Notes under the pieces: model-generated
The model's database searches: none
The model's input: the letters and a program-made list of their open reading frames with translations, nothing else
What the model was told of the DNA's origin: nothing
Position numbers and translations under genes: made by a program
Origin: Betaproteobacteria bacterium
GTDB lineage: Bacteria; Pseudomonadota; Gammaproteobacteria; Burkholderiales; SG8-41
NCBI GenBank assembly: GCA_029863175.1
Contig: JAOTVX010000001.1
Coordinates: 109,515-173,514 of the forward strand
Length of the DNA: 64,000 nt
Reading direction: 5' to 3'
Shown: positions 1 to 64,000 of the stretch, one piece after another
Position numbering within the stretch: the stretch's first letter is position 1
Layout of the letters: every line of letters starts with the position of its first letter

Positions 1-1
1 T

Positions 2-1711
2 CTTGCGGTGCTCAACAGTCTTCGCGAGCAGGCTGCGGTTCAGGAGGTCACGCTGTTCAACATGCGCGGCAAGGTACTCGCTGTCGCGGGCAACGAACAG
101 GTTGGCCTCATGCCGCAGCTGCCCGGGGCCGCGGCGTTGCGAGAACTGCGTTCGCGTCGCAGCTATAGCGCGGTCGAATCGATCCCGGGCAAGGGACTCT
201 ACCTGCGCGTGCTGGTGCCGATATCCATGCTGCGCCTCGCGGATGAGGTGCGGGTACTCCAGCTGCTGCAGCCCGTGCCCATGCGGCTTGCGCAGGATGC
301 GGAAGCGGTGCAGTCGGGATACCGCGAGTACCAGGAGCTCGCGCTATCGCGGAGGGGGCTGAAACGGCTCTACGGGCTGACGCTAACGCTCACGTTGTTG
401 CTCGCGTTGCTTTCTGCTGCAGCGCTCGGGTTTCTACTCTCCGATCGTCTTTCGGCACCGCTCAGCGCGCTGGTCGAGGGCACGCGGGCCGTGGCCCAAG
501 GCGACTACAGCCAACGCGCGGCGGTGGCATCGAGCGACGAGCTTGGTGTGCTGACGCAATCGTTTAACAGCATGACGCTGCAACTGGCAGAAGCGCGGGC
601 CACAGCGGAGCGGCATCAGGCCGAGCTCGCGCAAGCGATGGCGTACCTGGAGGGTATCGTGGCCCATTTATCGGCCGGTGTGCTCGCTTTCGACGAGGCG
701 CTGGAGTTGCGCGCGGCCAACCGCAGCGCGGGTACGATCCTCGGCGTCGATTTTACGCCTCTCATGGGCGCTACCCCACAGCGCTGGCCCGCGATCGCTC
801 CAGGCCTTTCCGAGCTGGCCCGCAAGATTTCCTCTGCTTTCGAGGAAGCGGGCGGCCAGGAATGGGAGCAGCAGGTGGAGCGCCGCTCGCGCCGCTCGAA
901 TCAGCTGTTGCTCCTGCGCGGCACGCAGCTGCCGCAGGGCACGGAGCGGGGCTACGTGGTGGTGTTCGACGATATTACCCATCTTGCCGAGGCGCAGCGC
1001 GCGGCGGCCTGGGGCGAAGTCGCGCGGCGGCTCGCGCACGAGATCCGCAACCCGCTTACGCCGATACAGCTCTCGGCCGAGCGGTTGCAGCTGAAGCTCG
1101 AGGGCAAGCTCGGGGGCAGAGACGCCGATATCCTCTCGCGCTCGACCCGGACGATCGTCAACCAGGTCGCGGCGCTGAAGAACATGGTCGACGCCTTCAG
1201 CCAGTACGCGCGTAGCCCCGAGGCCGCGATGCGCGAGCTCGACATCAACGCGCTCGCGCAGGAGGTGCTCGTGCTGTACGAATCTTCGCTGGGCCAGGCG
1301 GTTCGGCTGGAGCTCATGCCGGGCCTGCCGCCGGTGCTGGGCGATGCTGGTCAGCTGCGCCAGGTCATCCACAACCTGCTGCAGAACGCGCAGGACGCGT
1401 TGGTGGACACCCCGCAACCGCAGGTGGTCGTAGCGAGCAGCTTCGTGGACCGCGCCATGCAGCTCACCTTCACCGACAATGGCTGCGGATTTCCCGAGGA
1501 ATTGATTCAGAGGGCATTCGAGCCCTATGTCACCACCAAGCCCAAGGGCACGGGCCTGGGATTGGTGATCGTCAAGAAGATTGTGGAAGAGCATGGGGGC
1601 ACGGTCGCGATCGCGAACGTGGCGCCCCGCGGGGCGCAGGTCACCGTCCGGCTGCCCACCGCAATCACGCAAGATTCGGCGCGCCGCTCGGGCGCCCGAG
1701 CCAAGGTGTAA
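2..1711 (+). CDS. ntrY: Nitrogen-regulation sensor histidine kinase NtrY, 5' end outside window
   Basis: Membrane sensor kinase that autophosphorylates on histidine and passes phosphate to NtrX. The frame is open from the window edge, so the N-terminal membrane segments are missing. Visible in order are an extracytoplasmic portion, a membrane helix (about residues 123-147, LTLTLLLALLSAAALGFLL), a HAMP linker, a PAS-like region, and a HisKA motif RRLAHEIRNPLTPIQ near residue 345 with the phospho-acceptor His. The ATPase boxes follow: N box HNLLQNAQDAL, G1 NGCGFPEEL, and G2 PKGTGLGLVIVKKIVEEHGG. The stop lies 18 bases before ntrX, so the two are probably co-transcribed. A 16-base GC palindrome (1686-1701) lies just before the stop. 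The family call is secure; the signal sensed is not visible. Confidence 0.9.
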   Translation, partial: LAVLNSLREQAAVQEVTLFNMRGKVLAVAGNEQVGLMPQLPGAAALRELRSRRSYSAVESIPGKGLYLRVLVPISMLRLADEVRVLQLLQPVPMRLAQDAEAVQSGYREYQELALSRRGLKRLYGLTLTLTLLLALLSAAALGFLLSDRLSAPLSALVEGTRAVAQGDYSQRAAVASSDELGVLTQSFNSMTLQLAEARATAERHQAELAQAMAYLEGIVAHLSAGVLAFDEALELRAANRSAGTILGVDFTPLMGATPQRWPAIAPGLSELARKISSAFEEAGGQEWEQQVERRSRRSNQLLLLRGTQLPQGTERGYVVVFDDITHLAEAQRAAAWGEVARRLAHEIRNPLTPIQLSAERLQLKLEGKLGGRDADILSRSTRTIVNQVAALKNMVDAFSQYARSPEAAMRELDINALAQEVLVLYESSLGQAVRLELMPGLPPVLGDAGQLRQVIHNLLQNAQDALVDTPQPQVVVASSFVDRAMQLTFTDNGCGFPEELIQRAFEPYVTTKPKGTGLGLVIVKKIVEEHGGTVAIANVAPRGAQVTVRLPTAITQDSARRSGARAKV

Positions 1712-1729
1712 ACTAAGCGCTCGCACTCT

Positions 1730-2992
1730 ATGCAGCACATACTTGTCGTAGACGACGAAGTCGGTATTCGCGAGCTGCTCTCCGAGATCCTCGGCGACGA
1801 GGGTTATCAGGTGCGGCTGGCGGAGAACGCGAGTGAGGCACGCACGCAGCGAACGCGCGCGCGCCCGGACTTGGTGTTGCTCGATATCTGGATGCCGGAT
1901 ACTGATGGCATCACCCTGCTCAGGGAGTGGTCGAGCGCCGGCCTCCTCACGATGCCGGTCGTCATGATGTCGGGGCATGGCACGATCGACACGGCGGTCG
2001 AGGCCACGCGCATTGGCGCCTACGATTTCCTCGAGAAGCCAATCGCCCTGCAAAAGCTGCTCGCGACGGTCGGCCGCGCCCTGAAGCACGGTGGCGAGCA
2101 GTCACGGCCCGCCCTGTCGCTTGCGAGTCTCGGGCGGGGCGCCCTGATTACCGAGCTCAAACAGCGCCTGGAGCGGGTCGCGAATCTGCGCACGCCCCTT
2201 CTCCTCACTGGCGAGCCCGGCTGCGGCATCGAGCTGGCCGCGCGCTTTCTTCACCAACGCAATACGCCGTGGGTTGCGCCGGAGAATCACGGCGTGCTGG
2301 CCGAGGCGCCGCTCGAGCTGCTCGGGCAGGCGCGCGAGGGCAACGTGTTCCTGCACGAGATTGCGGACCTTTCGCGCGTCGAGCAGAAGGGCCTCTTGCT
2401 GGCCGTCTCAAAGCTCGAGCGCTACAACGTGCGGCTCATCTGCGGCGCCTCCCGTGACCTGGCCGAGTTGGTGGCGAGTGGTGTCTTTGACAGCCGCCTC
2501 TTCGGCGCGCTCGCTGCGACCATGATCCGGGTGCCGAGCCTGCGCGAGCACCGGGAGGACGTGCCTGACCTCGCAAACCTGATGCTAACTCGGATGGTAG
2601 AGGCGAAGGAAATCCCGCCGCGGCAGTTTTCGACCGGCGCGCTAAATTCGTTGCGCAATTTCGACTGGCCGGGAAACCTCACTCAGCTCGAAAGTGTGGT
2701 GCGCACGCTGGCGACGACGGCCTCCGCAGAGCAGATCTCTCTCGAGGACGTGAGCCAAGGTCTCCCGCAACCCCCCCCGGCCGCGAATGTTGCCCACGAC
2801 CTGCCATTCGACCTGCCGCTGCGGGATGCGCGCGACGCCTTTGAGCGCGTCTACTTCGAGTATCACATCGCGCGGGAAGGCGGCAACATCAGCCGTGTCG
2901 CCGACAGTGTCGGCCTGGAGCGCACCCACCTCTATCGCAAGCTGAAGCAGCTTGGCATCCGGCTCGCAAGAAAGAACGGCGAAGCGGCCTAG
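1730..2992 (+). CDS. ntrX: NtrX-type response regulator with a degenerate AAA+ domain
   Basis: DNA-binding partner of NtrY. The receiver domain (about residues 1-120) is intact: acidic pocket VDDE, phospho-acceptor Asp52 in LVLLDIWMPD, and Lys in FLEKP. The C-terminus carries a Fis-type helix-turn-helix (GGNISRVADSVGLERTHLYR, about 382-401). The central domain has the shape of a sigma-54 activator but has lost key residues. The Walker A Lys is absent (GEPGCGIELAA where the family has GxxGxGKE), the GAFTGA loop region is deleted, and the Walker B Asp is His (FLHEI). The protein is 420 residues, slightly short for NtrX. It probably binds DNA without remodelling sigma-54 polymerase. Start chosen at the ATG just downstream of the ntrY stop. 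Confidence 0.85.
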   Translation: MQHILVVDDEVGIRELLSEILGDEGYQVRLAENASEARTQRTRARPDLVLLDIWMPDTDGITLLREWSSAGLLTMPVVMMSGHGTIDTAVEATRIGAYDFLEKPIALQKLLATVGRALKHGGEQSRPALSLASLGRGALITELKQRLERVANLRTPLLLTGEPGCGIELAARFLHQRNTPWVAPENHGVLAEAPLELLGQAREGNVFLHEIADLSRVEQKGLLLAVSKLERYNVRLICGASRDLAELVASGVFDSRLFGALAATMIRVPSLREHREDVPDLANLMLTRMVEAKEIPPRQFSTGALNSLRNFDWPGNLTQLESVVRTLATTASAEQISLEDVSQGLPQPPPAANVAHDLPFDLPLRDARDAFERVYFEYHIAREGGNISRVADSVGLERTHLYRKLKQLGIRLARKNGEAA

Positions 2993-3023
2993 GCGGTAAA
3001 GGGAGCGAGCCAGGTCGCGCTCA

Positions 3024-3047
3024 CCGGGTTCTTGCCCCGGGTTTTTT
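3024..3047 (+). terminator. Probable intrinsic terminator after ntrYX
   Basis: A short stem CCGGG/CCCGG with a 7-base loop is followed by a run of six T, 31 bases after the ntrX stop. The stem is only 5 bp, so termination may be partial. Confidence 0.5.
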
Positions 3048-3079
3048 CAATTCAGCGAGGCAGCCCTACGACCCCGGTT

Positions 3080-3085
3080 TATAAT
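3080..3085 (+). promoter_or_regulatory. Candidate -10 box ahead of tkt
   Basis: A perfect TATAAT lies 40 bases before the tkt start and downstream of the ntrYX terminator. No convincing -35 box is seen at the usual distance, so this rests on the -10 alone. Confidence 0.35.
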
Positions 3086-3125
3086 TGGTGCACTTCCGCT
3101 TTGCCCCCCGCAAGGACTAGACAGG

Positions 3126-5126
3126 ATGAGTTCCCGCGCTGAACTGGCCAACGCGATCCGCGCGCTGGCGATGGACGCCGTGCAACAGGCCAAATCCGGG
3201 CACCCGGGCATGCCGATGGGCATGGCGGAGATCGCGGAGGTCCTCTGGAACGATCACCTGCGTCACAACCCGGGCAATCCGTCCTGGCCGAACCGCGACC
3301 GCTTCGTCCTTTCGAACGGGCACGGCTCGATGTTGTTGTACTCGGTGCTTCATCTCACGGGCTACGACCTGCCCATGGCGGAGCTCAAGCGCTTTCGGCA
3401 AATGCACTCGAAGACGCCGGGTCATCCCGAGTACGGCTGTGCGCCAGGGATCGAGACGACGACCGGCCCGCTCGGACAAGGCCTCGGCAATGCCGTGGGC
3501 CTGGCGCTCGCCGAACGCCTGCTCGCAGCCGAGTTCAATCGACCGGGGTTCGACATCGTCGACCACCATACCTACGCTTTTCTCGGCGACGGCTGCATGA
3601 TGGAAGGCATCTCGCACGAGGTTTGCGCGCTCGCCGGAACTCTGGGACTGGGCAAGCTCGTCGCCATCTACGACGACAACAGCATCTCCATCGATTCGGG
3701 AAAAGGCCAGATCCGGCAATGGTACACGGACGACGTCAAGCGGCGATTCGAGGCGTATGGCTGGCAGGTGATCCCGAACGTCGATGGTCATGACGTCGAC
3801 GCGGTGAACCGGGCGATCAGGAAGGCGCGTCGCGAGAAATCCAGGCCGACGTTGATCTGTGCAAAGACGATCATTGCGAAAGGGGCACCGTCCAAGGCCA
3901 ACACCGGCGCCGCGCACGGTGAACCGCTCGGCGAAAAGGAGATTACCGCGACCCGCGAGGCACTGGGCTGGGGGCACCCGCCTTTCGAGCTGCCGGCAGC
4001 CGTGTACGAAGGCTGGGACGCGCGCAAGCGCGGCGCCTCCGCCGAAAGGCGCTGGAAACGCCTGATTTCCGCCTACGAGAAGCAATATCCCGCCGAGGCC
4101 GGGGAATTCTGGCGGCGCAGCGCGGGCGAGCTGCCGAGCGATTTCGCGGCGCGGGTCGAGGCGTTGGTCAAGGAAACGGACTCGAAAGCGGAAACGCTTG
4201 CCACGCGCAAGGCATCGCAAAATGCGCTCGAAGTCCTGGTGGCAATGCTGCCGGAACTCGTGGGCGGCTCGGCCGACCTGACAGTTTCAAACCTGACCAT
4301 GGTGAATGCATCGAAAGTGGTTGGGCACGAGGGCGGCGGCAATTATCTTTTCTACGGCGTGCGTGAATTCGGCATGTGCGCGATCATGAGTGGGCTGACA
4401 CTGCATGGAGGCCTGATTCCGTACGGCGGCACGTTCCTCGTTTTCTCGGACTACGCGCGGAATGCGTTGCGCATGGCGGCGCTGATGGGGGTGCGCGTAA
4501 TTTATGTATTTACGCACGACTCGATCGGCTTGGGCGAGGATGGGCCCACGCATCAGCCGATCGAGCATGCCGCAACGCTCAGGCTCATGCCCAACATGCA
4601 CGTGTGGCGGCCGTGCGACACGGTGGAGTCGGTCGTGGCATGGTCTGCCGCGCTAGAGCGCAAAGATGGCCCGACGAGCCTGTTGCTCACGCGCCAGGCC
4701 GCGCCGTTCATGAAGCGCGCACCGGAACAGCTCGACCTCATCCGGCGCGGCGGGTATGTGCTAGCGGACGCGGCCGGAGTGCCCCCAAGTTGCATCATCA
4801 TTGCGACCGGCTCCGAGGTTGCGCTGGCGCTCGAAGCACACCGGCAGCTCGCGGCCGAAGGCATCGGGACACGGGTGGTATCCATGCCCTCAACCAACGT
4901 GTTCGATGGGCAGGACGAGGCCTATCGCGCGAGCGTTTTGCCGCGCGGCGTGCCGCGCGTGGCGGTCGAAGTCGGCGTGCCCGATTATTGGCGTAAGTAC
5001 GTCGGTCTCGACGGCGCGGTAATCGGCATAGACCGCTTCGGCGAGTCAGCGCCGGCGGGGGAACTTTTCAAGTACTTCGGCTTCACACCAGAAAACGTTG
5101 CCGCCGTGGTGAAGGCGGCGCTTTAA
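3126..5126 (+). CDS. tkt: Transketolase
   Basis: Thiamine-diphosphate enzyme moving two-carbon units between sugar phosphates in the pentose phosphate or Calvin pathway; cytoplasmic. The 666-residue length is standard. Motifs include the TPP/Mg site [13 protein letters not shown] with following DDNSISIDS, the early loop [17 protein letters not shown], and in the pyrimidine domain [12 protein letters not shown] and the [15 protein letters not shown] substrate loop. AAGGA lies 9 bases before the chosen ATG. It heads the conserved order tkt-gap-pgk-pyk-fba. A GCCGCC/GGCGGC inverted repeat lies just before the stop. Confidence 0.97.
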
Positions 5127-5148
5127 GCTTGGCAATCAACGGGAATAA

Positions 5149-7343
<2,195 letters not shown>

Positions 7344-7350
7344 CGGCGCC

Positions 7351-7463
7351 GTTCAATGTTCCGGATTCCGAGTTCAAGGTTCTGGGCTTGACGTTCCACG
7401 CGACCCGCCAAGCCATTAGACTACAAACCCGGAACTTGGAACGTTGAACCCGGAACTCGGAAC
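7351..7463 (+). repeat. Inverted short-period repeat (GGAAC type) between pgk and pyk
   Basis: The gap is built from a left arm of repeated GTTC-type heptamers (7351-7383) and a right arm of their complement (7431-7463, GGAACTTGGAACGTTGAACC and onward), with a unique 47-base centre. It fills nearly the whole gap. It is one of several low-period families in this window, and no gene is present in it. Confidence 0.6.
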
Positions 7464-7469
7464 AGGCTG

Positions 7470-8897
7470 ATGCCCCGCCGCACCAAGATCGTCGCCACGC
7501 TCGGCCCCGCTTCGAGCGACAAGAAGACGCTTGCGCGCATGATCGATGCCGGGCTTGATGTCGTGCGCATCAACTTCTCGCACGGCGCCCCCGACGAACA
7601 TCGCAAGCGCGTCGAGCTGGTGCGCGCGCTGGCGCGCAGGGCGGGCCGCGCGGTCGGCGTTCTGGTCGATTTGCAGGGCCCGAAGATCCGCATCGGCCGT
7701 TTCCGCGACGGCAAGGTGAACCTGAAGATGGGCGGGACATTCATGCTCGATGCGGAGTGTGAGCTTGGGGATGGGCACCGCGTCGGTCTCGACTACCGCA
7801 ACCTTCCTAAAGACGTGGACGCCGGCGATACGCTGCTGCTCGACGATGGGCGCATCGTGCTAGGCGTGGCGTCCGTTCGCGGTTCGCGCATTCACTGTGT
7901 GGTGGAGCAGGGCGGTGTCTTGTCCAACAACAAGGGCATCAACCGTAAGGGTGGCGGCCTGACCGCGCCGGCGCTGACGGAAAAGGATATGCGCGACATC
8001 AAGCTGGCGGCTGAGTTGAAAGCCGACTTCCTCGGCGTGTCCTTCCCGCGCTCGGGGTCGGATATCCGCTGGGCGCGGGATCTTATGCACAAAGCCGGCG
8101 GCCGCGCACTGACCGTGGCGAAGATAGAGCGCGCGGAGGCCATTACGGCGCTGGAGGACATTCTTGACGCCGCAGATTGCATCATGGTGGCGCGCGGGGA
8201 TCTAGCCGTCGAAGTGGGAGACGCCATAGTGCCTGCGCTGCAGAAGCGCATGATCCGCTTGGCACGCGAAAAGAACCGGATCACGATCACCGCAACGCAG
8301 ATGATGGAGTCGATGATCAGCAATCCGATTCCGACGCGCGCCGAGGTGTCCGACGTGGCCAATGCCGTCCTGGACGGCACCGACGCGGTGATGCTGTCGG
8401 CGGAGACGGCGACCGGCGGCTACCCGGTCGAGACGGTGGCCGCAATGGCGCGTGTTTGCGCGGAAGCGGACAAGGAGGACGAGCCGGCCACCGACCGGCG
8501 GCGTAACCGGCCACCGGCGAATGTCGAGGAGTCAATCGCACGGGCGACGGTTTTCACCTGCAATAACCTGAATATCAAGGCGGTATCGGCCATGACCCAG
8601 AGCGGGAACACGGTACTGCTGATGTCGCGAATGTCCACCAACGTGCCGATCTACGCGATGAGCGCGGGGGTCGAGACGCGACGCCGTGTCACGCTGTTCC
8701 GGGGCGTCTACCCGGTTAAGTTCAAAGGCGCTCGCGATCCCGAAAAGGCGCTTCACATGGCGGAGGATGAGCTCCTCAAGCGTGGCGCCGTGCAGATCGG
8801 GGACTACATGGTGCTGACGATCGGCGAGCCTTTCGGCAAGGTCGGCGGCACCAACACGATGAAGATCGTCCAGGTCGGCGAGCATCGGCGGGCCTAA
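7470..8897 (+). CDS. pyk: Pyruvate kinase
   Basis: Makes pyruvate and ATP from phosphoenolpyruvate. The 475-residue protein starts RRTKIVATLGPAS, has RINFSHGAPDEH, the catalytic AKIERAEA, the metal-site VARGDLAVEV, and the signature TATQMMESMISNPIPTRAEV followed by DGTDAVMLSAETATGGYPVE. The start ATG directly follows the GGAAC repeat block, so no strong Shine-Dalgarno is visible. It is co-oriented with pgk and fba. Confidence 0.97.
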   Translation: MPRRTKIVATLGPASSDKKTLARMIDAGLDVVRINFSHGAPDEHRKRVELVRALARRAGRAVGVLVDLQGPKIRIGRFRDGKVNLKMGGTFMLDAECELGDGHRVGLDYRNLPKDVDAGDTLLLDDGRIVLGVASVRGSRIHCVVEQGGVLSNNKGINRKGGGLTAPALTEKDMRDIKLAAELKADFLGVSFPRSGSDIRWARDLMHKAGGRALTVAKIERAEAITALEDILDAADCIMVARGDLAVEVGDAIVPALQKRMIRLAREKNRITITATQMMESMISNPIPTRAEVSDVANAVLDGTDAVMLSAETATGGYPVETVAAMARVCAEADKEDEPATDRRRNRPPANVEESIARATVFTCNNLNIKAVSAMTQSGNTVLLMSRMSTNVPIYAMSAGVETRRRVTLFRGVYPVKFKGARDPEKALHMAEDELLKRGAVQIGDYMVLTIGEPFGKVGGTNTMKIVQVGEHRRA

Positions 8898-9021
8898 TGG
8901 CTGTAAATGGTGAAGCGTGAATGGTGAATGATGAGTCGAAAGGGGTAAAATAAAGGGCTCAGGGTTTGTAGCGTTCTTCACCAGTCACAAGCTACCCGTC
9001 ACGCAATTCCGAGGAGTTCAT

Positions 9022-10056
9022 ATGTCCATTCATCCATTGGAAGCCGTCGCCCGCGCCATGGTCGCGGGCAGCAAGGGAATACTCGCCGCCGACGAGTCCA
9101 CCGGCACGATCGAGAAACGCTTCACCGGTATCAAGGTTGAGAACACAGAAGAGAACAGGCGCGCCTACCGTGACCTTTTGTTCTCGGCCAAAGGCCTCGG
9201 GCAATACATCAGTGGCGTGATCCTCTATGACGAGACGATCCGCCAGAAATCCGCCGACGGCACGCGGTTTGTCGAGCTGCTTGGCGGGGCCGGGATCATT
9301 CCCGGTATTAAGGTGGATACCGGCGCCAAGGACCTCGCGCAATGCCCGGGAGAGAAAGTCACCGAGGGACTCGACAATCTCGCAAAGCGCTGCGCCGAGT
9401 ACGTGAAGCTGGGTGCCAAATTTGCCAAGTGGCGCGCGGTCATCGAGATCGGCACCGACATGCCGAGTTCGACGTGCATCGCGGCGAACGCTCACGCGCT
9501 GGGCCGCTACGCCGCAATCTGCCAGGAAGCTGGTTTGGTGCCGATCGTGGAGCCCGAAGTGCTCATGGATGGCAACCACATCATCCACCGCTGCGAAGAG
9601 GTTACGGAGTGGACCTTGAACGCCGTATACGAGGCGCTCTACGTGCATCGCGTCATTCTGGAACGTTCAGTGCTCAAGCCCTCCATGGTGATTTCCGGCA
9701 AGGACTGCCCAGAACAGGCGGAGGTCGCGGAGGTGGCCGAGCGCACGGTACGCGTTCTCAAGCGGTGCGTGCCGGCCGCGGTCACGGGCATCGTGTTCCT
9801 GTCGGGTGGCCAGAGCGATGAGCGGGCGACCCAGCACCTTAACGCTATGAACAAGATGTACAAGGGTCAGCTGCCATGGCCTTTGTCCTTCTCGTATGGG
9901 CGGGCGCTTCAGCAGCCCGCGCTGAAGGGTTGGAAGGGTTCGAGCGCCAACGTTGCGGCGGCGCAGGCGGCGTTGCTTCACCGTGCGCGGATGAACAGCC
10001 TGGCGTGCAGCGGGAGCTATACCGCGGACCTCGAACGTCAGGCGCGTGCCGCCTAG
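9022..10056 (+). CDS. fba: Class I fructose-bisphosphate aldolase
   Basis: Schiff-base aldolase cleaving fructose-1,6-bisphosphate. The start MSIHPLEAVARAMV leads into the class I landmark KGILAADESTGTIEKRF. Also present are YDETIRQKS, IPGIKVDTG, VEPEVLMDGNH, and the lysine region VLKPSMVISG; the C-terminus has FSYGRALQQPAL. The metal-site motifs of class II aldolases are absent. The length is 344 residues. GAGGAG lies 5 bases before the ATG. It closes the sugar-phosphate block. Betaproteobacteria more often have a class II enzyme here (recalled, not checked). Confidence 0.95.
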   Translation: MSIHPLEAVARAMVAGSKGILAADESTGTIEKRFTGIKVENTEENRRAYRDLLFSAKGLGQYISGVILYDETIRQKSADGTRFVELLGGAGIIPGIKVDTGAKDLAQCPGEKVTEGLDNLAKRCAEYVKLGAKFAKWRAVIEIGTDMPSSTCIAANAHALGRYAAICQEAGLVPIVEPEVLMDGNHIIHRCEEVTEWTLNAVYEALYVHRVILERSVLKPSMVISGKDCPEQAEVAEVAERTVRVLKRCVPAAVTGIVFLSGGQSDERATQHLNAMNKMYKGQLPWPLSFSYGRALQQPALKGWKGSSANVAAAQAALLHRARMNSLACSGSYTADLERQARAA

Positions 10057-10071
10057 GCTGGCGGTTTTGTT
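10049..10071 (+). terminator. Intrinsic terminator over the fba stop codon
   Basis: Stem CCGCC/GGCGG with loop TAGGCT is followed by TTTTGTT. The fba TAG stop lies in the loop. It marks the end of the conserved block and the beginning of the accessory region. Confidence 0.6.
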
Positions 10072-10128
10072 GCAGGCTCCCCGCCGCGCGACGATGTGCC
10101 GATGCGCCGGCAGGACCACTCGGCTCGC

Positions 10129-11229
10129 ATGAAGCGCGGCAAGTCACCCGAGCGCCCGCCGGTATCCGTGATTACCGGCTATCTGGGCAGCGGCAAGACG
10201 ACGCTGCTCAATCGGCTGCTGCGCCATCCGGCACTCGCGAACACCGCGGTCATCATCAACGAGTTTGGCGAGATCGCGCTCGACCATCTACTGGTCGCGG
10301 CGCCGAGCGAGAACATGGTGCTGCTCGCGAACGGTTGCATCTGCTGCGCCGTGCGGGGCGACCTCGTCGGCACGCTGGGCGACCTTGCCGACAAGCGCGC
10401 ACGCGGCGAAACACCCCCCTTTGATCGTGTCTTGATCGAAACCACCGGCTTGGCCGACCCGGTCCCGGTTCTGCAGACCCTCATAACCGATCCGGAAGTC
10501 GGCCCGCGCTACCGCCTCGACGGGGTCCTGACGCTCGTGGATGGTGTGCATGGCGCCGCGCAGCTCGACGCCCACCGCGAAGCCGTCAAGCAGGCCGCGC
10601 TGGCCGACCGGCTGCTGATCACCAAATGCGACGTTGCGCCAGATGAATCGATCGCGGCGCTCGAGCGCAGGCTGGGCGCGCTCAATCCGGCCGCGCAGCG
10701 TTACCGCATAACACGCGGGGAAATATCCCCGGAGGAACTGTTCGGCGTCGCGCTCGAAGATCGTGGCGCCAAAGGACTTGCGCGTTGGCTGCGGCAGGAG
10801 GCCTATGTTGCGACTGGTGCGCGTCGCGGTGGCTACATCGGGGCTGACCGGCACGACAACGGCATCGATGCTTTCAGCGTGCATCTCGACCAGCCGGTCA
10901 CGCGCGCGGGGCTTGTCACGTGGCTTCATCTGCTCGCCTCGCTCCGAGGTGCCAACTTGCTGCGCATGAAAGGCCTCCTCAATGTCGAGGGCCGCCCCGT
11001 GACGGTGCACGCGGTGCAGACGCTGATCGACGAGCCGGTTCCGCTGGAGCGGTGGCCGGATGAGGACCGCCGGTCGCGGCTGGTCTTCATCACGCGCGAC
11101 ATGGCGCGCGCTGACATCGAGCGGACCCTGGACGCGCTGGGTTTTGATGCGGGCGCCGCGCAGCAATCGGGGGCTTTCGATCCGCGCGCCTACGAGCGCT
11201 TCGTCGCAGTGGCGGGAAATTTCCGGTGA
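10129..11229 (+). CDS. CobW/COG0523-family GTPase, putative metal chaperone
   Basis: G3E-family P-loop GTPase, a family that delivers metals (zinc, cobalt or nickel) to target proteins. It has Walker A GYLGSGKTTLL near the N-terminus, the metal-binding GCICC motif, the switch ETTGLADP, and a guanine-specificity TKCD. A CobW C-terminal domain follows. In-frame starts exist at 10096 (GTG) and 10102 (ATG); the ATG at 10129 is chosen because the family normally starts within about 15-20 residues of the P loop. There is no clear ribosome site for any of them. The metal is unknown. The neighbouring amidohydrolase downstream is a metalloenzyme and could be a client, which is inference. Confidence 0.85.
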   Translation: MKRGKSPERPPVSVITGYLGSGKTTLLNRLLRHPALANTAVIINEFGEIALDHLLVAAPSENMVLLANGCICCAVRGDLVGTLGDLADKRARGETPPFDRVLIETTGLADPVPVLQTLITDPEVGPRYRLDGVLTLVDGVHGAAQLDAHREAVKQAALADRLLITKCDVAPDESIAALERRLGALNPAAQRYRITRGEISPEELFGVALEDRGAKGLARWLRQEAYVATGARRGGYIGADRHDNGIDAFSVHLDQPVTRAGLVTWLHLLASLRGANLLRMKGLLNVEGRPVTVHAVQTLIDEPVPLERWPDEDRRSRLVFITRDMARADIERTLDALGFDAGAAQQSGAFDPRAYERFVAVAGNFR

Positions 11230-11265
11230 ACCAGGGCAGTAAGTGATGAGGGAGGTATACGGGAA

Positions 11266-12612
11266 ATGGAGATGAAGTTTCCGGAGGAGAAGGGCCCGCA
11301 GCAGTTCGTCAAGGGCGGAACGTTGATCGACGGCTCGGGCAAGAAGCCGATCAAGGATCCCGTCATCGAGTTGAACGGACGTCGCATCAAGCGCGTCGGC
11401 ACCAAGGCGAGCATCAGGATCCCGCCGCGCGCCACCGTGATCGATTGCGGCAACAACACGCTCATGCCGGGGATGATGGATCTGCACATCCACACGGCCA
11501 TGTACAACTGCATGACTTTCCACAACCACCGGGTCGCGCAGTTCGAGATCATGCCGCACTTGCAGCAGATGTACTCGTTGTTCCACGCGCAGAACTGCTT
11601 CGACATGGGTTTCACGACCCTGCGCGATCTCGGCATGAACGGACCCTACGGCCTGCTCGTCAACGAGCTGTGCGCGGTGCGCGACGCCATCAATGCCGGC
11701 ATCGTGGAAGGCCCGCGCATGCTGGTCGCCGGCTTCACGACCATGACCGGATCGCACCTGGATCTCATCCAGCCGCGGGCGATGCATCGCTGGGGCTTCA
11801 ACACGGCTGATGGGCCTTGGGAGCTCAGAAAGCTCGCGCGGAAGAACATGCTCGCCGGCTGTGACGTCATCAAGACGTGCGCGTCCGGAGGCGGAGGCAC
11901 GGACAAGGAAGAGCCCGACATCCGCAATCTCACGCAGGAAGAGCTCGATGCGCTCGTCGACGAAGCGCACGCCCTGCACAAGCACGCGGCGGTGCACTGC
12001 TTCACCACCCAGGCGCAACGCATGGCGATAAAGGCCGGCACCGACACGATCGAGCACATGGTTTTTCACGACGACAAGACCATCGACCTGATTGCCGAGG
12101 TGGGCGTGCCCGTTACGCCCACCCTGTCGCATCGCACGGATCACGCGATCCAACTGCGGCGCGAGCAGGGCACTGCGGAGTTCGTGCTGCGCAAGATGAA
12201 GTATCTGCAGCCCTTCTGCTTCCAGACCTTCCAGAAGATGTACAAGGCTGGCGTCAAGATCGCCATGGGAACCGACATGGGCTTCGAGCCCCACATGGGG
12301 ACGAACGGCGCGGAGCTGGAAATCTATGTCAAGCTCGGGATGAAGCCGATGGACGCGATTCTGACCGCGACTCGCAACGCGGCGCAGGCGCTGAAGATGG
12401 ACAAGGATCTCGGCACGATTGTGGCCGGGAAGCTCGCCGACATCATCGCCATCAACGGCGATCCGCTAAAGAACATCCGTTGCATTCAGGACAAGAAAAA
12501 CATCCAGCTGGTGATGAAGGAAGGCAAGATCTACGCCGATCGCCGCCCGGGAAAGAACAAGAATGTCGTCAACGTAAAGCCGGGGGAGTGGAAGATCGTT
12601 GATTATCTGTAA
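11266..12612 (+). CDS. Metal-dependent amidohydrolase (imidazolonepropionase/prolidase-like)
   Basis: TIM-barrel amidohydrolase of 448 residues, without a signal peptide. It has the N-terminal beta-sandwich start (FVKGGTLIDGSGKKP), metal ligands in MPGMMDLHIHTAM, a second His in AAVHCFTTQAQRMA, a third in DTIEHMVFHDD, and the late Asp in MGTDMGFEPHMG. The C-terminal AGKLADIIAINGDPLKN is typical of the superfamily. GAGGGAGG lies about 12 bases upstream of the start. It acts on an amide or cyclic C-N bond, but the substrate is not identifiable. A perfect 13-bp hairpin overlaps its stop codon. Confidence 0.85.
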   Translation: MEMKFPEEKGPQQFVKGGTLIDGSGKKPIKDPVIELNGRRIKRVGTKASIRIPPRATVIDCGNNTLMPGMMDLHIHTAMYNCMTFHNHRVAQFEIMPHLQQMYSLFHAQNCFDMGFTTLRDLGMNGPYGLLVNELCAVRDAINAGIVEGPRMLVAGFTTMTGSHLDLIQPRAMHRWGFNTADGPWELRKLARKNMLAGCDVIKTCASGGGGTDKEEPDIRNLTQEELDALVDEAHALHKHAAVHCFTTQAQRMAIKAGTDTIEHMVFHDDKTIDLIAEVGVPVTPTLSHRTDHAIQLRREQGTAEFVLRKMKYLQPFCFQTFQKMYKAGVKIAMGTDMGFEPHMGTNGAELEIYVKLGMKPMDAILTATRNAAQALKMDKDLGTIVAGKLADIIAINGDPLKNIRCIQDKKNIQLVMKEGKIYADRRPGKNKNVVNVKPGEWKIVDYL

Positions 12613-12633
12613 TTCGCTCTGCGAATTACAGAT
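12605..12633. repeat. Perfect 13-bp inverted repeat over the amidohydrolase stop
   Basis: Arms ATCTGTAATTCGC and GCGAATTACAGAT have a 3-base centre. The TAA stop (12610-12612) lies in the left arm. There is no T run, so it is not a standard intrinsic terminator. Confidence 0.8.
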
Positions 12634-12681
12634 TAATGAGGGAACGGAACGAACAGTAACTTTTAACTCAGGGTGAGGCAC

Positions 12682-13200
12682 ATGGCGATGCGCAAGAGTT
12701 CAGCCGGGAAATCCTCCAATGTCGGCGCGCGCAAGCGCGCCGGTGGTCAGTTTTCGTCGCGTGGCGCGACGAAAACTAAGGGCGCGACGAAGGGCGGTAA
12801 CGGGCGTTACCAGTTCAAGCTGGCGGGCCTGAAGAAGGTTCCAGCCGGAACTGGCTACTCGACGTCGCATGGCGGCGTTGTGGAAGGCAAACGGATGCTC
12901 GTAGGCTACATCCACAAGCCGCGCGGCACCGGCTCGCGCATGCACACGCACAAGAACGAGCAGTTCAACTTCGTGGTCCAGGGCACACTGAAGGGCTCGG
13001 TCAATGGCAAGCGCGTGCTGGCACCCGCTGGCACGCTGATCTATATTCCGGCAAACGTGCCGCACACGCTCGTCGCCACGCCGGAAAAGAACGTGATCTT
13101 CATCGCCATCAAGGATCTCTCGCAGGGCATTATCGGAAAGGCGGTCGACGGCACGATGGCGGGGCCGCTCTACGAGCGCGGCTACGGCCCGCGCGATTAG
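12682..13200 (+). CDS. Cupin-domain protein with a basic N-terminal tail
   Basis: A small conserved-barrel protein of 172 residues. The first 45 or so residues are rich in Lys, Arg, Ser and Gly (KSSAGKSSNVGARKRAGG, then TKTKGATKGG), unlike a secretion signal and reminiscent of a nucleic-acid-binding tail. The cupin core has metal-type ligands HTHKNEQFNFVVQGTLKG and, in motif 2, IPANVPHTLVA. The start is the ATG after GGTGAGG; an upstream GTG at 12673 is possible. A perfect palindrome falls in the tail. Function is unknown; it sits between the amidohydrolase and a carboxyltransferase. Confidence 0.75.
   Translation: MAMRKSSAGKSSNVGARKRAGGQFSSRGATKTKGATKGGNGRYQFKLAGLKKVPAGTGYSTSHGGVVEGKRMLVGYIHKPRGTGSRMHTHKNEQFNFVVQGTLKGSVNGKRVLAPAGTLIYIPANVPHTLVATPEKNVIFIAIKDLSQGIIGKAVDGTMAGPLYERGYGPRD
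12747..12775. repeat. Perfect 13-bp inverted repeat inside the cupin gene
   Basis: Arms AGTTTTCGTCGCG and CGCGACGAAAACT surround a TGG centre. It encodes part of the low-complexity basic tail, about codons 22-32. Confidence 0.8.
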
Positions 13201-13211
13201 GTCCAGCCGGC

Positions 13212-14747
13212 GTGTCCCACGAAGACCTCCTGAGGCAGCTCGAGGAGAACACCACCGCCGCGCTTGCGATGGGCGGGCCCGAGAAACTCGCCGAGCGCAA
13301 GGCCCAGCGGCTGCTCAATGCGCGCGAGCGCATCGATTATCTCGTCGACCCGGGGTCCTTCGTCGAATCGGGCCGCTTTGCCCGCGCGATCCGCCCCGAG
13401 GTGAGGCACAAGACGCCGGCTGACGGCAAGGTCGTGGGTTTCGCGCGGATCGGCGGGCGGGAAGTTGCGCTCGTCTCGAACGACTTCACCGTGCTCGGCG
13501 CCTCGTCGAGCGTGGTCAACATGAAGAAGATCAAGCATGTCAAGCAGACCGCGTCCAAGCGCGGTTTGCCGCTGGTCCTGCTTGGCGAGTCCTCGGGCGC
13601 ACGCATGCCGGACCGCATGGGCGCGGCCGGGCGCGCGATCATCGCGCAGGATTCCACTGAGTACCAGCGGCTGCGCGAGACCCCCTGGGTTTCTGCGTTG
13701 CTCGGCCAGTGCTACGGCTCTTCAACGTGGTACTCGGCTATGTCCGATTTCGTCGTGATGCGCAAAGGTGCCATCATGGCGATCGCCAGCCCTAGCGTTA
13801 CCTCCATCGCGATTGGCAAGCCGATCGACCCGGAGGACCTGGGCGGCTGGAAGCTCCTGACCGGTATCTCCGGGCTGGCCGATCTGGCGGTCGACACTGA
13901 CGAGCAGGCGCTCGACGCCATCAGGCGATTCCTGTCCTACCTGCCGAGCCACAGCATGGAGCCGCCGCCGGAGTACCCCGTGCCGGCCGGCTCGGATGAG
14001 CCGTGCCGCAAGGTTCTCGATGTCCTGCCCGAGTCGCGCAACAAGGTCTATGACGGGCGCAAGATCATCGCCGCGATCGCGGATCTCGAGTCGCCCTTCG
14101 AACTGAAAGAGCGCTACGGCCGTTCCGTGTCGACTGTGTTCGCGCGCCTCGACGGCAAGAGCGTGGGCTTCGTCGCCAACAACCCCCTGTTCAAAGGCGG
14201 GGCGCTTGATGCAGACGCGTGCCAGAAGGTCACGAGCTTCATGGTGCTGTGCGATTCCTTCAACATCCCTCTCGTGTTCCTGGTGGATGTGCCCGGATTC
14301 CTGATCGGGCTTGAGGGCGAGATGCGCGGCATGCCCGGCAAGGTGATCAACTGGATGAATGCACTGACGCAGGTTACCGTGCCCAGGATCACGGTCATCA
14401 TGCGCAAGAACTATGGCCAGGCGTTCATCAACATGGGCGGCGGCAAGAACACCGACGAGGTGGCGTGCTGGCCGATGGCGGATCTGGGATTCATGGATCC
14501 GGCGGTCTCCGTCAACGTGCTCTACGGATTGAAGCGCGAAGACGATCCGGAGCGCTTCAAGGAACTCGTGGCCGAGGTCGAGCGCGACACGGCGCCTTGG
14601 GGTCTCGCCGAACTCTACGAAGCACAGAACGTGATCGATCCGCGCGATACGCGTCAATTCCTGATTCGCACGTTGCAGGTCCACCGCATGCGCATGAAAA
14701 GAGGCGTGGGCGAGCACCTGTTGCGCAACTGGCCGACGAGCTATTAG
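13212..14747 (+). CDS. Acyl-CoA carboxylase carboxyltransferase subunit (first copy)
   Basis: Transfers a carboxyl group from carboxybiotin to an acyl-CoA (AccD/PccB family). The length of 511 residues is standard. The N-terminal half has GESSGARMPDRMG and NDFTVLGASSSVVNMKK. The C-terminal half has NNPLFKGGALDADACQK, LVDVPGFLIG, and FINMGGGKNTDE. The GTG start is 12 bases after the cupin stop. A second carboxyltransferase lies at 23165, but only one biotin carboxylase and one biotin carrier are seen, so the two may share them. The acyl substrate is unknown. Confidence 0.9.
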   Translation: MSHEDLLRQLEENTTAALAMGGPEKLAERKAQRLLNARERIDYLVDPGSFVESGRFARAIRPEVRHKTPADGKVVGFARIGGREVALVSNDFTVLGASSSVVNMKKIKHVKQTASKRGLPLVLLGESSGARMPDRMGAAGRAIIAQDSTEYQRLRETPWVSALLGQCYGSSTWYSAMSDFVVMRKGAIMAIASPSVTSIAIGKPIDPEDLGGWKLLTGISGLADLAVDTDEQALDAIRRFLSYLPSHSMEPPPEYPVPAGSDEPCRKVLDVLPESRNKVYDGRKIIAAIADLESPFELKERYGRSVSTVFARLDGKSVGFVANNPLFKGGALDADACQKVTSFMVLCDSFNIPLVFLVDVPGFLIGLEGEMRGMPGKVINWMNALTQVTVPRITVIMRKNYGQAFINMGGGKNTDEVACWPMADLGFMDPAVSVNVLYGLKREDDPERFKELVAEVERDTAPWGLAELYEAQNVIDPRDTRQFLIRTLQVHRMRMKRGVGEHLLRNWPTSY

Positions 14748-14868
14748 CAGCGGCTGCCAGAATCACGCAGGATTTAGCCGCAGATAAGCGCCGATTAGAT
14801 CAATAAGTGGTTAGAGGGTGAGCTGGCAGGCTTGCGCGAAATCGTTTCCAGTCCAGGGAGGGTGTGAA

Positions 14869-15288
14869 ATGCAGTGCGGGTGTCTGACAAGTACGAGGTC
14901 CGGTGATGCTGGCGCCGATACCGGCGACGCACCGGCGCGCCCAGGCCCAGCGCTGGGGCTGGCATTGATCGTGGCGCTCGTGGCGGGCTGCGTCTACGTT
15001 GACGATGTGCGGGAATCCGTTCTCCCGGCCCGCATCGATTACTCATGCGCGGGAAACAAGGTCCTGCCGGTGTCGCGCGCGCCCGGTCAGAAGCACGCCG
15101 CAGTCCTCCTCGATGGAAAGTGGGTGAAGCTGGCGCGCGCCGATAGCGCGGCGCAGGAAAAGTACAGCAATGGAACCTACGCCCTGTACCTGCATGATGA
15201 ACGCGCGATGTTGGAGGACCAAGGGCGGGTCCTGTACGGGCCGTGCACCTCGCCGGTTGATCTCCCGACGGCTCGCCGTTATCGCTGA
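14869..15288 (+). CDS. MliC-like lipoprotein (putative C-type lysozyme inhibitor)
   Basis: Small lipoprotein of 139 residues. An extended N-terminus leads to a lipobox-like LIVALVAGC near residue 40. The mature part has two spaced Cys (IDYSCAGNK and VLYGPCTSP) and alternating strands (KHAAVLLDGKWVKLAR, TYALYLHDERAMLEDQG), matching the MliC pattern of periplasmic lysozyme inhibitors. AGGGAGGG precedes the ATG at a good distance. The family assignment is by eye. Confidence 0.7.
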   Translation: MQCGCLTSTRSGDAGADTGDAPARPGPALGLALIVALVAGCVYVDDVRESVLPARIDYSCAGNKVLPVSRAPGQKHAAVLLDGKWVKLARADSAAQEKYSNGTYALYLHDERAMLEDQGRVLYGPCTSPVDLPTARRYR

Positions 15289-15341
15289 GAGTTCCGCGTG
15301 GCGGCGCACAGCGGCGCGTAGTGACGCCTGAGGTTGTCGCG

Positions 15342-15617
15342 ATGAAGCCGCGCTTGTTCTACGTTATCGCTTGGCTGCCGCTCGCCCTCCTGCTTGGAGT
15401 CCAACTCTACGCGCGCCAGTTCGATGGTTGGGGTCGGTGGGCGGCCGCACCCTTGTTTCTGCTGCCGGTCATCTTGAGCGCGGTGTTGGTCGTGTTCGGC
15501 GTCGCGATCTGCCGTCGTGAGGCCGCAGCGGGTCGCGCGCTGGCCGCTATGGCTACCGCAACGCTGGCCGCCGCCATTCCCGCGCTCTGGTTTGTGGTGC
15601 GCGTGCTCGCGAGCTGA
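15342..15617 (+). CDS. Small three-helix membrane protein, unknown function
   Basis: 91 residues with three hydrophobic segments (LFYVIAWLPLALLLGVQLY; APLFLLPVILSAVLVVFGVA; ALAAMATATLAAAIPALWFV). A GTG seven codons upstream is an alternative start. It probably sits in the inner membrane. No family was recognised. A 7-bp inverted repeat (15601-15607 with 15620-15626) brackets the stop. Confidence 0.55.
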   Translation: MKPRLFYVIAWLPLALLLGVQLYARQFDGWGRWAAAPLFLLPVILSAVLVVFGVAICRREAAAGRALAAMATATLAAAIPALWFVVRVLAS

Positions 15618-15665
15618 GCAGCACGCGGCGTTTCGTAGCGGCGTTATTGCCCGGCGCCACGCCAA

Positions 15666-16643
15666 TCAGGGAGCGACGGGCGTCGGCGGCGGCAAAACCG
15701 CGCCCTTCTCACCGGCGACGCGGCGTAGAACGTCGGGACGGTCGCTGATGATGCCGTCGACTCCCCAGTCGATGAGGCGCCGCATGTCGGCGGGCTCGTT
15801 CACCGTCCATACCACGACTTTTAAACCGAACGCGTGTGCTTCCTTGACCGCTTCGCGCGTGAGATCGCCGCTATACGGCGACCACACGGCCCCTCCCGCC
15901 GCCTTGACCATCCGGGGAATGGCCCCCTCGAACTGACTTACATGTAAGCCAGCCGTCCAAGGTGAGGATGGACGGCTGGCTTGAATGTTGTCCATGAAGT
16001 CGCTGACCGTCGTGAGATAAACGGTCGCGATTTCCGGCGCGTCCGCCTGCACGACGGCGAGCGTGCGCCAGTCGAACGACTGGATAGCCGTGCGATCGGC
16101 CATTCCGGCCGCCCGCACGGCTGAAATGAGTACACGGGCAAAGACCTCTGGGGCGACCGTCTCATCCGGCGCCAACGGGGATGTCTTCGTCTCGATGTTG
16201 AAGCGCACCGTGTCGTTGGCGGCCTTGCGCACGAGATTAAACACGTCTGATAGTCGCGGGATGCGTGCACCGTCGACCGCCTGCTGCTCCGGCCAGCGCT
16301 TCGCGTAGGCGCTCGCCGGGTTGATGCGGCCTACGTCGTAGCGCTGCAGTTCTTCGTAAGTGAGGTCACGAATACGGGGACCGGGGTTCGTCAGCCAGTT
16401 CCCGTCTGGCCCGCGAGTCAGGTCCGGGTTCAGGACGGAGTCGTGACCGATTACGGCCACGCCGTCCTTTGTGACCGCGCAATCCATCTCGAGCGTGGTG
16501 ACGCCGATCGAGAGCGCGCGGGCGAAGGCCGCCAGCGTGTTCTCGGGTGCGAGCCCGCGCGCGCCACGGTGGCCCTGCAAATCAAGCGCGTATGTGCCAG
16601 TGGCGGCCATGGTGAATGCTGCACAAATTATCGCGAAGCGCAT
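15666..16643 (-). CDS. Periplasmic glycerophosphodiester phosphodiesterase
   Basis: Hydrolyses glycerophosphodiesters to glycerol-3-phosphate and an alcohol. The ATG giving MRFAIICAAFTMAATGTYA is chosen because it provides a clean signal peptide; the 58 extra codons upstream translate a short-period repeat and are not real. The mature protein begins with HRGARGLAPENTL, then EMDCAVTKDGVAVIGHD, carrying the GDPD catalytic His and metal ligands. Further on are FNIETKTSP and AIQSFDWRTL, and it ends with VDGIISDRPDVLRRV. The length is 325 residues, normal for the family. The gene contains a 14-bp perfect inverted repeat. Confidence 0.9.
   Translation of the reverse strand: MRFAIICAAFTMAATGTYALDLQGHRGARGLAPENTLAAFARALSIGVTTLEMDCAVTKDGVAVIGHDSVLNPDLTRGPDGNWLTNPGPRIRDLTYEELQRYDVGRINPASAYAKRWPEQQAVDGARIPRLSDVFNLVRKAANDTVRFNIETKTSPLAPDETVAPEVFARVLISAVRAAGMADRTAIQSFDWRTLAVVQADAPEIATVYLTTVSDFMDNIQASRPSSPWTAGLHVSQFEGAIPRMVKAAGGAVWSPYSGDLTREAVKEAHAFGLKVVVWTVNEPADMRRLIDWGVDGIISDRPDVLRRVAGEKGAVLPPPTPVAP
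15946..15982. repeat. Perfect 14-bp inverted repeat inside the phosphodiesterase gene
   Basis: Arms AAGCCAGCCGTCCA and TGGACGGCTGGCTT flank a 9-base centre. A further ACAT/ATGT pair (15940-15943, 15985-15988) extends it across a 2-base mismatch. Both arms are coding. Confidence 0.8.
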
Positions 16644-16672
16644 GCCCGATGGGTCGAGGGAGCCCGTGAAGT

Positions 16673-16750
16673 TGGGAGATCGGGAGATGGAAAACCGGGA
16701 GATCGTGAGATCGGAAAATCGTGAGATCGGGAAATCGGGAGATGGAAAAA
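16673..16750. repeat. Short-period repeat (GGGAGATC type)
   Basis: A run of degenerate 7-8 base units (GGGAGATC, GTGAGATC, GGAAAATC) sits between two minus-strand genes. It reads through as an artificial N-terminal extension of the phosphodiesterase frame. Confidence 0.7.
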
Positions 16751-16797
16751 ACGCAGTCTCCCTCTCACGCTCTGACGCGCTCCCGTTCTCACGGATC

Positions 16798-17484
16798 TTA
16801 TCCGCCGCCGGGCGCAAGCCCTGTCATCCGCCATCCACCTTCGGTCTTGACGAAGCAGGCGGCGTGCTCGATCGGGCTGCGGATCTGTTCTTCCGGAACA
16901 TAACCCTCGCCGTTCCTTACCTTGACTTTGACCCAGCGCTGCTTCACGTCCGCGGCCTTATCGGTGACCTCCCAGTCGGAGATCGTGACGATGTCGTAGG
17001 AGAGCACCTGCACCGTCGCCGACCTCGACGACGGCCCCGCTTTTACCAGGACCTCGCGCGCGACCGCCGCGCCGTGCTGGAACGGATCCACGTCCTGCGG
17101 CCACTTCGCGAGCAGGTACGGTGCGCAGAGCTCGCGGCGGCCATTTTCACGCTCGAGGTACGCGGAACCGAGAAAGAGCGCGGAGCGCAGCGCGTGCCAC
17201 AGGGGACCCTTCTCGGCATCGACTTCCCATCGCTTTCTGAATTCCGCGGCGCCGCGGGGCGCTTCGAGGCCGGTGCGCACGTCCTGCGCGAGGATCCCCA
17301 TCACGTGTTTACGGTCGCGCACCTCCGCGGCGTTGAGCAGCCGGTTACGGAAGCTGACCCAGGACGGGTCGCGCGCGGCCTCGTCCACGGGCTCGAGCCG
17401 GCCCTCCTGACCGAGCGCGGGCGCCGGGGGCGGGCCAACCAGCATGGCCACCAGAACGAAGGGCAGCGCGATTTTTGCGGTCAT
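16798..17484 (-). CDS. Secreted protein with a possible C-terminal SH3-like region
   Basis: 228 residues with a signal peptide (KIALPFVLVAMLVGPPPAPA). The C-terminal part has VLVKAGPSSRSATVQVLSYD, then QRWVKVKVRNGEGYVPEEQI, the alternation expected of a bacterial SH3 domain, followed by ACFVKTEGGWRMTGLAPGG. Its ATG overlaps the stop of the upstream enoyl-CoA hydratase by 4 bases, so it is in that operon. The role is unknown; cell-wall binding is a guess from the SH3-like fold. Confidence 0.65.
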   Translation of the reverse strand: MTAKIALPFVLVAMLVGPPPAPALGQEGRLEPVDEAARDPSWVSFRNRLLNAAEVRDRKHVMGILAQDVRTGLEAPRGAAEFRKRWEVDAEKGPLWHALRSALFLGSAYLERENGRRELCAPYLLAKWPQDVDPFQHGAAVAREVLVKAGPSSRSATVQVLSYDIVTISDWEVTDKAADVKQRWVKVKVRNGEGYVPEEQIRSPIEHAACFVKTEGGWRMTGLAPGGG

Positions 17485-18296
17485 TTGCCCTTGAAGTCAC
17501 CGGCGCGCTTTTCGAAGAACGCGCCGAGCGCTTCGAGGTGGTCCCCCGTTTTCTGCAATATCGCCTGAAACGACGCGCAGGTCTCGAGATGGTCCTCGAG
17601 ACTCTGTTCCTGAGCCAGCTTGAGCGTGCGCTTGGCGTAGCGCACGGCTAGCGGCGGCTTTGCCGCGATCTGCGCGGCGATTTCCTGCGCGCGCGGCATG
17701 AGCGCCTCGGGCTCGGTCACCTCGAGCAGGATGCCGATGGCGCGCGCTTCCTCGGCTTTAATGACACGGCCGGTCAAGGTCAGCTCGGCGGCGCGTTGTG
17801 TCCCGACGAGGCGCTGGAGAAACCAGGCGCCACCGTCGCCGGCAATCAGGCTCAGGTTGATGAACGATTCGCCGAACTGCGCACGAGTCGAGCCGATACG
17901 GATATCGCACATATTCGCGAGATCGAAGCCTGCGCCCATTGCCGGGCCGTTTACCGCGGCAATAATGGCGATTTCGGAGCGGCGCATTGCCACTGGAATG
18001 CGTTGAATGCCGCGGCGGTAGTATTGCTCGAGCTCAAAAGACGCTGCGGTACCGGAACGCTCGCGCATTACCTTAATGTTGCCTCCGGCGGAGAACGCGC
18101 TGCCGGCGCCGGTCAGAATCAGCACCGAGAGGCCCTCGCATGCATTCGCCCATTCCAGCGCCGCACAAATGTCGTCAACGAGGCCGGTCCCAGTGAGCGT
18201 GTTGCGTACGTCGTCGCGTCGCAACGTGAGTACCGCCACGCGCCCGTCGCGAGCGAGCGTGGCATCCTTGAGGGTTGGCAGGCTTGTGGTGCTCAT
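17481..18296 (-). CDS. Enoyl-CoA hydratase/isomerase family protein (first copy)
   Basis: Crotonase-fold protein of 271 residues. Oxyanion-hole regions are GSAFSAGGNIKVM and NGPAMGAGFDLANMCD. The segment FGESFINLSLIAGDGGAWFL holds the usual position of the second catalytic Glu as Asp (GDGG), so it may be an isomerase or a non-hydratase crotonase. The C-terminus LGAFFEKRAGDFKGK is family-like. It overlaps the secreted-protein gene. The substrate is unknown. Confidence 0.85.
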   Translation of the reverse strand: MSTTSLPTLKDATLARDGRVAVLTLRRDDVRNTLTGTGLVDDICAALEWANACEGLSVLILTGAGSAFSAGGNIKVMRERSGTAASFELEQYYRRGIQRIPVAMRRSEIAIIAAVNGPAMGAGFDLANMCDIRIGSTRAQFGESFINLSLIAGDGGAWFLQRLVGTQRAAELTLTGRVIKAEEARAIGILLEVTEPEALMPRAQEIAAQIAAKPPLAVRYAKRTLKLAQEQSLEDHLETCASFQAILQKTGDHLEALGAFFEKRAGDFKGK

Positions 18297-18372
18297 TTGA
18301 TAGCGAGAAGAAAGGCTGTTGTTGCAAGCGCGCTATGTTACGCAGCGCACGCGGCAGGCACAACCCGCCGTG

Positions 18373-18381
18373 CTATACTCG
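18373..18381 (+). promoter_or_regulatory. Extended -10 promoter for the biotin carrier gene
   Basis: TGC followed by TATACT fits an extended -10, 47 bases before the start codon. No -35 is evident, which such promoters do not require. Confidence 0.45.
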
Positions 18382-18427
18382 CCGCGGCATTTTTTGCAGG
18401 ACATCGTAAGATTTCACATACGTACGC

Positions 18428-18649
18428 ATGGCACGTATCGATATCAAGTCCGAAATCACCGGGACGGTCTGGAAGGTCACGACGGGGCCTGGAGACAAGG
18501 TCGACTCCGGCGACGCGCTGCTCATCATAGAGTCGATGAAGATGGAAATTCCGGTGATTACGGAAGATGCAGGAACGGTCGTGGAAATCCTCGTCCAAGA
18601 GAAGGAAGCTGTGGCCGAAGGCCAGGTGGTCGCCGTCCTTGATGGCTAG
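18428..18649 (+). CDS. Free-standing biotin carrier domain of an acyl-CoA carboxylase
   Basis: 73-residue biotinyl domain carrying carboxybiotin between biotin carboxylase and carboxyltransferase. The biotinylation motif is ESMKMEIPV, with Lys near residue 37, and the second half mirrors the first as in all biotinyl domains (GTVVEILVQEKEAVAEGQVV). There is no N-terminal extension, unlike AccB. It has its own promoter and is followed by a terminator. It lies between the two carboxyltransferase genes and probably serves one or both. Confidence 0.9.
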   Translation: MARIDIKSEITGTVWKVTTGPGDKVDSGDALLIIESMKMEIPVITEDAGTVVEILVQEKEAVAEGQVVAVLDG

Positions 18650-18678
18650 AACGTGTGTCGAAAACCGAAAGACATTCC

Positions 18679-18712
18679 TAGCCGCGTTTATCTGCGGCTA
18701 AATCGGGTTTTT
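18679..18712 (+). terminator. Terminator between convergent biotin-carrier and GntR genes
   Basis: Stem TAGCCGC/GCGGCTA with an 8-base loop is followed 7 bases later by a T5 run on the plus strand. The arms are a copy of the TATCTGCGGC intergenic repeat. The GntR gene's stop codon (18688-18690) lies in the loop. Confidence 0.55.
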
Positions 18713-19488
18713 GACCTGCTTGGCGGCGATCGGCGGTTGCACTGAGTAGGCGGGTTAGCGGTTTCAGTCCACTCACGACTCACGATGGACGCTTTTTCCA
18801 GTAGCTTGATTGCGGCGTCGCGCGAATCGCGGACGCGTCGCTCCGCGGCCTGTTGGGCCGCTTCCCCGTCTCCCTCACGGATGGCTCGCACCAGCTGCTG
18901 CCAGCTCTTGAGAGATTGACGTCGCCGTTCCGGAGTGGAAAGGCCGAGCCGCGAGTAACGCAGGGTTTGCAGGGCGAGCGAGCCGAGGATGCTGCTTAGT
19001 CGCTTGTTGGGTGTCGCCTCGTTGAGCAGCCGGTTCACTTCGGATACCGTTTCGACGTAACGCGCGCCGTCCCCTGCCTCGCGCACGAGACGGGTGAGCT
19101 TGCCGACCTCGGCCTCGATCACCGGCAGCAAGTTCAGCCGCGCCGGGTGATCGGCGAGCTGGCGGTCACGCAATCCGTTGAGCACCGCCCGAATGTCAAA
19201 GATCTCTCGCACCTCATCGACCGAGAGATTGGTGACCTGCGCGCCGCGGCGCGGCAGGATGGTGACCAGGCCTTCTTTCTCCAGCAGGCGCAGCGCTTCG
19301 CGCACCGGCCCGCGGCTCACTGCAAACTCCGCGGCGACTGCCTGCTCGAGTACGCGCTGCCCCGGTCCGTAAGCACCGCTCGCGATGCGTCGCGAAAGCT
19401 CCGCGGCGATCTGCTCGGACAAGGATTGGGTGAGTGAGGTCGCGCCGGCCGGCTCGCTCCTGCCGCGCGCCTCAAGGGGGTGCGCCAT
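18688..19488 (-). CDS. GntR-family regulator with FCD-type ligand domain
   Basis: FadR-subfamily transcription factor of 266 residues. The N-terminal winged helix has SLSEQIAAELSRRIASGAYG, then VLEQAVAAEFAVSRGPVREA and LRLLEKEGLVTILPRRGAQV. An all-helical ligand-binding domain follows (DEVREIFDIRAVLNGLRDRQ). The ATG at 19488 is preferred to the 18-codon-longer start, which runs into the operator. It is divergent from the sulfite-oxidase-like gene. It probably represses itself and possibly neighbours; the ligand is likely an acid or acyl compound, by family only. Confidence 0.85.
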   Translation of the reverse strand: MAHPLEARGRSEPAGATSLTQSLSEQIAAELSRRIASGAYGPGQRVLEQAVAAEFAVSRGPVREALRLLEKEGLVTILPRRGAQVTNLSVDEVREIFDIRAVLNGLRDRQLADHPARLNLLPVIEAEVGKLTRLVREAGDGARYVETVSEVNRLLNEATPNKRLSSILGSLALQTLRYSRLGLSTPERRRQSLKSWQQLVRAIREGDGEAAQQAAERRVRDSRDAAIKLLEKASIVSREWTETANPPTQCNRRSPPSRSKTRFSRR

Positions 19489-19516
19489 GCAGGGGACGAT
19501 ACTGGCCGCTTGTAAT

Positions 19517-19543
19517 ATTGTCAACAATATTATTGACAACAAT
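19517..19543. promoter_or_regulatory. Candidate GntR operator
   Basis: Two similar 12-base elements, ATTGTCAACAAT (19517-19528) and ATTGACAACAAT (19532-19543), start 15 bases apart. They also form an inverted pair TTGTCAA/TTGACAA. This AT-rich site in GC-rich DNA lies 29 bases upstream of the GntR start and resembles FCD-type GntR operators. Confidence 0.55.
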
Positions 19544-19605
19544 AAGGGCTATGCCTACCATGACCTTCCCCGCGCCGCCTTGCGCAGCCTCGCGTTTCCA
19601 ATCCC

Positions 19606-19719
19606 ATGAGCTCGATGCCCGAGATCAAGGAAATTCATCGACGCGTTACAGCCGCGGTTGAGAATGCAGCTGGGGCCGAAGTACAAGGCGGGCGTCCGGC
19701 CTTAGGTTCAAGAGCGTGA
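19606..19719 (+). CDS. Short doubtful frame upstream of the molybdopterin gene
   Basis: A 37-codon frame starting MSSMPEIKEIHRRVTAAVEN with no visible ribosome site. It could be a gene remnant cut short by the repeat sequence that follows, or simply chance. No family was recognised. Confidence 0.2.
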   Translation: MSSMPEIKEIHRRVTAAVENAAGAEVQGGRPALGSRA

Positions 19720-19768
19720 TGGGTGACGAGTGACTGGTGAGGCGTGAGCAAGTAAAGGGAGGGCGTAG

Positions 19769-21013
19769 ATGCCAAAGCGGGAAATCGAAGGCGATTGGGT
19801 TCTCGGCTGGCCGGACCGGAAACGACCGGCGATCATACCGGGCAAGGATGCCGAAGGCCGCGTGATCAATGGCCGTGCGCCGGTGACTGAGCTCGCCGGC
19901 TTGATCACCCCGAATGAGGCGTACTACATCGTCAATCAACTCGAGGCGCCGGATGCGGTGCATCCGGACGACTGGAAGCTCTCGATCAAGGGTGAGGTCG
20001 AGCGCCCGTTCGAGCTCGATTTCGAAAGCCTCATGAAACTGCCTGGCCGCAGCGTGCGTGGGGTGACCGAATGTGCTGGCAACGACGCCGGCTTCTTCGA
20101 CTATCTGCGCAAAGGCGCGAAGAAGCCCTCGCGCGTCAACCAGCAAGACATGCAGAAGCGCGCCGAGCAACGCGTGAAGGGCGAGCTCCCGTCCAGCGAG
20201 GAAATCAGCTCCGAGTCGACGACAACGTGCGCGGTGAGCGCGGGCGAGTTCACGGGCGTGCCCCTCGTGGAGGTGCTCAAGCGTGCCGGCATGAAGCCGG
20301 GTGCCGTCTGCGTGCGCGCGCAGGGATTCGATACCGGTCATCCGGACACGGCGGTGATCTATCGCTCGGTGGGGACTCGAGATTTCGAGATTCCGGATCC
20401 CGGCGTGATCCACTACGAGAAGGCGCTGCCGCTCGAGAAAGCGCTCGATCCGGACACGATCCTTGCCTGGGCGCAGAACGGCGAATACTTGTGGCATGTA
20501 CACGGATCGCCCGTGCGTCTCATCGTGCCGGGATGGTCGGGCAACTGGTGGGTGAAGTGGGTCGAGGAGCTCGAAGTGATGAGCACCATGCCCACGCCCT
20601 TCTACCAGAGGGAGTACTTCGTTTACGGGGAATCGGCGCAGGATCCGGAAAAGCCACCGCTGATGGCCATGGGGGTGCGCAATATCATCACTGAGCCGCT
20701 CGACGAGGACTCACCGCTTCCGCGCGGCTCCCACATGATTCGCGGGCGTGCCTGGAGCGGAAAGGGTGCGATCACGCGCGTGGAGGTGAGCTTCGACGAG
20801 GGCAAGACCTGGACCGACGCTCATCTGGAGGAGCCGCGCGAGCGGTGGTTGTGGCGGCGCTGGTCATTTCTGTGGGAGGTAGACAAGCCCGGCCAGTACA
20901 AGATCATGGCCCGGGCCACTGACGAGACCGGCCGCGTCCAGCCGCAGACCCCGTGGAATTTCCAGCGCAAGCACTTCGATTGGATCGTGCCCACTGAGAT
21001 CACTATCGTTTAG
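19769..21013 (+). CDS. Sulfite-oxidase-family molybdopterin oxidoreductase
   Basis: Predicted molybdenum-cofactor enzyme of 414 residues with no Tat signal, so cytoplasmic as read. The Mo-ligand Cys lies in VRGVTECAGNDAGFF. Other family landmarks are SIKGEVERPFELDFESLMKL, GVPLVEVLKRAGMKPGAV, and SPVRLIVPGWSGNWWVKWVE. The C-terminal dimerisation domain starts around IRGRAWSGKGAITRVEVSFD. AAAGGGAGGG precedes the ATG. The substrate could be sulfite or another oxyanion. A 7-bp inverted repeat (20999-21005, 21011-21017) overlaps the stop. Confidence 0.85.
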   Translation: MPKREIEGDWVLGWPDRKRPAIIPGKDAEGRVINGRAPVTELAGLITPNEAYYIVNQLEAPDAVHPDDWKLSIKGEVERPFELDFESLMKLPGRSVRGVTECAGNDAGFFDYLRKGAKKPSRVNQQDMQKRAEQRVKGELPSSEEISSESTTTCAVSAGEFTGVPLVEVLKRAGMKPGAVCVRAQGFDTGHPDTAVIYRSVGTRDFEIPDPGVIHYEKALPLEKALDPDTILAWAQNGEYLWHVHGSPVRLIVPGWSGNWWVKWVEELEVMSTMPTPFYQREYFVYGESAQDPEKPPLMAMGVRNIITEPLDEDSPLPRGSHMIRGRAWSGKGAITRVEVSFDEGKTWTDAHLEEPRERWLWRRWSFLWEVDKPGQYKIMARATDETGRVQPQTPWNFQRKHFDWIVPTEITIV

Positions 21014-21105
21014 TGATGAGTGATGAGTGATGAGTGACGAGTGACGAGTGACGAGTGACGAGTGACGAGTGACCAGCGACCAGTTACCAGTGACGAGTGA
21101 GTGGT
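21014..21105. repeat. Heptamer tandem repeat (GTGATGA/GTGACGA type)
   Basis: About a dozen consecutive 7-base units, first GTGATGA, then GTGACGA, then degenerate GTGACCA and GTTACCA. The rest of the gap to etfB (21106-21263) holds a partial CCCTCTCCCC motif and a short complement array (CACCCGTCACCCATCACG) near 21230-21249. There is no gene. Confidence 0.8.
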
Positions 21106-21263
21106 GCGCAGAAGTCATCTCATTAATCCCCTCTCCCCGCTGCCGCGGGACGAGGAGTATTGTTGAGACAAGCCCTGGCGACCCGTCAGCGGTGGCCTGT
21201 GAATCGAAGCGCCCCGCGCGGTTTGCGAGCCACCCGTCACCCATCACGCCGTTAGGTCTTGAG

Positions 21264-22067
21264 ATGCACATTATTGTTTGCGTAAAACAGGTACCGAACC
21301 CCGAGGCGGCCTTCAGCATGTTCAAGGTCGACGAGCAGGGGAAGAAGGTAATCCCGGCCTCTGGTCTGCAGATGGTCATGAGTCCGTTCGACGAACAGGC
21401 GCTCGAAGCGGCACTGCGCATCCGGGATGCAGGAAGCGACACGCGGATCACCGTCATGACCCTTGGGGCGGAATCCGTGCGCTCGGTCCTCAAGCATGGC
21501 CTTGCCATGGGTGCCGATGACGGCGTGCTGCTCGGGGACGCCGCTTTCCAGGATGGCGATGCCTGCAGCACCGCCCGTGTTCTGTCCGCGGCAATCGGCA
21601 AGCTCGGTGATTGCGATTTGGTGTTGACCGGCCGGCAGGCGGCCGATTGGGACGCCGGCATCGTAGGCTGTGGAATCGCGGAGCTCTTGCACTTGCCGGT
21701 CATCACCTTCGCTCGCGACCTCAAAGTGAGCGACGGCGTCGCGCGCGTCGAGCGTGTTGTGGAAAACGGTTTTGACGTGGTCGAGGCGCCGCTCCCGGCG
21801 GTGGTGACGGTTTCAAACGAGCTTGGTGCGGCCCGTGCTCCGAGCCTGCGCGAAACCATGCGGGCTGCCCGCAAACCCATCGCGATCTGGTCTGCCGCGG
21901 ACCTGGGTCTTGAGCTGAACGAAGTCGGCGCGGCTGGTGCGCGGCGCGTGCTGGACCGGTTGTTCATCCCGCCGAAGAAAGGCGCGTGCGAGCTGGTGGA
22001 CGGGGCAACGCCGGAGGAACAAGGTTCGAACCTCGCGCAGCGGCTGCTTCAGGCGAAACTGCTATGA
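21264..22067 (+). CDS. etfB: Electron transfer flavoprotein beta subunit
   Basis: The small ETF subunit binds AMP and shuttles electrons from acyl-CoA dehydrogenases. The start MHIIVCVKQVPNPEA is the family N-terminus; 65 upstream codons in frame come from repeat DNA. Landmarks are SPFDEQALEAALRIRD, DLVLTGRQAADWDAG, and the signature-like region VVEAPLPAVVTVSNELGAAR. The length is 267 residues. The stop overlaps the etfA start in ATGA. It probably accepts electrons from the acyl-CoA dehydrogenases of this region. Confidence 0.93.
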   Translation: MHIIVCVKQVPNPEAAFSMFKVDEQGKKVIPASGLQMVMSPFDEQALEAALRIRDAGSDTRITVMTLGAESVRSVLKHGLAMGADDGVLLGDAAFQDGDACSTARVLSAAIGKLGDCDLVLTGRQAADWDAGIVGCGIAELLHLPVITFARDLKVSDGVARVERVVENGFDVVEAPLPAVVTVSNELGAARAPSLRETMRAARKPIAIWSAADLGLELNEVGAAGARRVLDRLFIPPKKGACELVDGATPEEQGSNLAQRLLQAKLL

Positions 22068-23059
22068 GCGCGAACGGCGTCACGGTCGTTGCCGAGCTCG
22101 CCGCCGGAAACCTGACGGGGCTCTCCTGTGAGCTTCTCGGGCTGGCGCGGCGGCTTGCAGAGCAGATCGGCGGGCCGGTCTGCGCGGTCTGTCCCGGCGC
22201 AGACGAGCGGGCGGCGGTGGAACTGATTGCGCATGGGGCGGACCGGGTCTATGCGGCAGGCGAGCCGGCATTGGCGGATTACGACAGCGACGGCTGGACG
22301 GCCTGCGTGGCCGCGGCAGCGCGCGAGGCTCGTCCGGCTGCCGTATTGATCGGCCAAACCACGAGCGGTGCCGATCTGGCACCACGGCTCGCGTTTCGAC
22401 TCGAGGCCGCGGTTGCGACGGGTTGTGTTGCCGTTGCGGTTGAAGGCGGTGCGCTGCGCTTCACCCGACCGTGTTACGGAGGAAATGTGCGCGAGACGGT
22501 GTCCTTCAAAACTTCTTTTGCAGTTGCCACGGTTCGCGCCGGCTGCTACGACGCGCTCCAGCGCGATCCACAGCGCGCCGGTGAGACCACGACAATCGAG
22601 CTCGACAAGACGGCCCAGCGCGCGCGAGTGCTCGAGCGCCAGCGCGATAGCGGCAGTGATGTGCGGCTGGAGGAGGCGCGGGTCGTCATAGCGGGCGGGC
22701 GCGGGATGAACGGCCCGGAGGGCTTCGAAGTCCTCGCGGAGCTCGCCCGCGAATTGCACGGAGCTGTCGGCGCCAGCCGTGTTCCGTGCGATCTGGGCTG
22801 GTGCCCGCACTCGATGCAGATCGGGCTCACGGGAAAGACGGTGACACCGGAGCTCTATATTGCCGTTGGAATCTCCGGCGCCGGTCAACACATGGCAGGC
22901 TGCGGCAACGCGCGCAATATCATCGCGATCAACACCGACGCTGCGGCCGCAATCTACAAGGACGCGCGCTGGGGCGTAGTCGGCGACTATCGCAAGGTGA
23001 TTCCGTCGCTTGTCGAGGCAATCCGCGCGATTCGTTCAGCCGCGGAGAAGAGCGAGTGA
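22064..23059 (+). CDS. etfA: Electron transfer flavoprotein alpha subunit
   Basis: The FAD-binding ETF subunit, 331 residues, started at the ATG overlapping etfB. The C-terminal FAD domain has ARVVIAGGRGMNGPEGFEVL, VPCDLGWCPHSMQIGLTGKT, PELYIAVGISGAGQHMAGC and IIAINTDAAAAIYKDARWGV, all typical. The N-terminal domain is divergent. Electrons then pass to ETF-quinone oxidoreductase, which is not in this window. Confidence 0.93.
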   Translation: MSANGVTVVAELAAGNLTGLSCELLGLARRLAEQIGGPVCAVCPGADERAAVELIAHGADRVYAAGEPALADYDSDGWTACVAAAAREARPAAVLIGQTTSGADLAPRLAFRLEAAVATGCVAVAVEGGALRFTRPCYGGNVRETVSFKTSFAVATVRAGCYDALQRDPQRAGETTTIELDKTAQRARVLERQRDSGSDVRLEEARVVIAGGRGMNGPEGFEVLAELARELHGAVGASRVPCDLGWCPHSMQIGLTGKTVTPELYIAVGISGAGQHMAGCGNARNIIAINTDAAAAIYKDARWGVVGDYRKVIPSLVEAIRAIRSAAEKSE

Positions 23060-23060
23060 A

Positions 23061-23145
23061 GCCGCAGATACACGCAGATAGAAACAGATATTCTGGCTCC
23101 AGACGCACAATCGGGAGTTGGTTTCATGGGCGTTTATCTGCGGCC
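23061..23145. repeat. Inverted TATCTGCGGC-type repeat
   Basis: Left array GCCGCAGATACACGCAGATA with a following degenerate unit (23061-23090), and right arm TTTATCTGCGGCC (23133-23145), around a unique centre. It fills the gap between etfA and the second carboxyltransferase. Confidence 0.7.
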
Positions 23146-23164
23146 ATTTTCTTGGGGGTTTAGC

Positions 23165-24700
23165 ATGGCATTTGAATCGTTATTGGCAGAGTACGAAGCG
23201 CGGCGCGCAAAGGCGCTCGCGGGCGGCGGCGCTGAGAAGTACGCCAAACGCAAGGCGGCTGGCGTCTGGAACGCGCGTGAGCGGATCGACTATCTCGTCG
23301 ACCAAGGAACATTCATCGAGTCGGGCTTGTTCGGCTCCTCGGGCGTTTATCCGGAGCAGGAAAACGAAACCCAGACCGATGGCAAGCTCGCGGGCTACGC
23401 GAAGATCAGCGGGCGCGACGCGTGCGTGGTGGTGAACGACTTCACGGTGAAGGGCGCTTCCACCAGCTCGACCAACAGCAAGAAGATCGCACAGATGAAG
23501 CGCACTGCGACCGAGCGCGGCATGCCGTTGGTTGTCATCGGAGAGTCCACCGGTGCGCGGCTGCCCGACGCCATGGGCTCGCGCGGCATGGGTCAGCTGC
23601 TTGGAAATGACATCACGCAATTCCGGCGCCTGCGCGAGACGCCGATGGCAGCCGCGGCGTTCGGGCCCTCGTTTGGCTCGTCGACCTGGCTCATGTGTCA
23701 GGCCGATTTCGCGGTGATGAAAAAAGGCGCGACGATGGCCGTGTCGAGCCCGGGGCTCGTGTCGATGGCCCTTAACGAAAAAGTGGACGCGGAGGAGCTC
23801 GGCGGTTGGCGGCTGCATGCCGAGACCACCGGCCTCATTGACCAGGCGGCGGATACCGAGGAAGAAGTTTTCGACGCGATAAAGAAGTTTCTCTCGTACC
23901 TGCCCAGCCATCACATGGAAGCGCCACCCGATGCGGCGGTGCTGGCCGGTTCGGGTGCCGATATGGAGAAGGTCTTCTCTGTGCTGCCGGAGAGTCGCAC
24001 GCAGGTGTACGACATGAAGCGCATCATCCGGGCGATCGCCGACAAGGATACCGTCTTCGAGTTGAAACCGCGCTTTGGCAAGAGTGCGGTGACGGCGCTC
24101 GCGCGCCTCGGCGGGAAAAGCGTGGGTATCGTCGCCAACAACCCGTTACATCGGGGCGGGGCGCTCGACGGCGATGCCTGCCGCAAGATCGTGGATTTCC
24201 TCGTGCTGTGCGACTCGTACAACGTGCCCCTCATGATCCTGGCCGACACGCCGGGCTTCCAGATCGGAACCGAAGCCGAGAAGGCGGGGGCGCCGGGTAA
24301 GATCATGAACTTCATGAACGCGATGACACTGGTCACGGTGCCGCGCGTATCCGTCATCATTCGCAAAAGCTATGGCCGCGCCTACGTCTGCATGGGAGGT
24401 GGCCGGCACTCCGATGAGATCGCAGCGTGGCCCACGGCCGAAGTGAGCTTCATGAGCCCCGAGTTCGCGACCAAGATCGTCCACGGCGTGGGAGCGGGCG
24501 AGCCGGGGTTCGAAGAGGCGCTGGCCAAGATCCGGAAGGGCGCCGATGTCTGGGGGCTTGCCGCCGTTTACGCTGCGCAGGCGGTGATCCGGCCCGAACA
24601 GACGCGCGATTACCTGATTCGCATGCTCGATGTGCACCGGTTGCGGATCACGAAAGGCGTCGGGCAGCACTTGATGCGCGCCTGGCCCACTTCTTACTAA
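23165..24700 (+). CDS. Acyl-CoA carboxylase carboxyltransferase subunit (second copy)
   Basis: 511-residue AccD/PccB-family carboxyltransferase. The start MAFESLLAEYEARRA is preferred over a 13-codon extension derived from a repeat. It has GESTGARLPDAMGSRG, NDFTVKGASTSSTNSKK, NNPLHRGGALDGDACRK, LADTPGFQIG and VCMGGGRHSDE. It is clearly paralogous to the gene at 13212 but not a recent duplicate. It is followed by biotin carboxylase, so this is the more likely partner of that subunit. A 7-bp inverted repeat overlaps the stop. Confidence 0.9.
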   Translation: MAFESLLAEYEARRAKALAGGGAEKYAKRKAAGVWNARERIDYLVDQGTFIESGLFGSSGVYPEQENETQTDGKLAGYAKISGRDACVVVNDFTVKGASTSSTNSKKIAQMKRTATERGMPLVVIGESTGARLPDAMGSRGMGQLLGNDITQFRRLRETPMAAAAFGPSFGSSTWLMCQADFAVMKKGATMAVSSPGLVSMALNEKVDAEELGGWRLHAETTGLIDQAADTEEEVFDAIKKFLSYLPSHHMEAPPDAAVLAGSGADMEKVFSVLPESRTQVYDMKRIIRAIADKDTVFELKPRFGKSAVTALARLGGKSVGIVANNPLHRGGALDGDACRKIVDFLVLCDSYNVPLMILADTPGFQIGTEAEKAGAPGKIMNFMNAMTLVTVPRVSVIIRKSYGRAYVCMGGGRHSDEIAAWPTAEVSFMSPEFATKIVHGVGAGEPGFEEALAKIRKGADVWGLAAVYAAQAVIRPEQTRDYLIRMLDVHRLRITKGVGQHLMRAWPTSY

Positions 24701-24710
24701 TCGAGAAGTG
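24688..24710. repeat. 7-bp inverted repeat over the carboxyltransferase stop
   Basis: CACTTCT and AGAAGTG flank a 9-base loop containing the TAA stop (24698-24700). There is no T run. Confidence 0.45.
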
Positions 24711-24803
24711 ATGATAGAGGGTGATGAGAAATGGTGATGAAAAATGGTGATGAGAAAGCCGCACCGCCGACTTAACGGTTGGCCATCACCAGTACTCGTC
24801 ACT
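24708..24803. repeat. GGTGATGA 13-base repeat block 1
   Basis: Tandem 13-base units (TGGTGATGAAAAA, TGGTGATGAGAAA) are followed by a unique centre and a short inverted array (CCATCACCAGTACTCGTCAC). It lies between a carboxyltransferase and biotin carboxylase on the same strand. Confidence 0.8.
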
Positions 24804-24855
24804 CTTGGCGGTCGGCGGGCGCGAGCCGCAATCCTCAACACGTATATGCGTATCC

Positions 24856-26205
24856 ATGTTCAATAAGGTTTTGGTGGCGAATCGGGGGGCGGTGGCGGCA
24901 AGGGTGCTGCGCGCGCTCTACGAGCTCGGCGTGAAGAGCGCGGCGGTGTACTCCGAGGCGGACTATGGCGCGCCCTATCTCGAACTCGCGAGCGAGACGT
25001 ACGCGATTGGGGCGGCGCCAGCACGCGAAAGCTACCTTAACCAGGACGCACTGCTTGAGGTGATCGGGCGTTCAGGGGCGGAGGGCGTGCATCCGGGCTA
25101 CGGTTTCTTGTCGGAGAACGCCGAGTTTGCGCAGCGTGTGCTCGATGCCGGGGCGCGCTTCATCGGTCCTTCTCCCAAGTGGATCTCGGCGATGGGTCAC
25201 AAGACCAGGGCGCGCGAGCTCGCGGCGCACTACGGCATGCCGGTCGCGCGGGGCTCAGAGGTGCTGCCTGCGGAGAGCGACGCGGTGCTGGCGGCGGCGC
25301 GCGCAATCGGGTTTCCGGTGCTGGTCAAGCCCGCCGGTGGGGGCGGCGGCATCGGAATGCTGCCCGCCAAGGACGAAAGCCAGCTCCTCGAGGCCGTCGA
25401 GCGCTCGCGGTCGATGGCGTCGCGCGGCTTCGGCAATGCCGAGGTTTACCTCGAGCGCCTGATCGAGCGGCCGCGCCATATCGAGTTCCAGGTTTTGGGC
25501 GACACGCACGGCGGCGCGGTGCATCTTTTTGAGCGGGACTGCTCGACACAGCGGCGCAACCAGAAAGTGATCGAAGAAGCGCCGGCACCGGCAATCCTTC
25601 GCAGCGACGTGGAATCGATGGCTGCGCGCGTGGCATCCATCGTCCGCGAGATAGGATACGACAACATCGGTACGGTGGAGATGCTCTACGGCCCTGACGG
25701 CTCGTTCAGCTTTCTGGAAATGAACACCCGCCTCCAGGTCGAGCACGGCGTGACCGAGGAGGTGACTGGGGTGGATCTCGTCAAGGCGCAGGTACGTTGC
25801 GCCGCGGGCGAGTCGTTGGCAGAGATCCTTCCGCCGGCCATCGAGTTAAAAGGCCATGCGATCCAGGCGCGGGTTTACGCCGAGGACCCGACAAGCTTCT
25901 TTCCGTCGCCCGGAAAGCTGAAAGTGTTCCGGCCGCCGCAGGATCCGGAAATTCGGGTCGAGACTGGCTATGCCGAGGGCCGTGACGTGACGCCCCATTA
26001 CGACCCGATGATCGCCAAAGTGATCGTGCATGCCGCAACGCGGGCGCAGGCGATCGAGCGGCTGATCGAGGCGCTGGAGGTGTTCGAGATTCAGGGCCCC
26101 AAGAACAACATTCCAGCGGTGCTGGCCGTCCTGCGATCGGACGCATTCCGCTCCGGCGAGGTGCATACGGGACTGATCCCGCAAGTGCTCGGCAAGAAGC
26201 CGTGA
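24856..26205 (+). CDS. Biotin carboxylase subunit of an acyl-CoA carboxylase
   Basis: ATP-grasp enzyme carboxylating biotin with bicarbonate. 449 residues, so it is the carboxylase alone without a fused carrier. The start MFNKVLVANRGAVAARVLRA is the family N-terminus. Motifs are GVHPGYGFLSENAEFA, the ATP-site VLVKPAGGGGGIGMLPA, RHIEFQVLGD, FERDCSTQRRNQKVIEEAPA, and the catalytic region FLEMNTRLQVEHGVTEEVTG. The biotin carrier is probably the free domain at 18428. Confidence 0.93.
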   Translation: MFNKVLVANRGAVAARVLRALYELGVKSAAVYSEADYGAPYLELASETYAIGAAPARESYLNQDALLEVIGRSGAEGVHPGYGFLSENAEFAQRVLDAGARFIGPSPKWISAMGHKTRARELAAHYGMPVARGSEVLPAESDAVLAAARAIGFPVLVKPAGGGGGIGMLPAKDESQLLEAVERSRSMASRGFGNAEVYLERLIERPRHIEFQVLGDTHGGAVHLFERDCSTQRRNQKVIEEAPAPAILRSDVESMAARVASIVREIGYDNIGTVEMLYGPDGSFSFLEMNTRLQVEHGVTEEVTGVDLVKAQVRCAAGESLAEILPPAIELKGHAIQARVYAEDPTSFFPSPGKLKVFRPPQDPEIRVETGYAEGRDVTPHYDPMIAKVIVHAATRAQAIERLIEALEVFEIQGPKNNIPAVLAVLRSDAFRSGEVHTGLIPQVLGKKP

Positions 26206-26373
26206 ATCGTAAAACGTGAATCGTGAATCGTGAATCGTGAATCGAAAGAAATCTTAGCCACGGAAACACACGGAAGCACACGGAATGAAAATCAAAGCGA
26301 TGAAGGTTACTTTCGGATTGAGCGGTGGTTGCTATTGCTCGTTCTTCCGTGTATTTCCGTGTGATTCCGTGGC
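26202..26373. repeat. GTGAATC heptamer array plus long inverted CACGGAA repeat
   Basis: Six or so GTGAATC units (26202-26244) run over the biotin carboxylase stop. Then come a 29-base arm built of CACGGAAACA-type units (26257-26285) and its inverted partner (26345-26373), matching at 26 of 29 positions across a 59-base centre. There is no gene. Confidence 0.8.
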
Positions 26374-26437
26374 CAATGTCTTTGATCTGATGAATCTATT
26401 TTTATTCCGTGGCTACCCTATTCCGAGAGGATTCTGA

Positions 26438-27148
26438 ATGGACTCGCGGGACCTGATCGTTGAAGCACGCAAGCGGGGGCGGGCGACGCTCGATGAGCAA
26501 GCCGGGAAGTGGCTGCTCGCCGCCTACGGCGTCGCCGTTCCTGCGTCGGTGATCGTGCCGGGCGCTGCGGGGGCCGCTGCAGCGTTCGAGTGCCTCAAGC
26601 CGCCGGTGGTGGTCAAGGTCATGTCTCCCGACATCCTGCACAAGAGCGAAGCGCGCGCGGTACGGCTCAACGTGGCATCCGCTGTGGAACTGGCGGCGGC
26701 ATGCGAGGAGATTCTTGCGAACGCGCGCGCTTACAAAAACAATGCCCGAATCGACGGGTTCCTGGTGGAGGAGATGGCGCCGGCTGGCCAGGAGATGGTG
26801 ATCGGCGGCCTGCGCGATCCGCAGTTCGGCCCCCTCGTCATGGTGGGGCTGGGCGGAATTTTCGTCGAGGTGCTGGCGGATGTCGCTTTCCGCATCTGCC
26901 CGATTGAGCGGCGCGACGCCGAGGAAATGCTGGACGAGTTGAAGGGCGCGGCAATTCTCAAAGGCGCGCGCGGCAGAAAGCCGGTCTCGCGCGAGGCGAT
27001 CGTCGAGACGTTGCTCCGGATCGGTGGCGAGCGGGGGCTTCTCATGGATCACGCGGCCGACATCAAGGAGGCGGACATCAACCCCCTCATCGTTTCCGAA
27101 CGCGGGGCGGTCGCGGTGGACGCCCGCTTCGTGCTTTCGAAAGAGTGA
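26438..27148 (+). CDS. NDP-forming acyl-CoA synthetase, ATP-grasp (beta) subunit
   Basis: Beta-type subunit of an acetate-CoA-ligase (ADP-forming)-like enzyme, 236 residues. ATP-grasp landmarks are KWLLAAYGVAVPASVIVPG, PVVVKVMSPDILHKSEARAV, GFLVEEMAPAGQEMVIGGLR, GPLVMVGLGGIFVEVLADVA, and the C-terminal IKEADINPLIVSERGAVAVD. The alpha subunit follows after a repeat block; in many bacteria the two are fused. It is likely to activate an organic acid with CoA at the cost of ATP. Confidence 0.88.
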   Translation: MDSRDLIVEARKRGRATLDEQAGKWLLAAYGVAVPASVIVPGAAGAAAAFECLKPPVVVKVMSPDILHKSEARAVRLNVASAVELAAACEEILANARAYKNNARIDGFLVEEMAPAGQEMVIGGLRDPQFGPLVMVGLGGIFVEVLADVAFRICPIERRDAEEMLDELKGAAILKGARGRKPVSREAIVETLLRIGGERGLLMDHAADIKEADINPLIVSERGAVAVDARFVLSKE

Positions 27149-27282
27149 TGAGTACTGGTGATGAGAGATGGTGATGGGAGATGGTGATGAGAAGCTTTCT
27201 CCAACCTGCACCGATGCGAGCGGTTTTCCATCACCAGTTTCCATCACCATTAATCATCACCATTAATCATCACCATCTCGGA
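27146..27282. repeat. GGTGATGA 13-base repeat block 2
   Basis: A left array (TGGTGATGAGAGA, TGGTGATGGGAGA, TGGTGATGAGAAG), a unique 41-base centre, and a right array of CATCACCATTAAT-type units running almost into the next start codon. It separates the two acyl-CoA synthetase subunits. Confidence 0.85.
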
Positions 27283-27287
27283 TTTCA

Positions 27288-28733
27288 ATGAGCGAGAGCA
27301 TCCTCCAGGAATTCGGACCGTTATTCGCACCGAAGACGGTGGCAGTCGTCGGCGCCTCAACGAAGGGAACGGCGCTGCCCAATGTGTTCATTCGCCGTAT
27401 ACGGGAATTCGGTTATACCGGTGAGATCTATCCGATTCACCCCTCGGCCGCCGAGATCGACGGATTTAAGGCCTACAAGAGCCTCGGCGAGACGCCGCGG
27501 CCGATAGACTACGCCTACATCGCCATCGGGGCGGCGCAGGTCGCGCCGTTGCTCGCGGTTGGCAAGGGGCGGGTGCGCTTCGCACAGGTGATCTCGAGTG
27601 GTTTCGGGGAAGTCGACGAGGGCAAGACGCTGGAGGAAGAACTGGCGGCGGCGGCTCGCGCCGGCGGCATGCGGCTCATCGGCCCCAACTGTCTTGGCAT
27701 CTACACGCCTCGCGGCCACGTAACTTTTACCGAGATCGGTCCCAAGGAATTGGGGTCCATTGGCATCATCTCGCAGAGTGGCGGCCTCGGCACCGACATC
27801 ATTCGCCGCGGCTATGCGCGCGGCTTGAAGTACTCCGGGTTGATTACCGTTGGCAACTGCGCCGACGTCGAGCCGCACGAATTGCTTCAGTTTTATCTGG
27901 CCGATGCCGAGACCCGGGTCGTCGGCATGTACATCGAAACCGCAAAGGACGGCCGGCGGCTGTTCGAGATTCTTCGCGAGGCGCGAGCGAAGAAGCCTGT
28001 CGTGATCCTCAAAGGCGGCCGCACGCAACAAGGCTTGCTTGCCGCCGCCTCGCACACCGGATCGCTTGCCGGCGACGATCGGGTGTGGGTGGCGTTGTCG
28101 CGGCAGACGGGCTGCGTGCTGGTGAACACCCTCGACGAATTCATCGACGCGCTGCTCATCTTCCAGGCCCTTGCGCCGCACGCGCAGCGCCCGATGCGTC
28201 GCGTCGTGCTGTTCGGCAATGGCGGCGGCACTAGCGTTCTGGCGACGGACTACTATGCACGCCTCGGTCTCGACGTGCTGCCATTCGACCGTGCCGCGAT
28301 CGCCGCGTTGGCCGACCTGAAATTGCCTCCGGGAACGAGCATCACGAATCCCGTGGATTGCCCGGTGGGCACGCTGCAGCAGGAGGACGGCCGGGTCGCG
28401 GAGAAGATTCTCGATATCATCTACGAAAAGGGCGACCCGGACGTGCTCGTGATGCATCTCAATCTCTCAGCTTTCGTCGGTCGAACCAAGGACGAGGTGC
28501 TCGACAACCTCATGCAGGTGGTGCTCCGGGTGCAGTCGCGGCACCCGGGCCGGGCGCATTTCGTGCTGGTGCTGCGTTCCGACGGCGACCCGCCGCTCGA
28601 AGAGCGCAAGCGCGCATTCCGCAGCACGGCCACTGCGCTGGGTATTCCGGTCTACGACGAGATGGCAAATGCCGGCGTGGCGCTCGCGGCATTGGCGGCG
28701 CACGAGCGCTTTATTCATGCTCGAAATGCGTGA
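27288..28733 (+). CDS. NDP-forming acyl-CoA synthetase, CoA-binding (alpha) subunit
   Basis: 481 residues. The N-terminal CoA-binding Rossmann domain has LFAPKTVAVVGASTKGTALP. Ligase-CoA domains follow with MRLIGPNCLGIYTPRG, GSIGIISQSGGLGTDIIRRG and VVILKGGRTQQGLLAAASHT, where the His of SHTGSLAGDD is the expected phospho-acceptor. The ATG follows a repeat block directly, without a clear Shine-Dalgarno. It works with the ATP-grasp subunit at 26438. Confidence 0.88.
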   Translation: MSESILQEFGPLFAPKTVAVVGASTKGTALPNVFIRRIREFGYTGEIYPIHPSAAEIDGFKAYKSLGETPRPIDYAYIAIGAAQVAPLLAVGKGRVRFAQVISSGFGEVDEGKTLEEELAAAARAGGMRLIGPNCLGIYTPRGHVTFTEIGPKELGSIGIISQSGGLGTDIIRRGYARGLKYSGLITVGNCADVEPHELLQFYLADAETRVVGMYIETAKDGRRLFEILREARAKKPVVILKGGRTQQGLLAAASHTGSLAGDDRVWVALSRQTGCVLVNTLDEFIDALLIFQALAPHAQRPMRRVVLFGNGGGTSVLATDYYARLGLDVLPFDRAAIAALADLKLPPGTSITNPVDCPVGTLQQEDGRVAEKILDIIYEKGDPDVLVMHLNLSAFVGRTKDEVLDNLMQVVLRVQSRHPGRAHFVLVLRSDGDPPLEERKRAFRSTATALGIPVYDEMANAGVALAALAAHERFIHARNA

Positions 28734-28778
28734 CCCGTGACCAGCGTTTTCTAAAAACCGGTGAAACCAGAAGACCAT

Positions 28779-28870
28779 TAACCACGGAATCAAACGGAAA
28801 TACACGGACAATGACCTGAACCGGGAGGCGCGCCGTAGGCGATCCACAATTTCAGTGTGCTTCCGTGGCT
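28779..28870. repeat. Inverted CACGGAA-type repeat
   Basis: Left units TAACCACGGAATCAAACGG and continuing (28779-28808), and a right arm GTGTGCTTCCGTGGC (28855-28869). Same family as 26257-26373, less well paired. Confidence 0.6.
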
Positions 28871-28897
28871 GTGTTGTTCTCGACATAGGTTTTAGTG

Positions 28898-30109
28898 ATG
28901 CAGTACGCACACGATTTTCGCGCAGTCGGGTATCCCTTCCGGCTCTATAGCGGCAAGAATGCGCTCGACAAGCTGCCCGACGAGATTGCGCGTCATCGCG
29001 CCAGCCGCGCGTTTATCGTCTGCGGCCGCACCGTTTCGCGCCAGACGCCGCTGATCCGCCAGATGAGCGCCCTGCTCGGCGACAAGCTTGCCGGCTCGTA
29101 CGATGAAATCGACAAGGACACGACGCTGTCATCGGTGCTCCGCGCTACCGACGCCGCACGCGCCGCGCAGGCGGATCTCATCATCGGCGTGGGGGCGGGC
29201 AGCGTGATCCAGGGTGCCCGGGTGGTCACCATACTGCTTGCCGAAAAGCGTCCGCTCGAGGAGCTGATAACGAAGTACCCGGAGCACGGCCCGGCAATCA
29301 GCGCGCGGCTCATGGCGCCGAAACTGCCGATCATCAACGTGCTCACGGCCCCGACTACAGCGCAGAATCGGGCCGGCTCGCGGATCAAGGACGACGCCAC
29401 GGGGCGCGGCATGGAATTTTTCGATCCGAAGACCCGCCCAGGCGCGATCTTCTGGGATGCGGATGCGCTCTCGACGGCGCCGGCGAGCCTCATCCGCACG
29501 GGCGCAGCGACCACTTACTGCCGCTGCGTAATGAACCTCGGCGGCCTGGCGGTCAATCCTCTGGTGGAAGGAAATCGGCTGCAGGCGTTTCGCCTCGCTG
29601 CCGGCGCACTGCCGCGCATTGGCGACAAGGCTGATCCGGGGCCGCGGCTCGAGCTCTGCGCGGCGACACTGCTCCAGAACCGCGAGGCCGATGACGGCGG
29701 CACGCAATTCGAGCGCCACTGGGCGGGGCGCGTGATCTATGCGTTCTCGACCGCGCTGTTCAGCGTGTTTCCTCACGTCGGGCAAGGAGAGGGAACGAGC
29801 GCTGTCACCGGGACCGTCCTGCGCCAGCTCGGCACGCGGGATCCGGAAGCCATGGTGCGAATGGGCAAGGCCCTCGACGTGTGGCGCGACGGCATGCCGG
29901 TCGAGGAGGCGCCGCTGCGCGTTGCCGATGCGCTCGAGGAAGTGCTCTGCTCCCTTGGGATGCCCACCCGGCTCTCGGCACTCGGCATCGAGCGCGAGGG
30001 GCTGCTCCGCGTCATCGAGCACTCGCTGCGGAACTTCAACGCCGATCCCAAGCGGGAGTTCGCGCGGGAGCGCGAGCTTCTCACGCGCGTGCTGGAGGCG
30101 GCCTGGTAA
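28898..30109 (+). CDS. Iron-containing alcohol dehydrogenase-fold protein lacking usual metal ligands
   Basis: 403 residues, Fe-ADH fold. The NAD half has YPFRLYSGKNALDKLPDEIA, LIIGVGAGSVIQGARVV and NVLTAPTTAQNRAGSRIKDD. In the metal half the family's helix with an Asp-x3-His pair is replaced by AATTYCRCVMNLGGLAVNPL, with no matching Asp/His. Only one candidate His is visible, in FSVFPHVGQGEG. It could use no metal or a different site. An upstream GTG codon adjoins the ATG. The neighbours are CoA ligase and thioesterase genes. Function is unknown. Confidence 0.75.
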   Translation: MQYAHDFRAVGYPFRLYSGKNALDKLPDEIARHRASRAFIVCGRTVSRQTPLIRQMSALLGDKLAGSYDEIDKDTTLSSVLRATDAARAAQADLIIGVGAGSVIQGARVVTILLAEKRPLEELITKYPEHGPAISARLMAPKLPIINVLTAPTTAQNRAGSRIKDDATGRGMEFFDPKTRPGAIFWDADALSTAPASLIRTGAATTYCRCVMNLGGLAVNPLVEGNRLQAFRLAAGALPRIGDKADPGPRLELCAATLLQNREADDGGTQFERHWAGRVIYAFSTALFSVFPHVGQGEGTSAVTGTVLRQLGTRDPEAMVRMGKALDVWRDGMPVEEAPLRVADALEEVLCSLGMPTRLSALGIEREGLLRVIEHSLRNFNADPKREFARERELLTRVLEAAW

Positions 30110-30161
30110 CAGCCGCGAGCGCGCCGTTTTTCACGGCACGCTTCAGATGGCCGCTTCGGCG

Positions 30162-30187
30162 TTACACGTTCTTACACTTCCTTACGC
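30162..30187. promoter_or_regulatory. Triple direct repeat, candidate response-regulator box
   Basis: TTACAC (30162), TTACAC (30172) and TTACGC (30182) are spaced exactly 10 bases apart. On the other strand this reads GTAA-type half-sites one helical turn apart, the pattern bound by OmpR/CpxR-type regulators. It lies about 80 bases before the small exported-protein gene. Confidence 0.45.
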
Positions 30188-30268
30188 CTTAATCATTCCT
30201 TTTCGGCGGCGCCTCGCTACGATCGAGTCGGCAATGTTGCCAACCGACCGATGGACGAGGAGACACCC

Positions 30269-30574
30269 ATGATGGACCCGACGAACTTGTTGATCGTGCT
30301 CATGTTGGGCGCGCTTCCGGCGACGGGGCCCGCTCATTCCGAAACTTTTTCCACTCCACGCATCGAGCACCGGCAGGAATGGCAGCAGCAGCGCATCAGC
30401 CACGGCGTTGCCTCGGGCGCGCTCACCAGAAGAGAAGCGGCGCGCCTGCAGCAAAAGCAGGCGCGCATCGAGCGAGCCGAGCACCGGGCACTGGGCGATG
30501 GCAAGTTGACCAGAAAGGAACGCGCCCGAATCGAGCACCGGCAGGACCAGGCGAGCAAGCACATTTATCGCTAA
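30269..30574 (+). CDS. Small exported basic helical protein
   Basis: 101 residues with a signal peptide (NLLIVLMLGALPATGPAHS). The mature part is helical and basic with two similar segments, RISHGVASGALTRREAARLQ and ERAEHRALGDGKLTRKERAR, an internal duplication. The ATG at 30269 has GAGGAG 6 bases upstream and is chosen over the one at 30251. The pattern resembles a widespread uncharacterised proteobacterial periplasmic family. The repeat box upstream hints at envelope-stress control. Confidence 0.75.
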   Translation: MMDPTNLLIVLMLGALPATGPAHSETFSTPRIEHRQEWQQQRISHGVASGALTRREAARLQQKQARIERAEHRALGDGKLTRKERARIEHRQDQASKHIYR

Positions 30575-30588
30575 AAGCACGACTGAGC

Positions 30589-30622
30589 AACGGCGGGAAA
30601 GTGATTGTCTCGCCGTTTGTTA
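30589..30622 (+). terminator. Intrinsic terminator after the small exported protein
   Basis: A 10-bp stem AACGGCGGGA/TCTCGCCGTT with one G-T wobble and a 9-base loop is followed by TTGTTAT, 15 bases after the stop codon. Confidence 0.55.
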
Positions 30623-30762
30623 TCGGCCGCGCCAAAGCGCAGCCGGATCCTCATCGCTATGGCGCTGAGTATTCACCGTTGGTTCTTACCAGGCTCTGAT
30701 TGGCGAGCTCTGCCTCATGTACAATGACCGGCGGTCAATACAGCCAGGCGCGTGAGGAGAGC

Positions 30763-31089
30763 GTGGACACGCTGCAAGTCGGGATGAGGCACACCGTGGA
30801 GTGGGAAGTCACGGAAAAACTTTGTACGAGCCGAGGCGAATACAAAGTTTTCTCCACGCCGTCGATGACGCAGTTCGTCGAGATGGCGTCCCAGAGCCTC
30901 GCCGCGCCGCATCTCAAGCCCGGCCAGGGGCAGGTCGGCATCTCGGTCAACATCCGGCATCTCGCGCCCACTCCGATCGGCAAGAACGTGCGGGCCGACG
31001 TGGAGCTGATCGGCATCGACCGGCGCAGGCTCGCCTTCAAGGTCAAGGTGTTCGACGACGTCGAACAGGTGGGCGAAGCCGAGCACTAG
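30763..31089 (+). CDS. FlK-like hot-dog thioesterase, 3' end cut off by an inserted element
   Basis: Single hot-dog domain resembling fluoroacetyl-CoA thioesterase FlK. It has TLQVGMRHTVEWEV, the nucleophile-region Thr and Glu in STPSMTQFVEMAS, and the catalytic His in SVNIRHLAPTPIG. It ends abruptly at VGEAEH with a TAG at the border of a MITE-like element. The expected continuation, RFVIDMDKYLERLRKKLEPK, is readable in one frame on the far side (31293-31358). About 22 residues are therefore lost; the core may still fold. The GTG start follows GAGGAGA; the ATG at 30724 is an alternative. Confidence 0.75.
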   Translation: MDTLQVGMRHTVEWEVTEKLCTSRGEYKVFSTPSMTQFVEMASQSLAAPHLKPGQGQVGISVNIRHLAPTPIGKNVRADVELIGIDRRRLAFKVKVFDDVEQVGEAEH

Positions 31090-31290
31090 CAGCCTGTCGG
31101 ACTCGACGGTCCACAGGCTGCTTAGGGCAAAACCGCCTGAGGATTTGGCATGAATCTGAACCAAATGACCTCCTCTTGCCCCGCTCCGTTGGAGTCGGAT
31201 CGAATTCATGTTCCTCTAAGTCTTTCTTGTCGTTGTAATGCCGGCGGTTTTGCCTCAGGAGTTTGTCAGACCAAAGTCCGACAAACTCCT
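31088..31290. mobile_element. MITE-like element inserted in the thioesterase gene
   Basis: About 200 bp with no gene. The ends are imperfect inverted repeats, AGCAGCCTGTCGGACT on the left and AGGAGTTTGTCGGACT read inward from the right, sharing TGTCGGACT. Each end folds locally: left CAGCCTGT/ACAGGCTG (31090-31120), right AGGAGTTTGTC/GACAAACTCCT (31257-31290). An inner inverted repeat GGCAAAACCGCC/GGCGGTTTTGCC (31126-31137, 31243-31254) links the halves. No clear target duplication is visible, so exact borders are uncertain by a few bases. Confidence 0.65.
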
Positions 31291-31292
31291 CG

Positions 31293-31358
31293 CGGTTCGT
31301 GATCGATATGGACAAGTACCTCGAGCGGTTAAGGAAGAAACTCGAACCGAAGAGATAG
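31293..31358 (+). pseudogene. Displaced 3' end of the thioesterase gene
   Basis: An open stretch reading RFVIDMDKYLERLRKKLEPK then Arg and a TAG stop. It has no start codon of its own and continues the hot-dog family C-terminus missing from the gene at 30763. The rest of the gap to the attC site (31359-31426) holds one CAAGACG-type repeat unit. Confidence 0.65.
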
Positions 31359-31426
31359 AGAGAGAAACAAGAAGTCTAATTGAACCGCCAAGACGCGAAG
31401 CACGCCAGGAATTCAAGAATTAAATG

Positions 31427-31501
31427 GCTTAACGCCCCCGATGAGGGGCTGCGGGGACCGCGCAGCGCGTCACGCAGTTCCTCTCGATCGGCATGTTAGG
31501 C
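31427..31501 (-). other. Integron-type attC recombination site 1
   Basis: Read on the minus strand, the 75-base site has R'' GCCTAAC, L'' CCGATCGAGAGG, a 28-base centre, L' CCCCTCATCGG, and R' GTTAAGC. The outer boxes fit RYYYAAC and GTTRRRY. L'' carries one extra unpaired base relative to L', the mark that sets attC orientation. It lies just downstream of the minus-strand cassette gene, as expected. Confidence 0.75.
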
Positions 31502-31528
31502 GGCGCTAAGGCCGTTATTCCAGCGGCC

Positions 31529-31921
31529 TCAAGACGTAGCGGTCGAGCGAACCGAAGCCTTACTGGTACGCCAACTCCAGATGGCTGACGCAATTAAAGC
31601 CAGAAGTCCAAGGGTCTCGACGATCTTGTTGAAGAAGATGTACATGCTCCCGACGATAACAACCGCGCCGAGAACCGACAGAATCATTGGCCCAAGAACG
31701 TGATGTTTTCTATATCCCAGAAAAACGAAACCCAGCGTGAGCACCGCAAACAGGCTGACCACCGCTGCTTGAATGTGCGGGTTAATGGCGATGGTGATGC
31801 CAAAAACTGAAAGAACAGCGACGACTATAAACAGGCCATTACATGCAATGAACGCCAGAATAGCCGCGGCACCCGGCAGCCAACCCAGTTTTCCCGAGCC
31901 CTTTTGCGTGTCAGCGGCCAT
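31529..31921 (-). CDS. Integron-cassette membrane protein (MerC-like pattern, hedged)
   Basis: 130 residues with four hydrophobic segments (AAAILAFIACNGLFIVVAVL; IQAAVVSLFAVLTLGFVFLG; PMILSVLGAVVIVGSMYIFF; VETLGLLALIASAIWSW). The loop YRKHHVLGP and overall spacing recall MerC-domain proteins, but no paired cysteines are seen, so mercury transport is not supported. AGAGGTGA precedes the ATG. Base composition is visibly less GC-rich than its neighbours. It lies exactly between two attC sites in the same orientation, so it is best read as a mobile gene cassette. Confidence 0.7.
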   Translation of the reverse strand: MAADTQKGSGKLGWLPGAAAILAFIACNGLFIVVAVLSVFGITIAINPHIQAAVVSLFAVLTLGFVFLGYRKHHVLGPMILSVLGAVVIVGSMYIFFNKIVETLGLLALIASAIWSWRTSKASVRSTATS

Positions 31922-31959
31922 AGCTCACCTCTTTCACATTGCGAACTGTTTTGTCAAAA

Positions 31960-32019
31960 GCCTAACGTCATGTTGAGCGGCGCGCGCTTGTCGCGCGGCC
32001 GCTCGAACTAAAGTCAGCC
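31960..32019 (-). other. Integron-type attC recombination site 2
   Basis: On the minus strand: a weak R'' GGCTGAC, 5-base spacer, L'' TTCGAGCGG, a GC-rich centre, L' CCGCTCAA, and a perfect R' GTTAGGC. L'' again has one extra base (the C in TTCGAG). It has the same orientation as site 1. The stop codon of the upstream oxygenase gene falls inside it, and the last dozen codons of that gene are attC sequence. Confidence 0.7.
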
Positions 32020-33008
32020 GTGCTGTCAGCGAATTTGAGCGTCGCCCCACGCGCGAGAAGTCTCTGGGCCTGTGTCACCATGGCGTCTAGGATGCTCGCC
32101 GCACTCGGGCGGTCGTGGATGAGGCCGACGCATTCGCCGGCCCCCACCGCGACCATATCGAAATCTTGTCGCGACCTCGCTTCCGCGTAAGCTGCGGCGA
32201 CTGATCCGAACGCCGCGGTTGCGTCCGCTTCACGGTGCGCCCACTGCTCCGTCAGCTTGTTCTTGAGAACCCGGTACGAGAACTCTGCGGGCCACGAAAC
32301 GCCCCGCAGAGCGTCAATCGCCTTCGTACGCACCGTGTCGTCGCCAGTGGCGCGTGCCGCCCTGTCCGATGCGGCCACCGGGATAAGAGCTTCCTCGGAA
32401 GACAGGAATCTTGTGCCGACAACGACACCGTCAGCGCCCAGCATCAACGCCGCGGCAAGCCCTCGACCGTCCGCAATTCCCCCCGCTGCGAGGAGCAGTG
32501 TGGTTGGCGCTCTCCTGGCCAGATAGTCGGCCACCTCCGGCACGAACGGCAGGGTCGAGCGAAGGGCACCATGACCTCCGGCCTCTGCCCCCTGGGCAAC
32601 GATCGCGGCGGCGCCAGCCTCAATCGCTTGGTCCACATGTCGCAGCGATTGCACCTGGCAGATCAGCTTGGCGCTGCTCCGCAGGATCCGTTCAGCGAAC
32701 GGCCTCGGGTCACCGAAAGAGAGAAATACGCAATAGGGGGAATGGCTAAGCACCTCATCGAGCACGTGGGGAGCGCGTGCCAGCGCCCAGGTGATAAAGC
32801 CGACACCGAACTTCTGCCCCTGGACATGTGAGAGTTCCTGCGTGAGATCAGGTTCGCCGCCAAGGATACCGGCGTAACCTCCACCGACGATTCCGAGCCC
32901 ACCAGCACCAGACACAGCCGCCGCCAATCGGCCCCCGGTAATGAGTGCCATGGGGGCGCAAATGATTGGGTGCTGGATTCCGAAAGCATCAGTCAATCGC
33001 GTTCGCAT
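31968..33008 (-). CDS. Nitronate monooxygenase-family flavoprotein
   Basis: FMN-binding TIM-barrel of 346 residues (nitronate monooxygenase / enoyl reductase FabK-like family). It starts GIQHPIICAPMALITGG, with GAGGLGIVGGGYAG, then IVAQGAEAGGHGA (the region holding the catalytic His), LLAAGGIADGRGLAAALMLG and VVGTRFLSSEEALIPVAASD. The natural C-terminus is probably near TLKFADSTADF; the final SSSGRATSARRST comes from reading into attC site 2. It oxidises nitronates or a related substrate. Confidence 0.85.
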   Translation of the reverse strand: MRTRLTDAFGIQHPIICAPMALITGGRLAAAVSGAGGLGIVGGGYAGILGGEPDLTQELSHVQGQKFGVGFITWALARAPHVLDEVLSHSPYCVFLSFGDPRPFAERILRSSAKLICQVQSLRHVDQAIEAGAAAIVAQGAEAGGHGALRSTLPFVPEVADYLARRAPTTLLLAAGGIADGRGLAAALMLGADGVVVGTRFLSSEEALIPVAASDRAARATGDDTVRTKAIDALRGVSWPAEFSYRVLKNKLTEQWAHREADATAAFGSVAAAYAEARSRQDFDMVAVGAGECVGLIHDRPSAASILDAMVTQAQRLLARGATLKFADSTADFSSSGRATSARRST

Positions 33009-33029
33009 GTCGATTTCCTACATTAACTT

Positions 33030-33232
33030 CCGTGAATCGTGAGTCGTAAATCGACGATATCTTGGCGCGCTTGGCGTCTTGGCGGTTCAGTTCTGGTTCT
33101 TATCGGCGTGTATCGGCGTCCATCGGCGGCGAAAAAAACCGTAAATCGTGAATCGAATCTTTGTTCCTCCTCTGTGTTCTCTGTGCTCTCTGTGGCCAAT
33201 TGCTTTTGACTTTATCCGCGTTCATCTGCGGC
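33030..33232. repeat. Mosaic block of several short-period repeats
   Basis: In order: GTGAATC heptamers, CTTGGCG units ending in GGCGGTTCAG, TATCGGCGT units, GTGAATCG again, CTCTGTG units (CTGTGTTCTCTGTGCTCTC), and TTATCCGCGTTCATCTGCGG. The same order recurs downstream of the second hydrolase. No gene is present. Confidence 0.8.
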
Positions 33233-34114
33233 TCATTTCCGCTTTGCCATGGTGGACGGATTAAGCGACCGGGGATCGCGCGGCCGCCAACGCCCCGAGT
33301 CCACGAGGGACAGGAATTCATCCGTGATGCCGTGGAAGAGATCCGGCTCCTCGACGTTGACCGCGTGGCCAGTCGCGGGCACGACCGTCAGGCGTGCCGC
33401 GGGGCAGACGCGCTTGATGAAGATCGCGGGATCCAGGCAGTTGTTGTCCTCGTCACCCGTGATGATGTGGGTCGGCACCTTCATCCGCCGCAGTGACCGC
33501 TCCAGGCTGTAGAGCGTCGGGCGGCGCGCCTGGACACCGCGCAGGGTGTTCGCCGAGCCGAGCGCCGAGTGCGTGGCGAACATCATGCAGAATTCGCGGA
33601 AACTCCGCGGGTCCTTGTTCTGCAGCTGCACCCGGGCCGGCCCGATCTGGTAGACCTTGATGGCTTGTGGCGTGCCAAGCTCGTCGAAGCGACGCGCCAT
33701 CACCTCGGTGTCGCGCTGGAATTGGTGGCGTTTGTCCGGGTCTGATCCATAGCCGACGCCAATCGACGTGACTGAGCGCGCCATGTGGGGGTAGCGCAGC
33801 CCGAAGTGGAGCGCCGCAAAACCCCCCATCGAGCAGCCGATGACGTGCGCCTTGCGGATCTTCAGATGCCGCAGCACGTTGGCGATATCGTCGGTCGCGA
33901 TCGCCTGTGAGTATTGGGAACCCGCCTTCGGCACTTCCGAGGGCGGATAGCCGCGCGCGTTGAACACGATGCAGCGATAACGGCGGCTAAAGTAGCGGAT
34001 CTGCGGCTCCCAGCCGCGCATATCGTGGGCGAACTCGTGCACAAAGATGAGGGGTGTGCCGCGGCCCGCTTCTTCGTAGTAAAGCCTCACCCCGTTGGAA
34101 TCAGCAAAAGGCAT
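33233..34114 (-). CDS. Alpha/beta hydrolase (first of a tandem pair)
   Basis: Alpha/beta-hydrolase of 293 residues. The oxyanion region is PLIFVHEFAHDMRGWEPQI, the nucleophile elbow GCSMGGFAA (Ser), acid TGDEDNN, and catalytic His ATGHAVNVEEP. The MPFADSNG start matches its neighbour and is preferred to the adjacent GTG. It is closely similar along its length to the gene at 34322, including the last 14 residues. It probably hydrolyses an ester or C-C bond of a small substrate (MhpC/BphD-like superfamily); the substrate is unknown. Confidence 0.85.
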   Translation of the reverse strand: MPFADSNGVRLYYEEAGRGTPLIFVHEFAHDMRGWEPQIRYFSRRYRCIVFNARGYPPSEVPKAGSQYSQAIATDDIANVLRHLKIRKAHVIGCSMGGFAALHFGLRYPHMARSVTSIGVGYGSDPDKRHQFQRDTEVMARRFDELGTPQAIKVYQIGPARVQLQNKDPRSFREFCMMFATHSALGSANTLRGVQARRPTLYSLERSLRRMKVPTHIITGDEDNNCLDPAIFIKRVCPAARLTVVPATGHAVNVEEPDLFHGITDEFLSLVDSGRWRPRDPRSLNPSTMAKRK

Positions 34115-34130
34115 CACTTACTCCGTTATA

Positions 34131-34321
34131 GATGTGTGAGTCGTGAATCGTAAAAGGTGAATCGTGTTTCTCTCTTTTTGGCGCGCATGGCGCGCATGGC
34201 GCCGTGGCGGTTCAGTCCGGAAACTTATCGGCGTTCATCGGCGGCGAATCAGATCTGTTCGGGGTTCGAAGTTCTGGGTTCTCTATTTCTTTGTATGTAT
34301 TGATCCGCGTTTATCTGCGGC
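34131..34321. repeat. Mosaic short-period repeat block between the hydrolases
   Basis: GTGAATCG units, TGGCGCGCATGGCGCGCATG then GGCGGTTCAG, TATCGGCGTTCATCGGCGG, a GTTCGAAGTTCTGGGTTC stretch, and TGATCCGCGTTTATCTGCGG. Same families and nearly the same order as 33030-33232, so the flank was duplicated with the gene or re-formed independently. Confidence 0.8.
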
Positions 34322-35203
34322 TCAATTCCGCTTTGCCATGGTGGACGGATTAAGCGAACGCGGATCGCGCGGCCGCCAGCGCCCCGAGTCCACGAGCGCG
34401 AGGAACTCGTCGGTGATGCGGTTGAAGAAATCCGGCTCCTCGGCATTCACCACGTGACCGCTGGCAGAGACCACGGTGAGGCGCGCAGCAGGACACATGC
34501 GCTTGACAAAGAGGCCGGGGGCGAGCGCGCCTTCGTCTTCGTCGCCGACCACGATGTGAGTCGGTACGTTCATGCGGCGCAGCCCGGCCTCGAGCTGATA
34601 GATGCTGGGCCGCCGTGCCTGCAGCCCGCGCAGCGTATTGGCGTGGCCGGCAGCCGAGCCCTGCGCAAACTTCGTCCAGAAATCACGGTAGCCGCGCGGG
34701 TCCTTGTTCTGCATCTGCACCCGGTTGGGCGCGAGCTGGTAGACCTTCTTCGCCGCCAGAATGCCGCGCTCTTCGAACAACCGCGCCATCGCTTCGTTGT
34801 TGCGCAGAAACTCCTTGCGCTTCGCGGGGTCGGAACCCGACCCGGCGCCGACCGCGGTGAGCGAGAGCGCCATTTTCGGATAGCGTATGCCGAAATGCAG
34901 CGTTGCCGCCGCGCCCATGGAGCAGCCGATGATGTGGGCCTTGCGCACGCCCAGGTGTCGCATCACGTTGGCGATGTCGCCGGTTGCGATGTTCTGGGAA
35001 TAGCCGGCGGGCGTCCGCGGCACGTTTGAGGGCGGGTAGCCGCGCGCGTTGTAGGCGATGCAGCGGTAGCGCCGGCTGAAGTGCCGCAGTTGCGGCTCCC
35101 AGCTGCGCATGTCGCCGGAAAATTCGTGCACGAACACGATCGGCGTGCCGCGTCCCGCTTCTTCGTAGTAAAGCTTTACGCCATTGGAATCAGCATAGGG
35201 CAT
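34322..35203 (-). CDS. Alpha/beta hydrolase (second of a tandem pair)
   Basis: 293-residue paralogue of the gene at 33233. Motifs are IVFVHEFSGDMRSWEPQL, nucleophile GCSMGAAAT, acid VGDEDEG, and His ASGHVVNAEEP. The shared tail is SGRWRPRDPRSLNPSTMAKR. The two differ mainly in the cap region (residues about 130-200), which usually sets substrate choice, so they may act on related but different compounds. Confidence 0.85.
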   Translation of the reverse strand: MPYADSNGVKLYYEEAGRGTPIVFVHEFSGDMRSWEPQLRHFSRRYRCIAYNARGYPPSNVPRTPAGYSQNIATGDIANVMRHLGVRKAHIIGCSMGAAATLHFGIRYPKMALSLTAVGAGSGSDPAKRKEFLRNNEAMARLFEERGILAAKKVYQLAPNRVQMQNKDPRGYRDFWTKFAQGSAAGHANTLRGLQARRPSIYQLEAGLRRMNVPTHIVVGDEDEGALAPGLFVKRMCPAARLTVVSASGHVVNAEEPDFFNRITDEFLALVDSGRWRPRDPRSLNPSTMAKRN

Positions 35204-35221
35204 CGTTCTCTTCCTTCAAAA

Positions 35222-35351
35222 GCGTGAATCGTGAATGGTGAATCGTCTTTCCTTCATCTTGGCGTGCTTGGCGTTATGGCGGTTCAGTTTAATCCAGGTT
35301 CTCTCGGCGTCTCGGCGGTTCCCCCGTTGAATAATCTGTGTGTATCTGTGG
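35222..35351. repeat. Mosaic short-period repeat block
   Basis: GTGAATCGTGAATGGTGAATCG, then CTTGGCGTGCTTGGCG units ending in GGCGGTTCAG, a CTCGGCGTCTCGGCGG stretch, and AATCTGTGTGTATCTGTGGC running up to the EamA stop codon. Confidence 0.75.
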
Positions 35352-36284
35352 CTAAATCGTATCAGACCTTTCCGGCGCGCTTGGCGCCAGCTCGGCGCGG
35401 TGGGTGATGAAAATACCGACGAGAACCACGATGCCCCCGATGATCCCGGTTGCGCCCAGCGTCTCGCCCAGCAGAATCCAGGCGAACACCGCGGCCATGA
35501 CCGGCTGAAAAAGCAGGCCGACGGAAGAAAACGTCGCCGGCAGGTGCGCCATCGCGTACGCGATCAAGCTCTGGCCCGCTACCTGCGCGATGATAGCCAG
35601 CGCGAGCAGCTTGACCCATCCCATCGCAGTAAACGGCAGGATCTGCTCGCCCGAGGCGAGCGCAACCGGCAGCAGCAGCACCGCCATCACCGTGCAGCTC
35701 CAGGCCATGATACTCGAGGTCGGGACGCGAGCGCGCAGGCGCGTGACCGCGAGCTGGTAGGCCGCGTAGAACATGGCGGTCACCACGCCGAGCAGATCGC
35801 CAAGCACCGCCAAGCCGCCGACGCGGAAATCCGTCCCGAGCAACGTCGCAGTACCTGTCAGCGCGGTAACGAGGCCCAGCGCGAATAGTCCGGATGGGCG
35901 CCTCGCAAACAGGAGCCACGTCGCAAGCGTTACGAAGATCGGAGCGAGATTTGCGAGGAGTGTTGCGTTCGCGACCGAGGTGAGCACGATCGACCAGTGC
36001 CAGAACGCAAGGTCTCCGGCAAAAAAGAAGCCCGCAGCGATGATGAGCCCGCGATGAGCGACGAAAGCGGACCACAGCGCTCCGCGTTGCTCGATGATCG
36101 CCCAAGCCCAGAGGAACGGGAGCGCGAGCGAAACGCGCCAGAAGGCAGTGGCGACAGGCCCGGCCTCGCTGACCTTGACGAACAGCGCTGACGTGGCAAT
36201 AGCGAGCGCACCGGCGAGCAGCGCGGCGACCGCCACGCCACGCCGGCGATCGTGACGTCGCGACAACACCGCGCCGTCAGCCAT
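35352..36284 (-). CDS. EamA/DMT-family transporter
   Basis: 310 residues with about ten hydrophobic helices in two repeated EamA halves (first LLAGALAIATSALFVKVSEA; second MFYAAYQLAVTRLRARVPTS and LLFQPVMAAVFAWILLGETL). Drug/metabolite exporter superfamily in the inner membrane, usually exporting amino acids or other metabolites. The stop falls inside a short-period repeat block. The substrate is unknown. Confidence 0.85.
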   Translation of the reverse strand: MADGAVLSRRHDRRRGVAVAALLAGALAIATSALFVKVSEAGPVATAFWRVSLALPFLWAWAIIEQRGALWSAFVAHRGLIIAAGFFFAGDLAFWHWSIVLTSVANATLLANLAPIFVTLATWLLFARRPSGLFALGLVTALTGTATLLGTDFRVGGLAVLGDLLGVVTAMFYAAYQLAVTRLRARVPTSSIMAWSCTVMAVLLLPVALASGEQILPFTAMGWVKLLALAIIAQVAGQSLIAYAMAHLPATFSSVGLLFQPVMAAVFAWILLGETLGATGIIGGIVVLVGIFITHRAELAPSAPERSDTI

Positions 36285-36378
36285 CTAAAAGCACGCCGGT
36301 TAGAGCGCAAACCACTGGCACAGCTTGATATCCGGGCAACTGACGACCGGGATGGGTCGATGCCTTAATCTTCCCATT

Positions 36379-36413
36379 AAATTTTCCGGATGGCGTCAGC
36401 GTCCGGAAAATTT
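36379..36413. repeat. Perfect 12-bp inverted repeat over the enoyl-CoA hydratase stop
   Basis: AAATTTTCCGGA and TCCGGAAAATTT flank an 11-base centre. The coding arm encodes the family-typical C-terminus KFSG; the other arm lies just past the stop codon (36396-36398). There is no T run. Confidence 0.8.
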
Positions 36414-37169
36414 GGGCTTGCGCTTCTCGATGAAGGCGCGCATGCCTTCCTTTTGGTCATGCGAGGAGAAGAGCATCTGCGCCGACTTTGCTTCGAGCGC
36501 GAGCGCGATCGTGAGGGGGGCTTCCATCCCGGCGAGCACCGCTTCTTTGGCGAGCTGCACCGCCAGCGGCGGCATCTCAGCAATCTGCCGGGCAAGCGCC
36601 ACCGACCGCTGCTCGACATCGGCGTCCGGCACTACTTCACACACCAGCCCCATCTCGACCGCCTCCCTGGCGCCGAAGGGCTCACCGCTCAGGATGTATT
36701 TCATCGCTTGGTACTTGCCGACGGCGCGTGTAAGACGTTGGGTCGCGCCGCCGCCGGGGATGATTCCGATCTTTACTTCGGGCTGGCCGAATTTCGCCGA
36801 TTCGCCCGCGATGATGATGTCGCAGGTCATGGCAAGCTCGCATCCGCCGCCGAGCGCGAAGCCGTTCACCGCGGCGACCACCGGCTTGGGGCAGGCGGCG
36901 ATCGTGCGCCAAAGCTTGTGCACGCCGCGCTGAAGCATATCGATCGTGCCGGCATCCGCCATTTCCTTGATGTCGGCGCCGGCGGCGAAGCTCTTCTCGT
37001 TGCCCGTGAGCACGATCGCCCGCGTGGCGGCGTCCTCGCCGAGCTCCGTCAAATGCCGCGCGAGCTGCTTGCGCACCTCGAGATTGAGCGCGTTACGCGC
37101 CTCGGGCCGGTTGATGCGCAGGAGCGCCACACCCTCCGCCGGGCGCTCGAGCAGGACCACTTCTGCCAT
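36396..37169 (-). CDS. Enoyl-CoA hydratase (second copy)
   Basis: 257-residue crotonase. Oxyanion-hole segments are GNEKSFAAGADIKEM and NGFALGGGCELAMTCD. The two catalytic Glu are at the expected places, GGGCEL and FGQPEVKIGIIPGGGATQRL. The C-terminus FIEKRKPKFSGR is typical of short-chain enoyl-CoA hydratases, so real hydratase activity is likely. It follows the acyl-CoA dehydrogenase small subunit in the same direction. Confidence 0.92.
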   Translation of the reverse strand: MAEVVLLERPAEGVALLRINRPEARNALNLEVRKQLARHLTELGEDAATRAIVLTGNEKSFAAGADIKEMADAGTIDMLQRGVHKLWRTIAACPKPVVAAVNGFALGGGCELAMTCDIIIAGESAKFGQPEVKIGIIPGGGATQRLTRAVGKYQAMKYILSGEPFGAREAVEMGLVCEVVPDADVEQRSVALARQIAEMPPLAVQLAKEAVLAGMEAPLTIALALEAKSAQMLFSSHDQKEGMRAFIEKRKPKFSGR

Positions 37170-37233
37170 GAGTCTGTCTCTTCGTTGAAGGTGACGGATA
37201 CGACGCGACCTTTACCGACTTCCTCTCTTGCTT

Positions 37234-38304
37234 TCACTGTGCCGTGATGGTGGGCCAAAATTGCTCCGCACCGCCTCTCTGAATGGCTCCGCCAAGCGCC
37301 GCTGTCCACTCGGCCTCGTTGCCATACTCCTCCCGCCACGCCCACAGCCTCAGCGTGGAATGGTGCAGGGCGTACTCGTCCGTCACGCCGATCGCGCCAT
37401 GGATCTGGTGCGCGATGAGCGCGCCTTCGCGCGCCGCCTCTGCAGTGCGGATTTTGGCCGAAGCGACCGCCAGAGTCACGTCCCCGCCACGTTCCATGGT
37501 GCCTGCGGCGGATAGCGCCGCCGCGACCGCCGCGGCGGTCTCTCCACCCAGACGGGCGATCTCGTGCTGGATCGCCTGGAACTGCCCGATCTTGCGCCCG
37601 AACTGAACCCGCTGCTGCGCGTACTCCACCGAGAGCTCGAGCGTGCGTTCAAGCGCGCCCGCCATGAGCAGCGAGCGGGCAAGCGCGCCGCGCAGCCTGA
37701 GCGCATCGCGGGTGACGCCGGCGCCAGCACGGGCGGCCTGTTCCGCGGGAACGTCCTCGAGCACGACGGCATCGCGCGGCTCGCCGGCGAGATTGCGGCC
37801 GGCTACGATCCGGCACCGCGCCGGATCGACGCTCGCGACGATCGCTTCCGTGGCCGTCTGCGCCAGCAGTACCAGGCGCGAGGCTATCCGCGCCCACGGC
37901 ACACGCGAGAGCTTTCCGCTGACGATCCAACGCGAGCCTTCGCGCCGCGCCGTCACCGTTTCCTCATGCACTGGACCCGCGGCGAGCGCGCCGCGCGGGA
38001 TCGAGAGACCCGACGCGGCGAGCATCCAGCCGGCGAGCATGGCCGTCTCGGCGAGCGGCACCGGGGCCGCGAAACGCCCGGCAATACGCAGGACAGCAGC
38101 GAGATCCGAGAGCGTGCCGCCCGCGCCGCCCACCTCCTCTGGCAGCGAGACACGCGGAAACTCCGCCTGATCCAGATTCTGCCACAGTTCCTGCGACCAT
38201 CCGTCTTGTTTCGCGGCATCCAGCAATTTTTGGTCGACGTAATCCTGCAGGAGCCGCGTCACCGACTCCACCAGCATCGAGCGGACGTCGTTCGGTGCGT
38301 TCAA
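37234..38304 (-). CDS. Acyl-CoA dehydrogenase, small subunit type
   Basis: 356-residue acyl-CoA dehydrogenase with a reduced N-terminal domain (DQAEFPRVSLPEEVGGAGGT). The C-terminal helical domain has YAQQRVQFGRKIGQFQAIQH and IHGAIGVTDEYALHHSTLRL. It sits beside a longer dehydrogenase (38416); such pairs often form heteromers acting on bulky or branched acyl-CoAs (steroid and pimeloyl types, by family knowledge). Electrons would go to EtfBA. Confidence 0.88.
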   Translation of the reverse strand: MNAPNDVRSMLVESVTRLLQDYVDQKLLDAAKQDGWSQELWQNLDQAEFPRVSLPEEVGGAGGTLSDLAAVLRIAGRFAAPVPLAETAMLAGWMLAASGLSIPRGALAAGPVHEETVTARREGSRWIVSGKLSRVPWARIASRLVLLAQTATEAIVASVDPARCRIVAGRNLAGEPRDAVVLEDVPAEQAARAGAGVTRDALRLRGALARSLLMAGALERTLELSVEYAQQRVQFGRKIGQFQAIQHEIARLGGETAAAVAAALSAAGTMERGGDVTLAVASAKIRTAEAAREGALIAHQIHGAIGVTDEYALHHSTLRLWAWREEYGNEAEWTAALGGAIQRGGAEQFWPTITAQ

Positions 38305-38351
38305 AACTCATCCTTGTGCAAATGGTCGCTCGACCCTTTGCACCACACACC

Positions 38352-38386
38352 TTCCCTCTCCTTCCGGGAGAGGGGCGGGGGTGAGG
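38352..38386. repeat. REP-like CCCTCTCC hairpin
   Basis: CCCTCTCC and GGGAGAGGG flank TTCC and are followed by GCGGGGGTGAGGG. This CCCTCACCCC...CCCTCTCC unit is recalled as a very common intergenic element in proteobacteria. It lies between two acyl-CoA dehydrogenase genes. Confidence 0.65.
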
Positions 38387-38415
38387 GTAACGCGGCGTAA
38401 TTCACTGCAATGCGC

Positions 38416-39603
38416 TCACATGCGACCCAATAGCCGCCGCGCGATCAGCGTGCGCAATACCTCGGTCGTGCCGCCGCGGATGGTGGAAACGGGTGAGCAC
38501 ACGATGGTCTCGGCAAGATAGCGCTCGAACGTGTCGGTGGCATCCGGGGTAGGCTCGACTGCCACGAGCAGCCGCGCCGCATCGATGATTTCGCGCTCGT
38601 AGAACGTGCCCATGTCCTTGACCAGTGCCGCCTCGGTCCCGAGGTCGGGGCCGGCGCGCGCAACGTCCTGCTGCGCGCCCGGCCCGGGATCGAGCGTGAG
38701 CGCGATCGCGAGCGACATGCGTCGCAAAGACCAGAGCCGTGCCGTCAACCTTCCCACCATCTCGCGTGCGCGGGCCTCCGGCGCGGCGCCCAGCCGGCGG
38801 ATGAGCTCGACCAGCAGCGGGAACGTCGTCATGTAGCGCTCCGGACCGCTACGCTCGAGCGCGAGCTCGGAGGTCACCTGCCGCCACCCCTGGCCTATCT
38901 CGCCGACCACCCTCTCGTCGGGAACGAAGACGTTGTCGAGAAAGACCTCGTTGAAGTGATGGTGGCCATTCATGAAACGGATTGGGCGCACGGTGACGCC
39001 GGGCGCCGCAAGCTCCACGATGAGCTGCGACAGGTCCTCGTGGCGATTGCCGGTATCGGGCGCGGTGCGGCACAGGACGAAGAAGGCGTCCGCCCGGTGC
39101 GCCCAGCTCGTCCACACTTTCTGCCCGGTGACGCGCCAGCCGCCTGCGGCGCGCTCGGCACGGGTGCGCACCGAAGCGAGATCCGAGCCCGAGCCGGGCT
39201 CGCTCATGCCGAGGGCGAAAAAACATTCACCGCGCGCGATTGCCGGGAGGAAGTGTTGCTTGAGTTCTTCGCTGCCGTAGCGCAGCAGACTGGGGCCGGT
39301 CTGGCGGTCGCCGAACCAGTGCGCGGCGCAGGGCGCGGCCGCGGCCAGCAGCTCCTCGGTGACGACGAAGCGCTCGAGGTACGAGCGTTCCTCGCCTCCG
39401 TAGCGCCTGGGCCAGGTCATTCCGATCCAGCCGCGGGCCGCTACTTTGCGTGTGAACGCGGCGTCGAACTCGGTGTGCCCCAGGTGGGGCGTGAACGCGC
39501 CGGCGGCGAGCTCTGCCTGGAGGAATGCGCGCACCTGCTCGCGCAGGTCGCGCGCGGCGGGCGGCAACTCGAGCGCGGAAAAGTCAACACGCTCGAAGAG
39601 CAC
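38416..39603 (-). CDS. Acyl-CoA dehydrogenase, large subunit type
   Basis: 395 residues. It has the flavin/substrate motif CFFALGMSEPGSGSDLASVR, then VTGQKVWTSWAHRAD, FNEVFLDNVFVPDERVVGEI, and the C-terminal STIRGGTTEVLRTLIARRLL. Start MLFERVDFSALELPPAARDL. Directly upstream in the operon is the Bug receptor gene's 3' neighbour sequence; downstream is the small-subunit dehydrogenase. It likely forms a heteromer with the latter. Confidence 0.9.
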   Translation of the reverse strand: MLFERVDFSALELPPAARDLREQVRAFLQAELAAGAFTPHLGHTEFDAAFTRKVAARGWIGMTWPRRYGGEERSYLERFVVTEELLAAAAPCAAHWFGDRQTGPSLLRYGSEELKQHFLPAIARGECFFALGMSEPGSGSDLASVRTRAERAAGGWRVTGQKVWTSWAHRADAFFVLCRTAPDTGNRHEDLSQLIVELAAPGVTVRPIRFMNGHHHFNEVFLDNVFVPDERVVGEIGQGWRQVTSELALERSGPERYMTTFPLLVELIRRLGAAPEARAREMVGRLTARLWSLRRMSLAIALTLDPGPGAQQDVARAGPDLGTEAALVKDMGTFYEREIIDAARLLVAVEPTPDATDTFERYLAETIVCSPVSTIRGGTTEVLRTLIARRLLGRM

Positions 39604-39626
39604 CGAACCTCCGAGTTGACAGAGTG

Positions 39627-39642
39627 TGCCGGCGCGCCGGCA
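39627..39642. repeat. 16-base perfect palindrome beside the Bug receptor stop
   Basis: TGCCGGCGCGCCGGCA lies immediately after the stop codon of the minus-strand receptor gene (39643-39645) and before the dehydrogenase gene. All three solute-receptor genes here have a strong hairpin in this position. Confidence 0.6.
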
Positions 39643-40608
39643 TCACAGCTGTTTCACCTTTGCCATTTTCACGACCTTGGCGTACTTCTCGATCTCCTCC
39701 TGGATAAACCTTGCGAAGTGCTCTGGCGAGCCCCCGCGCGGTTCCAGGCCGGAGTTGAGAAACCGGTTCTTCAGGTCCGGGCTCGCCAGGATCTTGTCGA
39801 CCTCGCTGTTGAGCCGGGCGACGATGGCGCGCGGGGTCTTGATCGGGGCCATCAGGCCAAACCAATTGGTAGATTGGTAACCGGGCAGGCCGGCCTCGTC
39901 AAATGTCGGCACCTCCGGAATCGCGGCGAAGCGCTTGAGGCTTCCGATTGCGATCGCCCGGAGCCTGCCCGACCTGATGTGGGGCAACAGCGCGGGCACG
40001 CCCGAGATGATCATCTCAACGTGGCCCCCGACGGCATCGGCGAGCGCCGGCGTGTTGCCCTTGTACGGGATGTGCACGATGTTGATCCCGGCCATTACCT
40101 TGAAGAGCTCACCGCCCATGTGGTTGGAGCCGCCGATGCCGGAGGAAGCGAAGTTCAGCTCGCCCGGACGGGCCTTCGCGAGCGCGATGAGCTGTTTCAA
40201 CGTGGTCACCGGGACCGAGGGGTGGACCGAAAGCACGTTCGCGCCCTGAACGCACCACACCACGGGGGCGAGATCGCGCTGCGTGTTATAGGGCGGTTTC
40301 GCGAAGAGACTCATATTGACGGCATTGGCAGCGCCGCCCATGAGCAGCGTGTAGCCATCGGCCGGGGCCCGTACGACCAGCACCGTGCCGATGTTGGTGC
40401 CGGCGCCAGGGCGGTTCTCGACCACAATTTGCTTGCCCAGGACCTGGCTCAACTTCGTGCCGACTGCACGCGCCGTGATGTCGGTGTTGCCGCCGGCCGC
40501 GTACGGCACGATCACGCGGATGGGCTTGGTGGGGTAGCTCTGGCCGGCTGCCGGCATGGCCAGCAGCGAGGCAGTCAGAACGGTGAGCAGCAGGTTGCAT
40601 GGCTTCAT
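39643..40608 (-). CDS. Bug-family (TctC) periplasmic solute-binding receptor
   Basis: Tripartite tricarboxylate transporter receptor of 321 residues. Signal peptide LLLTVLTASLLAMPAAGQSY. Family motifs are PTKPIRVIVPYAAGGNTDIT, VVENRPGAGTNIG, NFASSGIGGSNHMGGELFK, HIPYKGNTPALADAVGG and FGLMAPIKTPRAIVARLNSE. The start with GGAGGAG upstream is preferred. It is an orphan: no TctA/TctB genes are nearby, common for this family in Burkholderiales. The ligand is likely a carboxylate. Confidence 0.93.
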   Translation of the reverse strand: MKPCNLLLTVLTASLLAMPAAGQSYPTKPIRVIVPYAAGGNTDITARAVGTKLSQVLGKQIVVENRPGAGTNIGTVLVVRAPADGYTLLMGGAANAVNMSLFAKPPYNTQRDLAPVVWCVQGANVLSVHPSVPVTTLKQLIALAKARPGELNFASSGIGGSNHMGGELFKVMAGINIVHIPYKGNTPALADAVGGHVEMIISGVPALLPHIRSGRLRAIAIGSLKRFAAIPEVPTFDEAGLPGYQSTNWFGLMAPIKTPRAIVARLNSEVDKILASPDLKNRFLNSGLEPRGGSPEHFARFIQEEIEKYAKVVKMAKVKQL

Positions 40609-40629
40609 GGTTTTCTCCTCCATGGCGCT

Positions 40630-42373
<1,744 letters not shown>

Positions 42374-42388
42374 CCATTGACGAAGTGA

Positions 42389-42545
42389 TGAGTAATGGTT
42401 ATGAAATACTGGTGATGAAATACTGGTGATGACAACTGGTGATGTACACGAATTTCCTTGTTACTTTTCTTTATCACCACCTCTCATCACCATTTCTCGT
42501 CACCCTCTTTCATCACTTCGTCACCCGTCACCCGTCACGCGTCAT
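42389..42545. repeat. GGTGATGA 13-base repeat block 3
   Basis: A left array (TGGTGATGAAATA, TGGTGATGACAAC), a unique AT-rich centre, then an inverted array (ATCACCACCTCTC, ATCACCATTTCTC) passing into GTCACCC heptamers. It lies between the convergent dapE and lyase genes. Confidence 0.8.
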
Positions 42546-42581
42546 TTCATCCCCTCATCACGCGGTGAGCAGTTGCGATCA

Positions 42582-43472
42582 TCAGCGCACCGCGCGCAAG
42601 CGCTCGGGGACGTCATAGCGTTCCTCGAGCTTCTGGATCTCCGGCAATCCCGCGATGTCCGTGAAGTCCTTGAAGCTCGCGACCTTGTCGCGCAGGTGGG
42701 CAACGGTGCCGGAGCGCTTGAGCTCACGCAGGAGGTTTTCCATGGCAGGAATCGCCGCAAGGATTACCCAGTTCGGGAAGATCACGAGGCGGAATCCGAG
42801 CCGGCCCAGCTCTTCCACGGGCAGGTCAAGCGTCTTGCAGTTTGCCGCCGTGTTGTAGAGAAGCGGGACACCTTTGAAGCGGCGCGCGATGCGCTCGACG
42901 TCGGTGCGTCCGACCGGCGCCTCGATGAAGAGCATATCCGCACCCGCTTCGCGGTAGCGCATGCCGCGCTCGAGCGCCGCGTCGAGCCCCTCCACGGCGA
43001 TCGCGTCGGTGCGCGTGATGATGAGGAAATCCGGGTCGTGGCGCGCGTCGCATGCGGCCTTGATCTTCGCCACCATGTCGGCCGTCGCGATGACGCGCTT
43101 GCCTGAAAAATGGCCGCAGCGCTTGGGCCAGTCCTGGTCCTCGATGTGCACGCCGGCAACGCCCGCTTTCTCGTAGTCACGGATGGTGCGCCAGGTGTTG
43201 ACCGGGTTGCCGTAGCCGGTATCGGCGTCGGCGATGACGGGAAGCCCCGACGAGTCGACGATGCGCCCCGCGTTGTCCACCATCTCGGAAGCCGTGAGGA
43301 GCCCGACGTCAGGCATGCCAAGGCGCGTGAGGCTCGTGCCGAACCCGCTCATGTACACGGCTTCGAATCCTTCGCGGGCGACAAGCCTTGCAGCGAGGGC
43401 GTCGGCAACGCCGGGCGCAATAGTGCAGACGGGACGCACGATCAACTCGCGCATACGGGAGGTCGGTCTCAT
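42582..43472 (-). CDS. Isocitrate lyase/PEP mutase superfamily lyase
   Basis: 296-residue TIM-barrel enzyme. It has MSGFGTSLTRLGMPDVGLLT, the metal-site VIADADTGYGNPVN, the Mg ligands VHIEDQDWPKRCGHFSGKRV with the lyase-type catalytic Cys in KRCGH, and IITRTDAIAVEGLDAALERG. The catalytic Cys favours C-C lyase activity (methylisocitrate or dimethylmalate lyase type) over phosphonate mutase. It lies downstream of a TRAP/MmgE gene run in the same direction. The substrate is unknown. Confidence 0.88.
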   Translation of the reverse strand: MRPTSRMRELIVRPVCTIAPGVADALAARLVAREGFEAVYMSGFGTSLTRLGMPDVGLLTASEMVDNAGRIVDSSGLPVIADADTGYGNPVNTWRTIRDYEKAGVAGVHIEDQDWPKRCGHFSGKRVIATADMVAKIKAACDARHDPDFLIITRTDAIAVEGLDAALERGMRYREAGADMLFIEAPVGRTDVERIARRFKGVPLLYNTAANCKTLDLPVEELGRLGFRLVIFPNWVILAAIPAMENLLRELKRSGTVAHLRDKVASFKDFTDIAGLPEIQKLEERYDVPERLRAVR

Positions 43473-43631
43473 GGCGGAGTGCCTCCGTGGGGTGGGAAGG
43501 GTGGGGTGGGAAGGAATATTATAGGCGCCTTGCCGCCCGCCTTCACTACGGGTGAAGAAGCGATAACTGACGAGAGCTTGATACGGCGTAACTCGTGGCG
43601 GGTGACTCGTGACTCGTCGCGCGATGCGCGG

Positions 43632-43775
43632 TCTTCCCGGTTCACGACAGACGTTTCACGAATTTTGTCTGTTTGTATATGGGTTTATCTGCGGCCAACC
43701 TCGGGTCCTGAACTGGTTTCGAGTCAGGACTCGGGGGCTGTCAGCCCGCGGCGAGAGCGGGCTGGCGCGCCGCCT
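43632..43775. repeat. 144-bp dispersed repeat, copy 1
   Basis: Matches 47481-47624 without gaps at about 86 percent by hand count. It holds TTTATCTGCGGCC, an inverted pair GTCCTGA/TCAGGAC, and a hairpin AGCCCGC/GCGGGCT. It lies just past the stop of the small TRAP-associated gene. The remaining gap (43473-43631) has GTGACTC heptamers and no gene. Confidence 0.8.
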
Positions 43776-43782
43776 GCCCAGC

Positions 43783-44034
43783 TCAGTGCTCGCTCTCGGT
43801 CCCCGCTGGGCCGCCATCTTGCGGGATCGGCTCCCTCGTGACCTGTTCATCCCGCCCCGTGGTAAACACGACGTATGCGACGACTGCTGCGGCGATTCCC
43901 AGCACGACGAAGGCGAAGGTATTGAACTGCGTCACGTGCAGGTGCAGCGAGTTCATCCATATGAACAATCCGGCGATGATGGGCCACGGCAGCCAGTGAA
44001 TCGGCTTGCCGAGAAAGACGCTGCGCAGCTTCAT
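43783..44034 (-). CDS. Small two-helix membrane protein next to the TRAP permease
   Basis: 83 residues with two hydrophobic segments (WLPWPIIAGLFIWMNSLHLH and FNTFAFVVLGIAAAVVAYVV) and an acidic tail. The ATG at 44034 is 5 bases after the permease stop, so it is translated with it; a longer frame upstream is a shadow of the permease gene. It might be an accessory to the TAXI-TRAP permease. No family name is known to me. Confidence 0.7.
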   Translation of the reverse strand: MKLRSVFLGKPIHWLPWPIIAGLFIWMNSLHLHVTQFNTFAFVVLGIAAAVVAYVVFTTGRDEQVTREPIPQDGGPAGTESEH

Positions 44035-44039
44035 GGCGT

Positions 44040-46067
44040 TCAACCTCCGGCTGGCACAAGGGTACCGCGCGCCCGGTAGCGGGCGAAGTAGAGTAGCGCA
44101 ACGCAGGCGCCGCCCACGATCGTGACCAGGTAACCCGAAAGGCCGAGCAGGGTAAGCTGCGGCGGGTACAGCAGCAGGATCGCGCAGCCCATCAACACGC
44201 CGCGCAACGCGACGTTGAGGCGGCCGCACAACCAGCCTTCGATCGCCGCGGAAAGCGCCCATACGCCCGCGAGCGCGGTGAGAAAGGAAAACGCGGTCAA
44301 CCACAGCGGGCCCTCAAACAGGAGCGTCGGGTTGTACACGAAGATGAACGGCACGAGATACTTCGCGATCCCCACCTTTGCGGATTCGAGCGCCGTGCTC
44401 ATCGGCGGGCTACCGGCGATCGCGGCGGCGGCAAACGACGCGAGCGCCACCGGGGGCGTGATGGTCGATACCACGCCGTAGTAGAACGCGAACAGGTGCG
44501 CCGCAATCGGCGTCACCCCCATCTGCTCGAGCGACGGGATAATCAGCGCCGCGAGCGTGATGTAAACCGCGGTCGTCGTCAGTCCCATGCCGAGCAGGAT
44601 CGAGGCAAACGCGGTCAGCGCGAGCAGCACCAACAGGTAGCCGCCCGACAGGTCGATCACCGACTGGGTGAACTTCAGGCCGAGCCCGGAGACGAACACC
44701 GAGCCGATGATGATGCCGGCGCAGGCGCAGGCGATGGTCACCGGTATGGTGCTGCGCACGCCGCCTTCCAGGGCTGCGAACAGGTCCACCGAACTCATCC
44801 GGGTGTTACTGTTGATGAAGCTCAGCGTCACGATGGTGACGATCCCCCAGAACGCGGACATCATCGCGCTGTAGCCGATCGCCAGCAGCGTAATCAGCAC
44901 CACCAGCGAAAACAGCAAATGCCAACCCCGTTTCAGGACTGCGCCGAAGCTCGGAAGTTTCTCCTTCGGAATGCGGACCAGGCCATGCTTTTCGGCTTCC
45001 ATGTGAACCATGAAGTACACGGTCGCGTAGTACAGGATGGCTGGAATGGTCGCTGCGACGATGACGACCAGCAGGTTGACGCGCAGGAATTCGGCGATGA
45101 TGAAGGCCGCGGCACCCATGATCGGCGGGGTGATCTGCCCGCCCGATGACGCGCAGGCCTCGACCGCGGCCGCGAAGCGCGCCCGGTAACCGAGCCGCTT
45201 CATCAACGGAATCGTGAACGCACCCGTCGTGACGACGTTCGCCACGGCGGAGCCCGAAACGGTCCCCATCATCGCGCTCGCCACCACCGCGGCTTTCGCC
45301 GGCCCGCCGGTACGGTGCCCGGTCAGGGCGATGGCGAGATCGATGAAAAAGCGTCCTGCGCCCGAGCGGATTAGCAGGGCACCGAAGATGATGAACAACA
45401 GGATGTAGGTCGCGACCACCATCAGCGGGATGCCGAAGATCCCGTCGGCTCGCATAAAAATCACGTCGATGTATTTGCGAAACGAGGTCGGCGGACCGTA
45501 CAGAAAGCCGAAGAAGTAATTCGAATACAGGCTGTGCACCACGAAGAAGCCGGTGACGAAGACCATCGCCCATCCGACCACGCGCCGGGTCGTCTCGAGC
45601 ACCAGCAGAATGAAACCCGCCCCGACCCACAGATCCAGGGGTGTGATGTCGCCACCGCGCATGTTGAACCCGTCGATGTCCCACAACGTATAGCCCTGCA
45701 CGAACAGGCCGAAGCCGACCAGCACGAGATCGATCAGGAAGCCGAAAACGCGCCATGCATTGCCGCGGCCGCCCGGCAAGATGAGGGGATCGCGGTACGA
45801 GCGGCGAAACAGCGGGTTAAGCAGCACGGCCAGCACCAGCATGACGGTCAGGTGCGTGCCGCGAAAGGAGCGCGTCTCCGGCGTGCCGTAGACGGCGGTA
45901 TACAAATGGAACAGCGCCAGCGCGATTGCGAACACCGCGCAGACGGTGGCAATCACGACCGGCAGGCGCACACCGCGATCCCGCATCACCGTCTCGATCA
46001 ACGAGGCTTCCTTGACCTCGTGATACTCGAGACGCTCTTCTACGATCTGGGCCGTGGCGTCAACCAT
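44040..46067 (-). CDS. TAXI-type TRAP transporter, fused 4TM/12TM permease
   Basis: Large permease with many helices, about 675 residues, combining the DctQ-like and DctM-like parts. DctM signatures are TGHRTGGPAKAAVVASAMMG, TVSGSAVANVVTTGAFTIPL, EACASSGGQITPPIMGAAAF and YYGVVSTITPPVALASFAAA. Start MVDATAQIVEERLEYHEVKE is preferred. The TAXI receptor gene lies upstream. Imports a carboxylate using a sodium or proton gradient (family knowledge). Confidence 0.92.
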   Translation of the reverse strand: MVDATAQIVEERLEYHEVKEASLIETVMRDRGVRLPVVIATVCAVFAIALALFHLYTAVYGTPETRSFRGTHLTVMLVLAVLLNPLFRRSYRDPLILPGGRGNAWRVFGFLIDLVLVGFGLFVQGYTLWDIDGFNMRGGDITPLDLWVGAGFILLVLETTRRVVGWAMVFVTGFFVVHSLYSNYFFGFLYGPPTSFRKYIDVIFMRADGIFGIPLMVVATYILLFIIFGALLIRSGAGRFFIDLAIALTGHRTGGPAKAAVVASAMMGTVSGSAVANVVTTGAFTIPLMKRLGYRARFAAAVEACASSGGQITPPIMGAAAFIIAEFLRVNLLVVIVAATIPAILYYATVYFMVHMEAEKHGLVRIPKEKLPSFGAVLKRGWHLLFSLVVLITLLAIGYSAMMSAFWGIVTIVTLSFINSNTRMSSVDLFAALEGGVRSTIPVTIACACAGIIIGSVFVSGLGLKFTQSVIDLSGGYLLVLLALTAFASILLGMGLTTTAVYITLAALIIPSLEQMGVTPIAAHLFAFYYGVVSTITPPVALASFAAAAIAGSPPMSTALESAKVGIAKYLVPFIFVYNPTLLFEGPLWLTAFSFLTALAGVWALSAAIEGWLCGRLNVALRGVLMGCAILLLYPPQLTLLGLSGYLVTIVGGACVALLYFARYRARGTLVPAGG

Positions 46068-46123
46068 CGGGTCTACCAAAAAGGGGTCCGTGATTATGCA
46101 GCGGGGACGGGCACCGCCCGCTC

Positions 46124-46214
46124 GGCGCAACGATTGCGCCATGGCGCGCGCAGGTCACAGAACACGCGAGCGTACGCGCATCGGCCCGTGCAAGTCGCCC
46201 GGACCGATGCGCGT
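46124..46214 (-). promoter_or_regulatory. Intercistronic hairpins between TAXI receptor and permease genes
   Basis: Two perfect inverted repeats lie in the 159-base gap: ACGCGCATCGG/CCGATGCGCGT (46174-46184, 46204-46214), starting 12 bases past the receptor stop, and GGCGCAA/TTGCGCC (46124-46130, 46134-46140). There is no T run, so RNA stabilisation or partial termination is likelier than full termination. Confidence 0.6.
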
Positions 46215-46226
46215 TCGCGTCCGTGG

Positions 46227-47189
46227 CTACATCTTCTTGACGCCCAGCTCCGCGTAGCAGCGCGCCGCGCCCGGATGAACCGGTATGGCGGCTGCCGCCA
46301 GCGCGTCTTCCATCTTGACCTTATTCCACACCTTCTTCACCGCCGCGAAGGTGCCGTGCTCCTTCCAGAAGACCTTGCACATGTTGTAGACGAGGTCCGC
46401 CGGCAGGTCCTTGTTCACCACCATGACCGTCGCCGTGGCGAGCGTCGGCACGTCGGCGGTCATCCCTTCGTAGGCGCTCATCGGGATCTTGGTGGCGATC
46501 ACGCCGGGATTGCTCTTGATGATGCCCTCCATCTTTTGGGGGTCGATGCCGATGAAACGGATGCCCGGCTTGAAGTTCAGGTCGATGAACGAGGCCTGCG
46601 GCAACGACGTCACCGCGAGGAACACGTCGATGTGGCCGTCCTTCATGAGCGCCACCGAATCGGAGTAGTCGACATAGTGGACGGTTCCGCCGTTTTGTTT
46701 GATCTTGGCGAAACTCAGGTCATAGGCAGCGAGCACCGTTTCTGCGAACGCCGTACCGGTCCATCCCGCCTTCCCGGGGCTGAGATTCTTGCCGTTGAAA
46801 TCGCTGATCGACTTGATGCTCGAATTCTTGGGGACGGCAATCTGTACGATACCCGGATACAACGTCGCAAAGAACGTGACGTTCTTGTAGGGACGGTCGA
46901 ATTTTCCGCGCCCGATGTAGCCGTTGTAGGCCGTGTGGCCGTAGCTCCAGCCGATCTCCGCGTTGCCCTCGCTGACGTCCTTGATGTTGCCCACGCCGCC
47001 ACCGGGACCGTTCGAGGCGGCGACTCCCTTGATCTCCTTCTGCATGATCTGCATGATTTTCGCGCCCAGCGGATACCAGCTCCCGCCGGAAGGGCCGGAT
47101 ACCATGCGCACGAACGTCTCCGCATTGGCAAACGGGGCAGCTAGCGCAAGGCAGCCGGCGAGCGACATGATTTTCAACGTTGGTTTCAT
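46227..47189 (-). CDS. TAXI-family TRAP solute-binding protein
   Basis: 320 residues with signal peptide KIMSLAGCLALAAPFANAET. Family features are MVSGPSGGSWYPLGAKIMQI, SNGPGGGVGNIKDVSEGNAE, GKNLSPGKAGWTGTAFAETV and FLAVTSLPQASFIDLNF. GGAGGAGA precedes the chosen ATG; 46 codons upstream are spurious. It delivers an organic anion to the fused permease. The upstream gap 47190-47480 has no recognisable gene. Confidence 0.92.
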   Translation of the reverse strand: MKPTLKIMSLAGCLALAAPFANAETFVRMVSGPSGGSWYPLGAKIMQIMQKEIKGVAASNGPGGGVGNIKDVSEGNAEIGWSYGHTAYNGYIGRGKFDRPYKNVTFFATLYPGIVQIAVPKNSSIKSISDFNGKNLSPGKAGWTGTAFAETVLAAYDLSFAKIKQNGGTVHYVDYSDSVALMKDGHIDVFLAVTSLPQASFIDLNFKPGIRFIGIDPQKMEGIIKSNPGVIATKIPMSAYEGMTADVPTLATATVMVVNKDLPADLVYNMCKVFWKEHGTFAAVKKVWNKVKMEDALAAAAIPVHPGAARCYAELGVKKM

Positions 47190-47480
47190 ACGATCTCTCC
47201 TCCTTTGGGGTTTACGAATCAAGCTGTTCCTCGTTTGGCGCGACGGCGCACGCACCGCCGGACGCGCACTGAGCGGTCGAAATCCGGCGCGTACCGAATC
47301 CGACCCCGGGCGTCTCCTCGCAACCACCCGGCAGTTCGAGTCGGATCAAGTCTAGTCCGATTCGGCAGGTGCGGAAAGCGACCCGTGTTCCGCGCATGCG
47401 AACCGGTGACCGATGGCGCCAGCCCAGCGCGCAGGGCGACCAATCCGTCGGCCGTCCAAGGGCTGCGGTCGATTCGACGA

Positions 47481-47624
47481 TCTTCCCGATACACGACGGA
47501 CTTTTTGCGGATTTTGTCTGTTTGTATAGAGGGTTATCTGCCGCCAGCTTCAGGTCCTGAACCGGTTTCGAGTCACGACTCGGGGGCTGTCAGCCCGCAG
47601 CGAGAGTAGGCTGGCGGGCCGCCC
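47481..47624. repeat. 144-bp dispersed repeat, copy 2
   Basis: Gap-free partner of 43632-43775. The stop codon of the adjacent MmgE gene (47590-47592) lies inside it, so that gene's last eleven residues (AARQPTLAAG region) are encoded by the repeat. The GTCCTGA...TCACGAC pair and the AGCC/GGCT hairpin are present with changes. Confidence 0.8.
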
Positions 47625-48951
47625 GCTCGAACTCCACATTCGGCAGGCGCTCGAGCCGCCACAACTCGTCGAGCAACGCGCGCGCGGCGGGCTCGCCCAG
47701 CACCGGTACAGCCAGCTCGAGATACTTGCCATTCAACTCCGCGTCCGAGAGCGGCAACTCGGGGTCGCCCTTGCGCGTGGGCTGGAAGTGCGCGAGCTTG
47801 CGGCCGTCGGCGGTCTCGATTTCCACGCGCGCGGCGCGTTGGTTGGGATAGCCCTTCGAGAGCTCGGGATCGGCGATGCATTCGATCCGCTGCATGAGCG
47901 AGCGCACCTCGGCGTCGCCCAGCCGCTCGGGCAGAAACGCGTTCAGGCGCACGCTGCCGTGCACCACGGCGTGCGCGACGGTGTATTGCACGCTGAACTT
48001 GGCCTGATAGTCGCCTTCCGGCTTGGCGTTGTCGACGATGTCGAGGCCGGCCTTGTAGGTCGCGATCCGGATTTTCCGGATGTCCTTCGGGGCAAGCTGG
48101 TGCTCGTGCACCAGGTGGAGCACGGCGTCGATCGGCGCGAAGGTATGGCCGCAGCAGCCGTGATTTTTAAAAGTGACCTGAACAATGTGGTAATCCGTGC
48201 CCAGACCGCGGGTTGCCTTGCTCCAGTCCGGGTTGACGCTCATCGCCGCGCCAAAACCGACCGCTCCCTCGAGGATGTCATGCACACCGGTGACACCCTT
48301 GGCGGCCGCCATTGCGGCGAGCGCGCCGGCTTCCGCGGCATGCGCGCTGTGCAGCGGTTTCGCCATCGCCTGCGAGCGGAATGCCTGCTGCAGCCCGGCG
48401 GCGAAGGTGCCCGCGTTGCCCAACGCGTTCATGAACTGCTCGCGCGTGCAGCCGAGGACCGTGGCGACAGCAGCGGCGGCACCGAGACAGCCGACCGTGC
48501 CCGTGATGTGCCAGAACTTGTAGTGCGAGGGCATCACGGCCTCACCGATGCGCGTCGAGGTCTCGTAGCCCACGATGACGCCGCGCAGGAATGCCTCGCC
48601 GCCTGCACCTTGTACCTGTGCCGCGGCGAGCGCGGCGGAAATGATCGGGCTGCCCGGGTGGTAGCCCGCGTCCCGGTAGATGTCGTCGAACTCGACCGAG
48701 TGCGAAGCGGCGCCGTTGATCAACGCCGCGGCTCGCAGCGTGGCGCGCCGGCCGCTGGCAAGCCGCGCGCGGCCGCGGTCCAGTTCCTCGGCGAGCGCCT
48801 GCTCGAGCAGCACGGCCGGCGCGACCCCGCTGCCTGGCAGCAGACAGGCGTACCAGTCGATGACGGCGCGTTTGGCGTGGTGGATAACTTCCGGGCGCAG
48901 CTTGGCAGTTTGCTCGGCGACAGCGTATTCAGCGATGGTCTTTAGCAACAT
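47590..48951 (-). CDS. MmgE/PrpD family protein (first copy)
   Basis: 453 residues of the 2-methylcitrate dehydratase / cis-aconitate decarboxylase fold. Landmarks are INGAASHSVEFDDIYRDAGY, HPGSPIISAALAAAQVQG, GSVGCL-like HITGTVGCLGAAAAVATVLG, and KNHGCCGHTFAPIDAVLHL. GAGGAG precedes the chosen ATG. It dehydrates or decarboxylates a polycarboxylate or acts as an epimerase. The C-terminal end is supplied by a dispersed repeat, so the original tail may have been replaced. Confidence 0.88.
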   Translation of the reverse strand: MLLKTIAEYAVAEQTAKLRPEVIHHAKRAVIDWYACLLPGSGVAPAVLLEQALAEELDRGRARLASGRRATLRAAALINGAASHSVEFDDIYRDAGYHPGSPIISAALAAAQVQGAGGEAFLRGVIVGYETSTRIGEAVMPSHYKFWHITGTVGCLGAAAAVATVLGCTREQFMNALGNAGTFAAGLQQAFRSQAMAKPLHSAHAAEAGALAAMAAAKGVTGVHDILEGAVGFGAAMSVNPDWSKATRGLGTDYHIVQVTFKNHGCCGHTFAPIDAVLHLVHEHQLAPKDIRKIRIATYKAGLDIVDNAKPEGDYQAKFSVQYTVAHAVVHGSVRLNAFLPERLGDAEVRSLMQRIECIADPELSKGYPNQRAARVEIETADGRKLAHFQPTRKGDPELPLSDAELNGKYLELAVPVLGEPAARALLDELWRLERLPNVEFERAARQPTLAAG

Positions 48952-48987
48952 GGCACAACTCCTCAAAGGTCGGGATTGCTCAAGACG

Positions 48988-49107
48988 TGATGACGACTGG
49001 TGATGATTACTGGTGATGGAAAATGGTGATGAAAAGCTCGAAAAGCGCCGATGACCTTTTGCCCATCACCACTTCTCATCACCAGTTCCCATCACCATTT
49101 TCCATCA
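48988..49107. repeat. GGTGATGA 13-base repeat block 4
   Basis: A left array (TGGTGATGATTAC, TGGTGATGGAAAA, TGGTGATGAAAAG), a 32-base unique centre, then CATCACCACTTCT, CATCACCAGTTCC, CATCACCATTTTC. The right end covers the stop codon of the next acyl-CoA dehydrogenase gene (49105-49107). Confidence 0.85.
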
Positions 49108-50268
49108 CTTCTTCTCAGCCCCGGGAGGCCGCTGGGAAAAGGACCGCTCGAAAACGGATTCGGCAATGCGGTTCTTGAGGATCTCGATCGAGCCGCCCGC
49201 GATCATCCAGCCACGGCATTTGCGGAAGCACCACTCGACCAGCGTCTCCTCGGTATAGCCCATCCCGCCCATTACCTGCATCGCCTCGGAGGCGATCTCG
49301 AAGCCGGCCTGGTTGCAGAACGCCTTGGCGATGGAGGTTTCCTCGGCCGAGGGAAAGCCACGATCCGCGTTCGAGGCGGCGCGATAGATCAGGAGCTGGC
49401 CCGCGTCGAGCTTGATCTTCATGTCCGCGAATTTCCACTGCAGCCCCTGGAACTCTGCCAGAAGGCGTCCGAACTGCTTGCGTTGCAGGGCCCACTGCCG
49501 CGCCGTTTCGTAGCAGTAGCGTCCCAGCGCAAGCGAGCGCGCCGTATTGCCGATGCGCTCCACATTGAAGCCCGCGATCTGCTTCTTGAACCCGCCCTGC
49601 CTGAGCACGACGTTCTCCGGCGGGACGTAGACGTTGTCGAACCAGGTCGTTACCCACTCTTCGCCGTTCATGAAGCGCGAAGGCTTGCTTTGCTTCACGC
49701 CGGGCGCGCTGCGCTCGATCAATACCGAGCCGATCCCATCCACGCCGGGGCCGTAGCGCACGTAGGCCAGTATCACGTCCGCGTACTGCGCGTGGGTCGT
49801 GAAGATTTTCTCCCCGGTGACGCGGTAGCCCTCGCCCTCGGGCGTCGCGGTAGTCGTGAGGTCGGTTACAGCCGAGCCCGCATCCGACTCGGTCATGGCG
49901 ACGCAGATGACGGCCTCGCCCGAGAGCAAGCGCGAGAGATAGCGTTTCTTCTGGTCCTCCGTCCCGTACTCGGCGAGCACGCGGATTGCCCCGAAATTGC
50001 CCGCCTGGATCACATCAGCGCTGCGTGGGCACACCTGCGCGATGGTCTCGATCGCGATCACCGCGTCCATCAGCGTTCCGCCCTGGCCGCCATCCTTCTC
50101 GGCGATCGTGATCCCGAGGAGCCCCTGCTGCGCCATGAGCTTTGCCACGTCCCATGGATGATGCTGGTTGTGCGCGCGAGCGAGGGCGCCGGCGCGCAGA
50201 TGGCGCTCGGCGAAGCCCCTCACTGCCTCTTGGAACTGTTTCTGCTCCTCCGTCAGCTCAAAGTTCAT
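49105..50268 (-). CDS. Acyl-CoA dehydrogenase (third copy)
   Basis: 387-residue acyl-CoA dehydrogenase of the main type. It has VICVAMTESDAGSAVTDLTT, VTGEKIFTTHAQYADVIL, FDNVYVPPENVVLRQGGF, a catalytic-domain segment QGLQWKFADMKIKLDAGQLL, and QVMGGMGYTEETLVEWCFR. The C-terminus ends inside a repeat block. It is flanked by the two MmgE/PrpD genes, all in one direction. Electrons would go to ETF. Confidence 0.9.
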   Translation of the reverse strand: MNFELTEEQKQFQEAVRGFAERHLRAGALARAHNQHHPWDVAKLMAQQGLLGITIAEKDGGQGGTLMDAVIAIETIAQVCPRSADVIQAGNFGAIRVLAEYGTEDQKKRYLSRLLSGEAVICVAMTESDAGSAVTDLTTTATPEGEGYRVTGEKIFTTHAQYADVILAYVRYGPGVDGIGSVLIERSAPGVKQSKPSRFMNGEEWVTTWFDNVYVPPENVVLRQGGFKKQIAGFNVERIGNTARSLALGRYCYETARQWALQRKQFGRLLAEFQGLQWKFADMKIKLDAGQLLIYRAASNADRGFPSAEETSIAKAFCNQAGFEIASEAMQVMGGMGYTEETLVEWCFRKCRGWMIAGGSIEILKNRIAESVFERSFSQRPPGAEKK

Positions 50269-50289
50269 CGCTTACTCGTGCTCTTGAAG

Positions 50290-50395
50290 AAGTGATGGGA
50301 GATGGTGATGAGAACTGGTGATGAAAAATGGTGATGAAAAACCAAACCACAGTTTGCAACGGTTTGCTCATCACCAGTATTCATCACCATTTACC
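50290..50395. repeat. GGTGATGA 13-base repeat block 5
   Basis: A left array (ATGGTGATGAGAAC, TGGTGATGAAAAA twice), a 30-base unique centre, and inverted CATCACCAGTATTCATCACC. It lies between acyl-CoA dehydrogenase and MmgE genes. Confidence 0.85.
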
Positions 50396-50398
50396 CGC

Positions 50399-50426
50399 CC
50401 CTTGCGAGTCAGGCGCGGAGCAAGGG
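50399..50426. repeat. 7-bp inverted repeat over the second MmgE stop
   Basis: CCCTTGC and GCAAGGG flank a 14-base loop that contains the stop codon (50409-50411). Confidence 0.4.
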
Positions 50427-51803
50427 CCGTAACTTGCGCACGTCTCGGTACTTCTCGAGGTTCCAAACGGCATCGCACAGGGCGCGCGCCTTGTTCTTGC
50501 CCAGGACTGGCGCGAGCAGATGGTAGGACTTCTCATCCACTTCGGCGCGCGTCATCGGGTTCTGCGCCGTGCCCCGCACCGCCTTGACGTGGTGCCGGAG
50601 CTCGCGCCCGCCGGTGAGGCGGATCTCCACGATGCCCTGGCGCGAGGGCATGGCGCGCGTCATCTCGTCGTCGCCGTAGAGCTCGATCTTGCTGCGCAGC
50701 GCCAGCACCTTCGGGTTGTGCATGCGCTTCTCGTCGTGCGCCGATTTGAAGGTGACGATGCCATCGAGCAGCATCACCGCGCACAGGTGCTGCATGCAGA
50801 TGTCCGGCATGTTGCGATTGTTAGTGGTATTGGCGCCCTGGTGCGCCACGCGGACCACGACTTTCTCGACATCCGCCGCCTTGATCGACTGCGTGCGGAT
50901 GAGATCGAGCAGCGCATCGAGGGGCGCCTGGATCGGGGAGCCCACGGACCAGCGCTTGATGTTGGTGTTCATAATTTCGTAGGTAGAACCCAGCTCGCGC
51001 ACGAGCCGCTCGGGCTCCGGCGCCTTGCCGATGCGCCGCGTCTCGTCGTAGGCGACGAAGAAGTTACGCTCGCCGGAGAAGACGTCCTCGACACCGGTGA
51101 AACCGGCCGCGACCATCGCCGCCGCGGCAACGCCATTGCGCGCGGGCATTCCGCCGAAATCGAAGGCCTTCTCAATATGCTCCTCGTCGCGCATCCAGCA
51201 CGAGACGCCCGAACACTGCTGGGCGGTGTACGAGAGCAGCCAGCGCGCCCGGTCTGCGTTCACGTTCACGAGCGCGCCCGCCGCCGCCGCGGCGCCAAAC
51301 ATGGGGCCGAAGGAATGCGTGGAGTGGCCCGCTTCCCGGAAGTCGTACGCGTGCAGCGCCATATTGACGCGCGTGCCGATGTCGTAGCCGAGTGCTACCG
51401 CGCGCAGGAGCTGCGTGCCGTTGCGGCCCTCGCGCTCGCCCATGGCCAGCGCCGCGGGAACGACGGCGCAGCCGGGGTGGCACAGCGAAGGCGCGTGCGA
51501 ATCGTCGGTCTCGTCGGCGTGGGCAAGCATGCCGTTCGCGAGCGCGGCGAACTCGGCGATGGTGACGATGCGTGAACCGGCGACGCACGATTCCTTTCCA
51601 CCACTGCGTGTTTTCGCGAAGGCGATGGCCTTGCGCCCCGGCAGCAGGGGCGCGCCCGAGACCATTGCGGCGAAGGTATCGAGCACGTGATGCTTGGTTT
51701 TCTCGACGACGTTCGCGGGCAGAGGCCGCTTCAACGCGCCCGCGATATAGGCGGCGAGTTCTTGCATCAACGAGGAAATTTCAGATTTCGCCTTCGGCTT
51801 CAT
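50409..51803 (-). CDS. MmgE/PrpD family protein (second copy)
   Basis: 464 residues. Family landmarks are HVLDTFAAMVSGAPLLPGRK, LANGMLAHADETDDSHAPSL, HPGCAVVPAALAMGEREGRN, HSTHSFGPMFGAAAAAGALV and, later, INTNIKRW-like MNTNIKRWSVGSPIQAPLDA. It is diverged from the copy at 47590. Its AGGA ribosome site and ATG lie in one arm of a 14-bp perfect inverted repeat whose other arm is codons 7-11, so translation initiation may be structured. Confidence 0.88.
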   Translation of the reverse strand: MKPKAKSEISSLMQELAAYIAGALKRPLPANVVEKTKHHVLDTFAAMVSGAPLLPGRKAIAFAKTRSGGKESCVAGSRIVTIAEFAALANGMLAHADETDDSHAPSLCHPGCAVVPAALAMGEREGRNGTQLLRAVALGYDIGTRVNMALHAYDFREAGHSTHSFGPMFGAAAAAGALVNVNADRARWLLSYTAQQCSGVSCWMRDEEHIEKAFDFGGMPARNGVAAAAMVAAGFTGVEDVFSGERNFFVAYDETRRIGKAPEPERLVRELGSTYEIMNTNIKRWSVGSPIQAPLDALLDLIRTQSIKAADVEKVVVRVAHQGANTTNNRNMPDICMQHLCAVMLLDGIVTFKSAHDEKRMHNPKVLALRSKIELYGDDEMTRAMPSRQGIVEIRLTGGRELRHHVKAVRGTAQNPMTRAEVDEKSYHLLAPVLGKNKARALCDAVWNLEKYRDVRKLRPLLRA

Positions 51804-51815
51804 CTGAAATTTCCT
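51773..51815 (-). promoter_or_regulatory. Perfect 14-bp hairpin covering the ribosome site and start of MmgE
   Basis: AGGAAATTTCAGAT and ATCTGAAATTTCCT flank a 15-base centre with its own GCC/GGC mini-stem. On the minus strand the first arm contains AGGA and runs into the ATG (51801-51803). Confidence 0.75.
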
Positions 51816-51871
51816 AAAGAATAATACTTATTCATCTTCTGCTCCGGGTTGTTATTGAGTTGTCCCTCATA

Positions 51872-51905
51872 AGGAATTTGCGGGACGAAAGTCGCGCAAA
51901 TTCCT
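51872..51905. repeat. Hairpin after the SDR remnant stop
   Basis: AGGAATTTGCG/CGCAAATTCCT (11 bp), one G-G mismatch, then GAC/GTC closing a GAAA loop. It has the same layout as the right end of the MITE at 31257-31290. The SDR stop codon (51904-51906) overlaps its edge. Confidence 0.75.
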
Positions 51906-52080
51906 AGGGCATAAAGCCGCCCCCGTTCAACTGGATCGACTGCCCCGTGACGTAGCGCCCGTCGGGGCCACACAGCAGGCGCACCATGGCCGCGATCTCT
52001 CCGGGCTCGCCCCGGCGCCCGAGCGGGGGTAGTGAGCGCCGATATTCGGGCCGCTCGGGTGCGCTTTCCGAGCCGCGCAC
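51904..52080 (-). pseudogene. C-terminal remnant of a short-chain dehydrogenase
   Basis: The minus strand reads LGRRGEPGEIAAMVRLLCGP followed by DGRYVTGQSIQLNGGGFMP and a stop, the classic SDR C-terminus. Upstream of about 52050 the reading no longer resembles the family, and the NAD-binding and YxxxK segments are absent. Only about 50 codons survive. The remnant lies at the junction of the accessory region with the conserved pur genes, consistent with a recombination scar. Confidence 0.65.
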
Positions 52081-52211
52081 CGTTGCGTGACCGCATCCGG
52101 CCCCCGACGCAGCCCTGCTGTTCGGCGCGGTACCGACGCGGCCGAGGGACCGTCATGATACCAAAGTGAGAACGGGCAGTGCCGCGGCATCCGGGGCGCG
52201 ACAGGCTGCGA

Positions 52212-52217
52212 TAGAAT
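52212..52217 (+). promoter_or_regulatory. Candidate -10 box ahead of purE
   Basis: TAGAAT lies 29 bases before the purE start; no clear -35 is seen. Confidence 0.3.
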
Positions 52218-52245
52218 AACGCGCTCAGGACCCAGGAGGCATATC

Positions 52246-52743
52246 GTGAGCACACCACTGGTCGGGATCGTCATGGGCAGCAGCAACGACTGGGACGTCA
52301 TGCAGCATTCCGCGCGCGCCCTGAAGGATTTCGGGGTCGCCTACGAGGCACGCGCGCTGTCGGCCCACCGCACGCCCGATCTCCTTATCGAGTGGATCGA
52401 CGGCCTCACTGCCCAAGGCGCCCGATGCTTCATCGCCGGTGCTGGCGGCGCGGCGCACCTTGCGGGCGTGGTCGCCGCCAGGACCACACTGCCGGTGCTG
52501 GCGGTGCCGATTCCATCGCGGCACTTGCAGGGTCTCGACTCACTGCTGTCCATGGTGCAAATGCCCAAGGGCATTCCGGTTGCCACCTTCGCGATCGGCG
52601 ACGCCGGCGCGGCGAACGCGGGGCTCTTCGCCGTCTCGATGCTTGCGCTTGGGGACGCAACGCTCGCGACGAAACTCGTGGATTTTCGCAAGAAGCAGGC
52701 CGAAGCCGTCAAGGCCGCGAAACTTCCCGGCCTTGACGGCTGA
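52246..52743 (+). CDS. purE: 5-(carboxyamino)imidazole ribonucleotide mutase (PurE class I)
   Basis: Converts N5-CAIR to CAIR in purine synthesis, 165 residues. Motifs are GIVMGSSNDWDVM, the catalytic ALSAHRTPDLL, FIAGAGGAAHLAGVVAA, and the LPVLAVPIPSRHLQGLDSLL segment. AGGAGG lies 6 bases before the GTG start. Class I PurE needs PurK to make N5-CAIR, but purK, which normally sits next to it, is not in this window. The last twelve codons form a 13-bp perfect inverted repeat. Confidence 0.95.
   Translation: MSTPLVGIVMGSSNDWDVMQHSARALKDFGVAYEARALSAHRTPDLLIEWIDGLTAQGARCFIAGAGGAAHLAGVVAARTTLPVLAVPIPSRHLQGLDSLLSMVQMPKGIPVATFAIGDAGAANAGLFAVSMLALGDATLATKLVDFRKKQAEAVKAAKLPGLDG
52705..52740. repeat. 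Perfect 13-bp inverted repeat at the purE 3' end
   Basis: GCCGTCAAGGCCG and CGGCCTTGACGGC flank a 10-base centre with a further GAA/TTC pairing. It ends one base before the TGA stop; both arms are coding. Confidence 0.8.
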
Positions 52744-52830
52744 GTGACTGGGTGCGAGCAGTCAACCACTACGTGGTTACTCTGAAACTTGGGCACTTAG
52801 TCACCTAGTCATTTAGTCACCTAGTCACGC
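52742..52830. repeat. TTAGTCACC short-period repeat
   Basis: Units of about 8 bases (CTTAGTCACCTAGTCATTTA, then GTCACCTAGTCAC) with a single reverse unit GAGTGACTGG at the left. They fill the purE-purC gap. Confidence 0.7.
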
Positions 52831-52836
52831 AAGAAA

Positions 52837-53730
52837 ATGACGACAAATTCTTCCACTCTATTTGAGTCGAGCCTAAAGAGCCTGAAGTTCCTGCACCGCG
52901 GCAAGGTTCGCGATCTGTATGCCGTGGGCGAGGACAAGCTGATGGTGATCCAGACGGACCGCCTCTCGGCGTTCGACGTGATCCTGCCCGACCCGATCCC
53001 GGAAAAGGGGCGTGTGCTGACAGAGATGTCGTTCTTCTGGTTTCGGAAACTCGCGCACATCGTGCCCAATCACCTGACCGATGTGAATCCGGAGACGGTG
53101 GTCGCCGCCGCGGAACGCGAGCAGGTGGAAGGGCGCTCGATGGTAGTGAAGAAACTCCAGCCGCTCAAGATCGAAGCCGTGGTGCGCGGCTACATCATCG
53201 GCTCGGGGTGGAGCGACTATCAGCGCACGGGCGCCGTCTGCGGCATCCCGCTGCCCAAGGGACTGAAGCAGGCGCAGAAGCTGCCGCAGCCGATCTTTAC
53301 GCCGGCAACCAAGGCGCCGATCGGCAGCCACGATGAGAACATTTCCTTTGAGCAGGCGGTCGACATCGTCGGTGACCGGGCGCTCGCGGAACGGGTGCGC
53401 GACGTCTCGATCCGGATCTACGCCGAGGCCGCCGAATACGCAGCGACGCGCGGCATCATCATCGCCGATACCAAGTTTGAATTTGGGGTTGATGATAAGG
53501 GCGGGCTGGTGCTCATAGATGAAGTGCTGACGCCGGATTCGTCACGATTCTGGCCGGTCGCGGAGTACCGTACGGGAACCAGCCCGCCCTCATTCGACAA
53601 GCAGTTCGTGCGCGACTGGCTTGAGACGCAACCCTGGAACAAGAAGGCGCCGGCGCCCAGGCTGCCCGCGGATGTCCTTAAGAAGACCACTGAGAAATAC
53701 AAGGAGGCCCTACGCCTTCTTACGCAGTAG
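52837..53730 (+). CDS. purC: SAICAR synthetase
   Basis: Phosphoribosylaminoimidazole-succinocarboxamide synthase, 297 residues, the longer yeast-like form usual in Betaproteobacteria. It has [80 protein letters not shown] and [20 protein letters not shown]. No strong Shine-Dalgarno, as the upstream gap is repeat DNA. It works in the same pathway as purE. Confidence 0.95.
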
Positions 53731-53733
53731 ACG

Positions 53734-53820
53734 GGTGATGAGAAATAGTGATGAATAATGGTGATGAGAAATGGTGATAGGTTGTCGCTGCTTTAGTTAT
53801 CACCAGTAATCATCACTTCC
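53734..53820. repeat. GGTGATGA 13-base repeat block 6
   Basis: GTGATGAGAAATA, GTGATGAATAATG and GTGATGAGAAATG units, a 21-base centre, and inverted ATCACCAGTAATCATCACTT. It ends 8 bases before the next start codon. Confidence 0.85.
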
Positions 53821-53827
53821 TCAGTCA

Positions 53828-54808
53828 GTGGTTTCCGATAAGGATATCGAACAGGCAGCGCTGATCCTCAAGGCGGGAGGATTGGTCGCTTTTCCGACCG
53901 AGACCGTCTACGGGCTGGGGGCCGACGCGTCCAATGCGGATGCGGTCGCGAGAATCTTTGCAGTCAAAGGCCGCCCGGCCGGTCATCCCCTTATCGTTCA
54001 CGTCGCTGACGCCGTGCAGGTCGCCAACTGGGCGCGTGAATTTCCGGAAGGAGCGCGTAAGCTCGCGCGCAAGTTCTGGCCGGGGCCGCTTACGCTGATT
54101 CTCAGGCGCGCGCAGCGTGTCTCCGACGCGGTGACCGGCGGTCAGGAAACGGTGGCGCTGCGTGTGCCTTCGCACCCGGTGGCGCTGCAGCTGCTCGCCC
54201 GCTTCGGCGGCGGCATCGCGGCTCCCTCGGCGAACCGGCACGGACGCGTATCGGCGACAACGGCGGAGCACGTGCGCCACGAGTTCGGGGAGTCGATCGA
54301 CTGCGTACTTGATGGCGGCGAGGCTGCCGTAGGCATTGAGTCCACGATCGTGGATTTCTCGGGCGCGGCGCCAACGCTGCTGCGACCGGGATGGATCGGG
54401 CCGACGGAATTGGAGCAGGCGCTCGGCACGCCGCTCGCAGCGCCGGGGGCCGATGCACCGCGCGCGCCCGGGAACCTGGCAAAACACTATGCGCCGCAAA
54501 CGCCGCTCATCGTCATGGAGTTCGACCTTTTGATGGAACTCGCTGCCACCCTCACGCGCGTCGGCAAGCGGGTCGCGGCGCTCGCGTTGACCGAGCGGCG
54601 CCCGGTGCACGAAAGGCTCACGTGGATCGCCGCGCCGACCGATCCAGCCGCCTACGCGCACAAGCTCTACGCCAGCCTGCGTGAACTCGATGAGGCCGGC
54701 TGCGAAACCATCCTGGTGGAACAGCCCCCGCAGACCGCGGAGTGGATGGCCATCAACGACCGCCTGTCGCGCGCCGCAGCGGGCGGCGGCGAGGACGCCA
54801 CTACCTGA
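53828..54808 (+). CDS. L-threonylcarbamoyladenylate synthase, Sua5 type
   Basis: Makes the precursor of the t6A tRNA modification. 326 residues: YrdC domain first (GGLVAFPTETVYGLGADASN, KGRPAGHPLIVHV, FWPGPLTLILRRA, VALRVPSHPVALQLL, AAPSANRHGRVSATTAEHV), then the Sua5 C-terminal domain (PGNLAKHYAPQTPLIVMEF onward). The GTG start lies at the edge of a repeat block. It follows purC, as is usual in Betaproteobacteria. Confidence 0.93.
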   Translation: MVSDKDIEQAALILKAGGLVAFPTETVYGLGADASNADAVARIFAVKGRPAGHPLIVHVADAVQVANWAREFPEGARKLARKFWPGPLTLILRRAQRVSDAVTGGQETVALRVPSHPVALQLLARFGGGIAAPSANRHGRVSATTAEHVRHEFGESIDCVLDGGEAAVGIESTIVDFSGAAPTLLRPGWIGPTELEQALGTPLAAPGADAPRAPGNLAKHYAPQTPLIVMEFDLLMELAATLTRVGKRVAALALTERRPVHERLTWIAAPTDPAAYAHKLYASLRELDEAGCETILVEQPPQTAEWMAINDRLSRAAAGGGEDATT

Positions 54809-54811
54809 CAA

Positions 54812-54990
54812 AGGCAGAACGCAGAAGGCTGAAGGCGGAAGGGCCTTAGATCCCGTGATGGGTAATCGGCCTAACACCGGTGAACGGTGAGCGGTGAACC
54901 GTAAGGGGAGACTCGTCCCTCTTGGCGTCTTGGCGGTTCAATGTTGGAGCCTATCGGCGTGTATCTGCGTTTATCTGCGGCTTTTGATGT
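54812..54990. repeat. Mosaic short-period repeat block
   Basis: Units AAGGCAGAACGCAGAAGGC and onward, GGTGAACGGTGAGCGGTGAA, CTTGGCGTCTTGGCGGTTCA, and TATCGGCGTGTATCTGCGTT with TATCTGCGGC. There is no gene from 54809 to 55039. Confidence 0.75.
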
Positions 54991-55039
54991 TTTCTGATTC
55001 TTAAGACAGGCTCTAATTAAGAGTCACCGGTCACGCTGC

Positions 55040-56320
55040 TTAGCCATAGAAGAGGTTGACGAGAAAAAGCGGGACCGCGGGCACGTAAGTCACCAGGATC
55101 AGCACAGCGACCAGCACCGCGATGAACGGCACGTTGGCTTTGCTGACGTCCCAGACGTTCTCCTTGGCGATCGAGCAGGCGGTCATGAGCACGCTCGCGA
55201 CCGGCGGGGTCTGCTGGCCGATTGCGAGGTTGAGCGTGACGACCAGTCCGAAGTGGACCGGGTCGATCCCGACTTGATTCACGACGGGCATCACGATCGG
55301 CACGACCAGTATGATGGCCGCGGCCGAGTGCAGGAAAAGGCCTACGGCCAGGAAAAAGATGTTCAGCAGCAGCAGCACCAGCCACGGACTGTTCGTGAAA
55401 TCGATGATGGCCTGGGCGAGGCGCTGCGGCACCTGTGCTTCCGTCAGGTAGACGCCGAGCAGCGCGCTCGAAGCGACGAGCAGCATCACCACCGCGGTCT
55501 GCACGCCGCCATCGATTACGGCAGTCCAGAGCTGCTTCCAGTTGATCTCGCGGTACCATGCCGCAATCCCGATTGCCGCGACAACCGCAAGCCCGGCGCC
55601 CTCGGACGCGGTGACGATGCCGCCAAAGATGCCGCCGAGGATGATGATGGGCAGCAGAAAGGCGAGCGACGCCTCCTTGAACGTCCGCCATACTCGCCGC
55701 AGCTGGAATACCTCCTCGACCGGGTAGTCGTAGCGCACCGCGTACCAGTAGCACAGCGCCATAAGCAAGAGCCCGCCGATGACGCCCGGGATGATTCCGG
55801 CGACGAAAAGCTGCACGACGGAAGCATCCGCCATCACCGCGTAGAGGATCATCGGGATCGACGGCGGAATGATGATCGCAAGCGATGCCGACGACGAGGT
55901 GATCGCGGCGGTGAACGGTCCGGGGTAGCCTTTCTGCTTCATCGCGGGCATGAGAATTGAGCCCAATGCCGCGACATCGGCGACGGCGGAGCCGGAAATC
56001 TCGGCAAAGAACATCGAGGTCGCGACATTCACCATCGCGAGACCCCCGCGGATGAATCCCAGGAGCGCGGAGGCGAACGCGATCAGCCGGCGCGAGATCC
56101 CACCCGTGTTCATGATGGCGCCGGCCAGGATGAAAAGCGGAATGGCGATCAACGGGAACTTGGTCGCGCCGGTGAACATCACGATCGCGAGGTTGGGCAG
56201 CGAGTCCAGGCCCCCCGCGGTAAGCATCGCGATGATGGCGGCGATGCCAAGCGCGACGGCGATGGGCACGTTGATCAGCACCAGCGCCAGCATGCCGAGA
56301 AAGAGCAGCAGCATCGCCAT
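55040..56320 (-). CDS. dctM: TRAP transporter large permease (DctM)
   Basis: 426 residues, about 12 helices. DctM features are TGATKFPLIAIPLFILAGAI, EISGSAVADVAALGSILMPA, SSASLAIIIPPSIPMILYAV and VTLNLAIGQQTPPVASVLMT. It starts directly after the DctQ stop, with the ribosome site inside the end of dctQ. It works with DctP and DctQ to import an organic anion with sodium. Confidence 0.94.
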   Translation of the reverse strand: MAMLLLFLGMLALVLINVPIAVALGIAAIIAMLTAGGLDSLPNLAIVMFTGATKFPLIAIPLFILAGAIMNTGGISRRLIAFASALLGFIRGGLAMVNVATSMFFAEISGSAVADVAALGSILMPAMKQKGYPGPFTAAITSSSASLAIIIPPSIPMILYAVMADASVVQLFVAGIIPGVIGGLLLMALCYWYAVRYDYPVEEVFQLRRVWRTFKEASLAFLLPIIILGGIFGGIVTASEGAGLAVVAAIGIAAWYREINWKQLWTAVIDGGVQTAVVMLLVASSALLGVYLTEAQVPQRLAQAIIDFTNSPWLVLLLLNIFFLAVGLFLHSAAAIILVVPIVMPVVNQVGIDPVHFGLVVTLNLAIGQQTPPVASVLMTACSIAKENVWDVSKANVPFIAVLVAVLILVTYVPAVPLFLVNLFYG

Positions 56321-56827
56321 CTAGGGCCCTCCGGGTGAGGCAGGTGAGGCCGCGGCGCGCAGCGCTTCGGGCAGGCGCAGCAGCTCCGCGATGACGTACA
56401 GGCACGCCCCGATCACGATGACCGACTGCGTGTAACGGGTCGAAACCTCCGGCAGACTCACGAGGTAATCAGTGCTGAGCACCTCGAGCACCGCCCACCC
56501 CGCCCAGCCGAGCAGCACGAAGAACGCGATCACGAAGCTTTCGGCTACGAGGACGGTGGCGACCCGCAGGCGCCGCGGCAGAGTGTCGACGAGGGCTGAC
56601 ATGCCGATATGGGCGCCCCGGAGCGCCGCGAGCGCGGAGCCGTAATAGGTGATCCACGCGAGCACGATCTCGGCAACTTCGTCGTACCAGACGAGCGACT
56701 CGCCGGCTTTGCGGTAAATCACCGCCACGGTAACGATCACGGCGAGCGCGATCATCAGCGCGAACACGATGACCTCGAGCAGGCGCTCAAACGCTCGACG
56801 CAGCCTGTCGGTGGATGACAGCGTCAC
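56321..56827 (-). CDS. dctQ: TRAP transporter small permease (DctQ)
   Basis: 168 residues with four helices, including VIVFALMIALAVIVTVAVIY and SLVWYDEVAEIVLAWITYYG, whose WxDE-like segment is the DctQ signature. GAHIGMSALVDTLP follows. It is encoded between dctP and dctM. Confidence 0.9.
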   Translation of the reverse strand: MTLSSTDRLRRAFERLLEVIVFALMIALAVIVTVAVIYRKAGESLVWYDEVAEIVLAWITYYGSALAALRGAHIGMSALVDTLPRRLRVATVLVAESFVIAFFVLLGWAGWAVLEVLSTDYLVSLPEVSTRYTQSVIVIGACLYVIAELLRLPEALRAAASPASPGGP

Positions 56828-56849
56828 GGATCGATGTACGTAAGGAAGC

Positions 56850-56872
56850 CGGAGCGGCCGCTGGCCGCTCCG
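56850..56872 (-). promoter_or_regulatory. Intercistronic hairpin between dctP and dctQ
   Basis: CGGAGCGGCC and GGCCGCTCCG with a 3-base loop, 10 bases after the dctP stop. There is no T run. It probably protects the dctP transcript or limits read-through so that receptor exceeds permease. Confidence 0.6.
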
Positions 56873-56881
56873 TGTTGCGGG

Positions 56882-57859
56882 TTACTTGCCAAGCGCGATC
56901 GCGCGGTCGATGAGCGGTTTCGCGGCTTTAACGTCCTTTGAAAATTCCTCGTAAATCGGCTTCGAGGCGGCGATAAAGGCATCCTTGTCGGCGTTGTTTA
57001 CCTGAACGCCGGCGGCCTTGATCTTGCCCAGCAGATCCTCTTCATCCTTGACCGCGGTCGCGTAGACGAATGCCTGGGTTTCCTTGGCGACCGACTCGAG
57101 GGTCTTGCGCACATCGGTGGGCAGCGATGCCCATTTCTTGGCGCCGACCGTGACGTAGGCGGGCGTGTAGACATGGCCGGTGATCGAGAGGTATTTCTGC
57201 ACCTCCTGGAACTTGCCGCTGTAGATCTGCGCGTAAGGATTTTCCTGACCGTCCATGACGCCGGTCTTCAGCGCGGTGAACACTTCGGAGAATGCCATCG
57301 GGCTCGGATTGGCGCCGTAGGCCTTGAACATCTTGACGCGCCACTTGCCCTTGGGCGTGCGCAGCTTGATGCCGTCCAGATCGCTGGGTACGTTGATCGG
57401 GCGCTTGTTGTTGGTGATATGCCGGTAGCCGTTTTCCCAGACCGCGATGATTTTCAGACCTTTCTTCTTGACGGCCGGCTCGAGCTTGGACCAGAACAAC
57501 TCCTTCTCGATGCGTTTCATGTGGTCGCGGTCCTTCACCAGGTACGGCATCTCGAACACCCCGAAGACGTCCGACTCCGAGGACATCACGGTCGAGGGCA
57601 ACGAGAAATCCACCGTCCCGAGCTTGAGCTTCTGGATCAACTCGCGGTCGTTGCCGAGCTGGCTCGAGCCGAAGACCACCACCTTGGCCTTGCCGCCGAG
57701 CTTGGCGTTCGCACGCGTGGCGAACTCATTGGCGGATTTCTCGAACAGCGAGCCTGGGTTGCCGACGTGGCCGAATTTCAGCTCCATCTGGGCGAGCGCG
57801 GAGCCAGCCGAAAAAAGCGCGATCAGCAGCGCAAATCGCAAAACGTGAAGATGCTTCAT
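56882..57859 (-). CDS. dctP: TRAP transporter solute-binding protein (DctP)
   Basis: 325 residues. Signal peptide FALLIALFSAGSALAQ. DctP-family landmarks are LKFGHVGNPGSLFEKSANEF, FGSSQLGNDRELIQKLKLGT, GIKLRTPKGKWRVKMFKAYG (the Arg that binds the ligand carboxylate), MAFSEVFTALKTGVMDGQEN and GHVYTPAYVTVGAKKW. AGGAGGAG precedes the ATG. The ligand is a carboxylate or related organic acid. Confidence 0.93.
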   Translation of the reverse strand: MKHLHVLRFALLIALFSAGSALAQMELKFGHVGNPGSLFEKSANEFATRANAKLGGKAKVVVFGSSQLGNDRELIQKLKLGTVDFSLPSTVMSSESDVFGVFEMPYLVKDRDHMKRIEKELFWSKLEPAVKKKGLKIIAVWENGYRHITNNKRPINVPSDLDGIKLRTPKGKWRVKMFKAYGANPSPMAFSEVFTALKTGVMDGQENPYAQIYSGKFQEVQKYLSITGHVYTPAYVTVGAKKWASLPTDVRKTLESVAKETQAFVYATAVKDEEDLLGKIKAAGVQVNNADKDAFIAASKPIYEEFSKDVKAAKPLIDRAIALGK

Positions 57860-58015
57860 GACACTCCTCCTGTTAAGGGACCCCGACTTGACCGATTTAG
57901 TCGGTATCGGCGTGGGCGGGGCGGGGGGCTAACTTAGCCCGTACCGCCGGTTTCCACAAGTGGCGACGCTATTCCGGATCGCGGAAACGGGCCGAGCGAG
58001 GATAAGGGATGATGC

Positions 58016-58118
58016 TAGTGACTAAGTGACTAGGTGACTAAGAAGATGCGCTGCAGCCCGAACCCTCAGTCATGCTCTATCAAGAAGCCGTCACCCGTCA
58101 CCCGTCACTCATCACCGC
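58016..58118. repeat. GTGACTAA and GTCACCC short-period repeats
   Basis: Left units AGTGACTAAGTGACTAGGTG, then a unique centre, then right units GTCACCCGTCACCCGTCACT. The rest of the gap between dctP and the aminotransferase gene (57860-58015) shows nothing recognisable apart from a small ACCGA/TCGGT repeat near 57892. Confidence 0.7.
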
Positions 58119-58135
58119 CCCGCGCCGCTGGTCGA

Positions 58136-58161
58136 GCGCGGCAGCGCTCAAGCTGCCGCGC
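58136..58161. repeat. 10-bp hairpin with the aminotransferase stop codon in its loop
   Basis: GCGCGGCAGC and GCTGCCGCGC flank a 6-base loop containing the stop (58148-58150). Confidence 0.65.
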
Positions 58162-59353
58162 GTTTGTTGGCGCTGGCAGCGGCCGGCTGCGACGCGAGGT
58201 AGTCCATGGCTGCGTCCACGCCGCCCTTCTGGTGCGGCACGCCGGCGAGCGCGAGCCCCATCTCAACGCCGGCAAGCGTGCCGAGCAGCATGAGATCGTT
58301 GAAGTCGCCGAGATGCCCGATGCGAAACACCTTGTCGCGCAGCTTGGTCAGCCCCGAGCCGAGCGAAAGGTTGAAATGATCCAGCACGACCTGGCGGAAG
58401 GCGATCTCGCTGTGGCCTTCCGGCATGAGCACCGCAGTGAGCGAGCTCGAATATTCCGCGGGATTCGCGCACAGGATCTCGAGGCCCCAGGCCCGCACCG
58501 CGCGTCGCGTCGCTTCGGCGTGCCGGTCGTGGCGCTTGAAGACGTTCTCGAGCCCTTCCTCTTCGATCAGCATCTTGAGCGCGACGCGCAGGCCGTAGAG
58601 CAGGTTGGTCGCGGGCGTGTAAGGAAACCAGCCGTCCTTGTTCGCGCCGATCATCTCTTCCCAGTTCCAGTAGGAACGCGGGAGCTTGGCGGACTTCGCG
58701 GCCGCGAGGGCTTTGTCGGAGACAGCGTTGAACGACAGGCCCGGCGGGAGCATGAGGCCTTTCTGCGAGCCGGCCACAGTCACATCCACGCCCCACTCGT
58801 CGTGACGATAGTCGATCGAGGCAAGCGAGGAGATCGTGTCGACCATGAATAGCGCCGGATGCTTTGCGCGGTCGATCGCTTTGCGCACTTCGCCTATCCG
58901 CGTGACGACGCCGGTGGACGTTTCGTTGTGCACCACGCACACGGCCTTGATCTCGTGTTTCCTGTCCTGCGCGAGCCGTGCCTTTAGCGCCTCGGCATCG
59001 ACCCCATGTCGCCAATCCCCTTTAATAAACTCGGGCGTCAGCCCGAGTTTATTGGCCATGTTGCACCACAGTGTCGCGAAGTGCCCGGTCTCATACATGA
59101 GCACTTTGTCGCCGGGCGAGAGCGTGTTGACGAGCGCCGCCTCCCACGCGCCGGTGCCCGACGCCGGGAAAATCACCACGGGCGCCTTCGTCTTGAACAC
59201 TTGCTTCAACCCGGCCAGCACTTCCTTCGACATCTGCTGGAACTCGGGGCCGCGGTGGTCGATCGTCGCGCTGTCGATCGCGCGCAGCACCCGCTCGGGC
59301 ACGTTGGTGGGGCCGGGAATCTGCAGGAAATGGCGGCCGCTCTGGTGTGTCAT
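58148..59353 (-). CDS. Serine/alanine-glyoxylate-type aminotransferase
   Basis: PLP fold-type I enzyme of the AGXT/serine-glyoxylate family, 401 residues. It starts FLQIPGPTNVPERVLRAIDS, has VVIFPASGTGAWEAALVN, LFMVDTISSLASIDYR, the PLP-Lys segment VTVAGSQKGLMLPPGLSFN, and the C-terminal FRIGHLGDFNDLMLLGTLAG. Converts glyoxylate to glycine, or a related amino transfer. It lies between a TRAP transporter and a divergent glycolate-type dehydrogenase, fitting glyoxylate metabolism. A 13-bp palindrome lies within the gene. Confidence 0.9.
   Translation of the reverse strand: MTHQSGRHFLQIPGPTNVPERVLRAIDSATIDHRGPEFQQMSKEVLAGLKQVFKTKAPVVIFPASGTGAWEAALVNTLSPGDKVLMYETGHFATLWCNMANKLGLTPEFIKGDWRHGVDAEALKARLAQDRKHEIKAVCVVHNETSTGVVTRIGEVRKAIDRAKHPALFMVDTISSLASIDYRHDEWGVDVTVAGSQKGLMLPPGLSFNAVSDKALAAAKSAKLPRSYWNWEEMIGANKDGWFPYTPATNLLYGLRVALKMLIEEEGLENVFKRHDRHAEATRRAVRAWGLEILCANPAEYSSSLTAVLMPEGHSEIAFRQVVLDHFNLSLGSGLTKLRDKVFRIGHLGDFNDLMLLGTLAGVEMGLALAGVPHQKGGVDAAMDYLASQPAAASANKRAAA
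59024..59053. repeat. Perfect 13-bp inverted repeat inside the aminotransferase gene
   Basis: AATAAACTCGGGC and GCCCGAGTTTATT flank GTCA. On the minus strand it encodes NKLGLTPEFI, which aligns with the family without a length change. Confidence 0.8.
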
Positions 59354-59408
59354 GGTTCTTCTCCGGGTTGGCTGCGTTATTATAGGCTCGATATCTGGAG
59401 GACAAGAA

Positions 59409-59505
59409 GTGATGAATGATGGTGATGAACCGCCCGGAATGACCCAACGATTTACCCATCACCAGTAATCATCACCAGTATCCATCACCAATAATCATCA
59501 CCTCT
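59409..59505. repeat. GGTGATGA 13-base repeat block 7
   Basis: A short left arm (GTGATGAATGATGGTGATGA), a 30-base unique centre, then three or four CATCACCAGTAAT-type units. It fills the gap between divergent genes and ends 8 bases before the dehydrogenase start. Confidence 0.85.
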
Positions 59506-59512
59506 TTATGTG

Positions 59513-62461
59513 ATGCCCGAGATGGCGATGCGCTCCATTCATCCTGGTGACTCGGCGCTTGCCACAAGGCTGCGGCGCGAGGTGCGAGGCGAGGTGCTGT
59601 TCGACCCGGCATCGCGCGGGCGCTACTCCACGGACGCCTCGATCTACCAGATCGAACCGGTCGGCGTGGTAGTGCCGCGCACCGAGGACGATGCGCTCAC
59701 CGCGTTTCGCATCGCGCTAGAGGAAGGCGTGCCAGTCCTGCCGCGCGGCGGCGGTACGTCGCAGTGCGGCCAGACGGTCGGCGCCGCGCTCGTCATCGAC
59801 AGTTCGCGCTGTCTCAACCAGATCGTCGACTTCGACGCGGCGGCGCGCTCGGCCGAGGTCCAGCCCGGCGTCGTGCTCGATCAGCTGAACGCGTATCTGC
59901 GGCCGCACGGGTTGTGGTACCCCGTGGACGTTTCGACCAGCGCGCAGGCCACGCTCGGCGGCATGGCCGGCAACAACTCCTGCGGCTCGCGCTCGCTTTA
60001 CTACGGCAACATGGTGCACAACGTGGGCGCGATCGACGCGGCGCTGGCCGACGGCTCCGAGTACCGGTTCGGTGCCGTGCCCGGCGATCTGCACGAGCTC
60101 GACGCGCCCGGGGGTTATGTCGAGCTCGTCAGGAAAATCCGCGGGATCGCGACGCGCGAGGCTGAGGAGATCGAGCACCGCGTGCCCACCACGCTCCTGC
60201 GCCGCGTCGCCGGCTACAACCTCGACATGATGGTGGGCGAGCCGTTCAACATGGCACACCTGCTCGTGGGCTCGGAAGGCACGCTCGCGTACTCTCGCCG
60301 CCTCCACCTCAACCTCTCGCCGCTGCCCCCGCACAAGACGCTGGGCGTGTGCCACTTCCCGACGTTCTACGCTGCGATGGAGGTGCCGCGGCACATCGTG
60401 CAGTTAAAACCCGTTGCGGTGGAGCTGGTGGACCGCACGATGATCGAACTCGCGCGCGGCAACCCGGCGTTCCGTCCGACCGTCGAGCGGTTCATCAGAG
60501 GCGAGCCGGAGGCGATCCTGCTGGTCGAATTCGCGGGCGAGGCTCGTGACGAGCAACTGCGCAAGCTGCGGCAGCTTGGCGAGCTGATGGGCGAGCTCGG
60601 TTTTCCAGGCGGTGTGGTCGAGATCACCGACGCGCGGCTGCAGCGCGCCGTGTGGGAGGTGCGCAAAGCAGGGCTCAATATCATGATGTCCATGAAGGGT
60701 GACGGCAAGCCCGTCTCCTTCATCGAGGACTGCGCGGTACCGCTCGAGCATCTCGCCGAGTACACCGACCGCCTGACGCGCGTGTTCGAGAAGCACGGCA
60801 CGAAGGGCACGTGGTACGCGCACGCCTCGGTGGGCTGCCTGCACGTGCGCCCGGTGCTCAACATGCGCGAGGACGGCGCGCAGAAGATGCGCGCCATTGC
60901 GGAGGAAGCCGCCGAGCTGGTGAAGCACTACAAGGGCTCCTACTCCGGCGAGCATGGCGACGGTCTCGTGCGCTCGGAGTGGATCGAGCCCTTCTACGGG
61001 CCCAGGCTGACGCGCGCCTTCGAGGAGATCAAGGATCTGTTCGATCCGAAGGGATTGCTCAATCCCGGCAAGATCGTGCGCCCATCGAAGCAGGACGACC
61101 GCACGCTTTACCGTTACCCGCCGGGCTACCGGACGATCCCGATCCGCACCGCGCTCGACTGGTCGGAACACGAAGACGGCACAACACCCCGTGGTGAAGG
61201 CTTCGCCAAGGCGGTGGAGATGTGCAATAACAACGGCCACTGCCGCAAATTCGACGCCGGGGTGATGTGCCCGTCCTACCGGGCCACGCGCGAGGAGCAG
61301 CATCTCACGCGCGGGCGCGCCAACACGCTGCGGCTCGCGCTCTCGGGGCAGTTGGGTCCCGATGCGCTTGCTTCGGACGCGCTCTATGCCGCATTCGACC
61401 TCTGCGTCTCGTGCAAGGGCTGCAGGCGCGAGTGTCCGACGGGCGTCGACATGGCAAAGATGAAAATCGAGTTCCTCTACCACTACCGCAAGCGCCACGG
61501 CCTCACGCTCAAGGACCGATTGGTCGCGTACTTGCCGCACTACGCTCCGTGGGCCTCCCGCTTCGCGCCCATGATGAACGCGATGCAGGCCGGCACGAAA
61601 AGTCTGCTCGGTCTCGCGCGGCGGCGCTCGCTGCCGGCCTGGCACACCGATCCCTTCCGTGAGATGACGGCACCCGACGCGGCCCCAGCCGCGAGCGGCC
61701 GCGAAGTGGTGCTGTTCGTGGATACGTTCAACCGCTATTTCGAACCTGATAACGCCCGCGCGGCGCTGGCGGTGCTCAAAGCGGCCGGCTACGTGGTTAA
61801 TTTGCCCCGCCCCGCGGACGGCGGGCGTCCCTTGTGCTGCGGGCGCACGTTCCTCGCGAGTGGACTGGTGGATGAAGCCCGCGCCGAAGCGCGCCGCATG
61901 ATCCGGACGCTCGCGCCCTTCGTCGAGCGCGGCGTGCCAATCATCGGGCTCGAGCCTTCCTGCGCGCTTGGCCTGCGCGACGAGTTTCTGTCGCTGAATC
62001 CGGATACCACCGTTGCGGCACTCGCGGCCAAGACCTTTCTGTTCGAGGAATTCATTGCGCGCGAAGCGGAAGCGGGCCGCTTCAATGTGGCGCTGAAGCC
62101 TTTGCCGCAGAAGAAAGCGTTGCTGCATGGGCACTGCCATCAGAAGGCCTTCGACGTCATGCCCGATGTGGAGCGGGTGCTGCAGCTCGTGCCCGGGCTC
62201 GAAGTCGAGACCATCGAGTCGAGCTGCTGCGGCATGGCGGGGAGTTTTGGCTACGAGGCGGAGCACTACGACGTCTCGATGAAAATGGCGGAGGCTTCGC
62301 TACTGCCGCGCGTACGAAAGGCGGGCTTGGAGGAATTCATCGTCGCCGACGGTACGAGCTGCCGCCACCAGATCTACGATGGCAGCGGCCGGCTGGCGAC
62401 GCACGCCGCTTGCGTTCTGCAGCAGGCGCTCGGCGAGCGCGCCGAGCGCAGTGATGGATGA
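59513..62461 (+). CDS. Fused FAD-linked 2-hydroxyacid dehydrogenase / iron-sulfur protein (GlcD-GlcF-like)
   Basis: 982 residues joining two activities. The N-terminal FAD-binding type 4 domain (about 1-500) has VPVLPRGGGTSQCGQTVG, GGMAGNNSCGSRSLYYG, LLVGSEGTLAYSRR, and SYSGEHGDGLVRSEWIEPFY. Next come 4Fe-4S clusters (CNNNGHCRKFDAGVMCPSYR and CVSCKGCRRECP). The C-terminal part holds two CCG domains (RPLCCGRTF and IESSCCGMAGSFGYE) typical of GlcF. It oxidises glycolate, D-lactate or a similar hydroxyacid and passes electrons to the quinone pool. It is divergent from the glyoxylate aminotransferase. Confidence 0.92.
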   Translation: MPEMAMRSIHPGDSALATRLRREVRGEVLFDPASRGRYSTDASIYQIEPVGVVVPRTEDDALTAFRIALEEGVPVLPRGGGTSQCGQTVGAALVIDSSRCLNQIVDFDAAARSAEVQPGVVLDQLNAYLRPHGLWYPVDVSTSAQATLGGMAGNNSCGSRSLYYGNMVHNVGAIDAALADGSEYRFGAVPGDLHELDAPGGYVELVRKIRGIATREAEEIEHRVPTTLLRRVAGYNLDMMVGEPFNMAHLLVGSEGTLAYSRRLHLNLSPLPPHKTLGVCHFPTFYAAMEVPRHIVQLKPVAVELVDRTMIELARGNPAFRPTVERFIRGEPEAILLVEFAGEARDEQLRKLRQLGELMGELGFPGGVVEITDARLQRAVWEVRKAGLNIMMSMKGDGKPVSFIEDCAVPLEHLAEYTDRLTRVFEKHGTKGTWYAHASVGCLHVRPVLNMREDGAQKMRAIAEEAAELVKHYKGSYSGEHGDGLVRSEWIEPFYGPRLTRAFEEIKDLFDPKGLLNPGKIVRPSKQDDRTLYRYPPGYRTIPIRTALDWSEHEDGTTPRGEGFAKAVEMCNNNGHCRKFDAGVMCPSYRATREEQHLTRGRANTLRLALSGQLGPDALASDALYAAFDLCVSCKGCRRECPTGVDMAKMKIEFLYHYRKRHGLTLKDRLVAYLPHYAPWASRFAPMMNAMQAGTKSLLGLARRRSLPAWHTDPFREMTAPDAAPAASGREVVLFVDTFNRYFEPDNARAALAVLKAAGYVVNLPRPADGGRPLCCGRTFLASGLVDEARAEARRMIRTLAPFVERGVPIIGLEPSCALGLRDEFLSLNPDTTVAALAAKTFLFEEFIAREAEAGRFNVALKPLPQKKALLHGHCHQKAFDVMPDVERVLQLVPGLEVETIESSCCGMAGSFGYEAEHYDVSMKMAEASLLPRVRKAGLEEFIVADGTSCRHQIYDGSGRLATHAACVLQQALGERAERSDG
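62426..62449. repeat. 10-bp inverted repeat near the dehydrogenase stop
   Basis: GCGCTCGGCG and CGCCGAGCGC flank AGCG, 9 bases before the TGA stop; both arms are coding. Confidence 0.55.
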
Positions 62462-62575
62462 TGGTGATGTTTGATGGTGATGAAAAATAGTGATGAGAAA
62501 TGGTGATGGGACGTTACGCCGTGCAACTTATCACCAGTTTTCATCACCAGCACTCATCACCAATATTCATCGCCT
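62455..62575. repeat. GGTGATGA 13-base repeat block 8
   Basis: A left array (TGGTGATGTTTGA, TGGTGATGAAAAA, TAGTGATGAGAAA, TGGTGATGGGACG), a short centre, and ATCACCAGTTTTC, ATCACCAGCACTC, ATCACCAATATTC. It covers the stop of the dehydrogenase gene. Confidence 0.85.
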
Positions 62576-62578
62576 CTT

Positions 62579-62621
62579 GCTCATCCATGGGCGACCGCTT
62601 ATCGGTCGCTTATGGATGAGC
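62579..62621 (+). promoter_or_regulatory. 19-pair hairpin over the MFS start codon
   Basis: GCTCATCCAT, GG, GCGACCG pairs with CGGTCGC, TT, ATGGATGAGC around a 5-base loop; the two inner mismatches are G-T wobbles. The ATG at 62612 is the first codon in the right arm. Confidence 0.65.
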
Positions 62622-63832
62622 GCGCAGGGATGACGCGCCCTCAGTTCGCGCCGGAAGCCATGCCGCAGCTTGCGGTGGCGACCATCGTGATCGCGCAGTT
62701 TTTGGGCACCTCGTTGTGGTTCAGCGCGAATGCCGCCGCCGACGACCTCCGGCAAGCATGGGGACTGGCCGCGGCGGATATGGGCACGCTCACCAACGCC
62801 GTTCAGCTCGGCTTTATTTCTGGCACGCTGCTGTTCGCGATCTCCGGGCTCGCGGACCGTTTTCCAGCGAGCCGAATATTTGCTGTCTGCGCCGTTGGCG
62901 GGGCGGCGGCCAATGCCGGATTCGCATTGCTGGCAACAGGGCTCACCGACGCATGGGCCTGGCGATTTGTGACCGGCGTGGCTCTGGCGGGGATCTATCC
63001 GTTGGGGATGAAGCTTGTGGTGAGCTGGGCGCCCGAGCGCGCGGGGGAAGTACTCGGCTGGCTCGTCGGGATGCTGACGTTCGGAACCGCGCTGCCGCAC
63101 GCGGTGCGCGCCGCGGGCAGGGCCTGGCCGTGGAGCTACGTGGTGCTCGCCTCATCGGTACTGGCGCTCGCCGCCGCGGTCATGTTGCTGCGGCTCGGTG
63201 ACGGCCCCCATCTCGTAACCGGACCCAGGCCGCGGCAGTGGGGCGGCCTGCGCCGGGCGTTCGAGGTGCCAGCCTTTCGCGCCGCCGCTTTTGGCTACTT
63301 CGGCCATATGTGGGAGCTCTATGCGTTCTGGACGCTGGTGCCGTTCCTGATTGCCGGGGTGCTGGCGCGTGAGGCGGCCGCGGGGCCCAGGTTGTGGCAG
63401 GTATCGGCCTGGTCGTTCGCCGTGATCGGCGCCGGCGGCCTTGGTTGCATACTGGGCGGGCGGCTGAGCCGTGGTTTCGGCAGCGCCCGCGTCGCCGCCA
63501 TCGCCCTCGCCAGTTCAGGCGCAATGTGCCTGCTCTTTCCGCTGGTGCAAGCAGCTCCGGTGGCGCTGCTCCTTGCAGCACTGCTATTCTGGGGCGTCAT
63601 GGTTGTGGCCGACTCGCCCCAGTTTTCTGCGCTGTCGGCGCGCGCCTGCCCGCCGGACTTGGTCGGCAGCGCGTTGGCGATCCAGAACAGCATCGGCTTC
63701 TTCATCACCGTGGTCGCGATCACCGTCGCCTCATCGGCGTGGGACACGCTCGGTGCAAAGATCGGGTGGTTGCTGTTGCCCGGACCGGTGCTTGGGCTCA
63801 TCGGCATCGCCCCGCTGGTGAGCAAGCGATGA
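62612..63832 (+). CDS. Major facilitator superfamily transporter
   Basis: 406 residues, about 12 helices, with early [20 protein letters not shown] and the intracellular loop [20 protein letters not shown], then [20 protein letters not shown]. The second half has [20 protein letters not shown] and [20 protein letters not shown]. It may export or import small molecules; the substrate is unknown. The start is uncertain: ATG at 62612 lies in a hairpin, with others at 62630 and 62660. The stop overlaps the next start by ATGA. Confidence 0.88.
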
Positions 63833-64000
63833 GCCCCGCCAGCCGCCCATTGCAGCCGGACGGGGTGTCGCTCATCCTGAAGGCACTCGAGTTCGCTGCG
63901 CAAAAGCATCGCGATCAGCGCCGCAAGGACAAGGAGGCGTCGCCCTACATCAACCATCCCATCCAGCTTGCGAACGTGCTCTGGCACGAGGGCGGCGTCG
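63829..64000 (+). CDS. HD-domain protein, (p)ppGpp hydrolase-like, 3' end outside window
   Basis: Only the first 57 codons are visible. [20 protein letters not shown] and [20 protein letters not shown] match the start of the HD hydrolase domain of SpoT/MESH1-type proteins (AxxxHxxQxRKD...PYIxHP). Its length decides whether it is a small alarmone hydrolase or a full RelA/SpoT; that cannot be seen here. It is translationally coupled to the MFS gene. Confidence 0.75.

What the first reader, a model, noticed from the sequence alone, without database searches (positions are those of the whole stretch)
31427..32019. Integron gene cassette between two attC sites with no integrase in view
Two sites 75 and 60 bases long, in the same orientation, flank a single minus-strand gene. 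Each has outer boxes near RYYYAAC and GTTRRRY, an inner L''/L' pair, and one extra unpaired base in L''. The gene between them is visibly less GC-rich than its surroundings and encodes a four-helix membrane protein of uncertain family. The upstream oxygenase gene reads into site 2, its stop codon lying in it. This is a cluster of attC sites lacking an integrase, embedded in a catabolic region.
Basis: partly seen in the sequence, partly recalled or inferred. Interest (0 to 1): 0.75.

Follow-up and report, generated by a model that had tools for sequence, protein, structure and literature searches.

The report
Two integron gene cassettes without integrase
Two genes in this bacterium are integron gene cassettes sitting in the chromosome without the enzyme that moves them nearby, at a spot where some related species carry other such cassettes.

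Summary
The two sites are real attC sites. A covariance model trained on 18 attC sites near integron integrases in relatives gives exactly two window hits up to E=10: 31960-32019 (E 3.5e-5) and 31427-31501 (E 2.8e-4), both minus strand. There are two cassettes, not one. Cassette A is the 130-aa MerC-like membrane gene plus site 1. Cassette B is the nitronate monooxygenase (NMO) gene plus site 2, whose R'' box is read in frame as the NMO C-terminus. An 84%-identical NMO in another genome has its own attC in the same position. No intI was found in the window or 59 fetched loci. So this is a small CALIN.

In relatives the same locus, between an FlK-type thioesterase gene (broken by an insert here) and an alpha/beta-hydrolase gene, is short and attC-free in some (G001, G404, G428, G438, G234, G422). 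It carries other attC cassettes in five (G443, G451, G446, G437, G457), strong sites always in the same orientation. intI lies elsewhere in 38 of 74 family genomes. Preferred landing site or decaying ancestral array is open. CALINs at conserved loci are published for Xanthomonas. Verdict: genuine, a new member of a known kind.

The parts
31427..31501 (-). attC site 1, attC of the MerC-like cassette: R'' GCCTAAC, R' GTTAAGC, L''/L' with one extrahelical base in L''
   Evidence: R1 26.6 bits, E 2.8e-4; own scanner 13
31960..32019 (-). attC site 2, attC of the NMO cassette: R'' GGCTGAC, R' GTTAGGC, long hairpin with one extrahelical base in L''
   Evidence: R1 30.4 bits, E 3.5e-5; own scanner 13.5; fold
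31529..31921 (-). MerC-like 130-aa membrane protein gene (cassette A gene)
   Evidence: Pfam PF03203 35.1 bits against cut-off 27.6; 83 proteins found including the window's own, 63 of 83 with a longest contig under 3 kb; four predicted helices, low confidence
31433..31965 (-). Cassette A by the G^TT rule: short leader, MerC-like gene, attC 1 (533 bp)
   Evidence: inferred from the R' positions of the two sites; sequence
31968..33008 (-). Nitronate monooxygenase-family gene, 346 aa (cassette B gene); its last codons lie inside attC 2
   Evidence: PF03060 121.8 bits; attC-encoded tail and L182 comparison
31966..33026 (-). Cassette B by the G^TT rule: would start at the TT of G^TTAATG (G at 33027), giving an 18-nt leader before the ATG at 33008
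   Evidence: the only GTTRR motif on the minus strand between the NMO start and 33120; boundary inferred
30772..31358 (+). Left neighbour: FlK-type thioesterase gene, broken by a roughly 200-bp MITE-like insert at about 31088-31290; the rest of its frame ends near 31358
   Evidence: PF22636 95.1 bits for the first part; inverted repeats; a similar insert recurs in L038
33233..34117 (-). Right neighbour: alpha/beta hydrolase gene, convergent with the thioesterase
   Evidence: PF00561 80.8 bits; synteny in relatives
31369..31410 (+). Left arm of an inverted repeat (GAACCGCCAAGACGC type) between the thioesterase and site 1
   Evidence: 42 nt, 81% complementary to 33060-33101
33060..33101 (-). Right arm of the same inverted repeat, just outside the inferred start of cassette B
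   Evidence: the same repeat lies on the hydrolase side in L037

Best explanation
A two-cassette CALIN. Two integron cassettes (NMO gene + attC 2; MerC-like gene + attC 1) lie head to tail on the minus strand, inserted between two convergent chromosomal genes. By the known cassette mechanism (established knowledge), each attC folds as a single strand and an integron integrase joins it to a target, cutting G^TT in the R' box. With no integrase beside them, insertion and any later excision need an IntI acting in trans, such as the integrons found elsewhere in 38 of 74 family genomes. Shown: attC structures, two cassettes, no intI found in the window, genes foreign to the family, attC-free and differently filled versions of the locus in relatives. 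Inferred: IntI in trans as the agent, exact insertion ends, present activity. The locus was filled more than once, or kept turning over, since no cassette gene is shared between the six species compared.
For: R1 finds only these two sites in 64 kb and also finds 20 attC sites in an array not used for training, L188 of G443. In the training alignment 81.5% of cells of the named structure pair (shuffles 73.0%) and the covariation score is 0.285 (shuffles 0.143), 0 of 500 shuffles as high for each. No intI by tblastn in the window or 59 loci, positive controls found. NMO tail is attC-encoded; the 84% homologue in L182 has an attC at the same place, R1 E 1.7e-6. NMO absent at E up to 1e-100 in 74 of 74 family genomes. 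attC 3' of the thioesterase in five relatives, strong hits always on the strand opposite to it. No attC and short gaps there in six relatives. intI over cut-off in 38 of 74 family genomes; 50 fetched intI stretches, covering 39 intI places, have no thioesterase or hydrolase neighbour. Nineteen cassette genes of six species show no blastp match to one another at E up to 0.01.
Against: The window's own genome is not held, so its intI could not be sought. Site 2's R'' is off consensus. The number of pairs changed on both sides in the training alignment does not exceed shuffles (7 against 6.9). Nine of the 18 training sites come from two carrier genomes (G437, G457), though from other contigs. Cassette B's upstream end rests on one GTTAATG motif. 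A close MerC-like gene without attC exists (L001/L003; no R1 hit), and ten more distant MerC-like loci also lack attC, so that gene is not always a cassette. Recombination itself was not tested.
Confidence: 0.88

Rival explanations
1. Remnant of an ancestral integron that once sat between the thioesterase and the hydrolase genes: intI and attI were lost, cassettes were inherited, replaced and decayed lineage by lineage. (This is a rival about origin; the thing would still be a CALIN.)
For: Decay in one clade: G350 (L050) keeps 102 bp of a cassette gene present at this place in its near relative G457 (L159). Four of the six carriers lie in one 8-row clade of the FeADH tree. [quoted passage not shown]
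Against: No intI trace at E up to 1 in the window or 59 loci. None of 50 intI stretches (39 places) has these neighbours. No cassette gene is shared between species (19 genes). The carriers need five gains or losses, four forced by well-supported branches, and are not clustered (139 of 500 shuffles as low).
Confidence: 0.4
2. Chance palindromes that imitate attC; NMO and the MerC-like gene are ordinary chromosomal genes.
For: The genome is rich in intergenic palindromes, and site 2's R'' is degenerate. MerC-like relatives without attC exist.
Against: R1 E-values 3.5e-5 and 2.8e-4 with no third hit to E=10; same strand, right spacing, a gene between; NMO homologue with attC at the same place; attC arrays at the same locus in relatives.
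Confidence: 0.02
3. The block was moved by the flanking GAACCGCCAAGACGC inverted repeats (a transposon-like or recombination-borne unit), the attC sites being passengers.
For: Arms 31369-31410 and 33060-33101 bracket both cassettes. The attC-less MerC-like gene of L001 also lies between such arms; these are the only two converging pairs under 4 kb in the 915 kb searched.
Against: The repeat occurs elsewhere (21 arms in 7 of 80 sequences, nine of them in the window), and three other carrier loci (L052, L039, L159) have none. No search for a transposase was made beyond the genes named here.
Confidence: 0.08

Closest known systems
[quoted passage not shown]
   Same: two attC sites in tandem, no integrase found nearby, chromosomal setting
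Conserved CALIN positions in Xanthomonas (lamG/secF etc., PMC12444791, passages)
   Same: CALINs away from the intI locus recur at the same chromosomal positions across species
   Different: other host genes and another bacterial group; cassette genes differ between all six species compared; no common home of intI was looked for beyond these neighbours
attG insertions (Loot et al. 2024; seen only as a reference in PMC11023631 and as discussed in a passage of PMC12444791)
   Same: cassettes placed outside attI and attC by IntI
   Different: experimental attG insertions in E. coli were described as broadly spread over loci; here one locus recurs
MerC mercury resistance protein (Pfam PF03203)
   Same: profile match over the cut-off, about 130 aa, four predicted helices
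   Different: one near-invariant Cys (C27, motif ACNG) in 36 aligned sequences; MerC's Cys pair is recalled, not taken from a call

Membership tests
attC site | outer R''/R' boxes (RYYYAAC ... GTTRRRY; consensus recalled) | tested here: met
   R' perfect in both sites; R'' perfect in site 1, GGCTGAC (2 departures) in site 2
attC site | L''/L' helix with an unpaired extra base in L'', giving orientation | tested here: met
   helix scores 9 and 8 with one bulge in L'' on the minus strand; R1 alignments
attC site | accepted by a covariance model of attC | tested here: met
   own model R1, not IntegronFinder's: E 3.5e-5 and 2.8e-4
attC site | recombined by IntI via the bottom strand | not testable with these tools
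   needs a recombination assay
integron gene cassette | one gene followed by its attC in the same orientation, short leader | tested here: met
   NMO then attC 2, MerC-like then attC 1, all minus strand; leader of cassette B inferred
integron gene cassette | not fixed at this place in relatives (mobility) | tested here: met
   six relatives with short attC-free gaps; five relatives with other attC cassettes
CALIN | at least two attC sites | tested here: met
   two; threshold from PMC9024848
CALIN | no intI in the neighbourhood | tested here: met
   none found in the 64-kb window; the rest of the 173,520-bp contig listed was not seen
attG-type insertion | target-site G^TT junction shown by an empty site in a near-identical strain | tested here: inconclusive
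   closest relative G443 carries other cassettes; intergenic DNA of the others is too diverged
MerC transporter | profile match over curated cut-off | tested here: met
   35.1 against 27.6 bits; no NCBIfam match at E up to 0.001
MerC transporter | metal-binding cysteine pair (recalled) | tested here: not met
   one conserved Cys only in alignment A1

The most novel reading that the evidence does not exclude
The gap 3' of the FlK-type thioesterase gene is a natural, family-wide preferred landing site for integron cassettes delivered in trans: an 'attG hotspot' used again and again, in one orientation, by integrons that sit elsewhere in the chromosome.
Probability: 0.3. Interest if true: 0.6.

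Novelty: new member of a known kind. Interest (0 to 1): 0.42.

Why it matters
It gives a concrete natural test of how cassettes leave integrons: one orthologous locus, attC-free in some species, filled by different cassettes in the same orientation in others, and decaying in one clade. It also shows a nitronate monooxygenase-family gene as an integron cassette whose protein C-terminus is written by the recombination site. Seven paper searches were made. The one that paired nitronate monooxygenase with gene cassette and integron listed a single paper, a general review of contaminant degradation, not opened; no search looked for this locus by its neighbours.

Tried and rejected
Rfam at gathering thresholds: no hit in the window, so I built a model. 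Plasmid and viral collections: no MerC-like relative. PF00589 in G001: one hit, not an integron integrase over the cut-off. Solved structures: nothing below E 0.3 for the MerC-like family. AlphaFold2 model too weak for a fold search, so none was run. Idea that cassettes insert into hairpin loops of the GAACCGCC repeats: only two cases, not pursued. Idea that the locus is the old home of an integron: no intI trace, kept as a rival.

Errors of mine: (protein 7) and the thioesterase query was read in the wrong frame; it was redone. One search had no positive control and was repeated with one. The Poisson estimates counted five loci (8.95e-6 with each attC taken as independent, 4.3e-8 with an assumed mean cluster of 3); one of the five (G443, 22.3 bits) falls below the score that matches the threshold (about 24 bits, my estimate from listed E-values), so four of 52 is the fair count and those two probabilities are too small. 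One search also used stricter filters.

Full report
What was claimed and whether it is there. I then took 18 attC sites lying near integron integrases in eight other genomes, none from this locus, though nine come from two genomes (G437, G457) that carry other cassettes at it. From them I built covariance model R1. On that alignment 81.5% of cells of the structure pair and the covariation score is 0.285, against 73.0% and 0.143 in shuffles (0 of 500 as high); the number of pairs changed on both sides (7) does not exceed shuffles (6.9). R1 returns exactly two hits in the 64-kb window up to E=10, the two sites, both minus strand.

Two cassettes, not one. Read on the minus strand, the order is NMO gene, attC 2, MerC-like gene, attC 1. 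Cassette A (MerC-like) runs from the R' of site 2 to the R' of site 1, 533 bp. The NMO gene (31968-33008) ends inside site 2. Its last residues...STADFSSSGRATSARRST, are the translation of the attC. Of the 120 best NMO homologues listed, the window's own included (7,999 were scored), 21 have 'TAN' in their last 30 residues and none has it elsewhere, as expected if R'' (..GCTAAC) is read in frame. One such homologue (84% identical) could be seen in DNA: in L182 (genome G771) R1 finds an attC at 2793-2854 over the end of the gene (E 1.7e-6) and its R'' GGCTAAC is read as T-A-N. The window's site 2 has GGCTGAC there. Three more distant NMO relatives (L183-L185, 56-62% identical) have no attC hit at E up to 1. 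The likely upstream end of cassette B is G^TTAATG with its G at 33027, leaving an 18-nt leader; this is inferred.

Gene content. The MerC-like protein passes Pfam MerC (35.1 bits against 27.6) but has a single near-invariant Cys and no NCBIfam match. Of 83 proteins found, 63 have a longest contig under 3 kb. It occurs in 4 of 399 order genomes, two of them marginal, and in 9 of 369 class genomes at E up to 1e-8. The one close copy, in G001 (L001/L003), and ten distant loci show no attC, so the gene exists outside cassettes too. Function is not settled; a metal-linked membrane protein is the most natural guess, as several distant relatives sit beside ArsR-type regulators or arsenic-methyltransferase-like genes (read by eye).

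No integrase. tblastn with seven intI proteins finds nothing at E up to 1 in the window or in 59 related loci. Repeated with positive controls, it finds intI in L088 and L095 (E 1e-145 or lower) and again nothing in the window or the 59 loci. The window's own genome is not held, so intI elsewhere in it could not be sought. In the family of G001, to which the window belongs by synteny and by the FeADH tree, intI passes the curated cut-off in 38 of 74 genomes, and attC matches occur in 63 of 74 (404 matches in 310 Mb).

The locus in relatives. The cassettes sit between a FlK-type thioesterase gene and an alpha/beta hydrolase gene that converge. I fetched 58 neighbourhoods from relatives (18, 40); 52 hold the thioesterase gene, 39 of them with at least 3 kb beyond it. 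R1 finds attC 3' of the thioesterase in G451 (six at E up to 0.003, a seventh at 0.71), G446 (2), G437 (3, the third at E 0.038), G443 (1, E 0.0067) and G457 (1 at E 7e-4, plus two weak). These lie on the strand opposite to the thioesterase, as in the window, except one weak hit in L159 (2607-2695, E 2.1). Elsewhere in the fetched loci there is one hit at E 0.014, 17 kb from the thioesterase (L138), and weak hits at E 2.3-3.2 in L138, L157 and L051. In six relatives both flanking genes are present, 117-287 bp apart in their matched parts, with no attC hit: G001 (191), G404 (197), G428 (287), G438 (147), G234 (117), G422 (119). In others the gap holds unrelated genes or the contig ends. At scores comparable with the genome-wide search, 4 of 52 relatives carry attC within 5 kb 3' of the thioesterase, where 0.27 sites are expected from the genome-wide rate. 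No matched control loci were examined, apart from the rest of the fetched sequence. The cassettes differ: 19 cassette genes of the six species have no blastp match to one another at E up to 0.01. They include addiction-module pairs in G451 (below Pfam cut-offs) and G446, GFA, MOSC and glyoxalase proteins in G457, a weak glyoxalase match and unknown proteins in G437, unknowns in G443.

Gain, loss and decay. On a tree of FeADH proteins (35 rows) the six carriers need five changes, four forced by well-supported branches, and are not clustered (139 of 500 shuffles as low). G350, a near relative of G457, has no attC hit here but keeps 102 bp of one of G457's cassette genes at the same place. So cassette content at this locus turns over and decays. 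None of 50 fetched intI stretches (39 intI places) has these neighbours, so the locus is not the home of the integrons seen.

Comparison with what is known. CALINs are a defined class (at least two attC by default, proposed to be degraded integrons; PMC9024848, passages). Conserved CALIN positions away from intI were reported in Xanthomonas and contrasted with broadly spread attG insertions in E. coli (PMC12444791, passages). The attG paper itself was seen only as a reference. The present case fits the class; its extra interest is one orthologous gap in a betaproteobacterial family with attC-free, filled and decayed states and one orientation.

Conclusion. Best reading: a two-cassette CALIN placed, and possibly still movable, by an IntI in trans (0.88 for CALIN). 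Hotspot against ancestral remnant is undecided.

Noticed in passing
window 24685-24817, 27122-27288, 42421-42518, 48964-49123, 50269-50402, 53712-53818, 59404-59516, 62428-62575: Intergenic palindromes built of 13-nt tandem units (GTGATGAnnnnTG ... CATCACCAnnnnn), eight of them in 64 kb, plus other short-unit families (GTGAATC, GAGATCGG, TTATCTGCGGC); L001 and L038 show similar repeats by eye. Function unknown.
   Followed up: partly
window 31088-31290: MITE-like insert with imperfect terminal inverted repeats that breaks the FlK-type thioesterase gene beside the cassettes; a 75% identical copy lies in L038 995-1206.
   Followed up: partly
L001 3905-4463: A MerC-like gene 69% identical to the cassette gene, without attC, between converging CGCCAAGACGCCAAG repeat arms like those that bracket the window's two cassettes.
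   Followed up: partly
L188 (G443:C57) 13-12607: Array of 20 attC sites on one strand (E up to 0.003) in the window's closest relative; no intI over cut-off is listed on that contig. A cassette reservoir in that genome.
   Followed up: partly
L050 1885-1986 against L159 3201-3302: 102-bp remnant (93% identical) of a GFA cassette gene left at the locus in G350, whose near relative G457 has the whole gene.
   Followed up: yes
G451:C135, G451:C136, G459:C165, G447:C54, G132:C226, G403:C112, G455:C11: Short open frames (60-92 aa) matching only about the last 50 positions of the integron integrase model, in several family genomes; possible intI relics.
   Followed up: no
window 33233-35203: Tandem pair of alpha/beta hydrolase genes with 76% identical DNA over 300 nt around their 3' ends; also a pair in L037 (G443) and L038 (G001).
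   Followed up: no
L191, L192, L190, L197, L004: Distant MerC-like proteins (motif ACYG where shown) sit beside ArsR-type regulators, OsmC-like or arsenic-methyltransferase-like genes, hinting at a metal or metalloid role (by eye).
   Followed up: partly
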